47,160 nucleotides of DNA from a virus, in the IMG/VR virus record IMGVR_UViG_3300020411_001166, positions 1 to 47,160 of that record; one strand, given 5' to 3'. Position 1 is the stretch's first letter. The number at the start of each line of letters is the position of its first letter. Shown here piece by piece: positions 1 through 47,160 of the stretch. The translations under genes and the position numbers were made by a program. The notes under the pieces were generated by a model that saw only the letters and a program-made list of their open reading frames with translations, was not told the origin of the DNA and made no database searches.

Positions 1-3000
1 TAATAGTTCTAAACCTTCTTTTTGTAATTTTAAGTTTATTTTTCTTATGTCTTGAGAGTGTAATACCATTAATTGATTTGCTTTTATTTTTGCATCATTT
101 ATATTTTTAATAGAAGTATCTATGTATCTTACTGTGTTCTGCGCCCCATCTGTGGGCATAGCGATTTCCGCTTTAACCCTATCGCCTATTACAATAACTT
201 TTGTTGCTCTATCAAACATACTTGTATTTCCACTAACGCTCATTAGCCTATTATTAGATTTATAACTAATTTCATATCGTCTAAGTCCATATGAATCTTC
301 TAAATTTCTGAATTTTATTTGTTTATTTTTAATTTGATAATCTAATTGTTTTTTACTTGCTAAATAATTTATTGCATTTAATGATTCTACATCACTAAAG
401 TTTGCTAGTGAAACCATAGTCTTTTTATCTCTTGTAGTTATTTCATCATATTGTAATGGAGAATAATGCATTCCTCCACCAATTGTTATTGTAAATGGAC
501 TTGAAGTAGATTTAGCAGTTATTTTTCCAATTAAATATCCTGATTGATTATATATTACATCATTTATTTCTATATTAGTTGGAGTATTCAATAATGTAAT
601 TACATTACTACTAACACTATCTACAACTAACCCTGTATATTGTTTTAGGCTTTGTTCTATATCTACATCTAAATTAGAATCTTTAGCAATAGTTTCTATT
701 TCATTTTCTACCACACTTCCAATACTAAATGTAGTTCCTAAATAACAATGTGTTGGTTCTGTTTTTAATGCAGTTGGTATTGTTACTGCAAACGTTTTTC
801 CAAAAGAAACACAACCATTACCTGTTAATGTTCCATCATATTCAAATTTTAATTGAGGCGCAGATGTAGAAGTTTCATTGGTTAATGTTACTGTTAATGA
901 TTTTCTTTGTGAATTTATACCATCAGTAATATAACAATCTATTTCTTCTCCATTGCTTACAGGTAATATTGAAGCCGCATCAGATATTGTTCTTCTTTCT
1001 ATATAATTAGTGCTTAAAGCCGAATCATTTTCATCTATATTTAATAACATATACATTGAATAAAGACCTTCATTTTCTAGTTGCTTAGTTCTAGTAGTTT
1101 CACCCGTTAGTAGATTTTCTGGTAATATTTTATATTCTAATCCTGAATCGTGCATTGTGTTTATCTCTATATAATCTGGAGTATTATCAAAAGTAGTATC
1201 TGAAATACGCATTAACCTAAAATGACTTCCTTGAGTTGCAGTATCAATATCTGTATCAAATTTTAATTTATGAATTTTATGTGTTCCTGATGAATTTATA
1301 GTATGAGATATTATTTTTCCTATATATTTAGGAATACCTTTTGAGTTATAACTAGAAATACTTGCTTCTAAGGTTGGTAAATATTGTGCTGAACCGCTTG
1401 AACCACTCTCTATTCTATTAGATACAACATAATACCCTTCTAAGTTAGGAACGAAATTTAACCAATGGTGTTCAGAAGTAGAATCCATTGTAAATGATAT
1501 ATCATTATTAGCAGAAATACTTAAATCTCCTGAAGTATATTCATCTGATTCTTTCATATTAAATTGCGGTTTAATCATCATTTGCGCCGTAAACAATTCT
1601 CCATATTCACTATAACCACCTTGATTTTGACCATGATAAGTTCCCGCACCTGTATTAGATGTAACATCTGTTTTATTTACAAACGGATATGATTTAGTTT
1701 TAATTCCTAAAAATGCTTGTTTAACATCATTTACTGTTGTAGTATTGCTTCTTACCATTATATTTGCGGCGTGTTGGTTTATGTTACCAATTCCTGAACC
1801 TGCGTTTAAGAACCCTGTATAATATGTACTAAAAGAAGTTCCTTGATTAGTATTTAATGGTGAACTTACTAATTTAAGATTTATACCATCTTCATTATCA
1901 TTACTAGTTCCTTTTATGCTTCTTTTTAAATTTCTAAATAAACCAACACAAGTATTGTATATATTTCCCCCATTAGGTCTAGCAACTTTATACGCCACAT
2001 TATCTGAATTTACTATATTAAATCCACACATCGCAGAAATAACTTTAGAATAATGATAATAAGTATTTGTTGCATGGATATCAGTAGAAGCATGGAATAT
2101 AGAATTTCTTAAGTTTATAGCGTTTGCTAAAAATACAGTTGTTCCGCTTGATACTGTATTACCTGAATATGCTGATATATTAAATCTATTATTTACACTA
2201 TCCCAACTCAAAAGTGTAACATATTTACCACCAACATATATTGTATCACCTACTGCAAAATTAGTTTGGTTTCCTGATATATCTATTACAGTATCGCCAT
2301 TATTTAATGTTGCACCCAAAGTATCAGTTTTAGTATAACTGCTGGTTAATGCTGTTGATGTTCCCGAAAACGGCTTAACTTCGGAAACAATAGGTAAGAA
2401 AACATTAGGAGGGTAAAATATAGAACCACTATTAGAAGTGGGTTTTAATAAATTATAATTAAAATAATCCTTTTCTATATTAGGTCTTGCCAAATATATT
2501 TGAGTCATATTTATAGTTGATTTATTTTTTAATTCATTTAAATCATCACCGTCTGGGTTAAAAATATTATATGTAATAAGGTATGCATCATCTCCATCTT
2601 TTCTATATTTTACATAACTTCCAATATCTAATTCTGGTATCTCATATCTGTCTTTCAACGCTTCAAAATCAACAGAATTAAAGTGCCAATCAAAGGTTGC
2701 TTCGACTAATCTAATTATCCCCCACCTTCTAATTAAGGTAGGATTACTAATTGTTGAAGAAGAAATTTCGCTTAATTCATAGTTAGAATCTCTTTTAACA
2801 ACTGCTTTTGTTTTACCAGACCAACTGTGTGAAATATCTGAACCTTCTGTTCCATTTGATTCAAACATTAACCCAAAGTTATCTAAAGAATTTGTATTAC
2901 TACTAAATCCTAAACTATTGTGGCGCAAGAAAGAATCTGGTAATAAATCTCCTGTAGCATATAAATAGAACGGTCTTGCTCTATAATCATTATTTAATAA

Positions 3001-6000
3001 TTGATTTAAGTCATCTTCATTTAAATCATTTGAATATGTATCTCTATCTTCTGTTAAGTTATCTTTATTTTCTGAGTCTTTCCACCAATCAGTATCTTTT
3101 ATAACATTAGTTAGAGAAACATATCCATTTCCTAAAACCTTTCCACCACTTGTATAACCTGTTATTTTATGCGGTCTATTACCTGTTCTGTATATGCTAG
3201 TAGCAGGATTTTGTCCAAAAGCATCTGCACTATCATATGGTGGAATTATGGTATTTTCTTTAAATTTTTGAAAATCAGTAAATTTATACGTTTCATCGTG
3301 CGCATATATTGTTTTAAATCTGTTTTGTAATCTGTGCATATAGCCTCCTATTGGTGCATTTGAATTAACAAAATACATACTACTATTATACAAATTATTA
3401 CCACTAGGAGCATATCTAGTATCATTAAGATTTTTATCTGTTGTTCCTAATAAAACAGGAAAATTAGGTGCAAGAGTTATTATATTAACTCCTTCTGCTA
3501 CCTTAACTGTATCTACTACATGAAGATAAAGACTTGATGATATATCTTTATTTATTTCTGTAACATAATCTTCATTTTCTTTTGCTAATTTTAATAAAAA
3601 GTTATCATTTTGGCTTGTTAAATCTGCAACAGTTCCGCCGGAAGTTATTGTTTTTTCTAATCCTTTTGGTTTGTATATATTATATCCTAAACTACCATCT
3701 TCTAAATAATTACCATCATTAGAAGTAAGTTTTAAATCAGCATATGAAAAAGAATTTGATGCATAAGTAAAATTCATACCATTATTAAACACTAATCCTT
3801 TTTCAGATGTATGGGTAAAATCTGTTGGGTATTCTGCTTCTAAACTATTTACTCCTATGGCCTTTGCACCTGCTAAATATCTAGAAGATGAATTTAATGG
3901 ATTGTAATAATAAACAGAAGAGTTATCTGCAACATCTTTAGTAAGATAGTTTCTTAAAGTTATAGCAGTGTGATTAGTTGATGTTACATAAATACTCGTA
4001 TCAACCTCTCCAATAAATTCATAATTTTCATCAAATAATAATACATATTTAACTAAAGAACCTGTTTTATTTCCATCAACTCTTAATGTTGAACCACCTT
4101 CTTTACCAAATGCGCCGTAAACAGTAAATGTATTACTTAAATCTAAAGAAGGAACAAGTGTAGAATATACTATATCATCACTAAAGTTAAGATTTTTATT
4201 TACAGTATTAGTAATTAGATTTGCTGTTTTATCTCGACCTGTTAATCTAAAACCCATCAGTCCATTTTCATTATAATTATCCAAAGTATCTACTAGACCG
4301 TTAAATACTTCTTCATGTATTGTGTAGCCACCACCATAGTAAAACATTCTATGTTTAGGAGAATCTTGATAATAACTTCTATTAGGTTCTAATATTGAAA
4401 CGTATTGTAAATTCTTATCTCCATAATCAATTAATGTTTCATGGTTAGTAAATGCATTCATGCTAATTCTCATGTTATGCATTTTTGAATTATCTTTATC
4501 AATTGTATGTTCTTCTAATGTTAATCTATTATTCTGTGAAGTTATTACTTCTGTATCAGACGAAAACCCTAAATTAAATTTATTATTACTGTAATGACTA
4601 ATATAAATATCCGCATTTGTTACTGTTGGCGGAGTAGTATCGCTAGTCCAAGTATTTTCTGATTTTTTCTTTTTGTGGCTAACTTGAAATGATTGCTTAG
4701 TTTCATTAGTTTTTGAAGTAATAGAAGATACTCTATAATAATACTCTCCTATTAGAACAATTGAATCTGCGCCCAATATAGCAGAATAATCATAATCTGA
4801 TTTGTTATCTGTATTAACACTTGTATTATTATTAAATTCTAACGTATTGGAATTAGTTGTTACAGTGTTAGGTAATTTTCTAAATTTAATTGAATCTGAA
4901 AATATGCCATTTCTAATAACCATTTTAGAATCTAATTTATATTTAAGGTGTTGAATACCAGCATTATCAACACTAACTATTTCAGCATATTTAGACATTT
5001 TATTTCTAGGACTATTTACTGAAGTTTCTAAAGCCATTGGTATTTTGTCGTTCTTCAATGATGCGTTTACAAATCTTAAATATTTAGATGGGCCATTTAA
5101 TGTTCCATCTAAACTTGTTGTAGTTGTAGTGCTATCCGTTGAACTTCTTTTCATATTAGGAAATGCTTTGTGCCAAAATATAGGATTAAAAGTTCCTCCA
5201 CTATCAGTTTCATCAGTTGTTAAATTATTATCTACTAATAAAACATCTAATTTACTCCTTCCTAAATTTTGAATAGTATTATCATATTTTCTTTCTGTTT
5301 TAAATACTACACTTTGAATAGTAGTTCCTACTTTAACTGCTATATCTGTAGTATCTGTTCCACCACCGCTATTTAATGTTCCACTAGGCCTATAATAATC
5401 TAACGCTAACTTACCTGTTACACCATTAGTGCTTTTAGATTCTATATTACCTAAATAAGTTCCATCAGATTTAATTAAAGACATACCTTCGTTTAATTTA
5501 ATATAATCGGCGTTGGCTAACTGAAAGTATTTACTACCCGTTAAACTTCCTTGTTCATATTGAGATAATTCACCAACAGTATCGGTTAGATTAAAAGTAA
5601 ATGTTCCCCAATGTCTTGTTATTGTAATAGTATATTTTTCATTATAATTTAGTTGGTCATCTTCTTCTAATCTATCATTATAGAAATAAAATGTTGGTCT
5701 ATTCACGATACATATTTTATCGAATTTATCTGTAGAAGCAGAAGTATCTCCACGAAGACCATAACTAACTGCAACAACATCTGTTTCTGTTTTTAATGGC
5801 CCTTTGTAGATTTCAAATTCAGTTCCTTTCGGAATATTTCCTTTATATTTAGGAGTAAATTCTACACCATCACCAAAACTATCAAAAGAAGATAATCTAG
5901 TTATTTTAGCAAAATGAGGCCTTACTGATGTGGTATCATCTTCTTGAATATTAGGATTTAATATAATAAAATAATCCCTATTTTTAATGTCTAAACCTAT

Positions 6001-6441
6001 ATTACTATTGGGTGTATCTGAGGAAGCATGATATGTAGCAGGTTTATTTGTAACACCATGAGTTAATTGTGAATCATAAATTTTTACTTTATATGATGGA
6101 GTGTTTTCTTTATTAGTTCCAACATCACTTATATTACTTGAAGTTGGAAATAATCTATTTTGAATGTGAGATGTTGGTTTTTGATTAGTAGGCATATCTT
6201 GTGCATGAGGCCCATTTCTTATTTCAAAAAATAACATTGATACAACGGGTGCAGAATTAGAACCAACAGAAGGTAAATTATTTGTTTCATCTTCTAATCC
6301 ATTTGTCTTAAGAAGTGGATTTACTGATACATTTTTATATGCTTTAGATTTAGCATTAGTGCTAGATTTAGTAGTATAAGTTTCAGTAAATGTAGTTTCA
6401 TCTTCTCCAGCATTAAGAGGAAAAGTCATTTTACCGCTCAT
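1..6441 (-). CDS. Giant tail hub / baseplate-fibre protein, 3' end outside window
   Basis: The frame is open from an ATG at 6441 to the window edge (2147 codons, no stop), so the C-terminus is missing. The start follows GGTGATTGA and directly abuts the stop of the gene before it. Composition is rich in Ser, Thr, Asn and Tyr with beta-strand-like patterns, as in tail proteins. Around residue 700 it reads GLMGFRLTGRDKTANL, and near the visible end FDRATKVIVIGDRVKA followed by a helical stretch starting NDAKIKANQLM. Both segments resemble the central hub (gp27/gpD-like) of tailed phages. Position after tape measure and two baseplate-type genes supports a tail-tip role. I infer a fusion of hub and fibre-like domains; the domain limits cannot be drawn by eye. 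Confidence 0.75.
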   Translation of the reverse strand, partial: MSGKMTFPLNAGEDETTFTETYTTKSSTNAKSKAYKNVSVNPLLKTNGLEDETNNLPSVGSNSAPVVSMLFFEIRNGPHAQDMPTNQKPTSHIQNRLFPTSSNISDVGTNKENTPSYKVKIYDSQLTHGVTNKPATYHASSDTPNSNIGLDIKNRDYFIILNPNIQEDDTTSVRPHFAKITRLSSFDSFGDGVEFTPKYKGNIPKGTEFEIYKGPLKTETDVVAVSYGLRGDTSASTDKFDKICIVNRPTFYFYNDRLEEDDQLNYNEKYTITITRHWGTFTFNLTDTVGELSQYEQGSLTGSKYFQLANADYIKLNEGMSLIKSDGTYLGNIESKSTNGVTGKLALDYYRPSGTLNSGGGTDTTDIAVKVGTTIQSVVFKTERKYDNTIQNLGRSKLDVLLVDNNLTTDETDSGGTFNPIFWHKAFPNMKRSSTDSTTTTTSLDGTLNGPSKYLRFVNASLKNDKIPMALETSVNSPRNKMSKYAEIVSVDNAGIQHLKYKLDSKMVIRNGIFSDSIKFRKLPNTVTTNSNTLEFNNNTSVNTDNKSDYDYSAILGADSIVLIGEYYYRVSSITSKTNETKQSFQVSHKKKKSENTWTSDTTPPTVTNADIYISHYSNNKFNLGFSSDTEVITSQNNRLTLEEHTIDKDNSKMHNMRISMNAFTNHETLIDYGDKNLQYVSILEPNRSYYQDSPKHRMFYYGGGYTIHEEVFNGLVDTLDNYNENGLMGFRLTGRDKTANLITNTVNKNLNFSDDIVYSTLVPSLDLSNTFTVYGAFGKEGGSTLRVDGNKTGSLVKYVLLFDENYEFIGEVDTSIYVTSTNHTAITLRNYLTKDVADNSSVYYYNPLNSSSRYLAGAKAIGVNSLEAEYPTDFTHTSEKGLVFNNGMNFTYASNSFSYADLKLTSNDGNYLEDGSLGYNIYKPKGLEKTITSGGTVADLTSQNDNFLLKLAKENEDYVTEINKDISSSLYLHVVDTVKVAEGVNIITLAPNFPVLLGTTDKNLNDTRYAPSGNNLYNSSMYFVNSNAPIGGYMHRLQNRFKTIYAHDETYKFTDFQKFKENTIIPPYDSADAFGQNPATSIYRTGNRPHKITGYTSGGKVLGNGYVSLTNVIKDTDWWKDSENKDNLTEDRDTYSNDLNEDDLNQLLNNDYRARPFYLYATGDLLPDSFLRHNSLGFSSNTNSLDNFGLMFESNGTEGSDISHSWSGKTKAVVKRDSNYELSEISSSTISNPTLIRRWGIIRLVEATFDWHFNSVDFEALKDRYEIPELDIGSYVKYRKDGDDAYLITYNIFNPDGDDLNELKNKSTINMTQIYLARPNIEKDYFNYNLLKPTSNSGSIFYPPNVFLPIVSEVKPFSGTSTALTSSYTKTDTLGATLNNGDTVIDISGNQTNFAVGDTIYVGGKYVTLLSWDSVNNRFNISAYSGNTVSSGTTVFLANAINLRNSIFHASTDIHATNTYYHYSKVISAMCGFNIVNSDNVAYKVARPNGGNIYNTCVGLFRNLKRSIKGTSNDNEDGINLKLVSSPLNTNQGTSFSTYYTGFLNAGSGIGNINQHAANIMVRSNTTTVNDVKQAFLGIKTKSYPFVNKTDVTSNTGAGTYHGQNQGGYSEYGELFTAQMMIKPQFNMKESDEYTSGDLSISANNDISFTMDSTSEHHWLNFVPNLEGYYVVSNRIESGSSGSAQYLPTLEASISSYNSKGIPKYIGKIISHTINSSGTHKIHKLKFDTDIDTATQGSHFRLMRISDTTFDNTPDYIEINTMHDSGLEYKILPENLLTGETTRTKQLENEGLYSMYMLLNIDENDSALSTNYIERRTISDAASILPVSNGEEIDCYITDGINSQRKSLTVTLTNETSTSAPQLKFEYDGTLTGNGCVSFGKTFAVTIPTALKTEPTHCYLGTTFSIGSVVENEIETIAKDSNLDVDIEQSLKQYTGLVVDSVSSNVITLLNTPTNIEINDVIYNQSGYLIGKITAKSTSSPFTITIGGGMHYSPLQYDEITTRDKKTMVSLANFSDVESLNAINYLASKKQLDYQIKNKQIKFRNLEDSYGLRRYEISYKSNNRLMSVSGNTSMFDRATKVIVIGDRVKAEIAMPTDGAQNTVRYIDTSIKNINDAKIKANQLMVLHSQDIRKINLKLQKEGLELL

Positions 6442-7419
6442 TCAATCACCAAACCTATAATAAAACATAATACTACTATAACTAGGAGTTAATGTAACTA
6501 ATGTTGGAGATGCTTTACTTCCTTTGTATAATGCAATTTCATATAATTCTCCCATAAACTGAGTAGTTTTATTTGTTCCATCTTTACCAATAAAACAATC
6601 ACTTGCATTAAATGAAAATGAAGCGGGTGCATCATATCTTCCGATTTCTTGGTTATTTAACATTATTTGTATAGAACCACCATAATGATATACACAAGTT
6701 ATTTTATATATTTGTTCTACATAAAATGCTTCTTTTGGTTGTGAAACATATATTTTTGCAGTATGATTAGATGCATCAGCAACAGTAATTGTTGTTGAAG
6801 ATGCAATCGTTACAGTGCCTAAACTAACACCATTCGCATTAAATATTTCAGAACCCGTTGCAAGTTTTGAAACATTGCTAGAAGTTAATGTTATTGTATT
6901 TCCACTAACTGTTGAATCAGCCTGTAATAATGTTAAAGACGTGGACATATCATTATAATAACCATTTTCATCATAATATCCATATAATGTATTAACAGGT
7001 CTTATTAATGTTGGAGTAGTAATATCCGAATCTAATCCATCTATACCTACGCCTATTCTGTATTCTGCGGGTTGATTCTTGTTATGAACGGTAGTATTTT
7101 CTAAATATAATTGAAATTTAGTATTATAAAATAACATCATTTTATGTGAATATCTATTTGTACTAAAATAACTTCCGCTTTGTGTTGAATTTGTTGTTCC
7201 TATTGGTGCTGTTTTTGTAGAAGTTAATACTTCATCCGTAGTATTACCATTTACATCATATGGTGTTATTAATGCTTCAATAACAAAACCTTCGGATAAA
7301 TTCCAAAGATTTCCTTTTGATGTTGAGATGTTGCTATCTGCATATGGTATTTTTAAATAACCATCAGACATTACAGGGAAAACTAATGCTTTAGAATTTC
7401 CTAAATATACATTAGCCAT
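6442..7419 (-). CDS. Tail protein with lectin-like (LamG/concanavalin A-like) fold
   Basis: 325 aa, started by ATG after AGGTGAGTTA. The region around residues 38-55 (NLWNLSEGFVIEALITPYD) and the C-terminal ELYEIALYKG followed by a YYRFGD end have the beta-sandwich rhythm of laminin-G/concanavalin A-like domains common in virion adsorption proteins. A Thr/Ser-rich insertion sits near residues 170-220. It lies between baseplate-type genes and the giant tail protein, so host-surface glycan binding is plausible. The fold call is by pattern, not by search. Confidence 0.55.
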   Translation of the reverse strand: MANVYLGNSKALVFPVMSDGYLKIPYADSNISTSKGNLWNLSEGFVIEALITPYDVNGNTTDEVLTSTKTAPIGTTNSTQSGSYFSTNRYSHKMMLFYNTKFQLYLENTTVHNKNQPAEYRIGVGIDGLDSDITTPTLIRPVNTLYGYYDENGYYNDMSTSLTLLQADSTVSGNTITLTSSNVSKLATGSEIFNANGVSLGTVTIASSTTITVADASNHTAKIYVSQPKEAFYVEQIYKITCVYHYGGSIQIMLNNQEIGRYDAPASFSFNASDCFIGKDGTNKTTQFMGELYEIALYKGSKASPTLVTLTPSYSSIMFYYRFGD

Positions 7420-7427
7420 TAACTCAC

Positions 7428-8132
7428 CTAGTCAAACATATTATCATTAATTACTACTGCTTCTTCAAACTCTAATTGGAAGTTTAAATGTGGAAATTCT
7501 GCACCACTAATTGTTGTCGAGAAACTTCTAATAAATCCTTGTGTTCCTATCATTTCATCAGTGCTTGTTACTGCATCAAAATAATTTCCCGGACTTGATT
7601 CGGTATTACCAGATAATGCAGTAAAATCATTATCATAGAATCTATTTTTCCAATGCCAACTTGTTTTGGGTAAATTATCAATAGTAGTATTATCATCATA
7701 ACCTGCTCTATTATTAAAATCATTTCCTATTCTACTAGGATAAAGTATAATTATTTTATCTAAACTTTGGTCTTTTTGAAACGAACTTGAATCTACATAT
7801 GAATGTATTAATTGTGCTAATTCAAAAGAAGTAAATTTTCTATTATCTTTATCAGATGCAGATGTTTTACTTTTTGATATGGTTTGTTCTAATAATAAAC
7901 CGGACATTGAAATTGTTTTACTTGCTAATCCCATATCAAAGGCAACATTTGTAGATTCTCCTCTAACTGCACCTGAGAATGGAATTGGTAAATTTGGAGT
8001 CATTTTAGATATGCTTAATGTTATATCAGTTACATACAGTGGTATTCTATTTACAAGACTAGCACTGTCCGGCAAAGAATCTCTCCTTCTTGCTAATTCA
8101 AGAAATACATTAATATTATCTGCTACCGTCAA
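7428..8132 (-). CDS. Baseplate / distal tail protein
   Basis: 234 aa. The start is a TTG whose last two bases form part of the TGA stop of the tape measure gene (TTGA overlap), with GGTGA seven bases upstream. The C-terminal segment (FIRSFSTTISGAEFPHLNFQ, then an acidic strand) looks like the beta-rich end of distal-tail or baseplate wedge proteins. Order tube, chaperones, tape measure, this gene, hub matches the siphovirus distal tail position. I recognise no catalytic motif. Confidence 0.5.
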   Translation of the reverse strand: MTVADNINVFLELARRRDSLPDSASLVNRIPLYVTDITLSISKMTPNLPIPFSGAVRGESTNVAFDMGLASKTISMSGLLLEQTISKSKTSASDKDNRKFTSFELAQLIHSYVDSSSFQKDQSLDKIIILYPSRIGNDFNNRAGYDDNTTIDNLPKTSWHWKNRFYDNDFTALSGNTESSPGNYFDAVTSTDEMIGTQGFIRSFSTTISGAEFPHLNFQLEFEEAVVINDNMFD

Positions 8133-9607
8133 AACGCATTCACCGACCTATTAGTTCTGTTTATTCTTCTATTCATTTCTGCTGATAGTTTATTTGCTAT
8201 ATCCTTAATCTCAGCATCAGTAGCACCAACTCTACCATTTACATGAATATTTATTGTATGGCCCATCATAGCCTGAGATTGTGCATTAGAATGAACTCTT
8301 GCGCCTCTTGGTAAATTAACTAATTCTGGCCCTCTTTCTCCAACAACCGCTACTCCACCTTTTTTAATTAATCCACCCGTATGAAGGCCCGGAATAAATG
8401 AAAGGTCAGGTTTAAATGTAAAAAGTTTCGCTACAATATAATCTATTACTGCATTAAATCCTGCTTTAACTAAACCAATTAATACTTTTCCTAGACCCCA
8501 TACTAAATTTCCTAAGAACATAAATATATTTGGTAATAATTCAGTAAAGTAAATATCTAATACCTTTAAAAAATCTCCTTCCCAAACTGCTTTGAATATT
8601 TGATAAAAGTCATATAATATCGCTCTTAAATATCCCCAAGCCTTTTCAAAGAATCGTTTATTTTTATTAAATGCCTCTTTTAAGAACGGCCATAATTTTC
8701 TAATAATGCCAACTACTACTGTTATTGCTACTAAAAATAAAGCAAAATACATGATTGCTTTACCTAACACTGCTAAACCTATTGTTGCAAATTTAGAAAC
8801 TGATTCAAGAAATTTAAACTTTTTTATTTTCATCATCAATTTTCTCATTCCACTAGCATTTTCTTTATTCAATTTAAACCTCATGTCGAGGCTACCATCT
8901 TTTTTTCTTGGGCCTAATGGCCCTTTATCAACGAAAAAATCTTTTGTTTTTCCAAATACTTTTGTTAAAGGTGCTAATGTTTCTTTACCAGCAAACTGTA
9001 AGGATGAACCGAGATAGTTAAAACGGGCATCTTTAAACGGTTTAAAGGTTTTTTCTCCGGGTTTTTTCTGACTAAAATGTTCATCAAATCTACTTCCTAT
9101 ATTAAAAATGTTATCTTTTGCCTTTTTTGTAATTGCCGTTTTAAGTTTTTTATTTCTAAATTTTATTAAATCTCCCATTTCTTTTTTAGTACCTCTATAA
9201 TATTCTTTAGCAGCATCTAACGCTTTTTCATGTCCAACCCCTGTATCTTTAATCATTTTATATATTTTATTTCCAGAAGGGCTTTTTTCTAAATCTTTCA
9301 TTTCATCTTTTAATTGTGCGTAAGAGTCTGCTAATTTGATATTACTTTCTAATCCATCTATAATCGCTTTTCTTTGTTTATTTAATCTTTCAGTATATAT
9401 TTGCGAAATGTTACCTAATGCTCTAATGTAATTCTGTAATCTCCAAAACTGCGTTCCTGAAGCAAACCTACTAATAACAGTCCAATATTTACTTTTTGTT
9501 ACTTCTGCAAATCCAGCAACTAAACCTTCATTAGCCTCACCTAAATCTTTTATTGCCGCAGTTAAGGCATTAGTTGTTTTAACATTTTTTAAATCATCTT
9601 CCGCCAA
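8129..9607 (-). CDS. Tape measure protein
   Basis: 492 aa, TTG start after AGGTGAAGTAGT. The N-terminal half is helical and Lys-rich. A strongly hydrophobic stretch lies near residues 270-310 and a second weaker one near 350-390. The C-terminal part has the hallmark GGLIKKGGVAVVGERGPELV followed by LPRGARVHSN, seen at the end of many tape measure proteins. The family sets tail length and is ejected through the tail. At about 0.15 nm per residue, 492 aa implies a tail near 74 nm, which is short. It directly follows the two chaperone frames. Confidence 0.85.
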   Translation of the reverse strand: MAEDDLKNVKTTNALTAAIKDLGEANEGLVAGFAEVTKSKYWTVISRFASGTQFWRLQNYIRALGNISQIYTERLNKQRKAIIDGLESNIKLADSYAQLKDEMKDLEKSPSGNKIYKMIKDTGVGHEKALDAAKEYYRGTKKEMGDLIKFRNKKLKTAITKKAKDNIFNIGSRFDEHFSQKKPGEKTFKPFKDARFNYLGSSLQFAGKETLAPLTKVFGKTKDFFVDKGPLGPRKKDGSLDMRFKLNKENASGMRKLMMKIKKFKFLESVSKFATIGLAVLGKAIMYFALFLVAITVVVGIIRKLWPFLKEAFNKNKRFFEKAWGYLRAILYDFYQIFKAVWEGDFLKVLDIYFTELLPNIFMFLGNLVWGLGKVLIGLVKAGFNAVIDYIVAKLFTFKPDLSFIPGLHTGGLIKKGGVAVVGERGPELVNLPRGARVHSNAQSQAMMGHTINIHVNGRVGATDAEIKDIANKLSAEMNRRINRTNRSVNAF

Positions 9608-9608
9608 A

Positions 9609-9824
9609 CTACTTCACCTGCCTTTTTACCTTATCAAGTTCTTCCATTTCTAATGCTTTTACTTGACCATGTATTGCTAACATTTTAACTACTAATTCAA
9701 TAGGAGTATTCTTCGCATCAACCGGATTAATTTTAAATAAATCACAATAAGTATATAACATTATGTCCATTGCTATATTAGGGCTTACTTGTTGTCCTTG
9801 CAATGCTTTCTTTACATCTCTTGA
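9609..9824 (-). CDS. Tail assembly chaperone T domain, made by -1 frameshift from gpG
   Basis: The frame is open from 9824 (codon TCA after the slip) to a TAG at 9611-9609, adding 71 residues. A TTG at 9803 could start a 64-aa product but has no ribosome binding site in front. The frame lies exactly -1 to the gpG-like gene and overlaps its 3' end across a GGGAAAT heptamer. Lambda gpG/gpGT and many siphoviruses use this arrangement, where the longer product binds the tape measure and tube protein. The G-T fusion would be 190 aa. Confidence 0.7.
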   Translation of the reverse strand, partial: SRDVKKALQGQQVSPNIAMDIMLYTYCDLFKINPVDAKNTPIELVVKMLAIHGQVKALEMEELDKVKRQVK

Positions 9825-10180
9825 TTTCCCGTATCATCCCCTAAGAAATCATCAAAGGGATTAGGTAATACCTCTTTAAGTTGAGCACCAACATAAGGGT
9901 TTAATCTTAACAACTCAATGGTTGTTAATTGTGGTTCAGTCTTTTCCACGAAGTTTTCGACCATAAACCTATACATCTTATTTAGGTCTAAGTCCATTGA
10001 CTGAGAAGACGTATCAATATCCATAACGCTGGATAACGCCTGTTCTACTTGAAGCCATGTGGGTTCTTTTATCCACACCTTCAAGTGTTCATCTGAATCG
10101 GGGCTAATTTTAAGAAAATAGCATTCTGTATTAACCTTCGCAAATAATAAATTTTTGTCGCTTACAACATTCTTTTCCAT
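9812..10180 (-). CDS. Tail assembly chaperone (gpG-like)
   Basis: 122 aa, ATG start with AGGTGG at the usual distance. The sequence is acidic and mostly helical, with a C-terminal DDFLGDDTGNQEM tail. I assign it from position between tail tube and tape measure, size, and the frameshift site in its last codons, not from similarity. Its ribosome binding site lies inside an inverted repeat (10185-10234), so its translation may be limited by RNA structure. It is preceded by the longest non-coding stretch in the window. Confidence 0.65.
   Translation of the reverse strand: MEKNVVSDKNLLFAKVNTECYFLKISPDSDEHLKVWIKEPTWLQVEQALSSVMDIDTSSQSMDLDLNKMYRFMVENFVEKTEPQLTTIELLRLNPYVGAQLKEVLPNPFDDFLGDDTGNQEM
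9824..9830 (-). other. Programmed -1 ribosomal frameshift slippery site
   Basis: The minus strand reads ACG GGA AAT CAA in the gpG frame, containing the heptamer G GGA AAT (X XXY YYZ type). Slipping back one base gives GGG AAA TCA and enters the downstream frame. Lambda uses the near-identical GGGAAAG. The gpG stop TAA is at 9814-9812, ten bases past the heptamer. Confidence 0.7.
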
Positions 10181-10184
10181 TTAT

Positions 10185-10234
10185 ATTCCACCTAACATCA
10201 AACCAACAAACAAACAAACGTGTGTTGGTGGAAT
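10185..10234 (-). promoter_or_regulatory. Inverted repeat sequestering the gpG ribosome binding site
   Basis: On the RNA strand ATTCCACCAACA (10234-10223) can pair with TGTTAGGTGGAAT (10197-10185), twelve pairs with one bulge. The 3' arm contains AGGTGG, the ribosome binding site of the chaperone ATG at 10180. The loop holds a (GTTT)n run. I infer translational control of chaperone level; no ligand-binding domain is recognised. Confidence 0.55.
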
Positions 10235-10262
10235 CTGATATTTGAAGCATTTTGTTTTTTTT

Positions 10263-10274
10263 CTAAGGCCTTAG
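10263..10274. repeat. 12-bp perfect palindrome in the chaperone leader
   Basis: CTAAGGCCTTAG equals its own reverse complement. It lies in the 218-bp non-coding stretch between tail tube and chaperone genes (10181-10398). It could be an operator for a dimeric regulator or a small RNA stem. A TATATG-containing AT-rich stretch nearby (about 10284-10296) might be a promoter element, but I cannot support it further. Confidence 0.3.
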
Positions 10275-10358
10275 GATGGTCGTTTTTTCATATACCATAC
10301 GCTTCAATACCCACCTATTCATAGAATTGGCCCTTGAAATAGTCCACCCCCATGCAAT

Positions 10359-10365
10359 AAAAAAA
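10359..10365 (-). terminator. Possible oligo-U transcription terminator after tail tube gene
   Basis: The RNA strand has a run of seven U about 35 bases after the tail tube stop. Archaeal RNA polymerases terminate on short U tracts without needing a hairpin. It sits at the start of the only non-coding gap above 200 bp, where an operon break is most likely. Weak evidence on its own. Confidence 0.3.
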
Positions 10366-10398
10366 TCATATTTGTACAAATACTCTTTTCAATGAATA

Positions 10399-11841
10399 TT
10401 ACCCTATAATAATCCATTTACCCTTATACTTACAAGAGGTAAGTTTGCGAGCAGAAATTGTTGCGCTCACTTCGATTGGGCCTTTATCATCTGGGAATGG
10501 AACTTCTAAAGATTGAATAATGTAGTCATCTAATTCTATTTCTATATAGTCGTTAGAATCTTTTTCAAATCTTAACTTAATAGTTCCGTTATCATCATTA
10601 TATTCATCCTGTTGTCGTAATTCATACCATAATTTAGTATCTGTAATTAATAACGATAAAGACAATTCATATGTTCTTTGGCCCGGAACATGAGCAGACA
10701 TTACTTCACGGCTTGTATTACCTACAAATCTTTGTGGTGTAATATTATTGTTTATAGTTAATGTACCTGATTTAACTCTAGCATAGTTTTGACCGAATAA
10801 TGTAATTGTGCCGTCAGAAAACATATATGGAATGTTATCATTTGCATTATAATTAAACAGTGTAGTAGTTCCGCCAACACCTTGAATCTTTCTATGTGGT
10901 GCATAAGCAGTTGGCGAATCAAAAGCCCTTCTACTAACTAAGTCCATTGAACATTTTAATTCTTGGCTTTCTTCAAAAGACATTGTAAATGTATTTACTT
11001 GGCATCCTGTAAATACTCTTGAATACATATCTGTTCCATCGGTAGAATCTACAACTAAATCAGTATTAGACGCTTTATTATAACTTACATCTAAAGCGAA
11101 AGAAGGTAAATCATCTCCATTTGATTCTGAAAATGTATATGTTATTGCACTATCAGAAGTTAATTTTAACATACTTCCATCAGCAGTGCTTGTTTCTGGA
11201 CATAATAGGTCATTTTCACGTCTATGTAATGTTTTATTAGTATCATCATAATATACTCTACCATTATCTGCATTAGCCGCTAATGTTCTTCCGCCATCTT
11301 GTGTTGCGCTGAATGTTTTTGTTCCTAATGCATAGTAAAGCCATGTTCCATTGTTTAGTGAAATATCTAAAGAACCACCACTAACTGTTTCAGCACCTTT
11401 GAATTGGTGTGAAAAGTTTCTTGTTCCCGATACTGCTAAGTTTAACTGTTTCATTTCAGCATCTACAGTAAATGGCGTAAATGTATTAACAAGACCTAAC
11501 CAATTATCAGATAATAAAGTTTCTTTTTCTGATATTTGTGCGGCAGGTACAGGTGCGCCAAATTGTAAAATTGTTGCTGAAAGACTACCTGTAAGACTCG
11601 TTGTTGCTTCAATAGTTAAAGTAGTATCTGAATTTGTAGTAATAGTATGATATTCAATATTATTTGAACCATCTTCTAATTTAAGTCTACAACCTACATA
11701 TAAATCATCTACAAGTTTTATACCCGCATTATTATGTGTTACCACCCTACTACTTTGAGTTGCACCAGAACCCAAATAAATATCACTTTCCGGCACTAAT
11801 GTTACTTGCGTTCCTGCCCCTACATATATTTCATTACTCAT
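10399..11841 (-). CDS. Major tail tube protein
   Basis: 480 aa, ATG after AGGTGATTAG. It is beta-rich, low in Lys and high in Thr, Ser and Asn, with a C-terminal PFPDDKGPIEVSATISARKL strand pair typical of tube subunits. Residues about 150-172 (AETVSGGSLDISLNNGTWLY) fit the tube-family core. It follows the tail terminator and precedes the chaperones. At 480 aa it is longer than simple tube proteins, so one or more added Ig-like or surface domains are likely. No sheath gene neighbours it, which argues for a non-contractile tail. Confidence 0.65.
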   Translation of the reverse strand: MSNEIYVGAGTQVTLVPESDIYLGSGATQSSRVVTHNNAGIKLVDDLYVGCRLKLEDGSNNIEYHTITTNSDTTLTIEATTSLTGSLSATILQFGAPVPAAQISEKETLLSDNWLGLVNTFTPFTVDAEMKQLNLAVSGTRNFSHQFKGAETVSGGSLDISLNNGTWLYYALGTKTFSATQDGGRTLAANADNGRVYYDDTNKTLHRRENDLLCPETSTADGSMLKLTSDSAITYTFSESNGDDLPSFALDVSYNKASNTDLVVDSTDGTDMYSRVFTGCQVNTFTMSFEESQELKCSMDLVSRRAFDSPTAYAPHRKIQGVGGTTTLFNYNANDNIPYMFSDGTITLFGQNYARVKSGTLTINNNITPQRFVGNTSREVMSAHVPGQRTYELSLSLLITDTKLWYELRQQDEYNDDNGTIKLRFEKDSNDYIEIELDDYIIQSLEVPFPDDKGPIEVSATISARKLTSCKYKGKWIIIG

Positions 11842-11849
11842 CTAATCAC

Positions 11850-12398
11850 CTAAACATTTCTTCCAAATCTATTTAATTTAACGGACATTTTATATCCTAA
11901 AAGTCTTTTATTTCTGTCGTTTGCTTCACTTCTGCCTGTTATTTCAATTAATTCTGCGCTATCTTCAATAGTTCCTGTATTACTTGAATCGTCTGAATAG
12001 TCTATTGCTGGATTACCATTTGAATAAACCTTAGGTCGAAGGGCGTTCCTCTCTATAATGAAACGAGCAATCTGATATAAACTTTGTAGTCTAGTCCTTG
12101 AATATGTTAGGTCAGCCCAATCTTTCTGATGTAAAACTCTAAGATGTAGTGTAAAATTATATTCTTCATTTCTAACTGATTTATCAATAGTGGGGTGTGT
12201 TAATGAACTACCTTCCTCAAATACAACAATAACTGCATTTTGGTCTGCATCATATCTTCTTCCTTTTCCCGGCTCTAAACTTCTAATATCAATAAAGGTC
12301 GGTACTACTCTATGTTGTGCTTCTCCCGCTTTATTGTTAGTAGCAACATTTGACCAATTGTCGTTTAATAGACGAATAATAAATGTTACTTCATCCAT
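11850..12398 (-). CDS. Tail terminator / tail completion protein
   Basis: 182 aa, ATG with AGGTTGGG upstream. An early helix (FIIRLLNDNW), strands carrying VVPTFIDIRSLEPGKGRRYD, and a central YNFTLHLRVLHQKDW strand-helix pattern resemble tail terminator (gpU-like) or neck proteins. It sits between connector-type genes and the tail tube gene, where this ring protein is normally coded. Assignment rests mainly on position and size. Confidence 0.5.
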   Translation of the reverse strand: MDEVTFIIRLLNDNWSNVATNNKAGEAQHRVVPTFIDIRSLEPGKGRRYDADQNAVIVVFEEGSSLTHPTIDKSVRNEEYNFTLHLRVLHQKDWADLTYSRTRLQSLYQIARFIIERNALRPKVYSNGNPAIDYSDDSSNTGTIEDSAELIEITGRSEANDRNKRLLGYKMSVKLNRFGRNV

Positions 12399-12604
12399 TA
12401 TTTACCCAACCTAAATGCTTCATTTCTTTCTTTAGCCATCGTTGCAAAAAGTTTTGTATAAAAATCATTAGTAATATCTTCTTCTAATTTTTCAGGACTA
12501 AATACATAATCTCTATATGGACTATTCAACATAACTTCCCATGCTTCTATTTTAAGCCGAATAATTTCTTCTCTTTGTTTTATCATTATGCTACTTTCTA
12601 ACAC
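12398..12604 (-). CDS. Small helical protein of the neck region
   Basis: 68 aa beginning with a GTG placed seven bases after AGGTGATATT (next in-frame ATG is residue 7). The product is almost wholly helical with alternating charge. It overlaps the next gene start by one base (TAATG). Location between two connector-type genes suggests a head-tail joining role, but no family is recognised. Confidence 0.5.
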   Translation of the reverse strand: MLESSIMIKQREEIIRLKIEAWEVMLNSPYRDYVFSPEKLEEDITNDFYTKLFATMAKERNEAFRLGK

Positions 12605-12612
12605 AATATCAC

Positions 12613-13722
12613 CTAATCAATAAAATGTATTAGTTGTTTTTTACCGTCAATGATTGCTTTTGCTTCTTGCATTAATATATCATGTTTAGTCTTTAAGTCA
12701 ATATTTGCACCTGTTTCATTAATTAATATTGTATTATCATCATGTACTAATATTTCAGCGGCAACCATTTTTGTGGCGGCTTCGTGAATACTTGCAGGAA
12801 CTCTCTTTGAACCACGAATATAAGTTACTTTAACTGAATGAGGCATTAAATATGGATAATCTTGTCTAAAGAATATTTTTCCTTCTCCGTCTAAAGTCCA
12901 AAAATCTTCCCTTCTACCATAGTTTTCTTTATCATCAAAAGAAGAAGAAGATGTTGTTCCATGTGTAGCAGTTATCGTACAAATAGTACCTGCATCTTTA
13001 GGAAGTAAAGATGATATTTTAACAGAAGTTCCATTATGGCTAGGAGAAGCATAAAAGAAATCAGATATATTTCTTGTTACTCCACCACCATTAGGTGCAT
13101 CTGTTATCTCTTTAATTGATGTTTCTCCTGTAAATCTTGCAGTATCGGCAGGATATTTTTCATTTATAGCATCACAAATTTGTTTAACTGTTGTTTCTTG
13201 ACCAAACAAATCATAAAAACCATTTGCTTGTCCTTTTGTTAATACGAATCTATAACCTGTATCTGCATCACTACCTACTCCTAAAGTTATAGTAAATGTT
13301 CCATTAACTGCATCTGCAGGGGGTGTATATTCAACCATTGCTGAAGCAAGGTCTTCATAAGCATCACCTTTATAAACTTCTAATCTAATTATTTTTTGTA
13401 TTTTAGTACTATTTAATTGAATGAAACCAACATAGTCTTTCCAATAAGTTAGGGGATAAGATTGTAATTGCCAAGCATCAAAGTTATGAGTTTCTTTTTC
13501 TATGATTTCAGGCCTGTAACTTAATTTAATACTTTCATCAATTCTTCCTTCGACCCTTTTTATTATTTTACCAACAGTAGCAATACTTGGAGTAGATGAA
13601 TTTGTAAAAGCCCCTACTTGTAATAAATCAGAAACTTCTGTATGAGATGTATAATAACCTATACCTGATGTATAATTTGCTAATGCACCTGCTACATAAT
13701 CACTGTCTGATTTAATCGTCAT
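12613..13722 (-). CDS. Head-tail connector / adaptor protein with inserted beta domain
   Basis: 369 aa, ATG after AAGTGATATA. The N-terminal part (TVGKIIKRVEGRIDESIKLS, about residues 50-70) and a C-terminal helix (HEAATKMVAAEILVHDDN) look like the split helical bundle of gp6/gp15-like adaptors. Between them is a long Gly/Thr/Asp-rich beta region of roughly 200 residues with the pattern of an inserted domain, so the protein is about three times the usual adaptor length. Position after head genes and before tail genes fits. Confidence 0.5.
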   Translation of the reverse strand: MTIKSDSDYVAGALANYTSGIGYYTSHTEVSDLLQVGAFTNSSTPSIATVGKIIKRVEGRIDESIKLSYRPEIIEKETHNFDAWQLQSYPLTYWKDYVGFIQLNSTKIQKIIRLEVYKGDAYEDLASAMVEYTPPADAVNGTFTITLGVGSDADTGYRFVLTKGQANGFYDLFGQETTVKQICDAINEKYPADTARFTGETSIKEITDAPNGGGVTRNISDFFYASPSHNGTSVKISSLLPKDAGTICTITATHGTTSSSSFDDKENYGRREDFWTLDGEGKIFFRQDYPYLMPHSVKVTYIRGSKRVPASIHEAATKMVAAEILVHDDNTILINETGANIDLKTKHDILMQEAKAIIDGKKQLIHFID

Positions 13723-13726
13723 TATA

Positions 13727-14794
13727 TCACTTTCCTAATATTCTCTTTAATTTATTAAATTGTCCTCTTAGATAATAATGAAATGCTAAATGGTCATTTT
13801 TAACATAGTCTTTAACTACACCTTTACGTTGTCTTTTTGGCATTGAAAATTTACTTCTTCTTTCTTTACCACTAAGCGGTTTACCACCTATACCTGTACC
13901 ACCCATATCAATTGCCCAAGATGAAATCTCTTTATGCATTGCACCTATATCTCTTTTACCTGATTCAGACACATCAATACTATTCAGTTCATATACTCCA
14001 TATACTCTTAAAACATTTTTAATCTCTTCTGAACTATATGTTCCATCCTTAGTCCTTTCAATTTCTTTTTCATATTCTTTCTTTGGTATCGGTACTAATG
14101 GTGAGATATCTACTTCTATATTATTAACTTTATTAACAGGTGTTAAAGAATAATATAGTTTTTCTTTAAATTGTATGCTTAAATCTATTAACTGTGTAAT
14201 ATCAAATTTAATATCTTTTTCACTTTCAATAAAATTATTGTTATTTAAAACAGATTCATCATATGAAGAATCATCAGTAGCATGAACAATTGTTCCTATT
14301 TTTCTTTCTACTTTAGGTGCAGAATCTTCAATATCTCTTAATCTATATTTTTTATATAAAAATTCTGCGGCTTCATTTGGTTCATTTTCCGGTGTAAAAT
14401 ATTTAGTAATAAATTCTTTATGTTTTTTAAGATAAGAAATTTTTGGAAGTCTTTTTTTCTGAATTAAATGTTCTTCTAACCTATTTTGTCCTATTCTACC
14501 TAAATCATATAATCTAAAATAATAAAGTAATTTTAATCTTTCCAATTCTTCAAATTCTATTTGTTTATATTCATTTATTTTTTCTTTAAGTTCTTTTTCA
14601 TCAAATTCATCTGATAATTTAGAAGAAATAAAATCTTCAGGTGTATCAATATCTCTATACTTATAAATTGTATCAATTTCATCTAGTATTTTTTGTTCAT
14701 CTGAATTTAATTCAGATTGTTGTTTAAAGGTAATATCCCTATTAACAATATTAACAGGTTTTTGATTAGGTCTTAATATTGCATCAAAATTCAT
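13727..14794 (-). CDS. Unknown structural-region protein, 355 aa
   Basis: ATG after GAGGTTTTATT. The first 180 residues are highly charged and helical, the end is very basic (SKFSMPKRQRKGVV and later FNKLKRILGK). It may contact DNA or act in head completion; no family is recognised. Its N-terminus, MNFDAILRP, loosely fits the shared tag of upstream cargo genes (compare MNFFDLLKK), which may be chance. It lies in the head-tail junction block. Confidence 0.5.
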   Translation of the reverse strand: MNFDAILRPNQKPVNIVNRDITFKQQSELNSDEQKILDEIDTIYKYRDIDTPEDFISSKLSDEFDEKELKEKINEYKQIEFEELERLKLLYYFRLYDLGRIGQNRLEEHLIQKKRLPKISYLKKHKEFITKYFTPENEPNEAAEFLYKKYRLRDIEDSAPKVERKIGTIVHATDDSSYDESVLNNNNFIESEKDIKFDITQLIDLSIQFKEKLYYSLTPVNKVNNIEVDISPLVPIPKKEYEKEIERTKDGTYSSEEIKNVLRVYGVYELNSIDVSESGKRDIGAMHKEISSWAIDMGGTGIGGKPLSGKERRSKFSMPKRQRKGVVKDYVKNDHLAFHYYLRGQFNKLKRILGK

Positions 14795-14803
14795 AATAAA
14801 ACC

Positions 14804-15511
14804 TCAATAATATTTTTCAAGACCTGCCTCTTTAAACATTTCTTCCATTAATTTACTTATTTCTAAATCTATCCTTATTGAATTAACCGCATTATCAGTT
14901 TTAATTACATCTATTTTAGAATAATCATCAACATTATTAATTATTTTTTGTAATGCAACAGAATATGGTTTATTATTTGAAGCAGATTCCCAAAGCAACC
15001 CTGTATTAACATTACCAGAAGCGAATGCTACTTCTGATACAAACTCATTACGCTGAACATATTGGTTTAAGGTAATGTTGGGTTGAGTTAAATCGCTTTT
15101 AATTTCTTTGAACGTGTTTATTGCTCTACCTTCTTTACTTTTATTATCTTCAGTAATTATTCCATGATATTGTTTAGATAAAATTTCTTCTAAAAAATCT
15201 TCAATAGATATTTCTGAAAGTAAATTCCACGCTGAATCAATAAATTTCTGATATGTTTTTTTATTGAATCTAATTTCATTATTTTCTTTTGCTACTAATT
15301 CCATTTTATCAGCATTAAGATATATTTTAGAATGTTTTTCTACATTCACATTCTGCTTTAGAGAAACGGGTGCAATCAACATTTTTAACATTAATTTAAA
15401 TAATGGATTATTTTTGTTGTTTTCTTGGCCCGCCTCTAATTGCATTTCTTCTCCTAATGATATATTTTTACCTCTATAGGTAATCTTAGTATTAGGAATT
15501 ATTACAGTCAT
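14804..15511 (-). CDS. Unknown structural-region protein, 235 aa
   Basis: ATG with AAGTGATTAA. Strand-rich start (TVIIPNTKITYRGKNISLG) followed by helices; no cysteines or recognisable motif. It lies between a Gln-rich protein and the charged 355-aa protein with short spacers, so it is surely co-transcribed with head-completion genes. A neck or head-fibre role is possible but not shown. Confidence 0.5.
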   Translation of the reverse strand: MTVIIPNTKITYRGKNISLGEEMQLEAGQENNKNNPLFKLMLKMLIAPVSLKQNVNVEKHSKIYLNADKMELVAKENNEIRFNKKTYQKFIDSAWNLLSEISIEDFLEEILSKQYHGIITEDNKSKEGRAINTFKEIKSDLTQPNITLNQYVQRNEFVSEVAFASGNVNTGLLWESASNNKPYSVALQKIINNVDDYSKIDVIKTDNAVNSIRIDLEISKLMEEMFKEAGLEKYY

Positions 15512-15519
15512 TTAATCAC

Positions 15520-16239
15520 TTAAGCCAACCAAGCGGCCCATGCCGCACCTTTTTGAATTAAATTACCAATACCTAAACCTGAACCGGGCGGTGTATAAGT
15601 TGGTTGTCCTGTATTTGGGTCTATCCAATAAGGATTACCCATTGTATCATAACCATTAGGTGCAACCGGATAACCCGATGGATTGTTAAATGCTTGTTGT
15701 TGTTGCATCATTACGTTATTTGCTTGAACAATTGGATTACCACCACTTATCTGTGAAGGATTTAATCCACCTGCATTTACTTGACCTTGAGGCATTTGAC
15801 CTTGTGGTAATTGTGGTTGTTGTGCGCCTACTTGATTTGTTTGGAATCCTTGTGATTCTAAATATTGTTGTTTAGCCATTTTTCTTTGCATAATAACTTC
15901 TGTATTTAATGCTGATGCTAATAAATTTTGTAAATCTAATTGAATATTTGCCGCAGTTATTTGTTCAAATTCTCTTATTGAATCTGGATGAACTTCTAAA
16001 TCACCCGTTGGATTAGAATTGAATTTTAATTGAACTAATTGTCTACTTACTACTCTTTCAACAACATCTTCTAATAATTGTTCAAATGCAGTTAAAAACA
16101 TTTCACCGTGATAAGTAAAAAATTCTTCTACATGATTTTCTTGTAATGTTAAAAGATTATTCATTACCTTAAAGTCGGCTTGACCCTGTGCAGTTATTTG
16201 TTGCGCTAAGTTTTTATTGCTTGTTCCTAATAAACCCAT
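15520..16239 (-). CDS. Gln/Pro-rich virion-type protein, 239 aa
   Basis: I choose the ATG at 16239, spaced from AAGGTGAATAAA, over a GTG nine bases upstream. Residues 1-135 are helical with many Glu, Gln and Leu. Residues about 140-225 are low-complexity Gln, Asn, Gly and Pro, and the last 20 residues are hydrophobic (GIGNLIQKGAAWAAWLA). The layout, helical body, flexible linker, hydrophobic end, would suit membrane or capsid anchoring. It follows the zinc protein and GTPase genes. Confidence 0.5.
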   Translation of the reverse strand: MGLLGTSNKNLAQQITAQGQADFKVMNNLLTLQENHVEEFFTYHGEMFLTAFEQLLEDVVERVVSRQLVQLKFNSNPTGDLEVHPDSIREFEQITAANIQLDLQNLLASALNTEVIMQRKMAKQQYLESQGFQTNQVGAQQPQLPQGQMPQGQVNAGGLNPSQISGGNPIVQANNVMMQQQQAFNNPSGYPVAPNGYDTMGNPYWIDPNTGQPTYTPPGSGLGIGNLIQKGAAWAAWLA

Positions 16240-16240
16240 T

Positions 16241-16921
16241 TTATTCACCTTCTTTTTCTAATATTGGTTCTTCAATAGTTTTAATTTTAGTTTCTTCGGT
16301 TAAAAGTTGTAAAATTCTTTTATTCAAAGTTTGACTCTCTATTGTTAGTCTAAATAATTCATCTTCTTTTGTTTCATTAATCATGGTTGGGGGTTTAATG
16401 CCCCACCCCAATGTCGCTAATGACTCAATATCGGATTGCCTTAATGAAGTTAGCGGCCCAGATTGTAACATTTTAGGCACTTTGGGTTTAGGAATATATG
16501 AACTAAATTCTAAACCGTGTTCATCAGCAATTATTTGTTGCTCTAACATTTCGTATTGGCGATGTAATGCTGAATGTTTATCACAATATGTTCCTCTCAT
16601 CGGATAACCCTTTCTAACTTTATGTAAAGGTATTGTTGGCCTCATTGGGTCAGAAGCATCCCATACTTTATGTGTTCCACAAACAACACATCTATCTTTA
16701 GTATTAAATTTATATCCATATTTTATACCTAAAAATTTCTTTCTTTCAGGCCAAAGAATTTTAATCATTTCTTTAACCTGTTTTTTAGGCTTACTACTAA
16801 TGTAATCATGTGTAATAACAGGGCCAGCCGCTCTTGCAAATTTAATTGGTGGTAAAAAAGGATTTGCTACAGTAGCATTTGTAGCACCAATTAATGAAGG
16901 AGGGTTGTATTGAATAGTCAT
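16241..16921 (-). CDS. Zinc-binding protein, 226 aa
   Basis: Start ATG overlaps the stop of the preceding micro-ORF (TAATG) and follows GGAGGT. Cys78 and Cys81 (CVVC) with Cys113 and His116 (CDKH) form a plausible treble-clef or ribbon zinc site, spaced by a Pro/Arg-rich loop. The C-terminal third is helical and acidic. I recognise no named family. It is wedged between the GTPase and the Gln-rich protein and probably works with them. Confidence 0.55.
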   Translation of the reverse strand: MTIQYNPPSLIGATNATVANPFLPPIKFARAAGPVITHDYISSKPKKQVKEMIKILWPERKKFLGIKYGYKFNTKDRCVVCGTHKVWDASDPMRPTIPLHKVRKGYPMRGTYCDKHSALHRQYEMLEQQIIADEHGLEFSSYIPKPKVPKMLQSGPLTSLRQSDIESLATLGWGIKPPTMINETKEDELFRLTIESQTLNKRILQLLTEETKIKTIEEPILEKEGE

Positions 16922-16983
16922 TATTCATACCTCCATATATATCCAATTGAAGAATTATCTTCATCTATTTGTGTTAAGTTCAT
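16921..16983 (-). CDS. 20-aa micro-ORF upstream of zinc protein
   Basis: MNLTQIDEDNSSIGYIWRYE with a perfect GGTGATTAA-ATG start; its TAA overlaps the next ATG. The strong start signal and coupled junction suggest real translation or translational coupling. Its end, SIGYIWRYE, resembles SIGYAWYW of another micro-ORF at 41.4 kb. Confidence 0.5.
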   Translation of the reverse strand: MNLTQIDEDNSSIGYIWRYE

Positions 16984-16992
16984 TTAATCACC

Positions 16993-17661
16993 TTAATAAT
17001 CGTTAATCATCGTTGTTATTCCTCTATAAACCATTTCTGAATCAGACTTTGCACTTACTATATATTTAAAACATGGTATTCCTCTATCATTTAATTTAGT
17101 CATACCGTCTTTAAATGCATCAAATATAGGGTGTTTTTGTATATCATCATAAGGGTATCTATCTTTCCATAAATCAAATTTATTTGCCCAAATTCCTACT
17201 GCTACGGGATAATCATGTTTTTTCTTTTTTTGTCTTTTATTAATAGAATCCCAATAAGGAGAACATATAGCATCAACTAAAAAAGTCCAACATAATTGTT
17301 GCTCAATATCATAGTGTTTATCCATATGTCTATCATCAATCATAAAAATAATATATTTAGTTTTTCTACTTTTCATGTCTTGTAGCCATTCCCCCCAATA
17401 TAATGTTTCACCCCCAATATCTGATGTTTTGATTGTATGTTGGTCGCCGTCTATTTTAATAGTTTTTCTTGTTGCTCTATTTCTTCCTACAGTTCTATCT
17501 TTAATATCTGGTACTTCGCCTCTTGTTCTTAATTGATGATGCATTGTTGTTTTACCTACTTGAGTTGCCCCATATACTCCAAATGGTATTGCATGAACTT
17601 TTTTCCAAAATAAACTAACTTGCTCAGCCATCAATATAACAAAGCCCGTCATTAAAGACAT
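16993..17661 (-). CDS. Ras/Arf-like small GTPase
   Basis: 222 aa with the full set of G motifs: P-loop GATQVGKT (residues 31-38), a switch I Thr region after TVGRNRAT, DIGG (81-84) for G3, NKFD (160-163) for guanine specificity and SAK (203-205) for G5. Order and spacing match small GTPases; an insert of about 30 residues with a KRQKKKK patch lies before G4. The G3 glutamine position is Glu85 after DIGG. The N-terminus is hydrophobic (GFVILMAEQVSLFWKK) and could bind membrane. It is directly preceded in the operon by two membrane protein genes. A signalling or membrane-remodelling role is inference. Confidence 0.8.
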   Translation of the reverse strand: MSLMTGFVILMAEQVSLFWKKVHAIPFGVYGATQVGKTTMHHQLRTRGEVPDIKDRTVGRNRATRKTIKIDGDQHTIKTSDIGGETLYWGEWLQDMKSRKTKYIIFMIDDRHMDKHYDIEQQLCWTFLVDAICSPYWDSINKRQKKKKHDYPVAVGIWANKFDLWKDRYPYDDIQKHPIFDAFKDGMTKLNDRGIPCFKYIVSAKSDSEMVYRGITTMINDY

Positions 17662-17664
17662 AAA

Positions 17665-17892
17665 CTAACCCAACAAATGATTCCATAAATTAACCGTTCC
17701 ATTCCATGCACCCGCGTATAAGTTATATCCAAATAAACTTATACCGTGTCCTATAAAAAAGGACACAACACTACAAACTGTAGCCCAAAAATAAAATCTT
17801 GCTCTTAAAAACCAAATATCTGCTGAATGTGCTCTTTGCAAATCATATGCTAAAGTAGATTCATCAAAACCAAAGGTTAAAGCATCTAACAT
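17665..17892 (-). CDS. Small single-span membrane protein
   Basis: 75 aa. One strongly hydrophobic aromatic segment near residues 33-57 (FYFWATVCSVVSFFIGHGIS) is preceded by Arg-rich HSADIWFLRARF, suggesting a cytoplasmic N-terminus. ATG after GGAGTAGATTAA. It sits three bases before the GTPase start region, and I infer a functional pair. Could be a virion membrane-interaction protein. Confidence 0.6.
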   Translation of the reverse strand: MLDALTFGFDESTLAYDLQRAHSADIWFLRARFYFWATVCSVVSFFIGHGISLFGYNLYAGAWNGTVNLWNHLLG

Positions 17893-17897
17893 TTAAT

Positions 17898-18302
17898 CTA
17901 CTCCAATTTCGCTAAGAAAGAAGGAGAAACCCCCCTTGCTTCTTCTTGTGGTTGTTGGATATAAGATGGAGGTGGTTGGACATAATTTGTTTGATTATTC
18001 TGATTAAGAGATGTAAGAATTTTTTCTCTTTGTTGTTCATCTCTTTGTTTTTTTGCCCAATATCCGGCTATTCTTCTATCTAAAAGAATCATCTCTATTC
18101 TGTCGTTTAAGGCTAAATCAAATACCGCCTTCATAACTAAAATACCACCAATCGTTAGTAAACCAAATACTAACGCATCAGCGTAATCATTAAAACCAAT
18201 CATAAATCCATATTTAGAATAGAAATATACATTCGTTCCACTTATCGCACCTACAAATAAAATAGTCATTACTAATTTTGTGTCTTTTTCTAATGCTGGC
18301 AT
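17898..18302 (-). CDS. Two-span membrane protein
   Basis: 134 aa from the ATG at 18302, which has GAGGGAT at proper distance; a TTG twelve bases upstream is less likely. Two hydrophobic segments (about residues 10-31 and 44-65) are separated by an aromatic loop. The rest is a charged helix (WAKKQRDEQQREK) and a Pro/Gln-rich tail. The hairpin-with-tail layout would place both ends on the same side. Next to another membrane protein and the GTPase. Confidence 0.6.
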   Translation of the reverse strand: MPALEKDTKLVMTILFVGAISGTNVYFYSKYGFMIGFNDYADALVFGLLTIGGILVMKAVFDLALNDRIEMILLDRRIAGYWAKKQRDEQQREKILTSLNQNNQTNYVQPPPSYIQQPQEEARGVSPSFLAKLE

Positions 18303-18310
18303 AAAATCCC

Positions 18311-18607
18311 TCAATAATATTCAACTGAATATGCAATTGTTCCTGTTACTACAACATAAACTCCTTCTGCGGCAATTACCCCATGCATATCAAATTCAAA
18401 ATTATTAGCACCATTTTGTGATGTTCCGCCAACAAACATTCTAGTAATTTCTTTTTTACCAGATGTTGTTGCGGTTGATGAATCATAAACTTTAATATCG
18501 CCTGTTGTCGAACTGTTCCCCATAACTCGCACAGACGCTATCCTTGTTCTACCACTTGAAACTACTTTTGATGCAGTTAATACTCCACTTGAATTACAAC
18601 TAACCAT
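18311..18607 (-). CDS. Small beta-rich virion protein
   Basis: 98 aa from the ATG at 18607 (GAGGT six bases upstream; an alternative ATG six bases earlier is too close to it). Alternating strands rich in Ser, Thr, Gly and Val, with FEFDMHGVIAAEGVYVVVTG near the end. This pattern is frequent in small surface or decoration proteins of marine tailed phages. It lies two genes after the capsid and decoration genes. Confidence 0.5.
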   Translation of the reverse strand: MVSCNSSGVLTASKVVSSGRTRIASVRVMGNSSTTGDIKVYDSSTATTSGKKEITRMFVGGTSQNGANNFEFDMHGVIAAEGVYVVVTGTIAYSVEYY

Positions 18608-18620
18608 TTGCATACCTCAG

Positions 18621-18992
18621 TTATTCAGTAGTAGAAAGAACTTCCTTATCAACCTTAGGCTTCGGCTTGACTACTTCGGCCTTTTTAGGTTTAGTTTCTT
18701 TCTTTATTATTTTCTTTTTTTGTTTCAATGGAAACATTTTCTTAATTAAATCTTCTTTAGAACCTTCTATTTTAAATTCTTTCTTTAGAACATCTATTAA
18801 TGAATCGGGTGCATCTTCTACTGTTTGCTTATCTTTAGGAGTAAAGGTAACAGTATAATTTTCAACACCGACATAACCAATTGCCAAATTAGCGGGCATA
18901 TCGCAATCTTTATCATAAGAGATAGTATAATCTCGACCTGCACACGAATGTATTACAGGTTCGTTTGAATGTTTTAATCTAATATTAGCCAT
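18621..18992 (-). CDS. Head-region protein with Lys/Pro-rich tail
   Basis: 123 aa, ATG after GGTGATAAT. Residues 1-55 are beta-like with two cysteines (C18, C31). From about residue 85 onward it is a run of Lys, Pro and Val (KPKKAEVVKPKPKVDK). This resembles capsid-associated or neck proteins with a flexible tail. It is the first gene after a strong RNA hairpin, so its expression may be set apart from the capsid genes. Confidence 0.45.
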   Translation of the reverse strand: MANIRLKHSNEPVIHSCAGRDYTISYDKDCDMPANLAIGYVGVENYTVTFTPKDKQTVEDAPDSLIDVLKKEFKIEGSKEDLIKKMFPLKQKKKIIKKETKPKKAEVVKPKPKVDKEVLSTTE

Positions 18993-19011
18993 ATTATCAC
19001 CATTATAGTGA

Positions 19012-19050
19012 GTAATACCCCCTCCTGTTAATACAGAAGGGGAGTATTAC
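19012..19050 (-). promoter_or_regulatory. Strong RNA hairpin after capsid and decoration genes
   Basis: The RNA arms GTAATACTCCCCTTCTG and CAGGAGGGGGTATTAC can pair over about sixteen bases around a TATTAA loop. It falls in the 75-bp gap after the decoration gene. No U tract follows, so it is more likely an RNA-end stabiliser or processing point than a classical terminator; partial termination is possible. Confidence 0.55.
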
Positions 19051-19067
19051 TACACATTATTACAATT

Positions 19068-19421
19068 TCACAAATTACCCCAAACACGCATTCTGACTGA
19101 ACCGCCATTAGCATCATTAGCCAATGTAGCATTTGTTCCATCTAATGCAGTAAACATGAGAGCAACTTCAGTATTGCTTTCATAAAGTCCTGCGGCAGAA
19201 CATTCTATTTGCGGCATAACGCCATTAGCGTTATCATATCCGGTAATGCAAGCACAATGAATTGAAGACAATCCAAATGCAGAAGCAGGTATTACAGAAC
19301 CTGCTGCTACAATAGATGTAACATCAACCAAAGCATCTACAACGTATTCATCACCAACAGACTTAGGAGTAGTCATACCCTTGTGGTCTTCAAGTAATGT
19401 TACTGTATAAGCCAATGCCAT
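19068..19421 (-). CDS. Capsid decoration / minor head protein
   Basis: 117 aa, ATG after AGGTGATTAAGC. Ala-, Thr- and Val-rich beta protein ending SVRMRVWGNL, of the size and position of decoration (gpD-like) proteins directly after the major capsid gene. Codon choice here and in the capsid gene looks more GC-ending than in neighbours, as expected for highly expressed genes. No specific family is proven. Confidence 0.55.
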   Translation of the reverse strand: MALAYTVTLLEDHKGMTTPKSVGDEYVVDALVDVTSIVAAGSVIPASAFGLSSIHCACITGYDNANGVMPQIECSAAGLYESNTEVALMFTALDGTNATLANDANGGSVRMRVWGNL

Positions 19422-19432
19422 GCTTAATCACC

Positions 19433-20773
19433 TCATGCGCTCTTTAGGTTAGTAATCTTACCTTGCCCCTTAAAGAAGGAACAACCTGTTTCAGCAATAG
19501 TTCTATACATTGCTTGATTACCAAGTGTACCTACACCAAATGGGTTTCCGTTATCAATACCGTCTTCAAAGTATTGTGTTGGTTTCATAACACTCATCCA
19601 AAGATGGTCTGTATCTAATACCAGAATATCGCTTAATGTATTAGTTGCACCCGAATGGGAAGTTTTAGGCATATCTTTACATGGAATAATTGGAATATCA
19701 AAGTATGTTGCAACTCTAAATCCAACTTCTGCACCCTTTACACCACGAACTCCATTATGTGTAGGAATTACTTCTTTTCTATCCATAAATCTTTCTTGGG
19801 CTTGAAGTAAATCACCAATATGCTGAATAGTATCATATCCGGTCAAAAGAACCTTTGGACTTCCACCATTCTCTCTAATTCTTCGTAGCATATCATTTAA
19901 GATAGTTAGTGTTAATACACGACAACCTGCCGCAGTATAAGCACTTCCATAATCCACTTCTGCATCTAAGAAAGATGCGCCAGAATCACGGCTATTATCG
20001 CCAAATAATTGTGTTATTGTATCTGGCAACGAACCGCTTGTTGTTGCTAAAAGATTACTGCTATCACGCATTGCAATCAATTCAGCATATGAAGAAACAA
20101 TCTTCATTAGTGAAGTATAGTTTCTGCCTAAGTTAGTTAGAGTATTTGACTCATCATACTTTTCAAGAGGCATTAGTAGCATCTTATTTTGAACTTCGGC
20201 GTGATGTTTACCCATGTCTTCACGAATTAAAGACCTTAAATCACCTACGCCATCGTCAATCTTAGCCATCTCAAGTGCTAATTCTGAAAACTCAAACAAA
20301 TGAGCAACAGTCTTAGGACTTGTGAATAAGGTAGTATATTCTGGCGTAATAGCCGGAATATCATTACCTGTTCCTAATGATGCGTTTTCAGCAACACCAC
20401 CGATTAAATCGGCTCTTGGAGTTGCAGTTCCACGTGTTGTACCTACGCCCGAACCACCAACATCAAATGTAGAACCACTACCACCTTCAGCCCTAGCCTT
20501 TAGAACTCTCCAACCGCTAGAAGCATAAGGTCGCTTTGCTAAAACTGCTAAAGCATTTGCTTCTTGATTTAGCATAGACCATACTTTTTGTCCATAAATC
20601 TTATTATAGAGAGCAGATAAACCTGTTGCACCAGACATAACCGATGTTGAAGCATCGTGAGCGGAATGTAATCCACCTACAACACCTGCACTCTTTAATA
20701 CCGCATTTCCAGCACCTGCCTTAACACCGTAAGTTGATGCCTCTAAATCTTTCATTGTTTTAATATAACCCAT
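19433..20773 (-). CDS. Major capsid protein (HK97 fold)
   Basis: 446 aa from the ATG at 20773, which has GAGGT seven bases upstream; an upstream ATG at 20794 would lie inside the scaffold gene and lacks a site. The order protease/scaffold, this gene, decoration is diagnostic. Features fitting the fold: a Gly/Ala-rich N-arm, a long helix region with ALYNKIYGQKVWSMLNQEAN near residues 55-75, an E-loop-like Gly/Ser-rich stretch (GGSGSTFDVGGSGVG), and a C-terminal QYFEDGIDNGNPFGVGTLG. No long N-terminal delta domain is present, consistent with a separate scaffold. Confidence 0.85.
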   Translation of the reverse strand: MGYIKTMKDLEASTYGVKAGAGNAVLKSAGVVGGLHSAHDASTSVMSGATGLSALYNKIYGQKVWSMLNQEANALAVLAKRPYASSGWRVLKARAEGGSGSTFDVGGSGVGTTRGTATPRADLIGGVAENASLGTGNDIPAITPEYTTLFTSPKTVAHLFEFSELALEMAKIDDGVGDLRSLIREDMGKHHAEVQNKMLLMPLEKYDESNTLTNLGRNYTSLMKIVSSYAELIAMRDSSNLLATTSGSLPDTITQLFGDNSRDSGASFLDAEVDYGSAYTAAGCRVLTLTILNDMLRRIRENGGSPKVLLTGYDTIQHIGDLLQAQERFMDRKEVIPTHNGVRGVKGAEVGFRVATYFDIPIIPCKDMPKTSHSGATNTLSDILVLDTDHLWMSVMKPTQYFEDGIDNGNPFGVGTLGNQAMYRTIAETGCSFFKGQGKITNLKSA

Positions 20774-20774
20774 T

Positions 20775-21488
20775 TTACTCAACCTCGTATTCATTAACTA
20801 TGTTGTGTAATTCGCCCCAAGATAGTTCTGATACATCTACCTCAGGTAATGCAACAGTAGCAGACTTAACAATTGTTTCTTGTTGTTCAGTCAAACTCTT
20901 TCTTAATGTAGCAAATTCTTCTCTCAAAGTATTTACTTCATCCATTGCATTATACTCATTACGCTCTACTTCAGACTTTCTAACAGATTGTTCTGTAGCA
21001 AATCTTTCAGCAAATTGTGTCTTTAGAGAATCATAAGCCATCTTCTCTAATTGTTCTGCTTTGTATGCTTCATAGGCTTTCTCCACATTTTCAACAGAAA
21101 GGTCTAATGTGTTAAATTCATCATTAGACCACTCTTTACTAATAGAAGATGGTACTTTTAATGTTCCGAATTGTCCATTCTGAACATGAGGCTTTCCACT
21201 TGAAGTAGAACCTGCGCCTCCATCTTCTACAGGGCCAGATGGCCCATCAATCATTTTTTCTTCCATATCGTAATCGGCTTTTTCGGATTCTTCATCATCC
21301 ATATCTGCCTTTTCTTCTTCATCTGTGTCCATAGAAGCATAATCGCCCATAGCAATTTCTTCCTCAGGTTCTTTACCTCCATAATCACCTTTATCCATTT
21401 CAGGGTCTTCACCCTCCTTTCGCAATTCATTAACTTGTTTCATCAAGTCATTCAGTTCTTCTAAGGCTTTTTCCAATTTTTCGGTCAT
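20775..21488 (-). CDS. Nested scaffold protein (internal start)
   Basis: Starting at Met175 of the protease polyprotein gives a 237-aa acidic coiled-coil protein ending in SELSWGELHNIV. AAGGAGG at 21503-21497 lies eight bases before this in-frame ATG. Lambda C/Nu3 is the known precedent, where the internal product is the abundant scaffold. The nested product is inferred from sequence only. Confidence 0.65.
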   Translation of the reverse strand: MTEKLEKALEELNDLMKQVNELRKEGEDPEMDKGDYGGKEPEEEIAMGDYASMDTDEEEKADMDDEESEKADYDMEEKMIDGPSGPVEDGGAGSTSSGKPHVQNGQFGTLKVPSSISKEWSNDEFNTLDLSVENVEKAYEAYKAEQLEKMAYDSLKTQFAERFATEQSVRKSEVERNEYNAMDEVNTLREEFATLRKSLTEQQETIVKSATVALPEVDVSELSWGELHNIVNEYEVE

Positions 21489-22010
21489 TTCCCTATCCTC
21501 CTTTAGAATATCAAATTTTGCTTCAGGATTAATCCCCTTCTCGCAAATAGTGATTTCATGGAGTTCCAATTTATTTATTTCATTATACTCGCCAAGAGTA
21601 TCATTTGTCTTTTTGACTTTTGAAAGTGCTTGTCCACCTATACTAAATGAACGCAGGTTTCCCTTTCTTATTCCTCTCGACACTTCTTTGGCCTTTTCTA
21701 TATCATCTCTCAATTTAATTACAACATAGAAGCCAACATCATCAACCTTTGTTTGATGTAAATTTCCAGATTTATCTCGATATTTTTCAATAACTTCTCC
21801 AACCTGTACATTTGAATGATTAGACATTACATTTCTATATTTCTTTTCAGACATATATTTGTTTACTGCTTCTTCTAAAGCCTTTAATGTAATTAAATCA
21901 TTTTGTTTATCAACAATCTCAATTGAAGCATATCCACCTATGACTAAATCATCAGATTTCAGAATATTAAACTCATATTCTGAGTCTGACTTTAACAGTA
22001 GGGGTTGCAT
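20775..22010 (-). CDS. Prohead protease fused to scaffold
   Basis: 411 aa. Residues 1-170 are an HK97/herpes-type prohead protease: IGGYASIEIVDKQNDLI near the start, likely catalytic His65 (SNHSN) and Ser123 (RSFSIGG), and an ELHEITICEKGI strand. Residues 175-411 are a highly acidic, coiled-coil scaffold with Asp/Glu repeats. The C-terminus SELSWGELHNIVNEYEVE closely matches the C-terminus of the 76-aa protein at 24.8 kb. An internal ATG at 21488 with a perfect ribosome binding site would give free scaffold. The protease would cleave scaffold and probably packaged proteins during maturation. Confidence 0.85.
   Translation of the reverse strand: MQPLLLKSDSEYEFNILKSDDLVIGGYASIEIVDKQNDLITLKALEEAVNKYMSEKKYRNVMSNHSNVQVGEVIEKYRDKSGNLHQTKVDDVGFYVVIKLRDDIEKAKEVSRGIRKGNLRSFSIGGQALSKVKKTNDTLGEYNEINKLELHEITICEKGINPEAKFDILKEDREMTEKLEKALEELNDLMKQVNELRKEGEDPEMDKGDYGGKEPEEEIAMGDYASMDTDEEEKADMDDEESEKADYDMEEKMIDGPSGPVEDGGAGSTSSGKPHVQNGQFGTLKVPSSISKEWSNDEFNTLDLSVENVEKAYEAYKAEQLEKMAYDSLKTQFAERFATEQSVRKSEVERNEYNAMDEVNTLREEFATLRKSLTEQQETIVKSATVALPEVDVSELSWGELHNIVNEYEVE
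21497..21503 (-). promoter_or_regulatory. Internal ribosome binding site for nested scaffold
   Basis: AAGGAGG on the RNA strand, eight bases from ATG 21488. It is stronger than most gene-start sites in this window, which fits a need for many scaffold copies per protease. Confidence 0.65.
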
Positions 22011-22048
22011 TATTCGACACTTTCCTTGATGACTATTTATACTACACG

Positions 22049-24562
22049 CTAATTAGAAAATTTCATGGTTAATTTTTTATGCCTATCATTATAAATATCC
22101 CATAAACCTTCGTCTTCTTCATCATCTAACATAGTTTGTTTATAACCTGTCCATGCTAACCATTTATTCTGTTCATCAACCGGAACTACACGGAAATGTA
22201 ATCTAGTTTCAAATTTATCACCTAATAATTTATATTCGTGATATCCATGTTTTTGAACACCGATTAAAATTTCTCCTTTATCAACAATATCCTCAACATT
22301 ACTATTTCTTGCTATTTCTGCTGGATATTTATTTGCTTTGCCGAATAAGTTAAAAATGTCCTTTTCCTTATCTATATCAATTGTCCATATTAATTCTTTA
22401 CCTTTGTAAGTAATAATTAAATCTAAATTTTCATCTTTTCTTTTATATAATTTAAAAGTTCCCTTTTTACTATCTTCTTCTTCTTTTATTAAAGAATTAC
22501 TAGATGTAAATTTATTATTTGCTAATTGCATAAAATCATGTTGGTCGTTTAACCAATTCCTTAATTTTCTTTTATTATTTTCCCATAATTCTTCTGTGAG
22601 TTCCGGTATCTTATCTACGCAAAACTTAAAAATTTCATCAATATGAACACCATTCTTATCTTCGGGGTCTTCTTCTTTTAAGAATTTTCTTATTGCTATT
22701 CTTGCATCAGAAGATTTTGTTTTATGTATATCTTCTAATTCTTGTTTCAAAGAATCTAAATCAGATATTGCATTTTTATTCATTAAGTCATCGCCCTTAA
22801 ATCCATAAATAGTATATCCATCATAATCTGATTTTAATAAAATTTCACTTTTTCCATGAACACCATCACTAACATAGAATTTTTTAAGTGCATTTTCTAC
22901 ATTATATTTAAGAGTCTTTCTACCTTCTTGTGATAATAATTCTAAAGTTATTAATTTATCTGAAGCATCTACTTCTGGTATTTCGATTACTTTAGCGGAA
23001 TATAAACTAAAACCATCTTTAACTTTTCTAACTTCATCAACCTTTACTCTAACTATTGAACCTATTTCTACATTTTCTTTAGTATTAAGAGCCTTCCCAA
23101 CTTTTAGATATTCTTTACCCTCTAAATCTGTAGTATTATAATTTCTACTATCTTCTGCGGAAAGAGGGCCGACACCCAAAACATAAGAGTATAAATTAGA
23201 TTTAGTTTTATTTTTATTTAAAACAATCAAATCCAAATCAACAAACTTTTTCAGTTTAATCCATTTTGGATTCTTTTTAGTACCAATGTAATATGTTGAT
23301 TCAAGGTCTTTAATTACTACACCTTCTGAAGTTTTAGATTCCATTATATCTTTAGAATATTTTTCTATTTCACTTAATGAATCTGCTAATCTTGTATTCT
23401 TTTTACTTGGGAATGAAACTGCATCTGATGAATGTTGTGTAAATTGATACCATAAAACATTAATTCTTTCTCTTAATGGAGTATCTAATAAAGACTTACT
23501 TTCGTGATTCATTATATCGAAGACTTTAACTTTCAATGTTGCATCTTCATATTTATCCTTAAAAAGATGAGCAATAGTATCTGCTCTATGTAAAGGTTCA
23601 TCATTATCATACAGTATTAATTCTGCATCAAGAATCATATCTCCATATTTTTTCTTCTTTAATTCTTTTACTGCTTCTTTACATTTATTAGTAATGTCTT
23701 TTTGATTATATGAAAATATTTTAACTGATTCCTTATCTTTATGAATCTGTATTCTAATCCCATCATATTTTTCTTGAACTAACCATTCTCCCGTAAAACC
23801 CTTCAAGGATTCAATATCTTTTACTTCAAATATTCTATACATTGGTTTGTTAGGTACGATAAATTCAATTTCTGACTTTTCAGTATCTTCTTTAGATATA
23901 TCTAAGTCTAATAGTTTATTCCAACTATCAATATCATTATCTTCTAAATATACCTTTTTAAGTAAAGATAACGCACCTTTGTATTTTGATTTTATTCTCT
24001 TTTTATCGGCAGTAGAATCATCACCATAATGTTCTATAATATATAATGGTATATCAGACGGTTTTAAATCTAAACCTTTTGCACCTTCAGTAACAGTGTC
24101 CGGTTCTATATTATGAGTTTCCCACGATTTATTTCTAATGGGGTATTCATGTGAACGTAAAGCATAATGAATAAATTTAGCATATACACTTTCATCATCT
24201 AATAATACTTCAATTACTCTATCACCTAACTGTTGTGAAAAGGGGTCATTTAATTCTTTAGATTTAAATCTAAACTCTTTAATTGTTTTAAATAATTTAT
24301 TTGCATCAACAGATTCAACATTTAAAACAGAATCACTATGAATTAAATCTTCATCTACATATTTCTTAAGTTCTCTAGCAAAATCATCTAAATCATCATA
24401 TTCGTTTCTTATTTTATTTATTGCTTTTTTCCAATTTTGTCCATATTTCTTTGGGTCTTCTTTTGCAGATAAATAATTATATCTTATATCTTCATAAAAA
24501 TCTAAGATACGCTTCGCTAAATGCTCACCTTTATCCTTATCAAAGAGTCCAGAAGTGGGCAT
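22049..24562 (-). CDS. ATP-dependent DNA ligase with extra N- and C-terminal domains
   Basis: 837 aa. The nucleotidyltransferase core is complete: motif I EKYDGIR with Lys265 as the adenylated residue, motif III LDAELILY (Glu314), IIIa VKVFDI (about 345-350), motif IV EGVVIK (413-418) and motif V WIKLKK (434-439), followed by an OB-like region. It resembles archaeal/eukaryal-type ligases. Residues 1-230 do not look like the usual DNA-binding domain, and 560-837 are unfamiliar; the stretch KHGYHEY...RLHFRVVPV near the end distantly recalls LigD-type phosphoesterase domains. It lies between head genes, not with replication genes, so a role in packaged or injected DNA is possible. Confidence 0.85.
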   Translation of the reverse strand: MPTSGLFDKDKGEHLAKRILDFYEDIRYNYLSAKEDPKKYGQNWKKAINKIRNEYDDLDDFARELKKYVDEDLIHSDSVLNVESVDANKLFKTIKEFRFKSKELNDPFSQQLGDRVIEVLLDDESVYAKFIHYALRSHEYPIRNKSWETHNIEPDTVTEGAKGLDLKPSDIPLYIIEHYGDDSTADKKRIKSKYKGALSLLKKVYLEDNDIDSWNKLLDLDISKEDTEKSEIEFIVPNKPMYRIFEVKDIESLKGFTGEWLVQEKYDGIRIQIHKDKESVKIFSYNQKDITNKCKEAVKELKKKKYGDMILDAELILYDNDEPLHRADTIAHLFKDKYEDATLKVKVFDIMNHESKSLLDTPLRERINVLWYQFTQHSSDAVSFPSKKNTRLADSLSEIEKYSKDIMESKTSEGVVIKDLESTYYIGTKKNPKWIKLKKFVDLDLIVLNKNKTKSNLYSYVLGVGPLSAEDSRNYNTTDLEGKEYLKVGKALNTKENVEIGSIVRVKVDEVRKVKDGFSLYSAKVIEIPEVDASDKLITLELLSQEGRKTLKYNVENALKKFYVSDGVHGKSEILLKSDYDGYTIYGFKGDDLMNKNAISDLDSLKQELEDIHKTKSSDARIAIRKFLKEEDPEDKNGVHIDEIFKFCVDKIPELTEELWENNKRKLRNWLNDQHDFMQLANNKFTSSNSLIKEEEDSKKGTFKLYKRKDENLDLIITYKGKELIWTIDIDKEKDIFNLFGKANKYPAEIARNSNVEDIVDKGEILIGVQKHGYHEYKLLGDKFETRLHFRVVPVDEQNKWLAWTGYKQTMLDDEEDEGLWDIYNDRHKKLTMKFSN

Positions 24563-24564
24563 CT

Positions 24565-24777
24565 TTAACCAACTGTTTCTCTAATGCCCTCAGGATTTTT
24601 AATCTTTTCTTCTGATGGTTTTTTCTTAGGCCTTTTTAGTTTTACATCTTCACCATCTATATCTACACCTGATTCTTTCATAGGCACTTGTTCTTCATTC
24701 AGAATCTCAATTGCCTTCTTTGCGGCCTTAATTGTTAATTCTGCTAACTTTTCTTCTTTAGTTACTTTTTCTGGCAT
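24565..24777 (-). CDS. Small charged helical protein, 70 aa
   Basis: Lys/Glu-rich, helical in the first 30 residues, then KLKRPKKKPSEEKIKNP. No family recognised. Starts at ATG 24777 immediately following the stop of the 76-aa gene and ends two bases before the ligase gene. Possibly a scaffold or DNA-binding accessory. Confidence 0.45.
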   Translation of the reverse strand: MPEKVTKEEKLAELTIKAAKKAIEILNEEQVPMKESGVDIDGEDVKLKRPKKKPSEEKIKNPEGIRETVG

Positions 24778-25008
24778 TTAAAATCCACCTTCCATTTTTG
24801 AAACCATATCATTTATTTCATTCCAATCCATCTTAGATATATTATCTGAACCCACTGATGTAGATTCTATACTAGGCTTTGGAGTATCAACGACAACAAA
24901 TCCTGATTTCATTAATATGTTATCATCATTATACACTGCACTTTCAAGTTTCTTAACCTTGTCCACTAACTCTTTTAAGAGCATTAACATTTCACTTTCT
25001 TCGGTCAT
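24778..25008 (-). CDS. Small protein with scaffold-like C-terminus, 76 aa
   Basis: N-terminal leucine-rich helix (LMLLKELVDKVKKLESAV) of coiled-coil type, flexible Ser/Thr middle, and a C-terminus KMDWNEINDMVSKMEGGF. That end aligns with the scaffold C-terminus (LSWGELHNIVNEYEVE): W, x, E, hydrophobic, x, N/D, hydrophobic, V. I infer both bind the same partner, probably the capsid protein. ATG after GGTGATTGA. Confidence 0.5.
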   Translation of the reverse strand: MTEESEMLMLLKELVDKVKKLESAVYNDDNILMKSGFVVVDTPKPSIESTSVGSDNISKMDWNEINDMVSKMEGGF

Positions 25009-25012
25009 TCAA

Positions 25013-25291
25013 TCACCTTCTTCTTTCGTTCAATTCTTCATTTATTCCTTGAGTTGGATTTTCCCTAACAGTTCTCTTTAATCTATCAACTGTTTTTGGT
25101 GTAAAATTAACATATTTGGGTTCGGGCATTTTGTTGTCCTTTCTAACTACAAAATAATCACATTTACCTTTTGAGTTAATTGTTATCTCATCTAAAGTAC
25201 AACGCTTATTAGCATTATACATACAAGTAATAGCATCACAAACCGTTACTTTACAGTCTGCTTGCTTTTTCATTTCATCTTTCCAATTCAT
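25013..25291 (-). CDS. Tagged DUF1540-like cysteine protein
   Basis: 92 aa. It begins with the shared tag MNWKDEMKK and then has Cys13, Cys18, Cys23, Cys31 and Cys44 in the spacing CxxxxCxxxxC, NxxxxC, CDYF typical of DUF1540, a small presumed metal-binding domain. The remainder is a basic helix (TVDRLKRTVREN). Overlaps the preceding gene by four bases (ATGA). Function of DUF1540 is unknown; the tag suggests head packaging. Confidence 0.6.
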   Translation of the reverse strand: MNWKDEMKKQADCKVTVCDAITCMYNANKRCTLDEITINSKGKCDYFVVRKDNKMPEPKYVNFTPKTVDRLKRTVRENPTQGINEELNERRR

Positions 25292-25611
25292 TCTAAATCA
25301 CCTTTGTTTTTTGGATATATCATATCTCTCAATTCTCTATATAATTTTTCATAGTCTTTTCTTAATTTTGCTGACTTTGAAACTAATGATAAATTTTTAT
25401 CCTTTAGTTTTTGTAATTGTTTTTTATCAGATTTTTCAACATTAATTTTATCTAACTCATCTAATAAATCTGAAAGTTTAGTAAAGTCTTGGCCCATATA
25501 TTCTGATGGTTTAGAAATTTGTAATTTCTTTTTAATTCTTTTCTTTACTTTGCTATTTGTTTTCTCCATAATAGGCGAATACTCTTTTAATAATATATGT
25601 TCCCAAGTCAT
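25288..25611 (-). CDS. Tagged coiled-coil protein, 107 aa
   Basis: Begins MTWEHILLKE, a tag variant with one extra residue. The rest is Lys-rich and helical (VKKRIKKKLQIS, later KDKNLSLVSKSAKLRKDYEK). Overlaps both neighbours by four bases. No enzymatic motif; I infer a packaged internal or DNA-binding protein. Confidence 0.55.
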   Translation of the reverse strand: MTWEHILLKEYSPIMEKTNSKVKKRIKKKLQISKPSEYMGQDFTKLSDLLDELDKINVEKSDKKQLQKLKDKNLSLVSKSAKLRKDYEKLYRELRDMIYPKNKGDLE

Positions 25612-27944
25612 TCTTCTTCTCCTCCCTTAAATCTTTCACGAATGTTTGCTTCAACATCACCTTCTAATAATGTAGGTATTACCTTTAAGTCTTCTATCGC
25701 TTTTGGATTTCTATAATCTACATTTGTAATTTCTGGTATTTTTGAAATCTGTTCAAAATTAGGAATTAAGTTAGAAATAGTTTCGTAATCTTTCTCAATA
25801 TCGTTAAACTCTCTTGTTCTTGTGCTTAATATTGTTTGGTATCTTGTTATAAAAGTATTTATAGTTTCAGTGTATGTTGGTGAAATATCTTGGTCAATTG
25901 ATTCTTCTAATATTGGAAGGGATAGTCTAAATGCTCTTAAAGTTATTTCTATTATTTCATAGGTTCTTCTTATTTCTTTAGAAATTCTTTCAAGCATTTT
26001 ACCTCTCAGTTCTTCTGCTTCTAACATTTCATCTCTATCTTCTTCTTGGTTTTGATAAGTTTCTGTAACTTTATTATCAATACCTGTTAATGTTAGCATT
26101 CTTTCGTTAGATACTTCTACTAAAGGTTCTATTAAAGCATTCCATTTTTCAATTACTTCTAATAATTTATTATCTATATTTTCTATATGCCTCATAATTA
26201 TATTTTCATCTGGAACTGCATATTTATTATCTATAATATCTTTAACTAATGAAGATACACTTTTAATATATTTATCTCCACGAATTGCTCTTGCGGTACT
26301 TTTAATTTTACTAGCAGAAGGTAATTCTCTTAGATTAGTGTTTTGTCGAACTAAATCTTCAAATTCATCATATAATGAAGTTGTATCAAATTCTCCTTGT
26401 ACTATTTTACCCTTAACTTCTCTAGGTTGATATAAGTAATTTCTTATTATTGGAATCAAAGTTTTTCCGCCGTCTGTTAATTTAATTAAATACTTATTTT
26501 TAAATATCTTTGCTTTTTTCGCCTTTCTAATAAGGTCAGAAGTAACAGTTTGATTTGCATCTAATTTTTCTAATATCTTTAACATTATTTTTGTTTGTTT
26601 ATCTTTGGTTCTTTCCGGTTGAGGTAGTTTCTGTTTATTGGTGGGAACTATATCATTTCTAATTATATTAATAACTACAGTTTTCATTTTCTGATTAAAG
26701 TCTAATTCTTGCAAACCATCTATTAATATTGATTGATTTCCTGTTGTTTTTACAGATAACTCACCACCCATTGTTGGAACATCTTTGTATTCTCTATCAG
26801 TAATTCCTAGAGGGATATAACCATAAATTACATCTGATGCCGCTCTTAATGCTTCTTCTTTGGTATTATAATTTTGACCTCTATAAGTATATTCTTTTTG
26901 AATTTTATATTTTTGCGTTAGATAAAAATTAACTAATTGATTTTTACGTTCTAATTTTTGATTTATTTCTAATACTTTATTATCAGGTAATTTAGCAATT
27001 TCTTGTTCTATTTTCTTTACTCTTTTTTCGACTTCATTAATTTTATCTTTTTTATCTTTAGAAATTATATTATCAGGTATATCAGACCATTTTGCTTTTA
27101 TAAATTCAACTTGTTTATCTTGGGCATCAAGAGTTTTATAAATTTTATCAATTTGTTTCTTTTCATTCTTAAGTTCAGTAAGTTTATTTTTACTATCTTC
27201 TAAAGTTTTTGATAATTCACTTATTTTTTCTTGGCTCGATACTTTTTCTATATCTTTACCTAATAGTTCTTCTTTATTCTTTTTAGTCATTCTTTTTTTA
27301 TTTAAATCTTTTATGATATCTTCGATAATTTCTAACGACTTTTTCTCCGTATCAATATCCTGTTTTAATAAATTAACTCCCGCTTCACTTCCCTTTAATA
27401 AAATTTCATTCTGAACGCTCATAGAATTAATAAGTTTCAACGCACTATTTACAACAGACATTGGACTAAATTGTAAATTTGATTCATAAGTAGATTTTTG
27501 TTGTTCAGTTAAAAATGGTTTAACTAAATCAAAATATAATTTAGCATCATCTTTATTTTCAGACTTTGCATATTGAATAGTAAGTTCTTCTTCCATTAGG
27601 GTTTTTTCTTGAATTGAGCCTATTTCATCTACAAGATTGACTCTTTCTTTTTTAGAGGGAAAAGTTTTTCCTTTCCTCTTATTTGTTTTATAATTTTGAT
27701 TTAATAAAGCATCTTCTTTATTCTTCAATGCATTATTAATTGTTTCTTTAACCAAATCTACTTGAAAATTATAACTTGTATCTCTAGAATTGTTCCGCAT
27801 AAATTTATGCCTTAATACTGTACTGCTACCTATTTTGTTAGATTTTTTATCTAATTCTGCAAATAATAAATTTTTAAACGTTCCACTAGAAGGTGCTTTC
27901 TCGATGATAGTTTGCTCTTTTTTGAGCAAGTCAAAGAAATTCAT
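25608..27944 (-). CDS. Large tagged coiled-coil protein, 778 aa
   Basis: Begins MNFFDLLKKEQT, a Phe variant of the shared tag. Residues about 190-340 are long coiled coil (KKSLEIIEDIIKDLNKKR, SELSKTLEDSKNKLTELKNE); a mid-domain with TYRGQNYNTKEEALRAASD follows, then more helices. Length, tag and place directly after portal suggest an internal virion or ejection protein rather than a scaffold, but a portal-associated role is also possible. No catalytic motif is seen. ATG after AAGTGGTAAT. Confidence 0.6.
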   Translation of the reverse strand: MNFFDLLKKEQTIIEKAPSSGTFKNLLFAELDKKSNKIGSSTVLRHKFMRNNSRDTSYNFQVDLVKETINNALKNKEDALLNQNYKTNKRKGKTFPSKKERVNLVDEIGSIQEKTLMEEELTIQYAKSENKDDAKLYFDLVKPFLTEQQKSTYESNLQFSPMSVVNSALKLINSMSVQNEILLKGSEAGVNLLKQDIDTEKKSLEIIEDIIKDLNKKRMTKKNKEELLGKDIEKVSSQEKISELSKTLEDSKNKLTELKNEKKQIDKIYKTLDAQDKQVEFIKAKWSDIPDNIISKDKKDKINEVEKRVKKIEQEIAKLPDNKVLEINQKLERKNQLVNFYLTQKYKIQKEYTYRGQNYNTKEEALRAASDVIYGYIPLGITDREYKDVPTMGGELSVKTTGNQSILIDGLQELDFNQKMKTVVINIIRNDIVPTNKQKLPQPERTKDKQTKIMLKILEKLDANQTVTSDLIRKAKKAKIFKNKYLIKLTDGGKTLIPIIRNYLYQPREVKGKIVQGEFDTTSLYDEFEDLVRQNTNLRELPSASKIKSTARAIRGDKYIKSVSSLVKDIIDNKYAVPDENIIMRHIENIDNKLLEVIEKWNALIEPLVEVSNERMLTLTGIDNKVTETYQNQEEDRDEMLEAEELRGKMLERISKEIRRTYEIIEITLRAFRLSLPILEESIDQDISPTYTETINTFITRYQTILSTRTREFNDIEKDYETISNLIPNFEQISKIPEITNVDYRNPKAIEDLKVIPTLLEGDVEANIRERFKGGEEE

Positions 27945-27945
27945 A

Positions 27946-28161
27946 TTACCACTTATTTTCAGTCATTCTTTTCTTCTTCTTAGGCAATCCTACATAATCA
28001 GGAATATCCGCCATATCCGGTATATCCTTCTTTACAGATGTTGGGTCTGGCCCTATGTAATCTAAGTTTTTATTAGAAGAAATTTTTCTTTCATTCCATT
28101 CTTTATTCTTTGCGATTTTTAACTCTCTTTGGAGTTCTCTTACTGTTTTATCTTTAGTCAT
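27946..28161 (-). CDS. Small charged protein after portal, 71 aa
   Basis: I start it at ATG 28161 (MTKDKTVREL), just after the portal stop, rather than at a TTG nine bases upstream. Helical basic N-half, then Asp/Pro-rich (DIPDMADIPDYVGLPKKKKR). No family recognised. Probably a head-assembly accessory. Confidence 0.45.
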   Translation of the reverse strand: MTKDKTVRELQRELKIAKNKEWNERKISSNKNLDYIGPDPTSVKKDIPDMADIPDYVGLPKKKKRMTENKW

Positions 28162-28162
28162 A

Positions 28163-29800
28163 TTAACCAACTCTTCTTTCAGTTCTTTTATCTACATTCT
28201 TATTACCTGCTTCTGCGGGTAAACCACTAAACCTCTTATCCGGCCCTGTGCTGGATGATGGTTTATTTCTTGTGGTAGCGGGGTTCTCTTGGGGCTTACT
28301 TGTTTCGCCACTTAACGCTTGTTCCTGTAATTGTCCTAATTGTGAAGCATCAATATTTGTACCCGCGAATGGGTCTTTATCTATGGGTTTATCAGAATCT
28401 TTATTTTGTTGTTCCATAGGTTGTTCCTTTTTATATGTGAATCTTCCTTTATCATCCATTTCTACTTCAAAGCCTAGATTTTTAATTGATGCGGCAATTT
28501 GCACTTCTATTTCTCTAAGTCTTAATTTAGCCAATTCATCTTCTTCTTCAGAAGGTGGAAGTTTAAGTCGCCAATCTGTAATTCCAAATTCTTCTGTAAT
28601 AAACGGAAATACATAATTATTCCAAATAGTCTGAGCCATTTCTACTGCACGATTAGTAACAAGTATTTGCATACCTTCATTATTTAATCCACCACTAGCA
28701 GAATTATCTGCCATAAATACTTTACTAACTCCATAGAAACCACATATTCTATCTCTTAAGTCATCCTTAACTGCAATATAATCCATTTCCTTAAGGCTAT
28801 CTAAGAATTTAATCCACTCAATAGAACCTTTACCATTTTCTGCTTCAATTCCCATAACAGGTATGAAGTGTGGGTCTTGTTCCATCTTTTCTTTAACACC
28901 ACGCCAAAAGGATTTCATAGAATCTACGTTTCTTGTTTGAACTGCTAATAATCCTCTCGGCATTCTTGCTTTAGCATATGAAGAATTTACATAATTTTCC
29001 ATTGCAAGCAATGTAGTAATATGATTCCATAAAGTTAAGACAGGAGAAAGACCGTATAATCTACTAGGTGAATATTTACTAAAGTGTAATACTTCTCCTT
29101 CTAAATAATATTGTTCTTTTCCGTTTGCTCTATTTACATAATGAATAGGATGAAGGTCATCACCGCATAATTCACAATGTCCTACAGGATTATCAGAAAT
29201 TACATCTCTATGTTTAATACAAGTAAAACCTGTATTTCCCTTTTCTCCATTATCATCTGTGTAAAGATGCATTGTTACGGGGTCGCCTCTAAAGACTTCA
29301 TTTATTTTATGCATTCTAATAGTTCCCGTATTATCTAAATAATATTCTTTAACTAAAATAATATATGCATCATCCATGATATTCAAATCATCTTCTAATT
29401 CTTTTAAAACATCTATAAATAGTTGCTCAGAACTATTTACATATCCCTTTAAGAATTTTTCTGCATATTTAAGTTGTTCTTTTCTTGGTTTAATTAAATC
29501 TGTACTTTTACAATCTGAACACTGAATTACGGGAGAACTATGTTCATTTCCACATTTTGCACATTTCATAGCAAAAGATTCTTCCCAAACATAACCTCTT
29601 CTAAAAATCTCATTTTTTAACTGTGTTGTACAACTCCTAACAATTACAGATTGTTGGGCTATATGATATAATACGGGCGAAGTTATCATATAACTTGTGT
29701 CTTTCTCTTGAATACCCGGATTAAATACCGTTCTATCTTTAGGTGTAGGTGTACTACGCCTAAACAAGTTAGTAATACTAAATGTTCTTCTTTCAGCCAT
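28163..29800 (-). CDS. Portal protein with two zinc-binding modules
   Basis: 545 aa. Portal features: a YSPSRLYGLSPVLTLWNHIT clip/stem-type segment (about 244-263), DRICGFYGVSKVFMADNS, a QILVTNRAVEMAQTIWNNYV helix and a disordered Pro/Gln-rich C-terminus. Unusual are two cysteine clusters: C80, C83, C94, C97 (a CxxC-CxxC ribbon) and C194, H197, C209, C212. Zinc ribbons are not part of the standard portal fold. It follows terminase and precedes head genes. ATG after GAAGTGATAAA. Confidence 0.8.
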   Translation of the reverse strand: MAERRTFSITNLFRRSTPTPKDRTVFNPGIQEKDTSYMITSPVLYHIAQQSVIVRSCTTQLKNEIFRRGYVWEESFAMKCAKCGNEHSSPVIQCSDCKSTDLIKPRKEQLKYAEKFLKGYVNSSEQLFIDVLKELEDDLNIMDDAYIILVKEYYLDNTGTIRMHKINEVFRGDPVTMHLYTDDNGEKGNTGFTCIKHRDVISDNPVGHCELCGDDLHPIHYVNRANGKEQYYLEGEVLHFSKYSPSRLYGLSPVLTLWNHITTLLAMENYVNSSYAKARMPRGLLAVQTRNVDSMKSFWRGVKEKMEQDPHFIPVMGIEAENGKGSIEWIKFLDSLKEMDYIAVKDDLRDRICGFYGVSKVFMADNSASGGLNNEGMQILVTNRAVEMAQTIWNNYVFPFITEEFGITDWRLKLPPSEEEDELAKLRLREIEVQIAASIKNLGFEVEMDDKGRFTYKKEQPMEQQNKDSDKPIDKDPFAGTNIDASQLGQLQEQALSGETSKPQENPATTRNKPSSSTGPDKRFSGLPAEAGNKNVDKRTERRVG

Positions 29801-29804
29801 TTTA

Positions 29805-31190
29805 TCACTTCACTACTGTTCCAATGTTTTCTAACTCATCCATTACAGATGTTTTATTATTACCATGTAATTTTGCAACTGTTGTTGGGTCTATCCCGTA
29901 TTGGCTAAAGTCGTAGTTCTTATTATCCTTGTGGTTCTCCCACTTCATTAATTTGTATATTTCCTCAACTCTTTCCTTATACCAATCTTGTTTCTTGAAT
30001 CCCTTTTTTATTCTAATTAATTCTAATAATAATTCTGCATTTGATTTTTTCATTCTAAAATGAGGAAGACATTTTACTAATAGTTTTCTAACATCATCTT
30101 GTGAATAAAAATTAAGCCTATTTACAGGCCGTGTATCTTGTGGTGATTTTTGGTCTAAGTGTAATCTACCACAACCCAATGATTTATGCATTTCTAACAT
30201 GAAAGCCTTACCTCTATCTCCTGTTGCTATTAAACCAACTCTAGGATTATAATTTTTATCCATTGTTATATATCCATCTGAATCAATAAATGCCGCAGTA
30301 TAAGCCCAGATGTTTTTCTTAATATCATCATTTATTTTATAGTATGCACCATCAACATGAGTTATATTTTCTTCTTTGGCTAACTTGGCTATAATGTGTG
30401 TAGAAGATTTTTTGTGTAATTTATCAGGCAAACCTTCATGTAATTCTCTTGCTGATATTCCCGGATTTTCACAAACCATATCAATAATAGATTTTTTAAT
30501 TTCTTGTTTTGGAGTTAATGTTACAGACTTATCTTTTAATATCTTTTTAAATTGTTTTCTTGAATTAGCCATACTCTTATATAATATAGCATAATCTTTA
30601 TTAATTGATAATTCTTTTATTTCTTGTTTATCTTCCCAATATTTACATAAACAATCTACAATTGTCCTTCGTGTATCTTCGTCTTTTATTTTATTTAATT
30701 TCTCAAGGTCTTTAGGTTTACAATTCATTTCCTTAAGAACAGGCTGATATTTACTAACCCAATAAATCTTATCAATTGATTTATTTAAATAATCTGTATA
30801 ACCATCAATAACATCATCAATTGCTTTAGTAAAATCTAATTTACTATCTCCCTTTAAAGTTCTTCTGTATTTTCTCATATCTTTAATTAAGTCCGGTATT
30901 CCTTTACCTTCTATTTCATATTTATTTATTTTAATATCGAGAATTTTATCTGCTTCTGTTAAGTTTATATTATTATCTTTAGCATATTTTTTGACTAATT
31001 CACTATGGCCTCTTAATGGTTGTGCCTGTAGCCATTTGATTACTCCTTCTGTTTCTTCTCTATTATCCTTTGTTTCTATCTGTTGAAGTTTGTCTTCTAC
31101 TTCTTTTACTTGTGGTAATACTTCATCTAAAGTATTAAGTTTATTCTGTAGTTTACCTCTTTTTTCTTCTAGTTCTTGTGATTTAGTCAT
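29805..31190 (-). CDS. LAGLIDADG endonuclease-like protein
   Basis: 461 aa from ATG 31190, with AGGTGA seven bases upstream; a GTG nine bases earlier overlaps that site. N-terminal 225 residues are helical and charged. Residues about 228-288 look like a winged helix (CENPGISARELHEGL). Then a LAGLIDADG-type motif TAAFIDSDGYI (298-308), SLGCGRLHLDQ and a LLELIRIKKG helix as in homing endonucleases. Only one motif copy is visible, so it would act as a dimer. It sits between large terminase and portal. It may be a free-standing mobile gene or recruited to packaging. Confidence 0.7.
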   Translation of the reverse strand: MTKSQELEEKRGKLQNKLNTLDEVLPQVKEVEDKLQQIETKDNREETEGVIKWLQAQPLRGHSELVKKYAKDNNINLTEADKILDIKINKYEIEGKGIPDLIKDMRKYRRTLKGDSKLDFTKAIDDVIDGYTDYLNKSIDKIYWVSKYQPVLKEMNCKPKDLEKLNKIKDEDTRRTIVDCLCKYWEDKQEIKELSINKDYAILYKSMANSRKQFKKILKDKSVTLTPKQEIKKSIIDMVCENPGISARELHEGLPDKLHKKSSTHIIAKLAKEENITHVDGAYYKINDDIKKNIWAYTAAFIDSDGYITMDKNYNPRVGLIATGDRGKAFMLEMHKSLGCGRLHLDQKSPQDTRPVNRLNFYSQDDVRKLLVKCLPHFRMKKSNAELLLELIRIKKGFKKQDWYKERVEEIYKLMKWENHKDNKNYDFSQYGIDPTTVAKLHGNNKTSVMDELENIGTVVK

Positions 31191-31204
31191 CTTGTTCACC
31201 TAAC

Positions 31205-32644
31205 CTAAAAATTTAATCCTATCATACCCGAATAATTGTTCAATAGAGGCGTTTCTGGCGCATCAAATATCTCCATATCGTCAAGTAGCATAAAGGACTC
31301 AGAAGGCGTTTGAGTAGCCGCATTCGCTAAGGCTAAGGCCATCACTAAATCATCGTGTGCGCCTACGCCTTCAAACTTTCCTGTGTCGGTAATGGAAAAC
31401 ATAGATAATTCTTCAATTAACATTCCGCTCATCCTTTTACTATTATTATCTCCATACGGCAAATGTATTTTTTTGTTTTCAAAGTTCATTTGTAGATTTA
31501 ATATTATTTCTTGCTTTTTACGTCTTGTCGTATTAAAGTCCTTAATATTCATATCTGTAACACTTCTTAATTCTTGAGTAAATGCTTTAGCAAAAGTATT
31601 AGTTTCATATAATACTGCTTCCGGTTGAAATATTTTACCAATAAGTCTTAACTTTTCTATATTTTCTCTAAACTGAACATTCTTTGCTCTATCTACATGA
31701 ACAATAGATTTATTTTTTTCGTCATCAACTTCTAAAACCATAATTACATTATAATCTCCATCAGTAGAAATAGCGGGGTCTACTCCAACATAGTATTTAT
31801 ACCCTTTATCTTTTCTATTACCTAACCTAAGAATTAAATCTTTATGTTTAGAATTTTCTAAATGTTCAGGAGAAAACAAAGATGTTCCTGTGGATATTGG
31901 AATACACAAATATTCTCTTGTAAATTTTAATGAACCAATTTCTGCTTTTCTTTGCATTAGTGCATCATAATCCCAACGGTCGGGCCATAGTGGTTCATTT
32001 AATGAATTTAAACATGGATATTTTCTAACAGTATATGCTGGATTTTCTTCTAATTGTGAAAATATATCTGTGTAAGTAAATGGTGTTCCAATCATTCTTA
32101 AATTAGCAGTATGGTGTAGAGTTGGTATCATATCTCCAAAGAACCAATCTGTTACTCTATTAATTCCCGCTAAACTAAATTCTTTTAGAGGGTCGTCAAT
32201 AATAATTTCTTGAGGGTGTAAACCACGAATCTGAGAACCGACAGACCTTTCAAGAATTGAATTACCATTTGTTAATGTAATATTACCAATCGCCCAACCT
32301 CTTGTTGGTTTATATTTTTTAAGTGCTGGTAAATTAAAATACCTATCTATTTCTCTCATGTGAACTAATGTCTGTTTTTGGTTAGAAGAAATGTAAAGCA
32401 TTTGATAAGGTGGTTCTTGAAATATTAAATTCCAAACTACCCAACTATGCATAAATACTGATTTGCCGTGGTCACGACTACAAACAATTACAGTTCTATC
32501 TGTACGTTGCATTGTTTCTAACCATTCTTGCATATAATCTGGGTACATCATACCTAAAACATTTTGAAAGAAATAAGGGAAAGATGTTTTAGAAAGTTCC
32601 ATGTCCATAGAAGACATAAAATCTAATTCTTCTATTTCAGACAT
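31205..32644 (-). CDS. Terminase large subunit
   Basis: 479 aa from ATG 32644 (AAGGAG upstream); longer starts run into the previous gene. Walker A-like SRDHGKS (56-62), Walker B with catalytic acids EIIIDDP (146-152), a coupling-type GTPF (186-189), and a RNase H-fold nuclease with Asp289 (VGVDPA), Glu347 (LYETNT) and HDD (430-432). All key residues are present, so it should be active in ATP-driven packaging and genome cutting. Upstream neighbour overlaps by eight bases. Confidence 0.9.
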   Translation of the reverse strand: MSEIEELDFMSSMDMELSKTSFPYFFQNVLGMMYPDYMQEWLETMQRTDRTVIVCSRDHGKSVFMHSWVVWNLIFQEPPYQMLYISSNQKQTLVHMREIDRYFNLPALKKYKPTRGWAIGNITLTNGNSILERSVGSQIRGLHPQEIIIDDPLKEFSLAGINRVTDWFFGDMIPTLHHTANLRMIGTPFTYTDIFSQLEENPAYTVRKYPCLNSLNEPLWPDRWDYDALMQRKAEIGSLKFTREYLCIPISTGTSLFSPEHLENSKHKDLILRLGNRKDKGYKYYVGVDPAISTDGDYNVIMVLEVDDEKNKSIVHVDRAKNVQFRENIEKLRLIGKIFQPEAVLYETNTFAKAFTQELRSVTDMNIKDFNTTRRKKQEIILNLQMNFENKKIHLPYGDNNSKRMSGMLIEELSMFSITDTGKFEGVGAHDDLVMALALANAATQTPSESFMLLDDMEIFDAPETPLLNNYSGMIGLNF

Positions 32645-33533
32645 TTTTGTACATCTCCTTAGTTTTACTATCAAACGCTCTTTCTTCATTTGGGTCGTTA
32701 ATATCATAATTAAAATTCATCATAACAAAACCATGAGCGTCTTCAACTGAATCATTAATTGCATCTAAAACTTCTTCATCATCATCTAAATCAGTAGTGC
32801 TTGGAATGTAATAGACTCCAGCATCAGGTAAAGGCATTCTAGATTTATCTCTTTCACTAGCATCCCATTTAATATCATATACATATATTTCATATGTGGA
32901 TTTTTTAATAATACTCCAAGCCTTTTTCATTGCATAATCTTCTAAAGTATTAGGAATATAAATAGCATAAGTTCTATTTTTTGATTTTAATTTTTCAAAA
33001 TGCTTTTCTGGCAACAAAGGGTGTTTTTCATCATTACTACTTTTTACTTCAAAACCTAAACTACGATATTTTGATAGTCTATTTTTTGTATCATTTGATA
33101 AATCATACACAATTGGTAATTGTCTAGTGGTTGCAAGTTCTTTAACAAAAGGCATTCTGTATTCGTCTAATTTAGTGTTAAAACCCCTTTTTGTATAATT
33201 AGCATCATCACCATATTTTTCTGTATGGCTTGCATAACCTCCAACAGTATATTCACCTGCATCCCCAATAACATCATCTAATACTACTATTCCAACTTTA
33301 GAAACAACATATCCAAATTCATCAACGATTACCCAAATATAATTTTCATTACCAAAAAAAGTAAATGGTGATTCTGGTCTATTTCTAGGTAATCTATTAG
33401 CATTAGGCCATCTATTTGCTAATCTAATAAACTCAGGTTCAGAAAGAGGGCCAACAACAGTAAAGATTTCACCATTGTTTTCAAAAGTATCTCCTGCAGG
33501 AACAGGATAAACTTTCTCTCTAATTCCTCTCAT
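32637..33533 (-). CDS. GNAT-like acetyltransferase-fold protein
   Basis: 298 aa. Residues about 65-165 show the GNAT order: strands WVIVDEFGYVVSKVGIVVLD and YTVGGYASHTE, a NYTKRGFNTKLDEYRMPFVK helix in the acetyl-CoA-loop place, PIVYDLS and a YRSLGFEVKS strand. The classical RxxGxG/A loop is degenerate (KRGFNT). The C-terminal 100 residues are acidic and unfamiliar. It is just upstream of terminase. Substrate unknown; the fold call is by pattern. Confidence 0.45.
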   Translation of the reverse strand: MRGIREKVYPVPAGDTFENNGEIFTVVGPLSEPEFIRLANRWPNANRLPRNRPESPFTFFGNENYIWVIVDEFGYVVSKVGIVVLDDVIGDAGEYTVGGYASHTEKYGDDANYTKRGFNTKLDEYRMPFVKELATTRQLPIVYDLSNDTKNRLSKYRSLGFEVKSSNDEKHPLLPEKHFEKLKSKNRTYAIYIPNTLEDYAMKKAWSIIKKSTYEIYVYDIKWDASERDKSRMPLPDAGVYYIPSTTDLDDDEEVLDAINDSVEDAHGFVMMNFNYDINDPNEERAFDSKTKEMYKNV

Positions 33534-33534
33534 T

Positions 33535-33789
33535 CTATTTCCTCATGTTTCTTGCTTGTTGGCAACAATATCTAATTTTTTGTGTTGATTCTAATTCCCA
33601 AAATGCATCTGTTTCTAAATTAAATCTTTTTTCTACATGAGCACATAATTCTCTTCTGCTCATGTTTCTAAAATCTTCATCTATTTCTAAATCTAAAATT
33701 GGGCTTGTTTGATGTGTTAATTGTGTATCTAATAAAACATATACTCTTCCCATAAAAGAAATTAATTTTCTAATTATAAATTGTTTCAT
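33535..33789 (-). CDS. Unknown protein, 84 aa
   Basis: Basic start (MKQFIIRKLISFMGRVYVLL) with mild hydrophobicity, then acidic and helical with a YCCQQARNMRK end. ATG after GGGGAGTAGAATAAT. No family recognised; coupled tightly to both neighbours. Confidence 0.45.
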   Translation of the reverse strand: MKQFIIRKLISFMGRVYVLLDTQLTHQTSPILDLEIDEDFRNMSRRELCAHVEKRFNLETDAFWELESTQKIRYCCQQARNMRK

Positions 33790-33790
33790 A

Positions 33791-34504
33791 TTATTCTACT
33801 CCCCTCAATACTCGCTTCCAATCTGCCGACTTCCATTCATCCCTTAAATATTGTTGCCAATCTTCCATATTATCAGGATTAAATCCTGCTTCAAAATCTT
33901 CCATTTCTTTTTCTTCTCTTCTAATTTTTTTATCTGCTTCTTCATCTGGCCCTTCTTTAATACCACCTAAATTAAATGCTTGTTCCTTTGCTAAATGAGT
34001 TAATGCCGCAAATACACAATGACCTAAATAATTTTTAAGTTCTTTAGTTTCTGCAAGTTTATTTACAAATTCTCTAACTTCATCACCTTCAGACCAACCC
34101 AATTCACCCATTTTATCTTTTAAGTTTTCAATTACTTCAGTTTTAAATTCTTGTATCATGCTTTGCATAGTACCCGTACTTTCTAAGAAATCTAATAATT
34201 CTTGACTTAAATCTGTTTCATTGGGGTCATATGGTGGAATATCTACCATTTCATCTTCTAATTCATCACCAATTTCTTTTGCTTCTTGTAATGAAAATAC
34301 TATAGGACTTGATAAAATTGGTTCTATTGAATTACTAATATCTTTATCAGACATTTCCCTATCCATTTCAGTTACTTTATTTTTTATTTGTTCTATTGAT
34401 TCACTTACTAACAATCTAGAAGATTCAAATAATCCTTTTCCTGCTTCCATATTTTGTAATATTTTTTCATATTTTGTTCCGACAATTATATCTCTTAAAT
34501 CCAT
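33791..34504 (-). CDS. Acidic helical protein, 237 aa
   Basis: Strongly acidic coiled-coil-type protein. The N-terminus MDLRDIIVG resembles the shared tag with Leu in place of Trp, and the C-terminus KSADWKRVLRGVE resembles a tag placed at the end. Such an acidic helical body with tag-like ends could be an internal core or accessory scaffold protein. ATG after AAGTGATAAA. No known family. Confidence 0.5.
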   Translation of the reverse strand: MDLRDIIVGTKYEKILQNMEAGKGLFESSRLLVSESIEQIKNKVTEMDREMSDKDISNSIEPILSSPIVFSLQEAKEIGDELEDEMVDIPPYDPNETDLSQELLDFLESTGTMQSMIQEFKTEVIENLKDKMGELGWSEGDEVREFVNKLAETKELKNYLGHCVFAALTHLAKEQAFNLGGIKEGPDEEADKKIRREEKEMEDFEAGFNPDNMEDWQQYLRDEWKSADWKRVLRGVE

Positions 34505-34508
34505 TTTA

Positions 34509-35195
34509 TCACTTCCAATTTTTTGGGTCTAGTTTATCTAATATTATTTCAATTATATCACTATAAAAATTAGACATTTCTAGCGTATCATTTTCATATG
34601 AATACCTTTGCGTAATGAATATTGTTCCACTTGAAGATAATATATAAAATCTACGTTGATTACTACCTGCTTTTTTAATGTATGCAAAAATACCCCTTCT
34701 GACTTCAAGCCAATCATCTTCATTTGGCGGATTGATAGATTGGTCATCAAACTTTACATACATTTCATAACCATCCATTTCTTCATTATGAATGCTGCCA
34801 AATCCAATATCACCACCAGCGTAAATATTATCTATTAAATCTAGAAATCTACAGGCTACTTTTTCTGGTAATTCCGAAAATGCATCTTTTTCAAGGTGAA
34901 CAGTATAATAACCAAATAAAGTTGCCCCTTTAAATCTATTATTATGTTTACTAATTACTGCCTTATCATTATAATAATCTTCTTCAACAGTTGTTAAACC
35001 ATGCTTATTATAAATATTTGTTATTTCAGTATCGTTGTGTATATTATAATTATCCTTTTGTGTTTTAAAATGATTATAATACTCCTCTAGTTTCTTTTTA
35101 CAGGGTTCGTCATCTTCTATATCTTTAACATCTTTGATTCTTAACTGAGTCTTAGGCTTAGTAAGTAATTTATTTTTAAGAATAGAAAACCACAT
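34509..35195 (-). CDS. Tagged tandem paralogue C, 228 aa
   Basis: Third copy of a tandem family. Shares MWFSILKNKLLTKPKTQLRI and a following acidic EPCKKKLEEY segment with the next two genes, and a KLDPKNWK end. The central part differs but keeps the pattern LPE(K/R)VAC-x-x-LD near residues 110-125. Begins with the tag MWFSILKN. Function unknown; copies suggest diversification of a packaged effector. Confidence 0.6.
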   Translation of the reverse strand: MWFSILKNKLLTKPKTQLRIKDVKDIEDDEPCKKKLEEYYNHFKTQKDNYNIHNDTEITNIYNKHGLTTVEEDYYNDKAVISKHNNRFKGATLFGYYTVHLEKDAFSELPEKVACRFLDLIDNIYAGGDIGFGSIHNEEMDGYEMYVKFDDQSINPPNEDDWLEVRRGIFAYIKKAGSNQRRFYILSSSGTIFITQRYSYENDTLEMSNFYSDIIEIILDKLDPKNWK

Positions 35196-35199
35196 TTAA

Positions 35200-35880
35200 T
35201 TACCTCCAATTTTTGGGGTCTGCCTTCTTATTAAAAATATCTTTCATTTTACGAATAAATAGTAGGCTTGCCTTTAAATTGGTTTTTCTTTTATCATTAT
35301 ATATTTTTTCGAATTTGGTAACTCTAACACTTGTATACAACTGAATATCAAAAACATATCCTTCATCACCAAAAACCTCAATATCAAACTGAATCCTTTT
35401 CGGACTACTATTATAATAAACTCCAATTTCATAAGAACCCACCTTTGTATATACTTCTGATTCTGTCTGACTATCTACCATATCTAATACTTCACAGGCT
35501 ACCCGTTCTGGTAAATCTTCCCATAAATCTGGTCTAAAATCAGTATGATAATGAATAATAAGGTTTGAAAGAATAAAATCATTATTTTCTAACATTATTC
35601 GTTTTATATAACTATTAGGGGAGTCTGAATAAAAATGATGGTATAAATCAGTATAGTCTGCTTCTTTCTTTAAAGGTTTTAACTTATATTCTTCTATAAC
35701 ATTGTTTACTTCGGGGTCTTTCATAATTTCATAATTTTTTTTCTGTTTTTGGAAAAAGTCAATATACTCCTTTAATCTTTTTTTACAAGGTTCATCATCT
35801 TCTACTGCTTTATTATCTTGAACTCTTAGTTGAGTCTTAGGCTTAATTAAAAGTTTATTTTTAATTATTGAAAACCACAT
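35200..35880 (-). CDS. Tagged tandem paralogue B, 226 aa
   Basis: Starts MWFSIIKNKLLIKPKTQLRV and ends KADPKNWR. The shared core DLPERVACEVLDMVDS is near residues 118-133. The middle differs from copies A and C in sequence but keeps a similar alternation of strands and helices. ATG after GTGATAGA-type spacing following copy A. Confidence 0.6.
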   Translation of the reverse strand: MWFSIIKNKLLIKPKTQLRVQDNKAVEDDEPCKKRLKEYIDFFQKQKKNYEIMKDPEVNNVIEEYKLKPLKKEADYTDLYHHFYSDSPNSYIKRIMLENNDFILSNLIIHYHTDFRPDLWEDLPERVACEVLDMVDSQTESEVYTKVGSYEIGVYYNSSPKRIQFDIEVFGDEGYVFDIQLYTSVRVTKFEKIYNDKRKTNLKASLLFIRKMKDIFNKKADPKNWR

Positions 35881-35884
35881 TCTA

Positions 35885-36583
35885 TCACTTCCAATTCCTA
35901 AAGTTTAATTTTCTATTTAATACTGAATGTAAAACGCGTGAATAAAAACCCGGCGCATTTTCCGAATCTGTATTATTAACTATTGAATGAACTATAGAAA
36001 CCCCAAATGATATTACTTCTAAACCAAAGTTAGTAATTCCCCTGCCTTTAGAATATATACTTACCATAAAGTGTCCACCTAAATTTCCCTCTTGAAAACG
36101 AAGGGGTAACTTTTCTATTGATATAACTACTTTATAACCATCAATAATTGGACTTGCAAAGTAGTGTTCTTTTTCTATGTTTTCTTCTAATTTATCTAAA
36201 ATCTTACAGACGGTTTTTTCTGGTAATTTTTCAAATGCTTCTTTATTAAATTTTATGGGAGAAAAGATAACTAAATGAGCCGATGAAAAGTCAATACTTT
36301 GGTCGCCAACAGATTCGCTATATTTTGTGGCTTTAACCCCTGTATGGGGTGTGGCCATTATAGGCCTATATTCGATTTTAAAATCCCATCCTTCATAAGA
36401 TTCTTTTAGTTCCTCATCATTAGTTATGTCGTAATTATTTTTTTGTCTTTCGACATAATCATAATATTCTTTTAATTTTTCTTTACACGGTTCGTTATCA
36501 TCTATCTCTTTATTATCTTGAACTCTTAATTGTGTTTTAGGCTTTACTAATAACCTATTTTTAACAATTGAAAACCAAGTCAT
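35885..36583 (-). CDS. Tagged tandem paralogue A, 232 aa
   Basis: Starts MTWFSIVKNRLLVKPKTQLR and ends LNFRNWK; core KLPEKTVCKILDKLEEN near residues 118-134. The first of three copies in transcription order. Its start overlaps the stop of a 20-aa ORF (ATGA). The conserved N-terminal 60 residues against a diverged body suggest a common delivery and docking part with variable business ends. Confidence 0.6.
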   Translation of the reverse strand: MTWFSIVKNRLLVKPKTQLRVQDNKEIDDNEPCKEKLKEYYDYVERQKNNYDITNDEELKESYEGWDFKIEYRPIMATPHTGVKATKYSESVGDQSIDFSSAHLVIFSPIKFNKEAFEKLPEKTVCKILDKLEENIEKEHYFASPIIDGYKVVISIEKLPLRFQEGNLGGHFMVSIYSKGRGITNFGLEVISFGVSIVHSIVNNTDSENAPGFYSRVLHSVLNRKLNFRNWK

Positions 36584-36642
36584 TTTTTCTCCTCAAATAA
36601 CTTTTCGTATTCTTCCAGCATCATTTCCCAATAATCGCACAT
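36580..36642 (-). CDS. 20-aa micro-ORF before paralogue A
   Basis: MCDYWEMMLEEYEKLFEEKK, ending in an ATGA overlap with the next gene. The upstream GTTGATTTGAA is a weak match to the usual site. It fills the only gap between two genes and may serve translational coupling. Confidence 0.35.
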   Translation of the reverse strand: MCDYWEMMLEEYEKLFEEKK

Positions 36643-36643
36643 T

Positions 36644-39022
36644 TCAAATCAACGGTCTATACATTGCTTTAATGTGATAAACCATATCTTCGGTAACTCC
36701 ATATTTTTTAGCAATAGATGAGAAACTATCTAATTCTTCTGTAATCCCTGTTATATCAGTAGCATTAATATCTTTATCATATTCTGATTTCATAATATCA
36801 ATTGTTTTATTTATTGAATCATAAGAGTCTATTTTACTGTTACTATAATATATTGGTTTGTGCATCATTTTTCTTATTTCATCATGTGCATCTAATATTT
36901 TATTTTTATATTCCGACAGTTCTATTTTTTCTCTATACTCTCTATGTAATTCTTGAAATTTTTTGTAGTCATCTTTTAAGTAAGCGTTTTTATTAAATTG
37001 ATACCTAAACGCAAATAAATATGTAATTAATTTATTATAACTTGTTCCTCTTGAATCTTTTTCTGCTAAGTCTAATATTTTATCTCCATCTAAAGTTTCA
37101 TCTTGAATTGTTATATCAGTATTTCTTTCTGCAACTCTTTTAATTTCTTTAGCAAAGAAAATTTTATCTTCTTCAATAGAATCTGGGAAAAAGTCATCTA
37201 ATATATCTAATAATTCTTCCGTAATATCAATTAAATTACGCAAAGTTATGTCTTGTGCATCAATTCTTGTTTCTCTATATTCATTAATTGTTTGTAGTTG
37301 GCTAGCAGTAATTAAAGACATATTTCTTTCAATATACATCTCCATTAGTTCTCTAGTAACTTTATCCGTTCCATGAATAGAAAACACCTTTAATTTTTCT
37401 TCTGTTAAAAATCTAGGCTTTTTTCTAAAAGTCATAACACCTTTACTCACAGGTTCTAAATAATATTTTTCAGCAGTTGCAAATAGTTCCGTAAAAGATT
37501 CAATAAATTGTCCTATTTCTCTTCTTTCTCCTTTAGAACCTATTGATAGTGCAGTATATTGAGTAGCGAATGGTTTTTGTTTATCAGTTAATTGTGTTGC
37601 GTCTGCTCCACCCGCAGTTTGTGAAGGGTCTGTTTTAATACCAATAGAAGTTTTAGTATCTCCTTCTAAAATATTATCAATCACATCAATTAATTCATAA
37701 TGAAATTCTTCAATAACAGGAAAATCTACTTTTGTTCTTTGTGTTTCATTTATTAAATTAGACGTTCTTTCAGTTAAAGGAATAAAATATTTGGTTCTTC
37801 TAAAATCAGATACTTGTTCTCTTATTTCTCCATGTTCTTCTATGATTTCTTCTAATATATTCAAATCGGTACTATCTATTCTAGAAAATCTTTCTTTTAA
37901 TTTATTAAACTCTTCTCGTAGTTCATTCCACGTTTCTCTTGATTGTCTATTTGTGATAACATTTCCTTTATTTGCTAAAACATATAACGGGTCTAAACTT
38001 TCTATTCTCTTTAAATCTTCTGAATTAACCCTCTCTAAAAACTCATCAGTTTGACTTTCTGTTCTTTCATAATACATTGAATCATCATCATAAACTTCAA
38101 GAACATCATCTTCAATTGCACCAAAAACATCTTGCATAGCAGTAACAAAAGTATCATAGGCTTTATTCTTAGTATCAAAAGTTTTAACATTAATGTTTCC
38201 TACAGGAACTACCCAATTCATACCATCCATTTTTTCATACAAATTTAATAATCTTTCTAGTTCTTTATCCAAATCTGTAAATCTTTGAGTTAATTCATAT
38301 TTTCCTTCTGACGTTTCTTTAAATGCAGTATCTTTTCTTGAAATATCTTCTTCAACGGCTTCCCAATTTTTAAGAACATCTTTAATATTTTCTTTTAATA
38401 CATCAAATAATTTATGATGTTCTTGATAGTAATTATATAAGGCACGTCTATCACTATTCAATTTAGGATTATATAAACCTACTATATCACCTTCATTAAA
38501 AGGGATTCCTATTCTATCTTCTTCACTAAGATTTAACTTAGTTAATATAGAAGTTAATCCTGAATCAAGGTCAGGGCGATTATTTTTTATAGTTTCTATT
38601 ATATTATTAAAAACATCCTTTTGGTTATAAACACTTTCTGATATTTCTATCTTATCAATGTTCAGTTTATTTTTTAACGTGCTTATTTTTAATTTGCTAT
38701 CATCATATAATATTAATTCTAATTGTTTTAGAACTTCTGAATCAGACATTTGCTGACCAAGTTTTCCCTTTAATGTCGTTAAGTATGCATTAATATATTC
38801 TTCTGAAAATCCTCTATTTTCTAATATACTTTTTATTCTATTAGCAATATTTCTATCTTCTTTAAAACTTGTTAGATGTAAGGATAGAATATGAGATTCG
38901 TCAAATTCAAGTTCATTAATGTCTTGTTTAAATTCTTCATATTGTTTTGTATCATAACCTTTATTTCTTCTAAAGGCATTTCTATTACGAATATAGTCTT
39001 TAACATCTTCTGCATTTACCAT
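36644..39022 (-). CDS. Large helical protein, 792 aa
   Basis: ATG after GGAGGGATAAAT. Almost entirely helical and charged, with coiled-coil stretches (ELERLLNLYEKMDGMNW, later NKLKERFSRID). It lacks the N-terminal tag. No catalytic motif. Placed between a tagged large protein and the tagged triplicates, it is probably a virion-internal or ejection protein. Phage ejection complexes often contain two or three large helical proteins in a row. Confidence 0.55.
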   Translation of the reverse strand: MVNAEDVKDYIRNRNAFRRNKGYDTKQYEEFKQDINELEFDESHILSLHLTSFKEDRNIANRIKSILENRGFSEEYINAYLTTLKGKLGQQMSDSEVLKQLELILYDDSKLKISTLKNKLNIDKIEISESVYNQKDVFNNIIETIKNNRPDLDSGLTSILTKLNLSEEDRIGIPFNEGDIVGLYNPKLNSDRRALYNYYQEHHKLFDVLKENIKDVLKNWEAVEEDISRKDTAFKETSEGKYELTQRFTDLDKELERLLNLYEKMDGMNWVVPVGNINVKTFDTKNKAYDTFVTAMQDVFGAIEDDVLEVYDDDSMYYERTESQTDEFLERVNSEDLKRIESLDPLYVLANKGNVITNRQSRETWNELREEFNKLKERFSRIDSTDLNILEEIIEEHGEIREQVSDFRRTKYFIPLTERTSNLINETQRTKVDFPVIEEFHYELIDVIDNILEGDTKTSIGIKTDPSQTAGGADATQLTDKQKPFATQYTALSIGSKGERREIGQFIESFTELFATAEKYYLEPVSKGVMTFRKKPRFLTEEKLKVFSIHGTDKVTRELMEMYIERNMSLITASQLQTINEYRETRIDAQDITLRNLIDITEELLDILDDFFPDSIEEDKIFFAKEIKRVAERNTDITIQDETLDGDKILDLAEKDSRGTSYNKLITYLFAFRYQFNKNAYLKDDYKKFQELHREYREKIELSEYKNKILDAHDEIRKMMHKPIYYSNSKIDSYDSINKTIDIMKSEYDKDINATDITGITEELDSFSSIAKKYGVTEDMVYHIKAMYRPLI

Positions 39023-39024
39023 AT

Positions 39025-40980
39025 TTATCCCTCCACAATCAATTGATTCTTTCTAAGGTTTTGAATAATATTTACACCCCTTCCAGAAGTAATTAGTTTT
39101 TGATAATCTACAGGGTTATCTAAAATATCTTGAATTTTATTTGCAATCGGTTCTTTCATTGAATCCATAATTGCTACATAATTTTCTTTTGCATAGTTAA
39201 TTATATTTTGTAAATTTTCTTTTTCTTCATCAGAAAACTCACCATCATCATTTAATGGTGTTCTCCAATAAGAAATTAATTGTCTTTTAAATCCGGTTTT
39301 TGCATAAAGCATATCAATATAATACAAATAGTAAAATATATTTGCTAAATTAATTTCATTATATTCAGGAACATAATTTGTTTTTAATTTCTTAAGTTCT
39401 AATAATTCATCTATTTCTTCTTGTTCTGAAATTTCTATTTTAACTTCTTCTTCTTTCATTCTTAAATTTCTGAATAGATTAACAAACTCAGTTTGGTCTG
39501 CAGTATTAACTCCTTTAATTGGTTTAAATTTTAATTTACCTCTTGCATCAACAAAAATATTATCAATATCTACCTTTTCTAATATTGGTATTATTTTATC
39601 TCTTATAGTTTCACCATCAATTTCTTTTTGGTAAAATTCTTCTAAAGCACTTTGTATTGTTTCTTCTGGTTCTACTTCATTTTCATCAAAACCTTCTGAT
39701 ATAAAACCTGAAATTAATTCTTTTTCTTCTTCAGTAAATGTAGGTATTGGTGTAGAATAATAATCTATTAATTTTCGTATTTGTTTAGAATATTCTTTTT
39801 GGGCCGAATTAATAAATCTACTATAATCTGTAGAATCATTGTATTCGTCTATTAAGTCTTGAAGTTCATCATCATCAATTACGTCTGGTTTTTCTATTTG
39901 GCCTTCCATTAACATTCTCAAACTAACAGGCAAAAATCTAACCTTTTGTTGTTCTTGTCCAATCTGTAAAATGGTAGATATATCTAATCTACTACTTCCT
40001 AATAATGCTCTTAATGTTGGATGAAGCATTGATGTTCCTCTAACAGTCAATAATTTATCTCTCGCTACAGTAGTGGCAGTTCCACTTTTAATTGTAGGAA
40101 TGGGAACAAACTTATTTGATTTTTTATATTGGTCACCAGCAATAATAGTAAGATATCGAGTAACATCTAAATTATTATTAATGTTTGGTTTATACTTTTG
40201 AATGTCTTTGGGTAGTCTATCAATTGTACTATCTTCAATATCTAAATTATATAATTTTAACAAATAAGATTTGATTGCCTTTCCTTCTTTGCTAGTTTCT
40301 AAATAAAATATTGGAGGTATGTTATCTAAATCTTCTTTATCTCGATTTGTTATCATACCTGCTAAATATGAATCAATATTTTTAAAGGACTCATATTCCA
40401 TTGCTTCAGGATATACTATCTTTTCTCCTTCGACTTTTAATTCTTTAGAAGAAAGATAAGAATTTAATTTTTCACGTTGCTCATCTGTGATTTCTTTTGT
40501 TATTGTTCTTGAATAGTCTGTTAAATTTACACCAAATAATTTTTTATTTGTTATAAATTTAGAAATGATTTCGTCTTTTTTGTTAAGTAGTGCGTTCTTT
40601 TTTTCTTGTCTTGTATTGCTAGACCATTTCCTCTCTTCTCCAACATAATTAATCAATGCTTCTTCATCTGATTCATTAACTATTTTTTCTAATATGTTAG
40701 TTACAGATAAATCTTTTCTTGACCTTTTTTCCTTTTCTTTTTCAATTAAAAATTCATAAAGTTTAGCACCCGCTTGAACCATCTCATTAGTTTTTGCTTT
40801 AAGTTCTGGAGAAATATTACCTTCTGATATATCCTTTGCTTTATTACGCATAGCAACAATGTTTGTTGTGTCTTTTTCGTAATGGTCTATGATATTATCT
40901 ACTGCGCCCGAAAATAAATTCAATTCTAAGTTATCCACTATGCTAAGTGGCGACTTAGATTTTAATGCTTCAAACCACAT
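39025..40980 (-). CDS. Large tagged helical protein, 651 aa
   Basis: I start it at ATG 40980 (AAGGGATTCAG upstream), giving the tag MWFEALKSKSPLS; a longer start would overlap the previous gene by 65 bases. Helical throughout, with a more ordered middle segment (TSMLHPTLRALLGSSRLDIS, about residues 322-341) and a C-terminal NIFYYLYYIDMLYAK stretch. Likely internal virion protein. No known family. Confidence 0.6.
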   Translation of the reverse strand: MWFEALKSKSPLSIVDNLELNLFSGAVDNIIDHYEKDTTNIVAMRNKAKDISEGNISPELKAKTNEMVQAGAKLYEFLIEKEKEKRSRKDLSVTNILEKIVNESDEEALINYVGEERKWSSNTRQEKKNALLNKKDEIISKFITNKKLFGVNLTDYSRTITKEITDEQREKLNSYLSSKELKVEGEKIVYPEAMEYESFKNIDSYLAGMITNRDKEDLDNIPPIFYLETSKEGKAIKSYLLKLYNLDIEDSTIDRLPKDIQKYKPNINNNLDVTRYLTIIAGDQYKKSNKFVPIPTIKSGTATTVARDKLLTVRGTSMLHPTLRALLGSSRLDISTILQIGQEQQKVRFLPVSLRMLMEGQIEKPDVIDDDELQDLIDEYNDSTDYSRFINSAQKEYSKQIRKLIDYYSTPIPTFTEEEKELISGFISEGFDENEVEPEETIQSALEEFYQKEIDGETIRDKIIPILEKVDIDNIFVDARGKLKFKPIKGVNTADQTEFVNLFRNLRMKEEEVKIEISEQEEIDELLELKKLKTNYVPEYNEINLANIFYYLYYIDMLYAKTGFKRQLISYWRTPLNDDGEFSDEEKENLQNIINYAKENYVAIMDSMKEPIANKIQDILDNPVDYQKLITSGRGVNIIQNLRKNQLIVEG

Positions 40981-41308
40981 CTGAATCCCTTTGTAATTTA
41001 TTCCACCAAGTTTGTGAAGATTTATCTCTACCATCTTTAAGTAGTTTAATTAAATTACCTAATCTTTCTTTTTTCTGTGGGTCTATTAACGAAGGAAGTG
41101 TATGTAATGCTACAGACATTGAATTTGTTTCTTCTTGTGATTCTAAAAGTCTATCAGCCAAAGGAACTAAAGTAAGTTTATTTGCTTCCCTTTCTGGCGG
41201 ATTTCTTTCTAAATCTGATACCATTTCATCAAAGCCCATATCTCTTAGGTCTTCAATGATATTTATATAGTCCATCGAATAATCTCTCATCTTAACAATT
41301 TTACTCAT
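40970..41308 (-). CDS. Unknown helical protein, 112 aa
   Basis: ATG with AAGGAG eight bases upstream, overlapping the previous micro-ORF stop (ATGA). Acidic to neutral helices; the end, SSQTWWNKLQRDSDVV, resembles the tag of the 52-aa protein (TWWDIIK), and may be a C-terminal version. No family recognised. Confidence 0.5.
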   Translation of the reverse strand: MSKIVKMRDYSMDYINIIEDLRDMGFDEMVSDLERNPPEREANKLTLVPLADRLLESQEETNSMSVALHTLPSLIDPQKKERLGNLIKLLKDGRDKSSQTWWNKLQRDSDVV

Positions 41309-41433
41309 TCATCCATCTCCTTAAACAATTCGTCTAAAAACTTCATCATCATTTTACAAGTTGATTCTGGTCTTGTATTCATATTATCACTTCTCAATTC
41401 TGTACTCCAATACCAAGCATATCCTATACTCAT
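41305..41433 (-). CDS. 42-aa micro-protein
   Basis: Starts MSIGYAWYWSTELRSDN after AGGAGAAATAATA and ends KFLDELFKEMDE, with ATGA overlap to the next gene. An internal ATG 51 bases later also has a good GTGAT site, so a 25-aa product is the alternative. The SIGYAWYW start recalls the micro-ORF at 16.9 kb. Confidence 0.45.
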   Translation of the reverse strand: MSIGYAWYWSTELRSDNMNTRPESTCKMMMKFLDELFKEMDE

Positions 41434-41444
41434 TATTATTTCTC

Positions 41445-41675
41445 CTACCTATTGTCTTGTTCCCATCCTGACTCTTGATTTTGTAAGAAAGGTTCTCTTA
41501 TATCTTCTATAAATTCTAACATTGCATCCAAATTAACAAAATCCTCAAAGTATTCTTGTAAATCATTCTCATTGATGGCATTCTGTATTTCCTGAACTTG
41601 ATTATGCAAATGCTCTAGTTTCTCATACATATTCAAATCTGTATTTACAGACTTTACGATGTTTTTCCAAGTCAT
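41445..41675 (-). CDS. Tagged acidic helical protein, 76 aa
   Basis: Begins MTWKNIVKSVNTD, then acidic helices (LHNQVQEIQNAINEN) of coiled-coil character. ATG overlaps the stop of the terminase small subunit gene. The tag suggests head packaging; otherwise unknown. Confidence 0.55.
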   Translation of the reverse strand: MTWKNIVKSVNTDLNMYEKLEHLHNQVQEIQNAINENDLQEYFEDFVNLDAMLEFIEDIREPFLQNQESGWEQDNR

Positions 41676-42328
41676 TGTAATTTCTCCTCCATTTTACTTC
41701 TAACATCTAACCAAACTTCTGGATGATTTTGTGCTAATACCTCTTGAACAATTTGCATTTGTGCAACAATAATTGTATCTTGTCTTTTATGAACAAGTTT
41801 TCCTTTGAACTCCATTAAATATCTAAGACTCTCTCTAACTTCTTTTGCTAATTTTGTTAAACTATCTATGTATTTTGGATTCATTTCATCTTGGTCGAAT
41901 AATTCGTCTATTTTAATTTCAAGCCTTGAGATATTTTTCGATAGGGTTTCTATTTCGTCTATTTCTTTTTTGGCTATTAGGGTTGCGGCAGACTTCTGAA
42001 CTAAGGGCTGAAGATGTTTAGTCATGTGCCTCTTTACTTGTGATTCCGAACATTCAAGCATACCTGCAACCGCATTAGGAGTTATCTTTCCTGTTGATAA
42101 ATTTTCTTCTAACATAGTTCTTATTTCAGATGTACAAATTTTACATTGAGGATTAGATGAATCATAATAATCTCCCATATGATTTCTTAAATGTTTAGCA
42201 GTAGTTCCACTTGACCAGCCCTTTTGTTTATCTAACATATCAGGAGATATTTCTAAAGTTTCTAATTGAGATTCTAAAGTATCTCTTTCATCATCCATAC
42301 AAAGTTTACATCTTCTTCTAGTTACCAT
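41672..42328 (-). CDS. Probable terminase small subunit with two zinc fingers
   Basis: 218 aa. Two repeats of a CxxC...HxxxH finger: C7, C10, H46, H50 and C62, C65, H101, H105, each around a helix-turn-helix (KITPNAVAGMLECSESQVKR in the second). Then a long helical segment (about 120-175) and a short C-terminal helix. DNA-binding start, coiled-coil oligomerisation middle and short C-terminal part match small terminases that recognise viral DNA. The large subunit lies 9 kb downstream with many genes between, which is unusual. A transcription regulator is the alternative. Confidence 0.6.
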   Translation of the reverse strand: MVTRRRCKLCMDDERDTLESQLETLEISPDMLDKQKGWSSGTTAKHLRNHMGDYYDSSNPQCKICTSEIRTMLEENLSTGKITPNAVAGMLECSESQVKRHMTKHLQPLVQKSAATLIAKKEIDEIETLSKNISRLEIKIDELFDQDEMNPKYIDSLTKLAKEVRESLRYLMEFKGKLVHKRQDTIIVAQMQIVQEVLAQNHPEVWLDVRSKMEEKLQ

Positions 42329-43525
42329 TTAATTCACCTTTAATATTTCATTCCAAGATTTCTTAAATCCTTTCTTGTCTGTTTTCTTTGTAGTTTTCTT
42401 TGGAGTTTCTTGTGTAAATTCGGTTAAGTAAATTGGCCCTTTAGCCGACCTTCTCCTACATTTACCTGTTTCCATTGCTAAGTTCTTAACCATAGTTCTA
42501 GTTATGTTTAATGTATATCCTTTAACATCACCTAATGGTGCTTCTTCATCTAATGATTCTTCATCTAAGCCAAATAATCTTTCTACTGCTTTTCCTTCAA
42601 TACTTTTAGGTTGAACTATAAAACTAAATTTATTTTGTAATAACCTTTGAACATAATCATCTCTAAAGTTTCCTGTTTTTTGATTTACAAATTCTGCATT
42701 TTTAGGATTAGATACTGCGTCATTAAAGAAGTCTTTTACTTGCGGTAAACTGTTCATTATATCATTAGCAAGACCGCCTCTTGGAATACCCCTTAAAGTA
42801 ACTTCAACAGATAACTCTCCATCATCTAATTTCTTTTTAGTTGATTTTAAAATCACAACTAATCCTTTCTTTATATCATCTCCTGTTTCATCATCACCAG
42901 AATAAAATGCTTGCCAAAGTGGTGGTTTTGCTTGATTTTTTTCTGTACTATAATAGGTCTTATTAGGAGATATTGTTTCTCTATATTTATCATTATCTTT
43001 AACTCTTGCTTTTAAGTTTCTATATTCAACATAATCTTCTGTACGATAATGTCCATAAACTGTTGTTACATCTTCTTCTTCATCATATACTGCAGTATCG
43101 GGGTCTACTGCATCCATATCAGGAACATTAAAAACAATATTTCTAGGATTTGCTCCAGATTTTTCCATCTGTTCTAATCTTTCTAATATGTCTGTTAGTT
43201 CCATATCTACTTCAGCATCAACTATTTCTGAAGTATTTGGGTCTAATTGTTTATCTAAGAAATTAATAATATCTTTTCCATTTTCCATTGGTTTAAATGT
43301 TAATGAAGATTCTGGCCTTTGCATTTCTGGAACGCCATGATTTTTAACGGCTTGTAATAAATTACCAATATTCTTAACTCCCATTTCAGGCCCGGTCATA
43401 CTTTTACAATCTTCTTTCCATTTTTTATAGTCTTTAGTAACATCAGAAAAATCTAATGTTTGAGTAATAGTATGGCCGTTAATCTTCCCTACTCTTTGGT
43501 TTTTTCTTGTGTCTTTTTTTACCAT
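42329..43525 (-). CDS. Unknown protein with tag-like C-terminus, 398 aa
   Basis: I choose ATG 43525, with GGAGGT at correct spacing, rather than an ATG 63 bases upstream. The middle is acidic with beta and helix content (VTLRGIPRGGLANDIMNSLP); the last 40 residues are Lys/Thr-rich and end KKSWNEILKVN. That ending matches the N-terminal tag (compare MSWEDILK). It could be a capsid-targeted cargo with a C-terminal address. Lies next to the small terminase. No family recognised. Confidence 0.55.
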   Translation of the reverse strand: MVKKDTRKNQRVGKINGHTITQTLDFSDVTKDYKKWKEDCKSMTGPEMGVKNIGNLLQAVKNHGVPEMQRPESSLTFKPMENGKDIINFLDKQLDPNTSEIVDAEVDMELTDILERLEQMEKSGANPRNIVFNVPDMDAVDPDTAVYDEEEDVTTVYGHYRTEDYVEYRNLKARVKDNDKYRETISPNKTYYSTEKNQAKPPLWQAFYSGDDETGDDIKKGLVVILKSTKKKLDDGELSVEVTLRGIPRGGLANDIMNSLPQVKDFFNDAVSNPKNAEFVNQKTGNFRDDYVQRLLQNKFSFIVQPKSIEGKAVERLFGLDEESLDEEAPLGDVKGYTLNITRTMVKNLAMETGKCRRRSAKGPIYLTEFTQETPKKTTKKTDKKGFKKSWNEILKVN

Positions 43526-43637
43526 TCTTTTTACCTCCATATTTAATATTGAATAACGCTGATTGATTTCCTGTTCCGTGTCCACCAAATGCTACAGGGC
43601 CACCCTCTTTAATAATATCCCACCAAGTTATTTTCAA
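43479..43637 (-). CDS. Tagged 52-aa basic protein with TTG start
   Basis: TTG at 43637 overlaps the previous stop (TTGA) after GGAGGGG. The product reads MKITWWDIIKEGGPVAFGGH, then a Gly-rich stretch and a Lys-rich tail (KKNGKKRHKKKPKSRED). It overlaps the 398-aa gene by 47 bases in another frame and contains that gene's ribosome binding site. The tag match in an otherwise empty gap makes it credible. Likely a small packaged DNA-binding peptide. Confidence 0.6.
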   Translation of the reverse strand: MKITWWDIIKEGGPVAFGGHGTGNQSALFNIKYGGKKNGKKRHKKKPKSRED

Positions 43638-43987
43638 CCCCTCCTTCTTTTGTAATTTTTACACGCAGAACAAGTTGGCCTACATCTTTGTTTAGTTCCT
43701 TTAGAAGCATCTTTTCTTCCACATGGTTTTGTGCCTTTTTTATCGTCTTCACAAGATTGGCATGAAACCCAACCTTTTCCTTTATTTCTTTTATACCAAC
43801 CATGTAATCCTTGTTTTTCTTCTAAATCAAATTGTCCTTTCTTTACAGAATTTCCCCAATTCTTTGCCCCTACCTTTCTACATTGAACTAATGCGCCAGA
43901 AGCATAAGCAGAAGGCCACTTTTTATATCTTGATTTTACTTTATGGTAACAAGCATCTTTCTTTTTCTTGACTTCTTCAAACCACAT
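43634..43987 (-). CDS. Tagged Cys/Lys-rich DUF5872-type protein
   Basis: 117 aa from ATG 43987, with GGGGTGAAT upstream (a GTG nine bases earlier overlaps that site). Tag MWFEEVKKKK, then SRYKKWPSAYASGALVQCRK, a signature I know from small basic proteins of marine phages and large algal viruses (DUF5872, from memory). The C-terminal half has paired cysteines (VSCQSCEDD, PTCSACKNY) suggesting zinc. Very basic, so nucleic-acid binding is likely. Confidence 0.65.
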   Translation of the reverse strand: MWFEEVKKKKDACYHKVKSRYKKWPSAYASGALVQCRKVGAKNWGNSVKKGQFDLEEKQGLHGWYKRNKGKGWVSCQSCEDDKKGTKPCGRKDASKGTKQRCRPTCSACKNYKRRRG

Positions 43988-43992
43988 CTTAT

Positions 43993-44343
43993 TCACCCCA
44001 TTTTTTCATAGCGGTCTTTTTCGTAAGACCTTGAATATTCTCTATAATTATTTTTATTTAAAAATGCTCTAATAATTCTATCAAATTTAACATCTCCTTT
44101 TTTATCAAAATTTTTCAGATATCTTCTTGTGCTTCTTTCTGGTAAATCTTTTCCTTTATGTTTAACCATTCTTTGATAAAGGTCATCCTTTACTTCTTCT
44201 TTAATTTCTTGAATATTATAATCATCTCCTATTTTTATAGTATTATGCCATTCTTCTAAAGATTCTCTTAATATTGGGCCAACCTGTAAAGTAGTCCATC
44301 TATTTGGATTTCTTTTCTTTTGAACACTATCAAACCAAGTCAT
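43993..44343 (-). CDS. Tagged basic protein, 116 aa
   Basis: Begins MTWFDSVQKKRNPNRWTTLQ. Helical and basic, ending RSYEKDRYEKMG. No cysteines, no recognised family. Overlaps the previous gene by four bases. Probably one of the packaged small cargo proteins. Confidence 0.55.
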   Translation of the reverse strand: MTWFDSVQKKRNPNRWTTLQVGPILRESLEEWHNTIKIGDDYNIQEIKEEVKDDLYQRMVKHKGKDLPERSTRRYLKNFDKKGDVKFDRIIRAFLNKNNYREYSRSYEKDRYEKMG

Positions 44344-45101
44344 TGTTCAGCCTCCTTTTCTGCTTCAGGTGTAGGATATGTAGGTAAATTAAGATTTCTC
44401 AGTAGTCTATGTTGCATTTTACTATGCCAACGAGATAATTCAAGGTTTGATTTTAGATTTCTTTGTCGCATCCTATTATGATATTTTTCTTTTTCTTCAT
44501 TTGTAAAATTAACATACTCGCTAACATCTGGATGAAGGTATTTATCATAAAATTTCACTTTGCTTAATTCATCTCCTTCAAATGGTGGAGTATAATTTGA
44601 GTAACTTCTCATTCTACTATATGTTGTACTAGCCCATTTAACTTTTGGATGTTCATTTCCATATTCTTCCCTTAAATGATTAGCCAACCTTTTCCAATAT
44701 CGTTTTTTGTCTTCTCTTGTATAATTATCATACATTTCTTTAGTAGTATGGGGTATTTTCTCAACTGCATCATATTGTGGTTTAATCATGTGTCTATTTT
44801 GTTCTTCTTCTAAAGAAAAATAATTTTCTTTATTTCTTTTGTGTTGTAGTCTTTGTTCTTGTCTAGAATGAAATCTTTGTAATTCTCTAAGCCCTCTAAT
44901 TTGGTCATCTGTTGCAGGTGGGGCTTGACCTGCTTTTCTTGGTGTAACTGCTTGTTTAATTTGTCTAGAATAAAAAGTATGCCTTTGGGCATGATAACGC
45001 CGTTTATTTTTATCATCCATTCTATAGTATTCAGACCTCGTTAAATCTTTCCACTTACCACCAAAAGGATTTGGCATTTTTAGAACATTAAACCAATCCA
45101 T
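44340..45101 (-). CDS. Tagged basic protein with three internal repeats, 253 aa
   Basis: Begins MDWFNVLKMPNP. Three similar units start near residues 18, 118 and 198: LTRSEYYRMDDKNKRRYHAQ, TTKEMYDNYTREDKKRYWKR and NFTNEEKEKYHNRMRQR, with a following helix (RELQRFHSRQEQRL and ELSRWHSKMQHRLL). The first and third units are most alike. Rich in Arg, His, Tyr and Lys. The layout suggests a repeated small DNA-binding helical module, perhaps condensing packaged DNA; that is inference. Confidence 0.6.
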   Translation of the reverse strand: MDWFNVLKMPNPFGGKWKDLTRSEYYRMDDKNKRRYHAQRHTFYSRQIKQAVTPRKAGQAPPATDDQIRGLRELQRFHSRQEQRLQHKRNKENYFSLEEEQNRHMIKPQYDAVEKIPHTTKEMYDNYTREDKKRYWKRLANHLREEYGNEHPKVKWASTTYSRMRSYSNYTPPFEGDELSKVKFYDKYLHPDVSEYVNFTNEEKEKYHNRMRQRNLKSNLELSRWHSKMQHRLLRNLNLPTYPTPEAEKEAEQ

Positions 45102-45413
45102 TTATCCACCTCTTTTTAATTTTTCTTCCAAAGCGATTATTTGCTTTTGATATTCTAATGCTAACTCTTTCATTTTAGTTAATCTTTTATCGTTTTCTTC
45201 TGAACCCATCGGGCCAGCAAATTCTTCAAAATCTTGAATAGCCTGTAAATTGTTTTCTTCAATAATTACTTTCTTTACTATTCGGTTAAGTTCTTTAGAT
45301 AATTGATTAAGTTTGCTTAATGTATCTTTAAATTTAGACATTTCTTCAGGAGCATATTCTTCCGCTAACTCTCTTTCTAAGTTAGACACTTTAATTATAT
45401 CCTCCCAACTCAT
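45102..45413 (-). CDS. Tagged coiled-coil protein, 103 aa
   Basis: Begins MSWEDIIKVSN with AGGTGAGGAAGA upstream. The rest is acidic coiled coil (SKFKDTLSKLNQLSKELNRI, then ELALEYQKQIIALEEKL). No motif. Head-packaged structural helper by inference. Confidence 0.55.
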   Translation of the reverse strand: MSWEDIIKVSNLERELAEEYAPEEMSKFKDTLSKLNQLSKELNRIVKKVIIEENNLQAIQDFEEFAGPMGSEENDKRLTKMKELALEYQKQIIALEEKLKRGG

Positions 45414-45583
45414 TCTTCCTCACCTAATTTAGTTTGTCTAGTTCCTTTAGTATTATCTGCTGGTTTTGTTTTTGCTTGATTTTCTTTAAACCATTTATCA
45501 GCAGTAATTTTACTCTCGGTAGCACCTTCGGTTAATTCTTTTGGTAACTTTTTTTGGCCCTTAATTGTATTAAACCAATTCAT
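45410..45583 (-). CDS. Tagged small protein, 57 aa
   Basis: ATG at 45583 (GAGGGATTAAG upstream) gives MNWFNTIKGQKKLPKEL; a longer frame from 45619 would overlap the neighbour and hide the tag. Hydrophilic, Lys/Thr-rich, probably disordered. Function unknown. Confidence 0.55.
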   Translation of the reverse strand: MNWFNTIKGQKKLPKELTEGATESKITADKWFKENQAKTKPADNTKGTRQTKLGEEE

Positions 45584-45584
45584 C

Positions 45585-45824
45585 TTAATCCCTCTTTGTG
45601 ATGTGATAATGGTCGCCACATCTATACACTCTTAAAGTTCTATTTCCTGTTTTTTCCATAATTTCTCTTGCTCTTCTAAGTGCATGACCATGATTCTGAT
45701 ATTTCTTTTTGTTGGGAGTTGGACAGATTTTTAATGCTTCCCTTCTTTTTTTACTTTTATTGTGCTTTCTACTTACATTGCCTTTTTTATATCGTTTACC
45801 TTTAACTATACCAAACCAATTCAT
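45585..45824 (-). CDS. Tagged zinc-ribbon-like basic protein, 79 aa
   Basis: Begins MNWFGIVKGKRYKKG. Later CPTPNKKKYQNHGHALRRAR and LRVYRCGDHYHITKR follow the layout of small phage proteins with a split Cys/His zinc site, where the second half usually reads CxxCxxYHLT. Here only one Cys precedes His, so the site may be modified. Strongly basic. Confidence 0.55.
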   Translation of the reverse strand: MNWFGIVKGKRYKKGNVSRKHNKSKKRREALKICPTPNKKKYQNHGHALRRAREIMEKTGNRTLRVYRCGDHYHITKRD

Positions 45825-46036
45825 TGTAAATCCTCTTGTTTGTTTCTCATATTTTCTAATTCTTTAATGGCCTCTCCCATATCAATAATAGAGGTTGCTA
45901 AATTTTGCATTTCTATTGACTTTTCAGATTCAAATTCTTTATATGTTTGTTGAGCCATAAGATTAATTGTTTTCATTTCTTTTATGAAATCATCAATTTC
46001 TTTAAAATCATTTTTAATAATATGTTCCCAATTCAT
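45821..46036 (-). CDS. Tagged helical protein, 71 aa
   Basis: Begins MNWEHIIKNDFKE, followed by a single long acidic helix (DDFIKEMKTINLMAQQTYKE). Overlaps both neighbours by four bases. No family recognised. Confidence 0.55.
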   Translation of the reverse strand: MNWEHIIKNDFKEIDDFIKEMKTINLMAQQTYKEFESEKSIEMQNLATSIIDMGEAIKELENMRNKQEDLQ

Positions 46037-46419
46037 TCTTCAAATTCCACCTGCATATCAACTAAATATTTTCTTGGTATTCCGCCTTCTCTAACATAAG
46101 AAGGAACTCCTAACATTCCATCATCATGTTCAATTGCAGGTGGTAGTGTTGTTCCCATAACTCCAACAACCCCGCAATCTTTTAACTTTGTTTTAGTTTG
46201 TTTTGCTCTTCTTTGAATAAACTCAATAACAGCATTTAAATCTTTAGCAGTATATGTTATTTTATCTGCTTCTCTTAATTTAACAGGAACATATCTTTTA
46301 CTTCTTGACTGTGGCGAACTACCATTAATACCAAACTTTAGAACTCTATTTAAATCTAAAGTTCCATGATATTCAGTAACAGGGCCAAGACTTTCTTTTA
46401 ATATGTCCTTCCAACTCAT
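46033..46419 (-). CDS. Tagged ADP-ribosyltransferase-like protein
   Basis: 128 aa from ATG 46419, placing the tag MSWKDILKESLG at the start (an ATG nine bases earlier is possible). After the tag comes EYHGTLDLNRVLKFGI (16-31), like the YHGT start of ART-fold enzymes, then ITYTAKDLNAVIEF (54-67), like their second-strand-plus-helix element, and a GVPSYVREGGIPRKYLVDM end, like their C-terminal strand. A catalytic Glu is not certain (Glu97, or the C-terminal VEFEE). T4 Alt is a head-packaged ADP-ribosyltransferase with an N-terminal targeting peptide, a close parallel. A Tpt1-like or inactive relative is the alternative. Confidence 0.6.
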   Translation of the reverse strand: MSWKDILKESLGPVTEYHGTLDLNRVLKFGINGSSPQSRSKRYVPVKLREADKITYTAKDLNAVIEFIQRRAKQTKTKLKDCGVVGVMGTTLPPAIEHDDGMLGVPSYVREGGIPRKYLVDMQVEFEE

Positions 46420-46420
46420 A

Positions 46421-46618
46421 TTACTCATCTCTTAAAGAATCCTCATAATCGTTTAATCCTGTTCTATATGCTACAGGGTCTAATTCCCTAATTATTCTAG
46501 ATGGAGAAAAGGTAAGATTACCTAATTTAACTTCTCCATAAATTTCATCTAACAGTTCATCATATTGTTCTTTTAAGTCGTCATCCGACATTTCTTTTAT
46601 TACTTTTTTCCAACTCAT
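46421..46618 (-). CDS. Tagged acidic protein, 65 aa
   Basis: ATG 46618 lies eight bases after AGGTGG and gives MSWKKVIKEMSDDD; an ATG twelve bases earlier is too close to that site. The C-terminal part has FSPSRIIRELDPVAYRTGLN, a segment I have seen in uncharacterised phage proteins but cannot name. Confidence 0.55.
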   Translation of the reverse strand: MSWKKVIKEMSDDDLKEQYDELLDEIYGEVKLGNLTFSPSRIIRELDPVAYRTGLNDYEDSLRDE

Positions 46619-46836
46619 TTCATATTCCACCTAGTCATTTTATATATTTTCTTTAGAAGTCGTACTACTTCAGTATCATCAATATGCTCCACATCTGGTT
46701 CTAAGCCTTCTTCAATATCCTCAAGAGCGAATTTTGTTTTATAAAAATTGTTCTTATACTCTTCCATTAATAATTCAATTTCTCCGGCTCTCTTTTGCCT
46801 ATCTATTTCTTTTTTTACTTCATTTTCCCAACTCAT
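46615..46836 (-). CDS. Tagged acidic helical protein, 73 aa
   Basis: Begins MSWENEVKKEIDRQK after a textbook AGGTGATTAA site. Helical and charged throughout, with an acidic middle (LEDIEEGLEPDVEHIDD). Overlaps the next gene by four bases. No family recognised. Confidence 0.55.
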   Translation of the reverse strand: MSWENEVKKEIDRQKRAGEIELLMEEYKNNFYKTKFALEDIEEGLEPDVEHIDDTEVVRLLKKIYKMTRWNMK

Positions 46837-46840
46837 TTAA

Positions 46841-47098
46841 TCACCTCATTGATTTACTACCGCGACACTTCCATTTCTTTCTACTTAATCTATTTGGGCT
46901 ATTTGGGTCTTTTCTCCAATTGCCTTTAATTTTATTTGACCTTGCACAATAAGCATCTCCTTTTTTACTTCCGGGTCTTATTCTATCTTTACCGTCTTTT
47001 GCTTTACCAGCCTGTCCAAAAGAAACAGTCCTATTACCAACCTTTTTAGAAAACCTTTTTCCTTTAGCGGGTTTCTTTAATATATCTTCCCAACTCAT
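46841..47098 (-). CDS. Tagged DUF6321-type basic protein, 85 aa
   Basis: ATG 47098 gives MSWEDILKKPAKGKRFSKK; an ATG nine bases earlier has GGAAG too near. The C-terminal part KKGDAYCARSNKIKG with NSPNRLSRKKWKCRGSKSM is a signature I recall from small basic proteins of marine T4-like phages (DUF6321, from memory). Two Cys and many Lys/Arg suggest DNA or metal binding. Tagged, so likely packaged. Confidence 0.65.
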   Translation of the reverse strand: MSWEDILKKPAKGKRFSKKVGNRTVSFGQAGKAKDGKDRIRPGSKKGDAYCARSNKIKGNWRKDPNSPNRLSRKKWKCRGSKSMR

Positions 47099-47099
47099 T

Positions 47100-47160
47100 T
47101 TAATCATACTTCCTTCTTAACATCGGGTTTCTAAACAAAGTAACAACCTTCCATTTATTT
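47100..47160 (-). CDS. 3' end of an upstream gene (partial)
   Basis: The frame open from the window edge reads NKWKVVTLFRNPMLRRKYD and stops at TAA 47102-47100, two bases short of the next start. Only 19 residues are visible; spacing matches other junctions here. Identity unknown. Confidence 0.4.
   Translation of the reverse strand, partial: NKWKVVTLFRNPMLRRKYD

Follow-up and report, generated by a model that had tools for sequence, protein, structure and literature searches.

Eukaryotic membrane traffic is characterised by small GTPase switches, and giant viruses are already known to encode small GTPases. A small GTPase driving archaeal vesicle budding was demonstrated only recently: the ArvABC operon of Haloferax encodes the Arf-like small GTPase ArvA, which has an N-terminal helix, together with ArvB and the zinc-ribbon protein ArvC, and ArvABC knockouts alter the vesicle output of the cells (PMC10927574). 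On the viral side, magrovirus capsids have been published as related to those of the Druskaviridae (PMC8651126), and in a Group A magrovirus the ligase gene is found beside the protease gene (PMC7318539).

The window, i.e., the whole 47,160-nucleotide stretch of viral DNA analysed here (IMG/VR record IMGVR_UViG_3300020411_001166), was found to contain a small GTPase gene at exactly the position given in the original prediction. The strand, which that prediction lacked, was shown to be minus, as for the surrounding structural genes, and the plus strand is rich in stop codons. The gene and its neighbors are:

12613-13722, minus strand: head-tail adaptor, homologous to HVTV-1 gp125, at the far end of the interval holding the block
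15520-16248, minus strand: the 15520 protein, 242 aa, with a predicted helical N-terminal part and a Gln/Pro-rich C-terminal part
16241-16921, minus strand: zinc-binding protein, 226 aa, with CxxC...CxxH
16993-17661, minus strand: small GTPase, 222 aa (ORF, motifs, family search, predicted structure)
17665-17892, minus strand: TM2, small membrane protein, 75 aa, with a RAHSA motif
17898-18314, minus strand: TM1, membrane protein, 138 aa, with a hydrophobic hairpin and, after it, a charged tail whose last residues are SPxFL
18311-18613, minus strand: small protein upstream of TM1, possibly a decoration protein (inferred name)
19433-20794, minus strand: HK97-fold major capsid protein (PF17236)
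20775-22010, minus strand: prohead protease (S78)

As predicted, all five G-motif regions were present and in order: G1 (31-GATQVGKT-38), a switch-I-like RTVG (56-59), G3 (81-DIGGE-85), G4 (159-ANKFD-163) and G5 (203-SAK-205), preceded by an AF2-predicted N-terminal helix (residues 3-22), hydrophobic with a moderate moment. GATQVGKT fits the P-loop pattern GxxxxGK[ST], and DIGG, NKFD and SAK fit DxxG, [NT]KxD and SA[KL]. In 181 distinct viral homologues, G31, G36, K37, T38, T39, T57, G59, D81, G83, G84, A159, N160, K161, D163, S203, A204 and K205 were 100% invariant and, because these core motif residues never vary, the motifs are not attributable to chance. Residue 85, corresponding to Ras Gln61 and Arf Gln71, was E in 139 homologues, Q in 42 and nothing else. 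The invariant T57 fits the position of the G2 threonine, in the very segment where AF2 confidence is lowest. Of eight close pairs compared, seven had dN/dS values of 0.01-0.14, and the remaining pair (0.35) had very few differences. Judged from these alignments, purifying selection on the catalytic residues is very strong, and the protein is probably competent for GTP hydrolysis.

Profile searches and the predicted fold together place the protein among the Ras-superfamily small GTPases (TRAFAC class). As a single sequence it gave weak matches to Pfam MMR_HSR1 (0.0011), Roc (0.0034) and SRPRB (0.014) and to NCBIfam small_GTP (6.5e-4), none reaching a curated cut-off; for SRPRB the score was 15.2 bits against a cut-off of 25, and Arf was not matched, so that Arf/SRbeta membership is not obtained by the Pfam cut-off. 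The small_GTP model matched all 30 relatives tested (best 2.4e-6), and most of 28-30 relatives matched SRPRB and MMR_HSR1. The Pfam matches of the relatives were likewise weak (SRPRB in 28/28, best 5.5e-5; Arf best 3.8e-5), with Ras, Roc and MMR_HSR1 scores about equal to those of Arf and SRPRB; by sequence signal the Arf/SRbeta and Ras/Roc families are inseparable here. A profile search against PDB sequences matched Ras alone (E about 0.02-0.1). The AF2 model used (59 sequences, pLDDT 76.7, pTM 0.76), which superseded a poor 28-row model (pLDDT 69), matched 1500 PDB chains at E<=1e-3, and the best 50 of these 1500 were Ras/Rab/Rap-type small GTPases or complexes holding them; Arf-family structures were also matched by the poorer model. 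Thus, by both profiles and fold, GTPases and not other P-loop proteins were the best matches. The TxG in switch I, DxGG[Q/E], ANKxD and the predicted N-terminal helix are reminiscent of Arf/SRbeta, but the viral protein differs from the Arf/Sar/SRP-receptor-beta branch in its weak scores and its SAK at G5, and it lacks a position-2 glycine that could be myristoylated. Three further matches were discarded: scattered weak PHROG matches (phrog_12424 and others), taken as chance; a RecT Pfam match (0.0065) of a single family member; and a weak tblastn match on a plasmid to a Sinorhizobium permease.

The view that small GTPases are rare in tailed viruses agreed with the searches: the protein had no tblastn match in 50,697 phage records, and yeast Arf1 and Ypt1 probes (approximate sequences) matched nothing in the same records and nothing convincing in PHROGs. 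In IMG/VR, hundreds of contigs encode the GTPase, with 142-185 relatives in the first-clade scans and 375 when the profile was led by a more distant member. When the fold was compared with a library of predicted structures of viral proteins, all of the 50 best matches came from giant viruses of eukaryotes (Nucleocytoviricota), whose Rab/Ras-like GTPases are also virus-encoded; however, their hosts are eukaryotic, identity was about 10-18% over most matches, and the fold matches give no support to a shared viral origin. A GTPase with 84% identity is also encoded by L085 (NZMJ01000101.1), from a bin labelled Maricaulis, a bacterium; in all likelihood this is a virus contig placed in the wrong bin.

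The capsid protein (PF17236) is distantly akin to those of the Druskaviridae HVTV-1/HCTV (24-26% identity), and the gene of an ATP-dependent ligase adjoins the prohead protease gene. PolB matches were mostly in two pieces and genomes were 92-99 kb (compare PMC10768690); chaperonin was found in 14 of 15 records of further relatives tested. The Magrovirales traits of a Druskaviridae-related capsid, an ATP-dependent ligase, PolB and a genome within 90-110 kb were found, and on the basis of capsid kinship, ligase position, PolB, genome size and the chaperonin of further relatives we call these viruses magrovirus-like. The Aoguangviridae exemplar carries MCM and chaperonin genes, whereas in the window's clade chaperonin was absent and MCM was not found in nine genomes. 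From the literature the host is inferred to be Poseidoniales, and the carriers probably infect abundant marine archaea.

The genes lie in one orientation throughout, in the order ligase, protease, capsid, 19068, 18621, small protein, TM1, TM2 and GTPase, then zinc protein, 15520 and, further on, adaptor (12613) and tail tube. The two adjoining membrane proteins and the zinc protein were thereby confirmed where predicted, and the head-to-connector placement holds, with the GTPase between the capsid and putative decoration genes on one side and the head-tail adaptor on the other. A search of related viral genomes, proposed earlier as a check, detected the cassette in every close relative. The order TM1-TM2-GTPase-Zn-15520 was kept wherever flanks were present (80 first-clade loci), 15520 always following the zinc gene, and in a second set of 82 loci the neighboring pairs of the block were kept in 82, 82, 80 and 78. 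When the search was started from the capsid gene, the GTPase gene not serving as bait, all 55 loci with enough sequence had the GTPase 1.4-2.0 kb downstream of the capsid gene. It was present in 24/24 near-complete records, as a single copy in 23 and as two copies in one double-length record (184.7 kb). The TM2 stop and the GTPase start are mostly 0-9 nt apart. The TM2 RAHSA, directly before the membrane segment, was invariant (180/180), and the C-x2-C...C-x2-H of the zinc protein was kept in 185-186 of 187 relatives. GTPase distances correlated with those of the protease (r = 0.93), TM1 (0.88), 15520 (0.88), TM2 (0.85), the zinc protein (0.82) and the capsid protein (0.69), and mean identity was 72% for the GTPase and 69% for the capsid protein. 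The GTPase is thus shown to be a core gene, co-inherited with the capsid, protease and adaptor genes.

This inheritance bears on two further readings. Genes for host-signalling decoys are usually accessory and patchy, whereas this GTPase occurs throughout the clade, holds a fixed place flanked by head genes and is under as much constraint as the capsid; a mimic of a host small GTPase acting in polarity, division or vesiculation and reprogramming the cell is therefore very improbable, even though the complete catalytic motifs and the Q/E at the catalytic position would suit it. A place among late structural genes of one operon, and inheritance together with the head genes, would also be expected if the GTPase and its partners were packaged, or placed at the portal vertex, and acted on the host membrane at entry. 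Two integral membrane proteins are, however, unusual for a membrane-free tailed virion, and we regard such a virion component as improbable.

In some loci of the second clade, accessory ORFs sharing an N-terminal tag were found inserted right before or after the GTPase (L409, 9060-10000; L460, 9460-9985; L430, 10632-11193; L412, 10638-11232). The source contig of L409 (184,733 bp) is of double length, encodes both the GTPase and the chaperonin twice, and looks like two virus genomes concatenated or a chimera. The tag, M-(x)-W-x-x-I-[LIV]-K (MSWEDILK, MWFNILK and similar), is common to many otherwise unrelated ORFs, in the window the following:

25288-25611, minus strand: tagged ORF
34509-35195, minus strand: tagged ORF
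35200-35880, minus strand: tagged ORF
35885-36583, minus strand: tagged ORF
41445-41675, minus strand: tagged ORF
45102-45413, minus strand: tagged ORF
45585-45824, minus strand: tagged ORF
45821-46036, minus strand: tagged ORF

A set of 7,879 distinct ORFs totalling 1.57 million residues contained W..I[LIV]K 267 times, and in 226 of these cases the motif began at residue 2-4. The 230 tagged ORFs came from the window and from magrovirus-like and sister marine loci, none from halovirus loci. By analogy with the T4 capsid-targeting sequence, virion cargo could carry the tag as a propeptide for capsid targeting or for the prohead protease. The three adjacent similar proteins at 34509-36583 (minus strand; 226-232 aa) begin with MWFSILK, MWFSIIK and MTWFSIVK and resemble tandem paralogues. 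An open-ended ORF at 1-6441 (minus strand; at least 2,147 aa), adjoining a LamG-like protein at 6442-7419, is likely a tail/fibre-type protein.

Compared with ArvABC, the viral GTPase is, like ArvA/OapA, a small single-domain protein with a (here predicted) N-terminal membrane-type helix and an operon partner of zinc-ribbon type, and both share Arf/MMR_HSR1-like profile matches (ArvA being taken from its description). In contrast to ArvABC, the viral block has two integral membrane proteins instead of ArvB and sits in a head-gene operon. For the ArvB family (DUF2073/OapB, PF09846), 11 viral records were searched without any match at E<=1, and for the ArvC family (OapC, PF09845), 12 records without one over the cut-off, the H. 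volcanii and Haloferax controls, respectively, being matched; one sub-threshold OapC match in G025 lay far from the block, and the viral zinc protein had no OapC match in Pfam. Since neither family was found in the viral genomes, the block was not filed as an ArvABC system, which remains its best functional analogue.

The analogy bears most directly on an egress module, in which the GTPase, TM1 and TM2 would act on the host membrane at a late stage of infection, deforming or opening it in a budding- or vesiculation-like manner or by timing lysis. ArvA, in an operon with ArvB and the zinc-ribbon ArvC, controls vesicle output (PMC10927574), the viral block likewise combines a GTPase and a CxxC/CxxH zinc protein with two small membrane proteins, and no recognised lysis gene was found within the window. 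However, the block is inside the head module and not beside a lysis cassette, and in the viral genomes OapB was not matched at all and OapC not above the cut-off; egress is thus possible, though on the unlikely side. Gene position alone fits an assembly factor and a late egress factor equally and does not separate them. A stronger claim, in which an Arf/ArvA-like membrane GTPase module (the GTPase, the two membrane proteins and the zinc protein) is obligatory for particle production and GTP drives a deformation of the archaeal membrane on which heads form or through which they leave, seems doubtful to us.

The head module of the Druskaviridae virus HVTV-1 contains homologues of the capsid protein, protease, portal and adaptor and keeps their order, but the GTPase was found nowhere in the HVTV-1 genome, and homologues of TM1, TM2, the zinc protein and 15520 were found neither there nor in related halovirus loci; the idea that the ancestor of the Druskaviridae head module already had the GTPase and its partners was rejected on this ground. 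A capsid scan seeded with HVTV-1 divided the loci into three states. Druskaviridae-like loci have no block, and the one-TM protein gp124 of HVTV-1 sits before the adaptor gp125. A marine sister lineage (e.g., L494 and L527) has the same ligase-capsid-adaptor order without the block, in place of which a single unrelated protein of 788-1027 aa is encoded (L494, 10462-12828; L527, 10527-13610). Magrovirus-like loci have the complete block wherever the contig extends far enough. The three states indicate that gain, loss or exchange affected the block as a whole. Because the sister lineage does without the block while having homologous capsid, ligase and adaptor, the block is not required for such heads in general.

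Our preferred reading, to which we assign a probability of roughly 0.4, is that the virus-encoded small GTPase acts as a membrane-associated switch in head morphogenesis. The N-terminal hydrophobic or amphipathic helix, the juxtamembrane RAHSA of TM2, or both, would bring the GTPase to the host membrane, where its GTP state may recruit or position a head precursor or connector; the zinc protein or the 15520 protein would be its regulator or effector, and GTP hydrolysis would time head release or completion. Invariant G motifs, the E/Q-only catalytic position, low dN/dS, fixed gene order and co-inheritance count in favor of an assembly role, as does the HVTV-1 membrane protein gp124 directly before the adaptor, whereas the sister lineage, with its homologous head genes and no block, counts against it. 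Universal in the clade, beside membrane and zinc proteins and amid the head genes, the GTPase suggests a GTP-powered switch at the host membrane for particle building or release.

No mention of a GTPase was found in the magrovirus literature searched; the primary magrovirus description lies outside it, and an earlier annotation is possible. To our knowledge, a small GTPase as a core head-operon gene of a tailed prokaryotic virus is new, and we know of no tailed virus for which GTP-driven membrane deformation has been described as a mode of head assembly or exit. An invariant head-operon GTPase in viruses that probably infect abundant marine archaea implies GTP-regulated membrane work in the making or releasing of a tailed virion. 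The block provides a defined gene set for testing this, with the sister lineage, which has the same capsid genes without the block, as a natural control.
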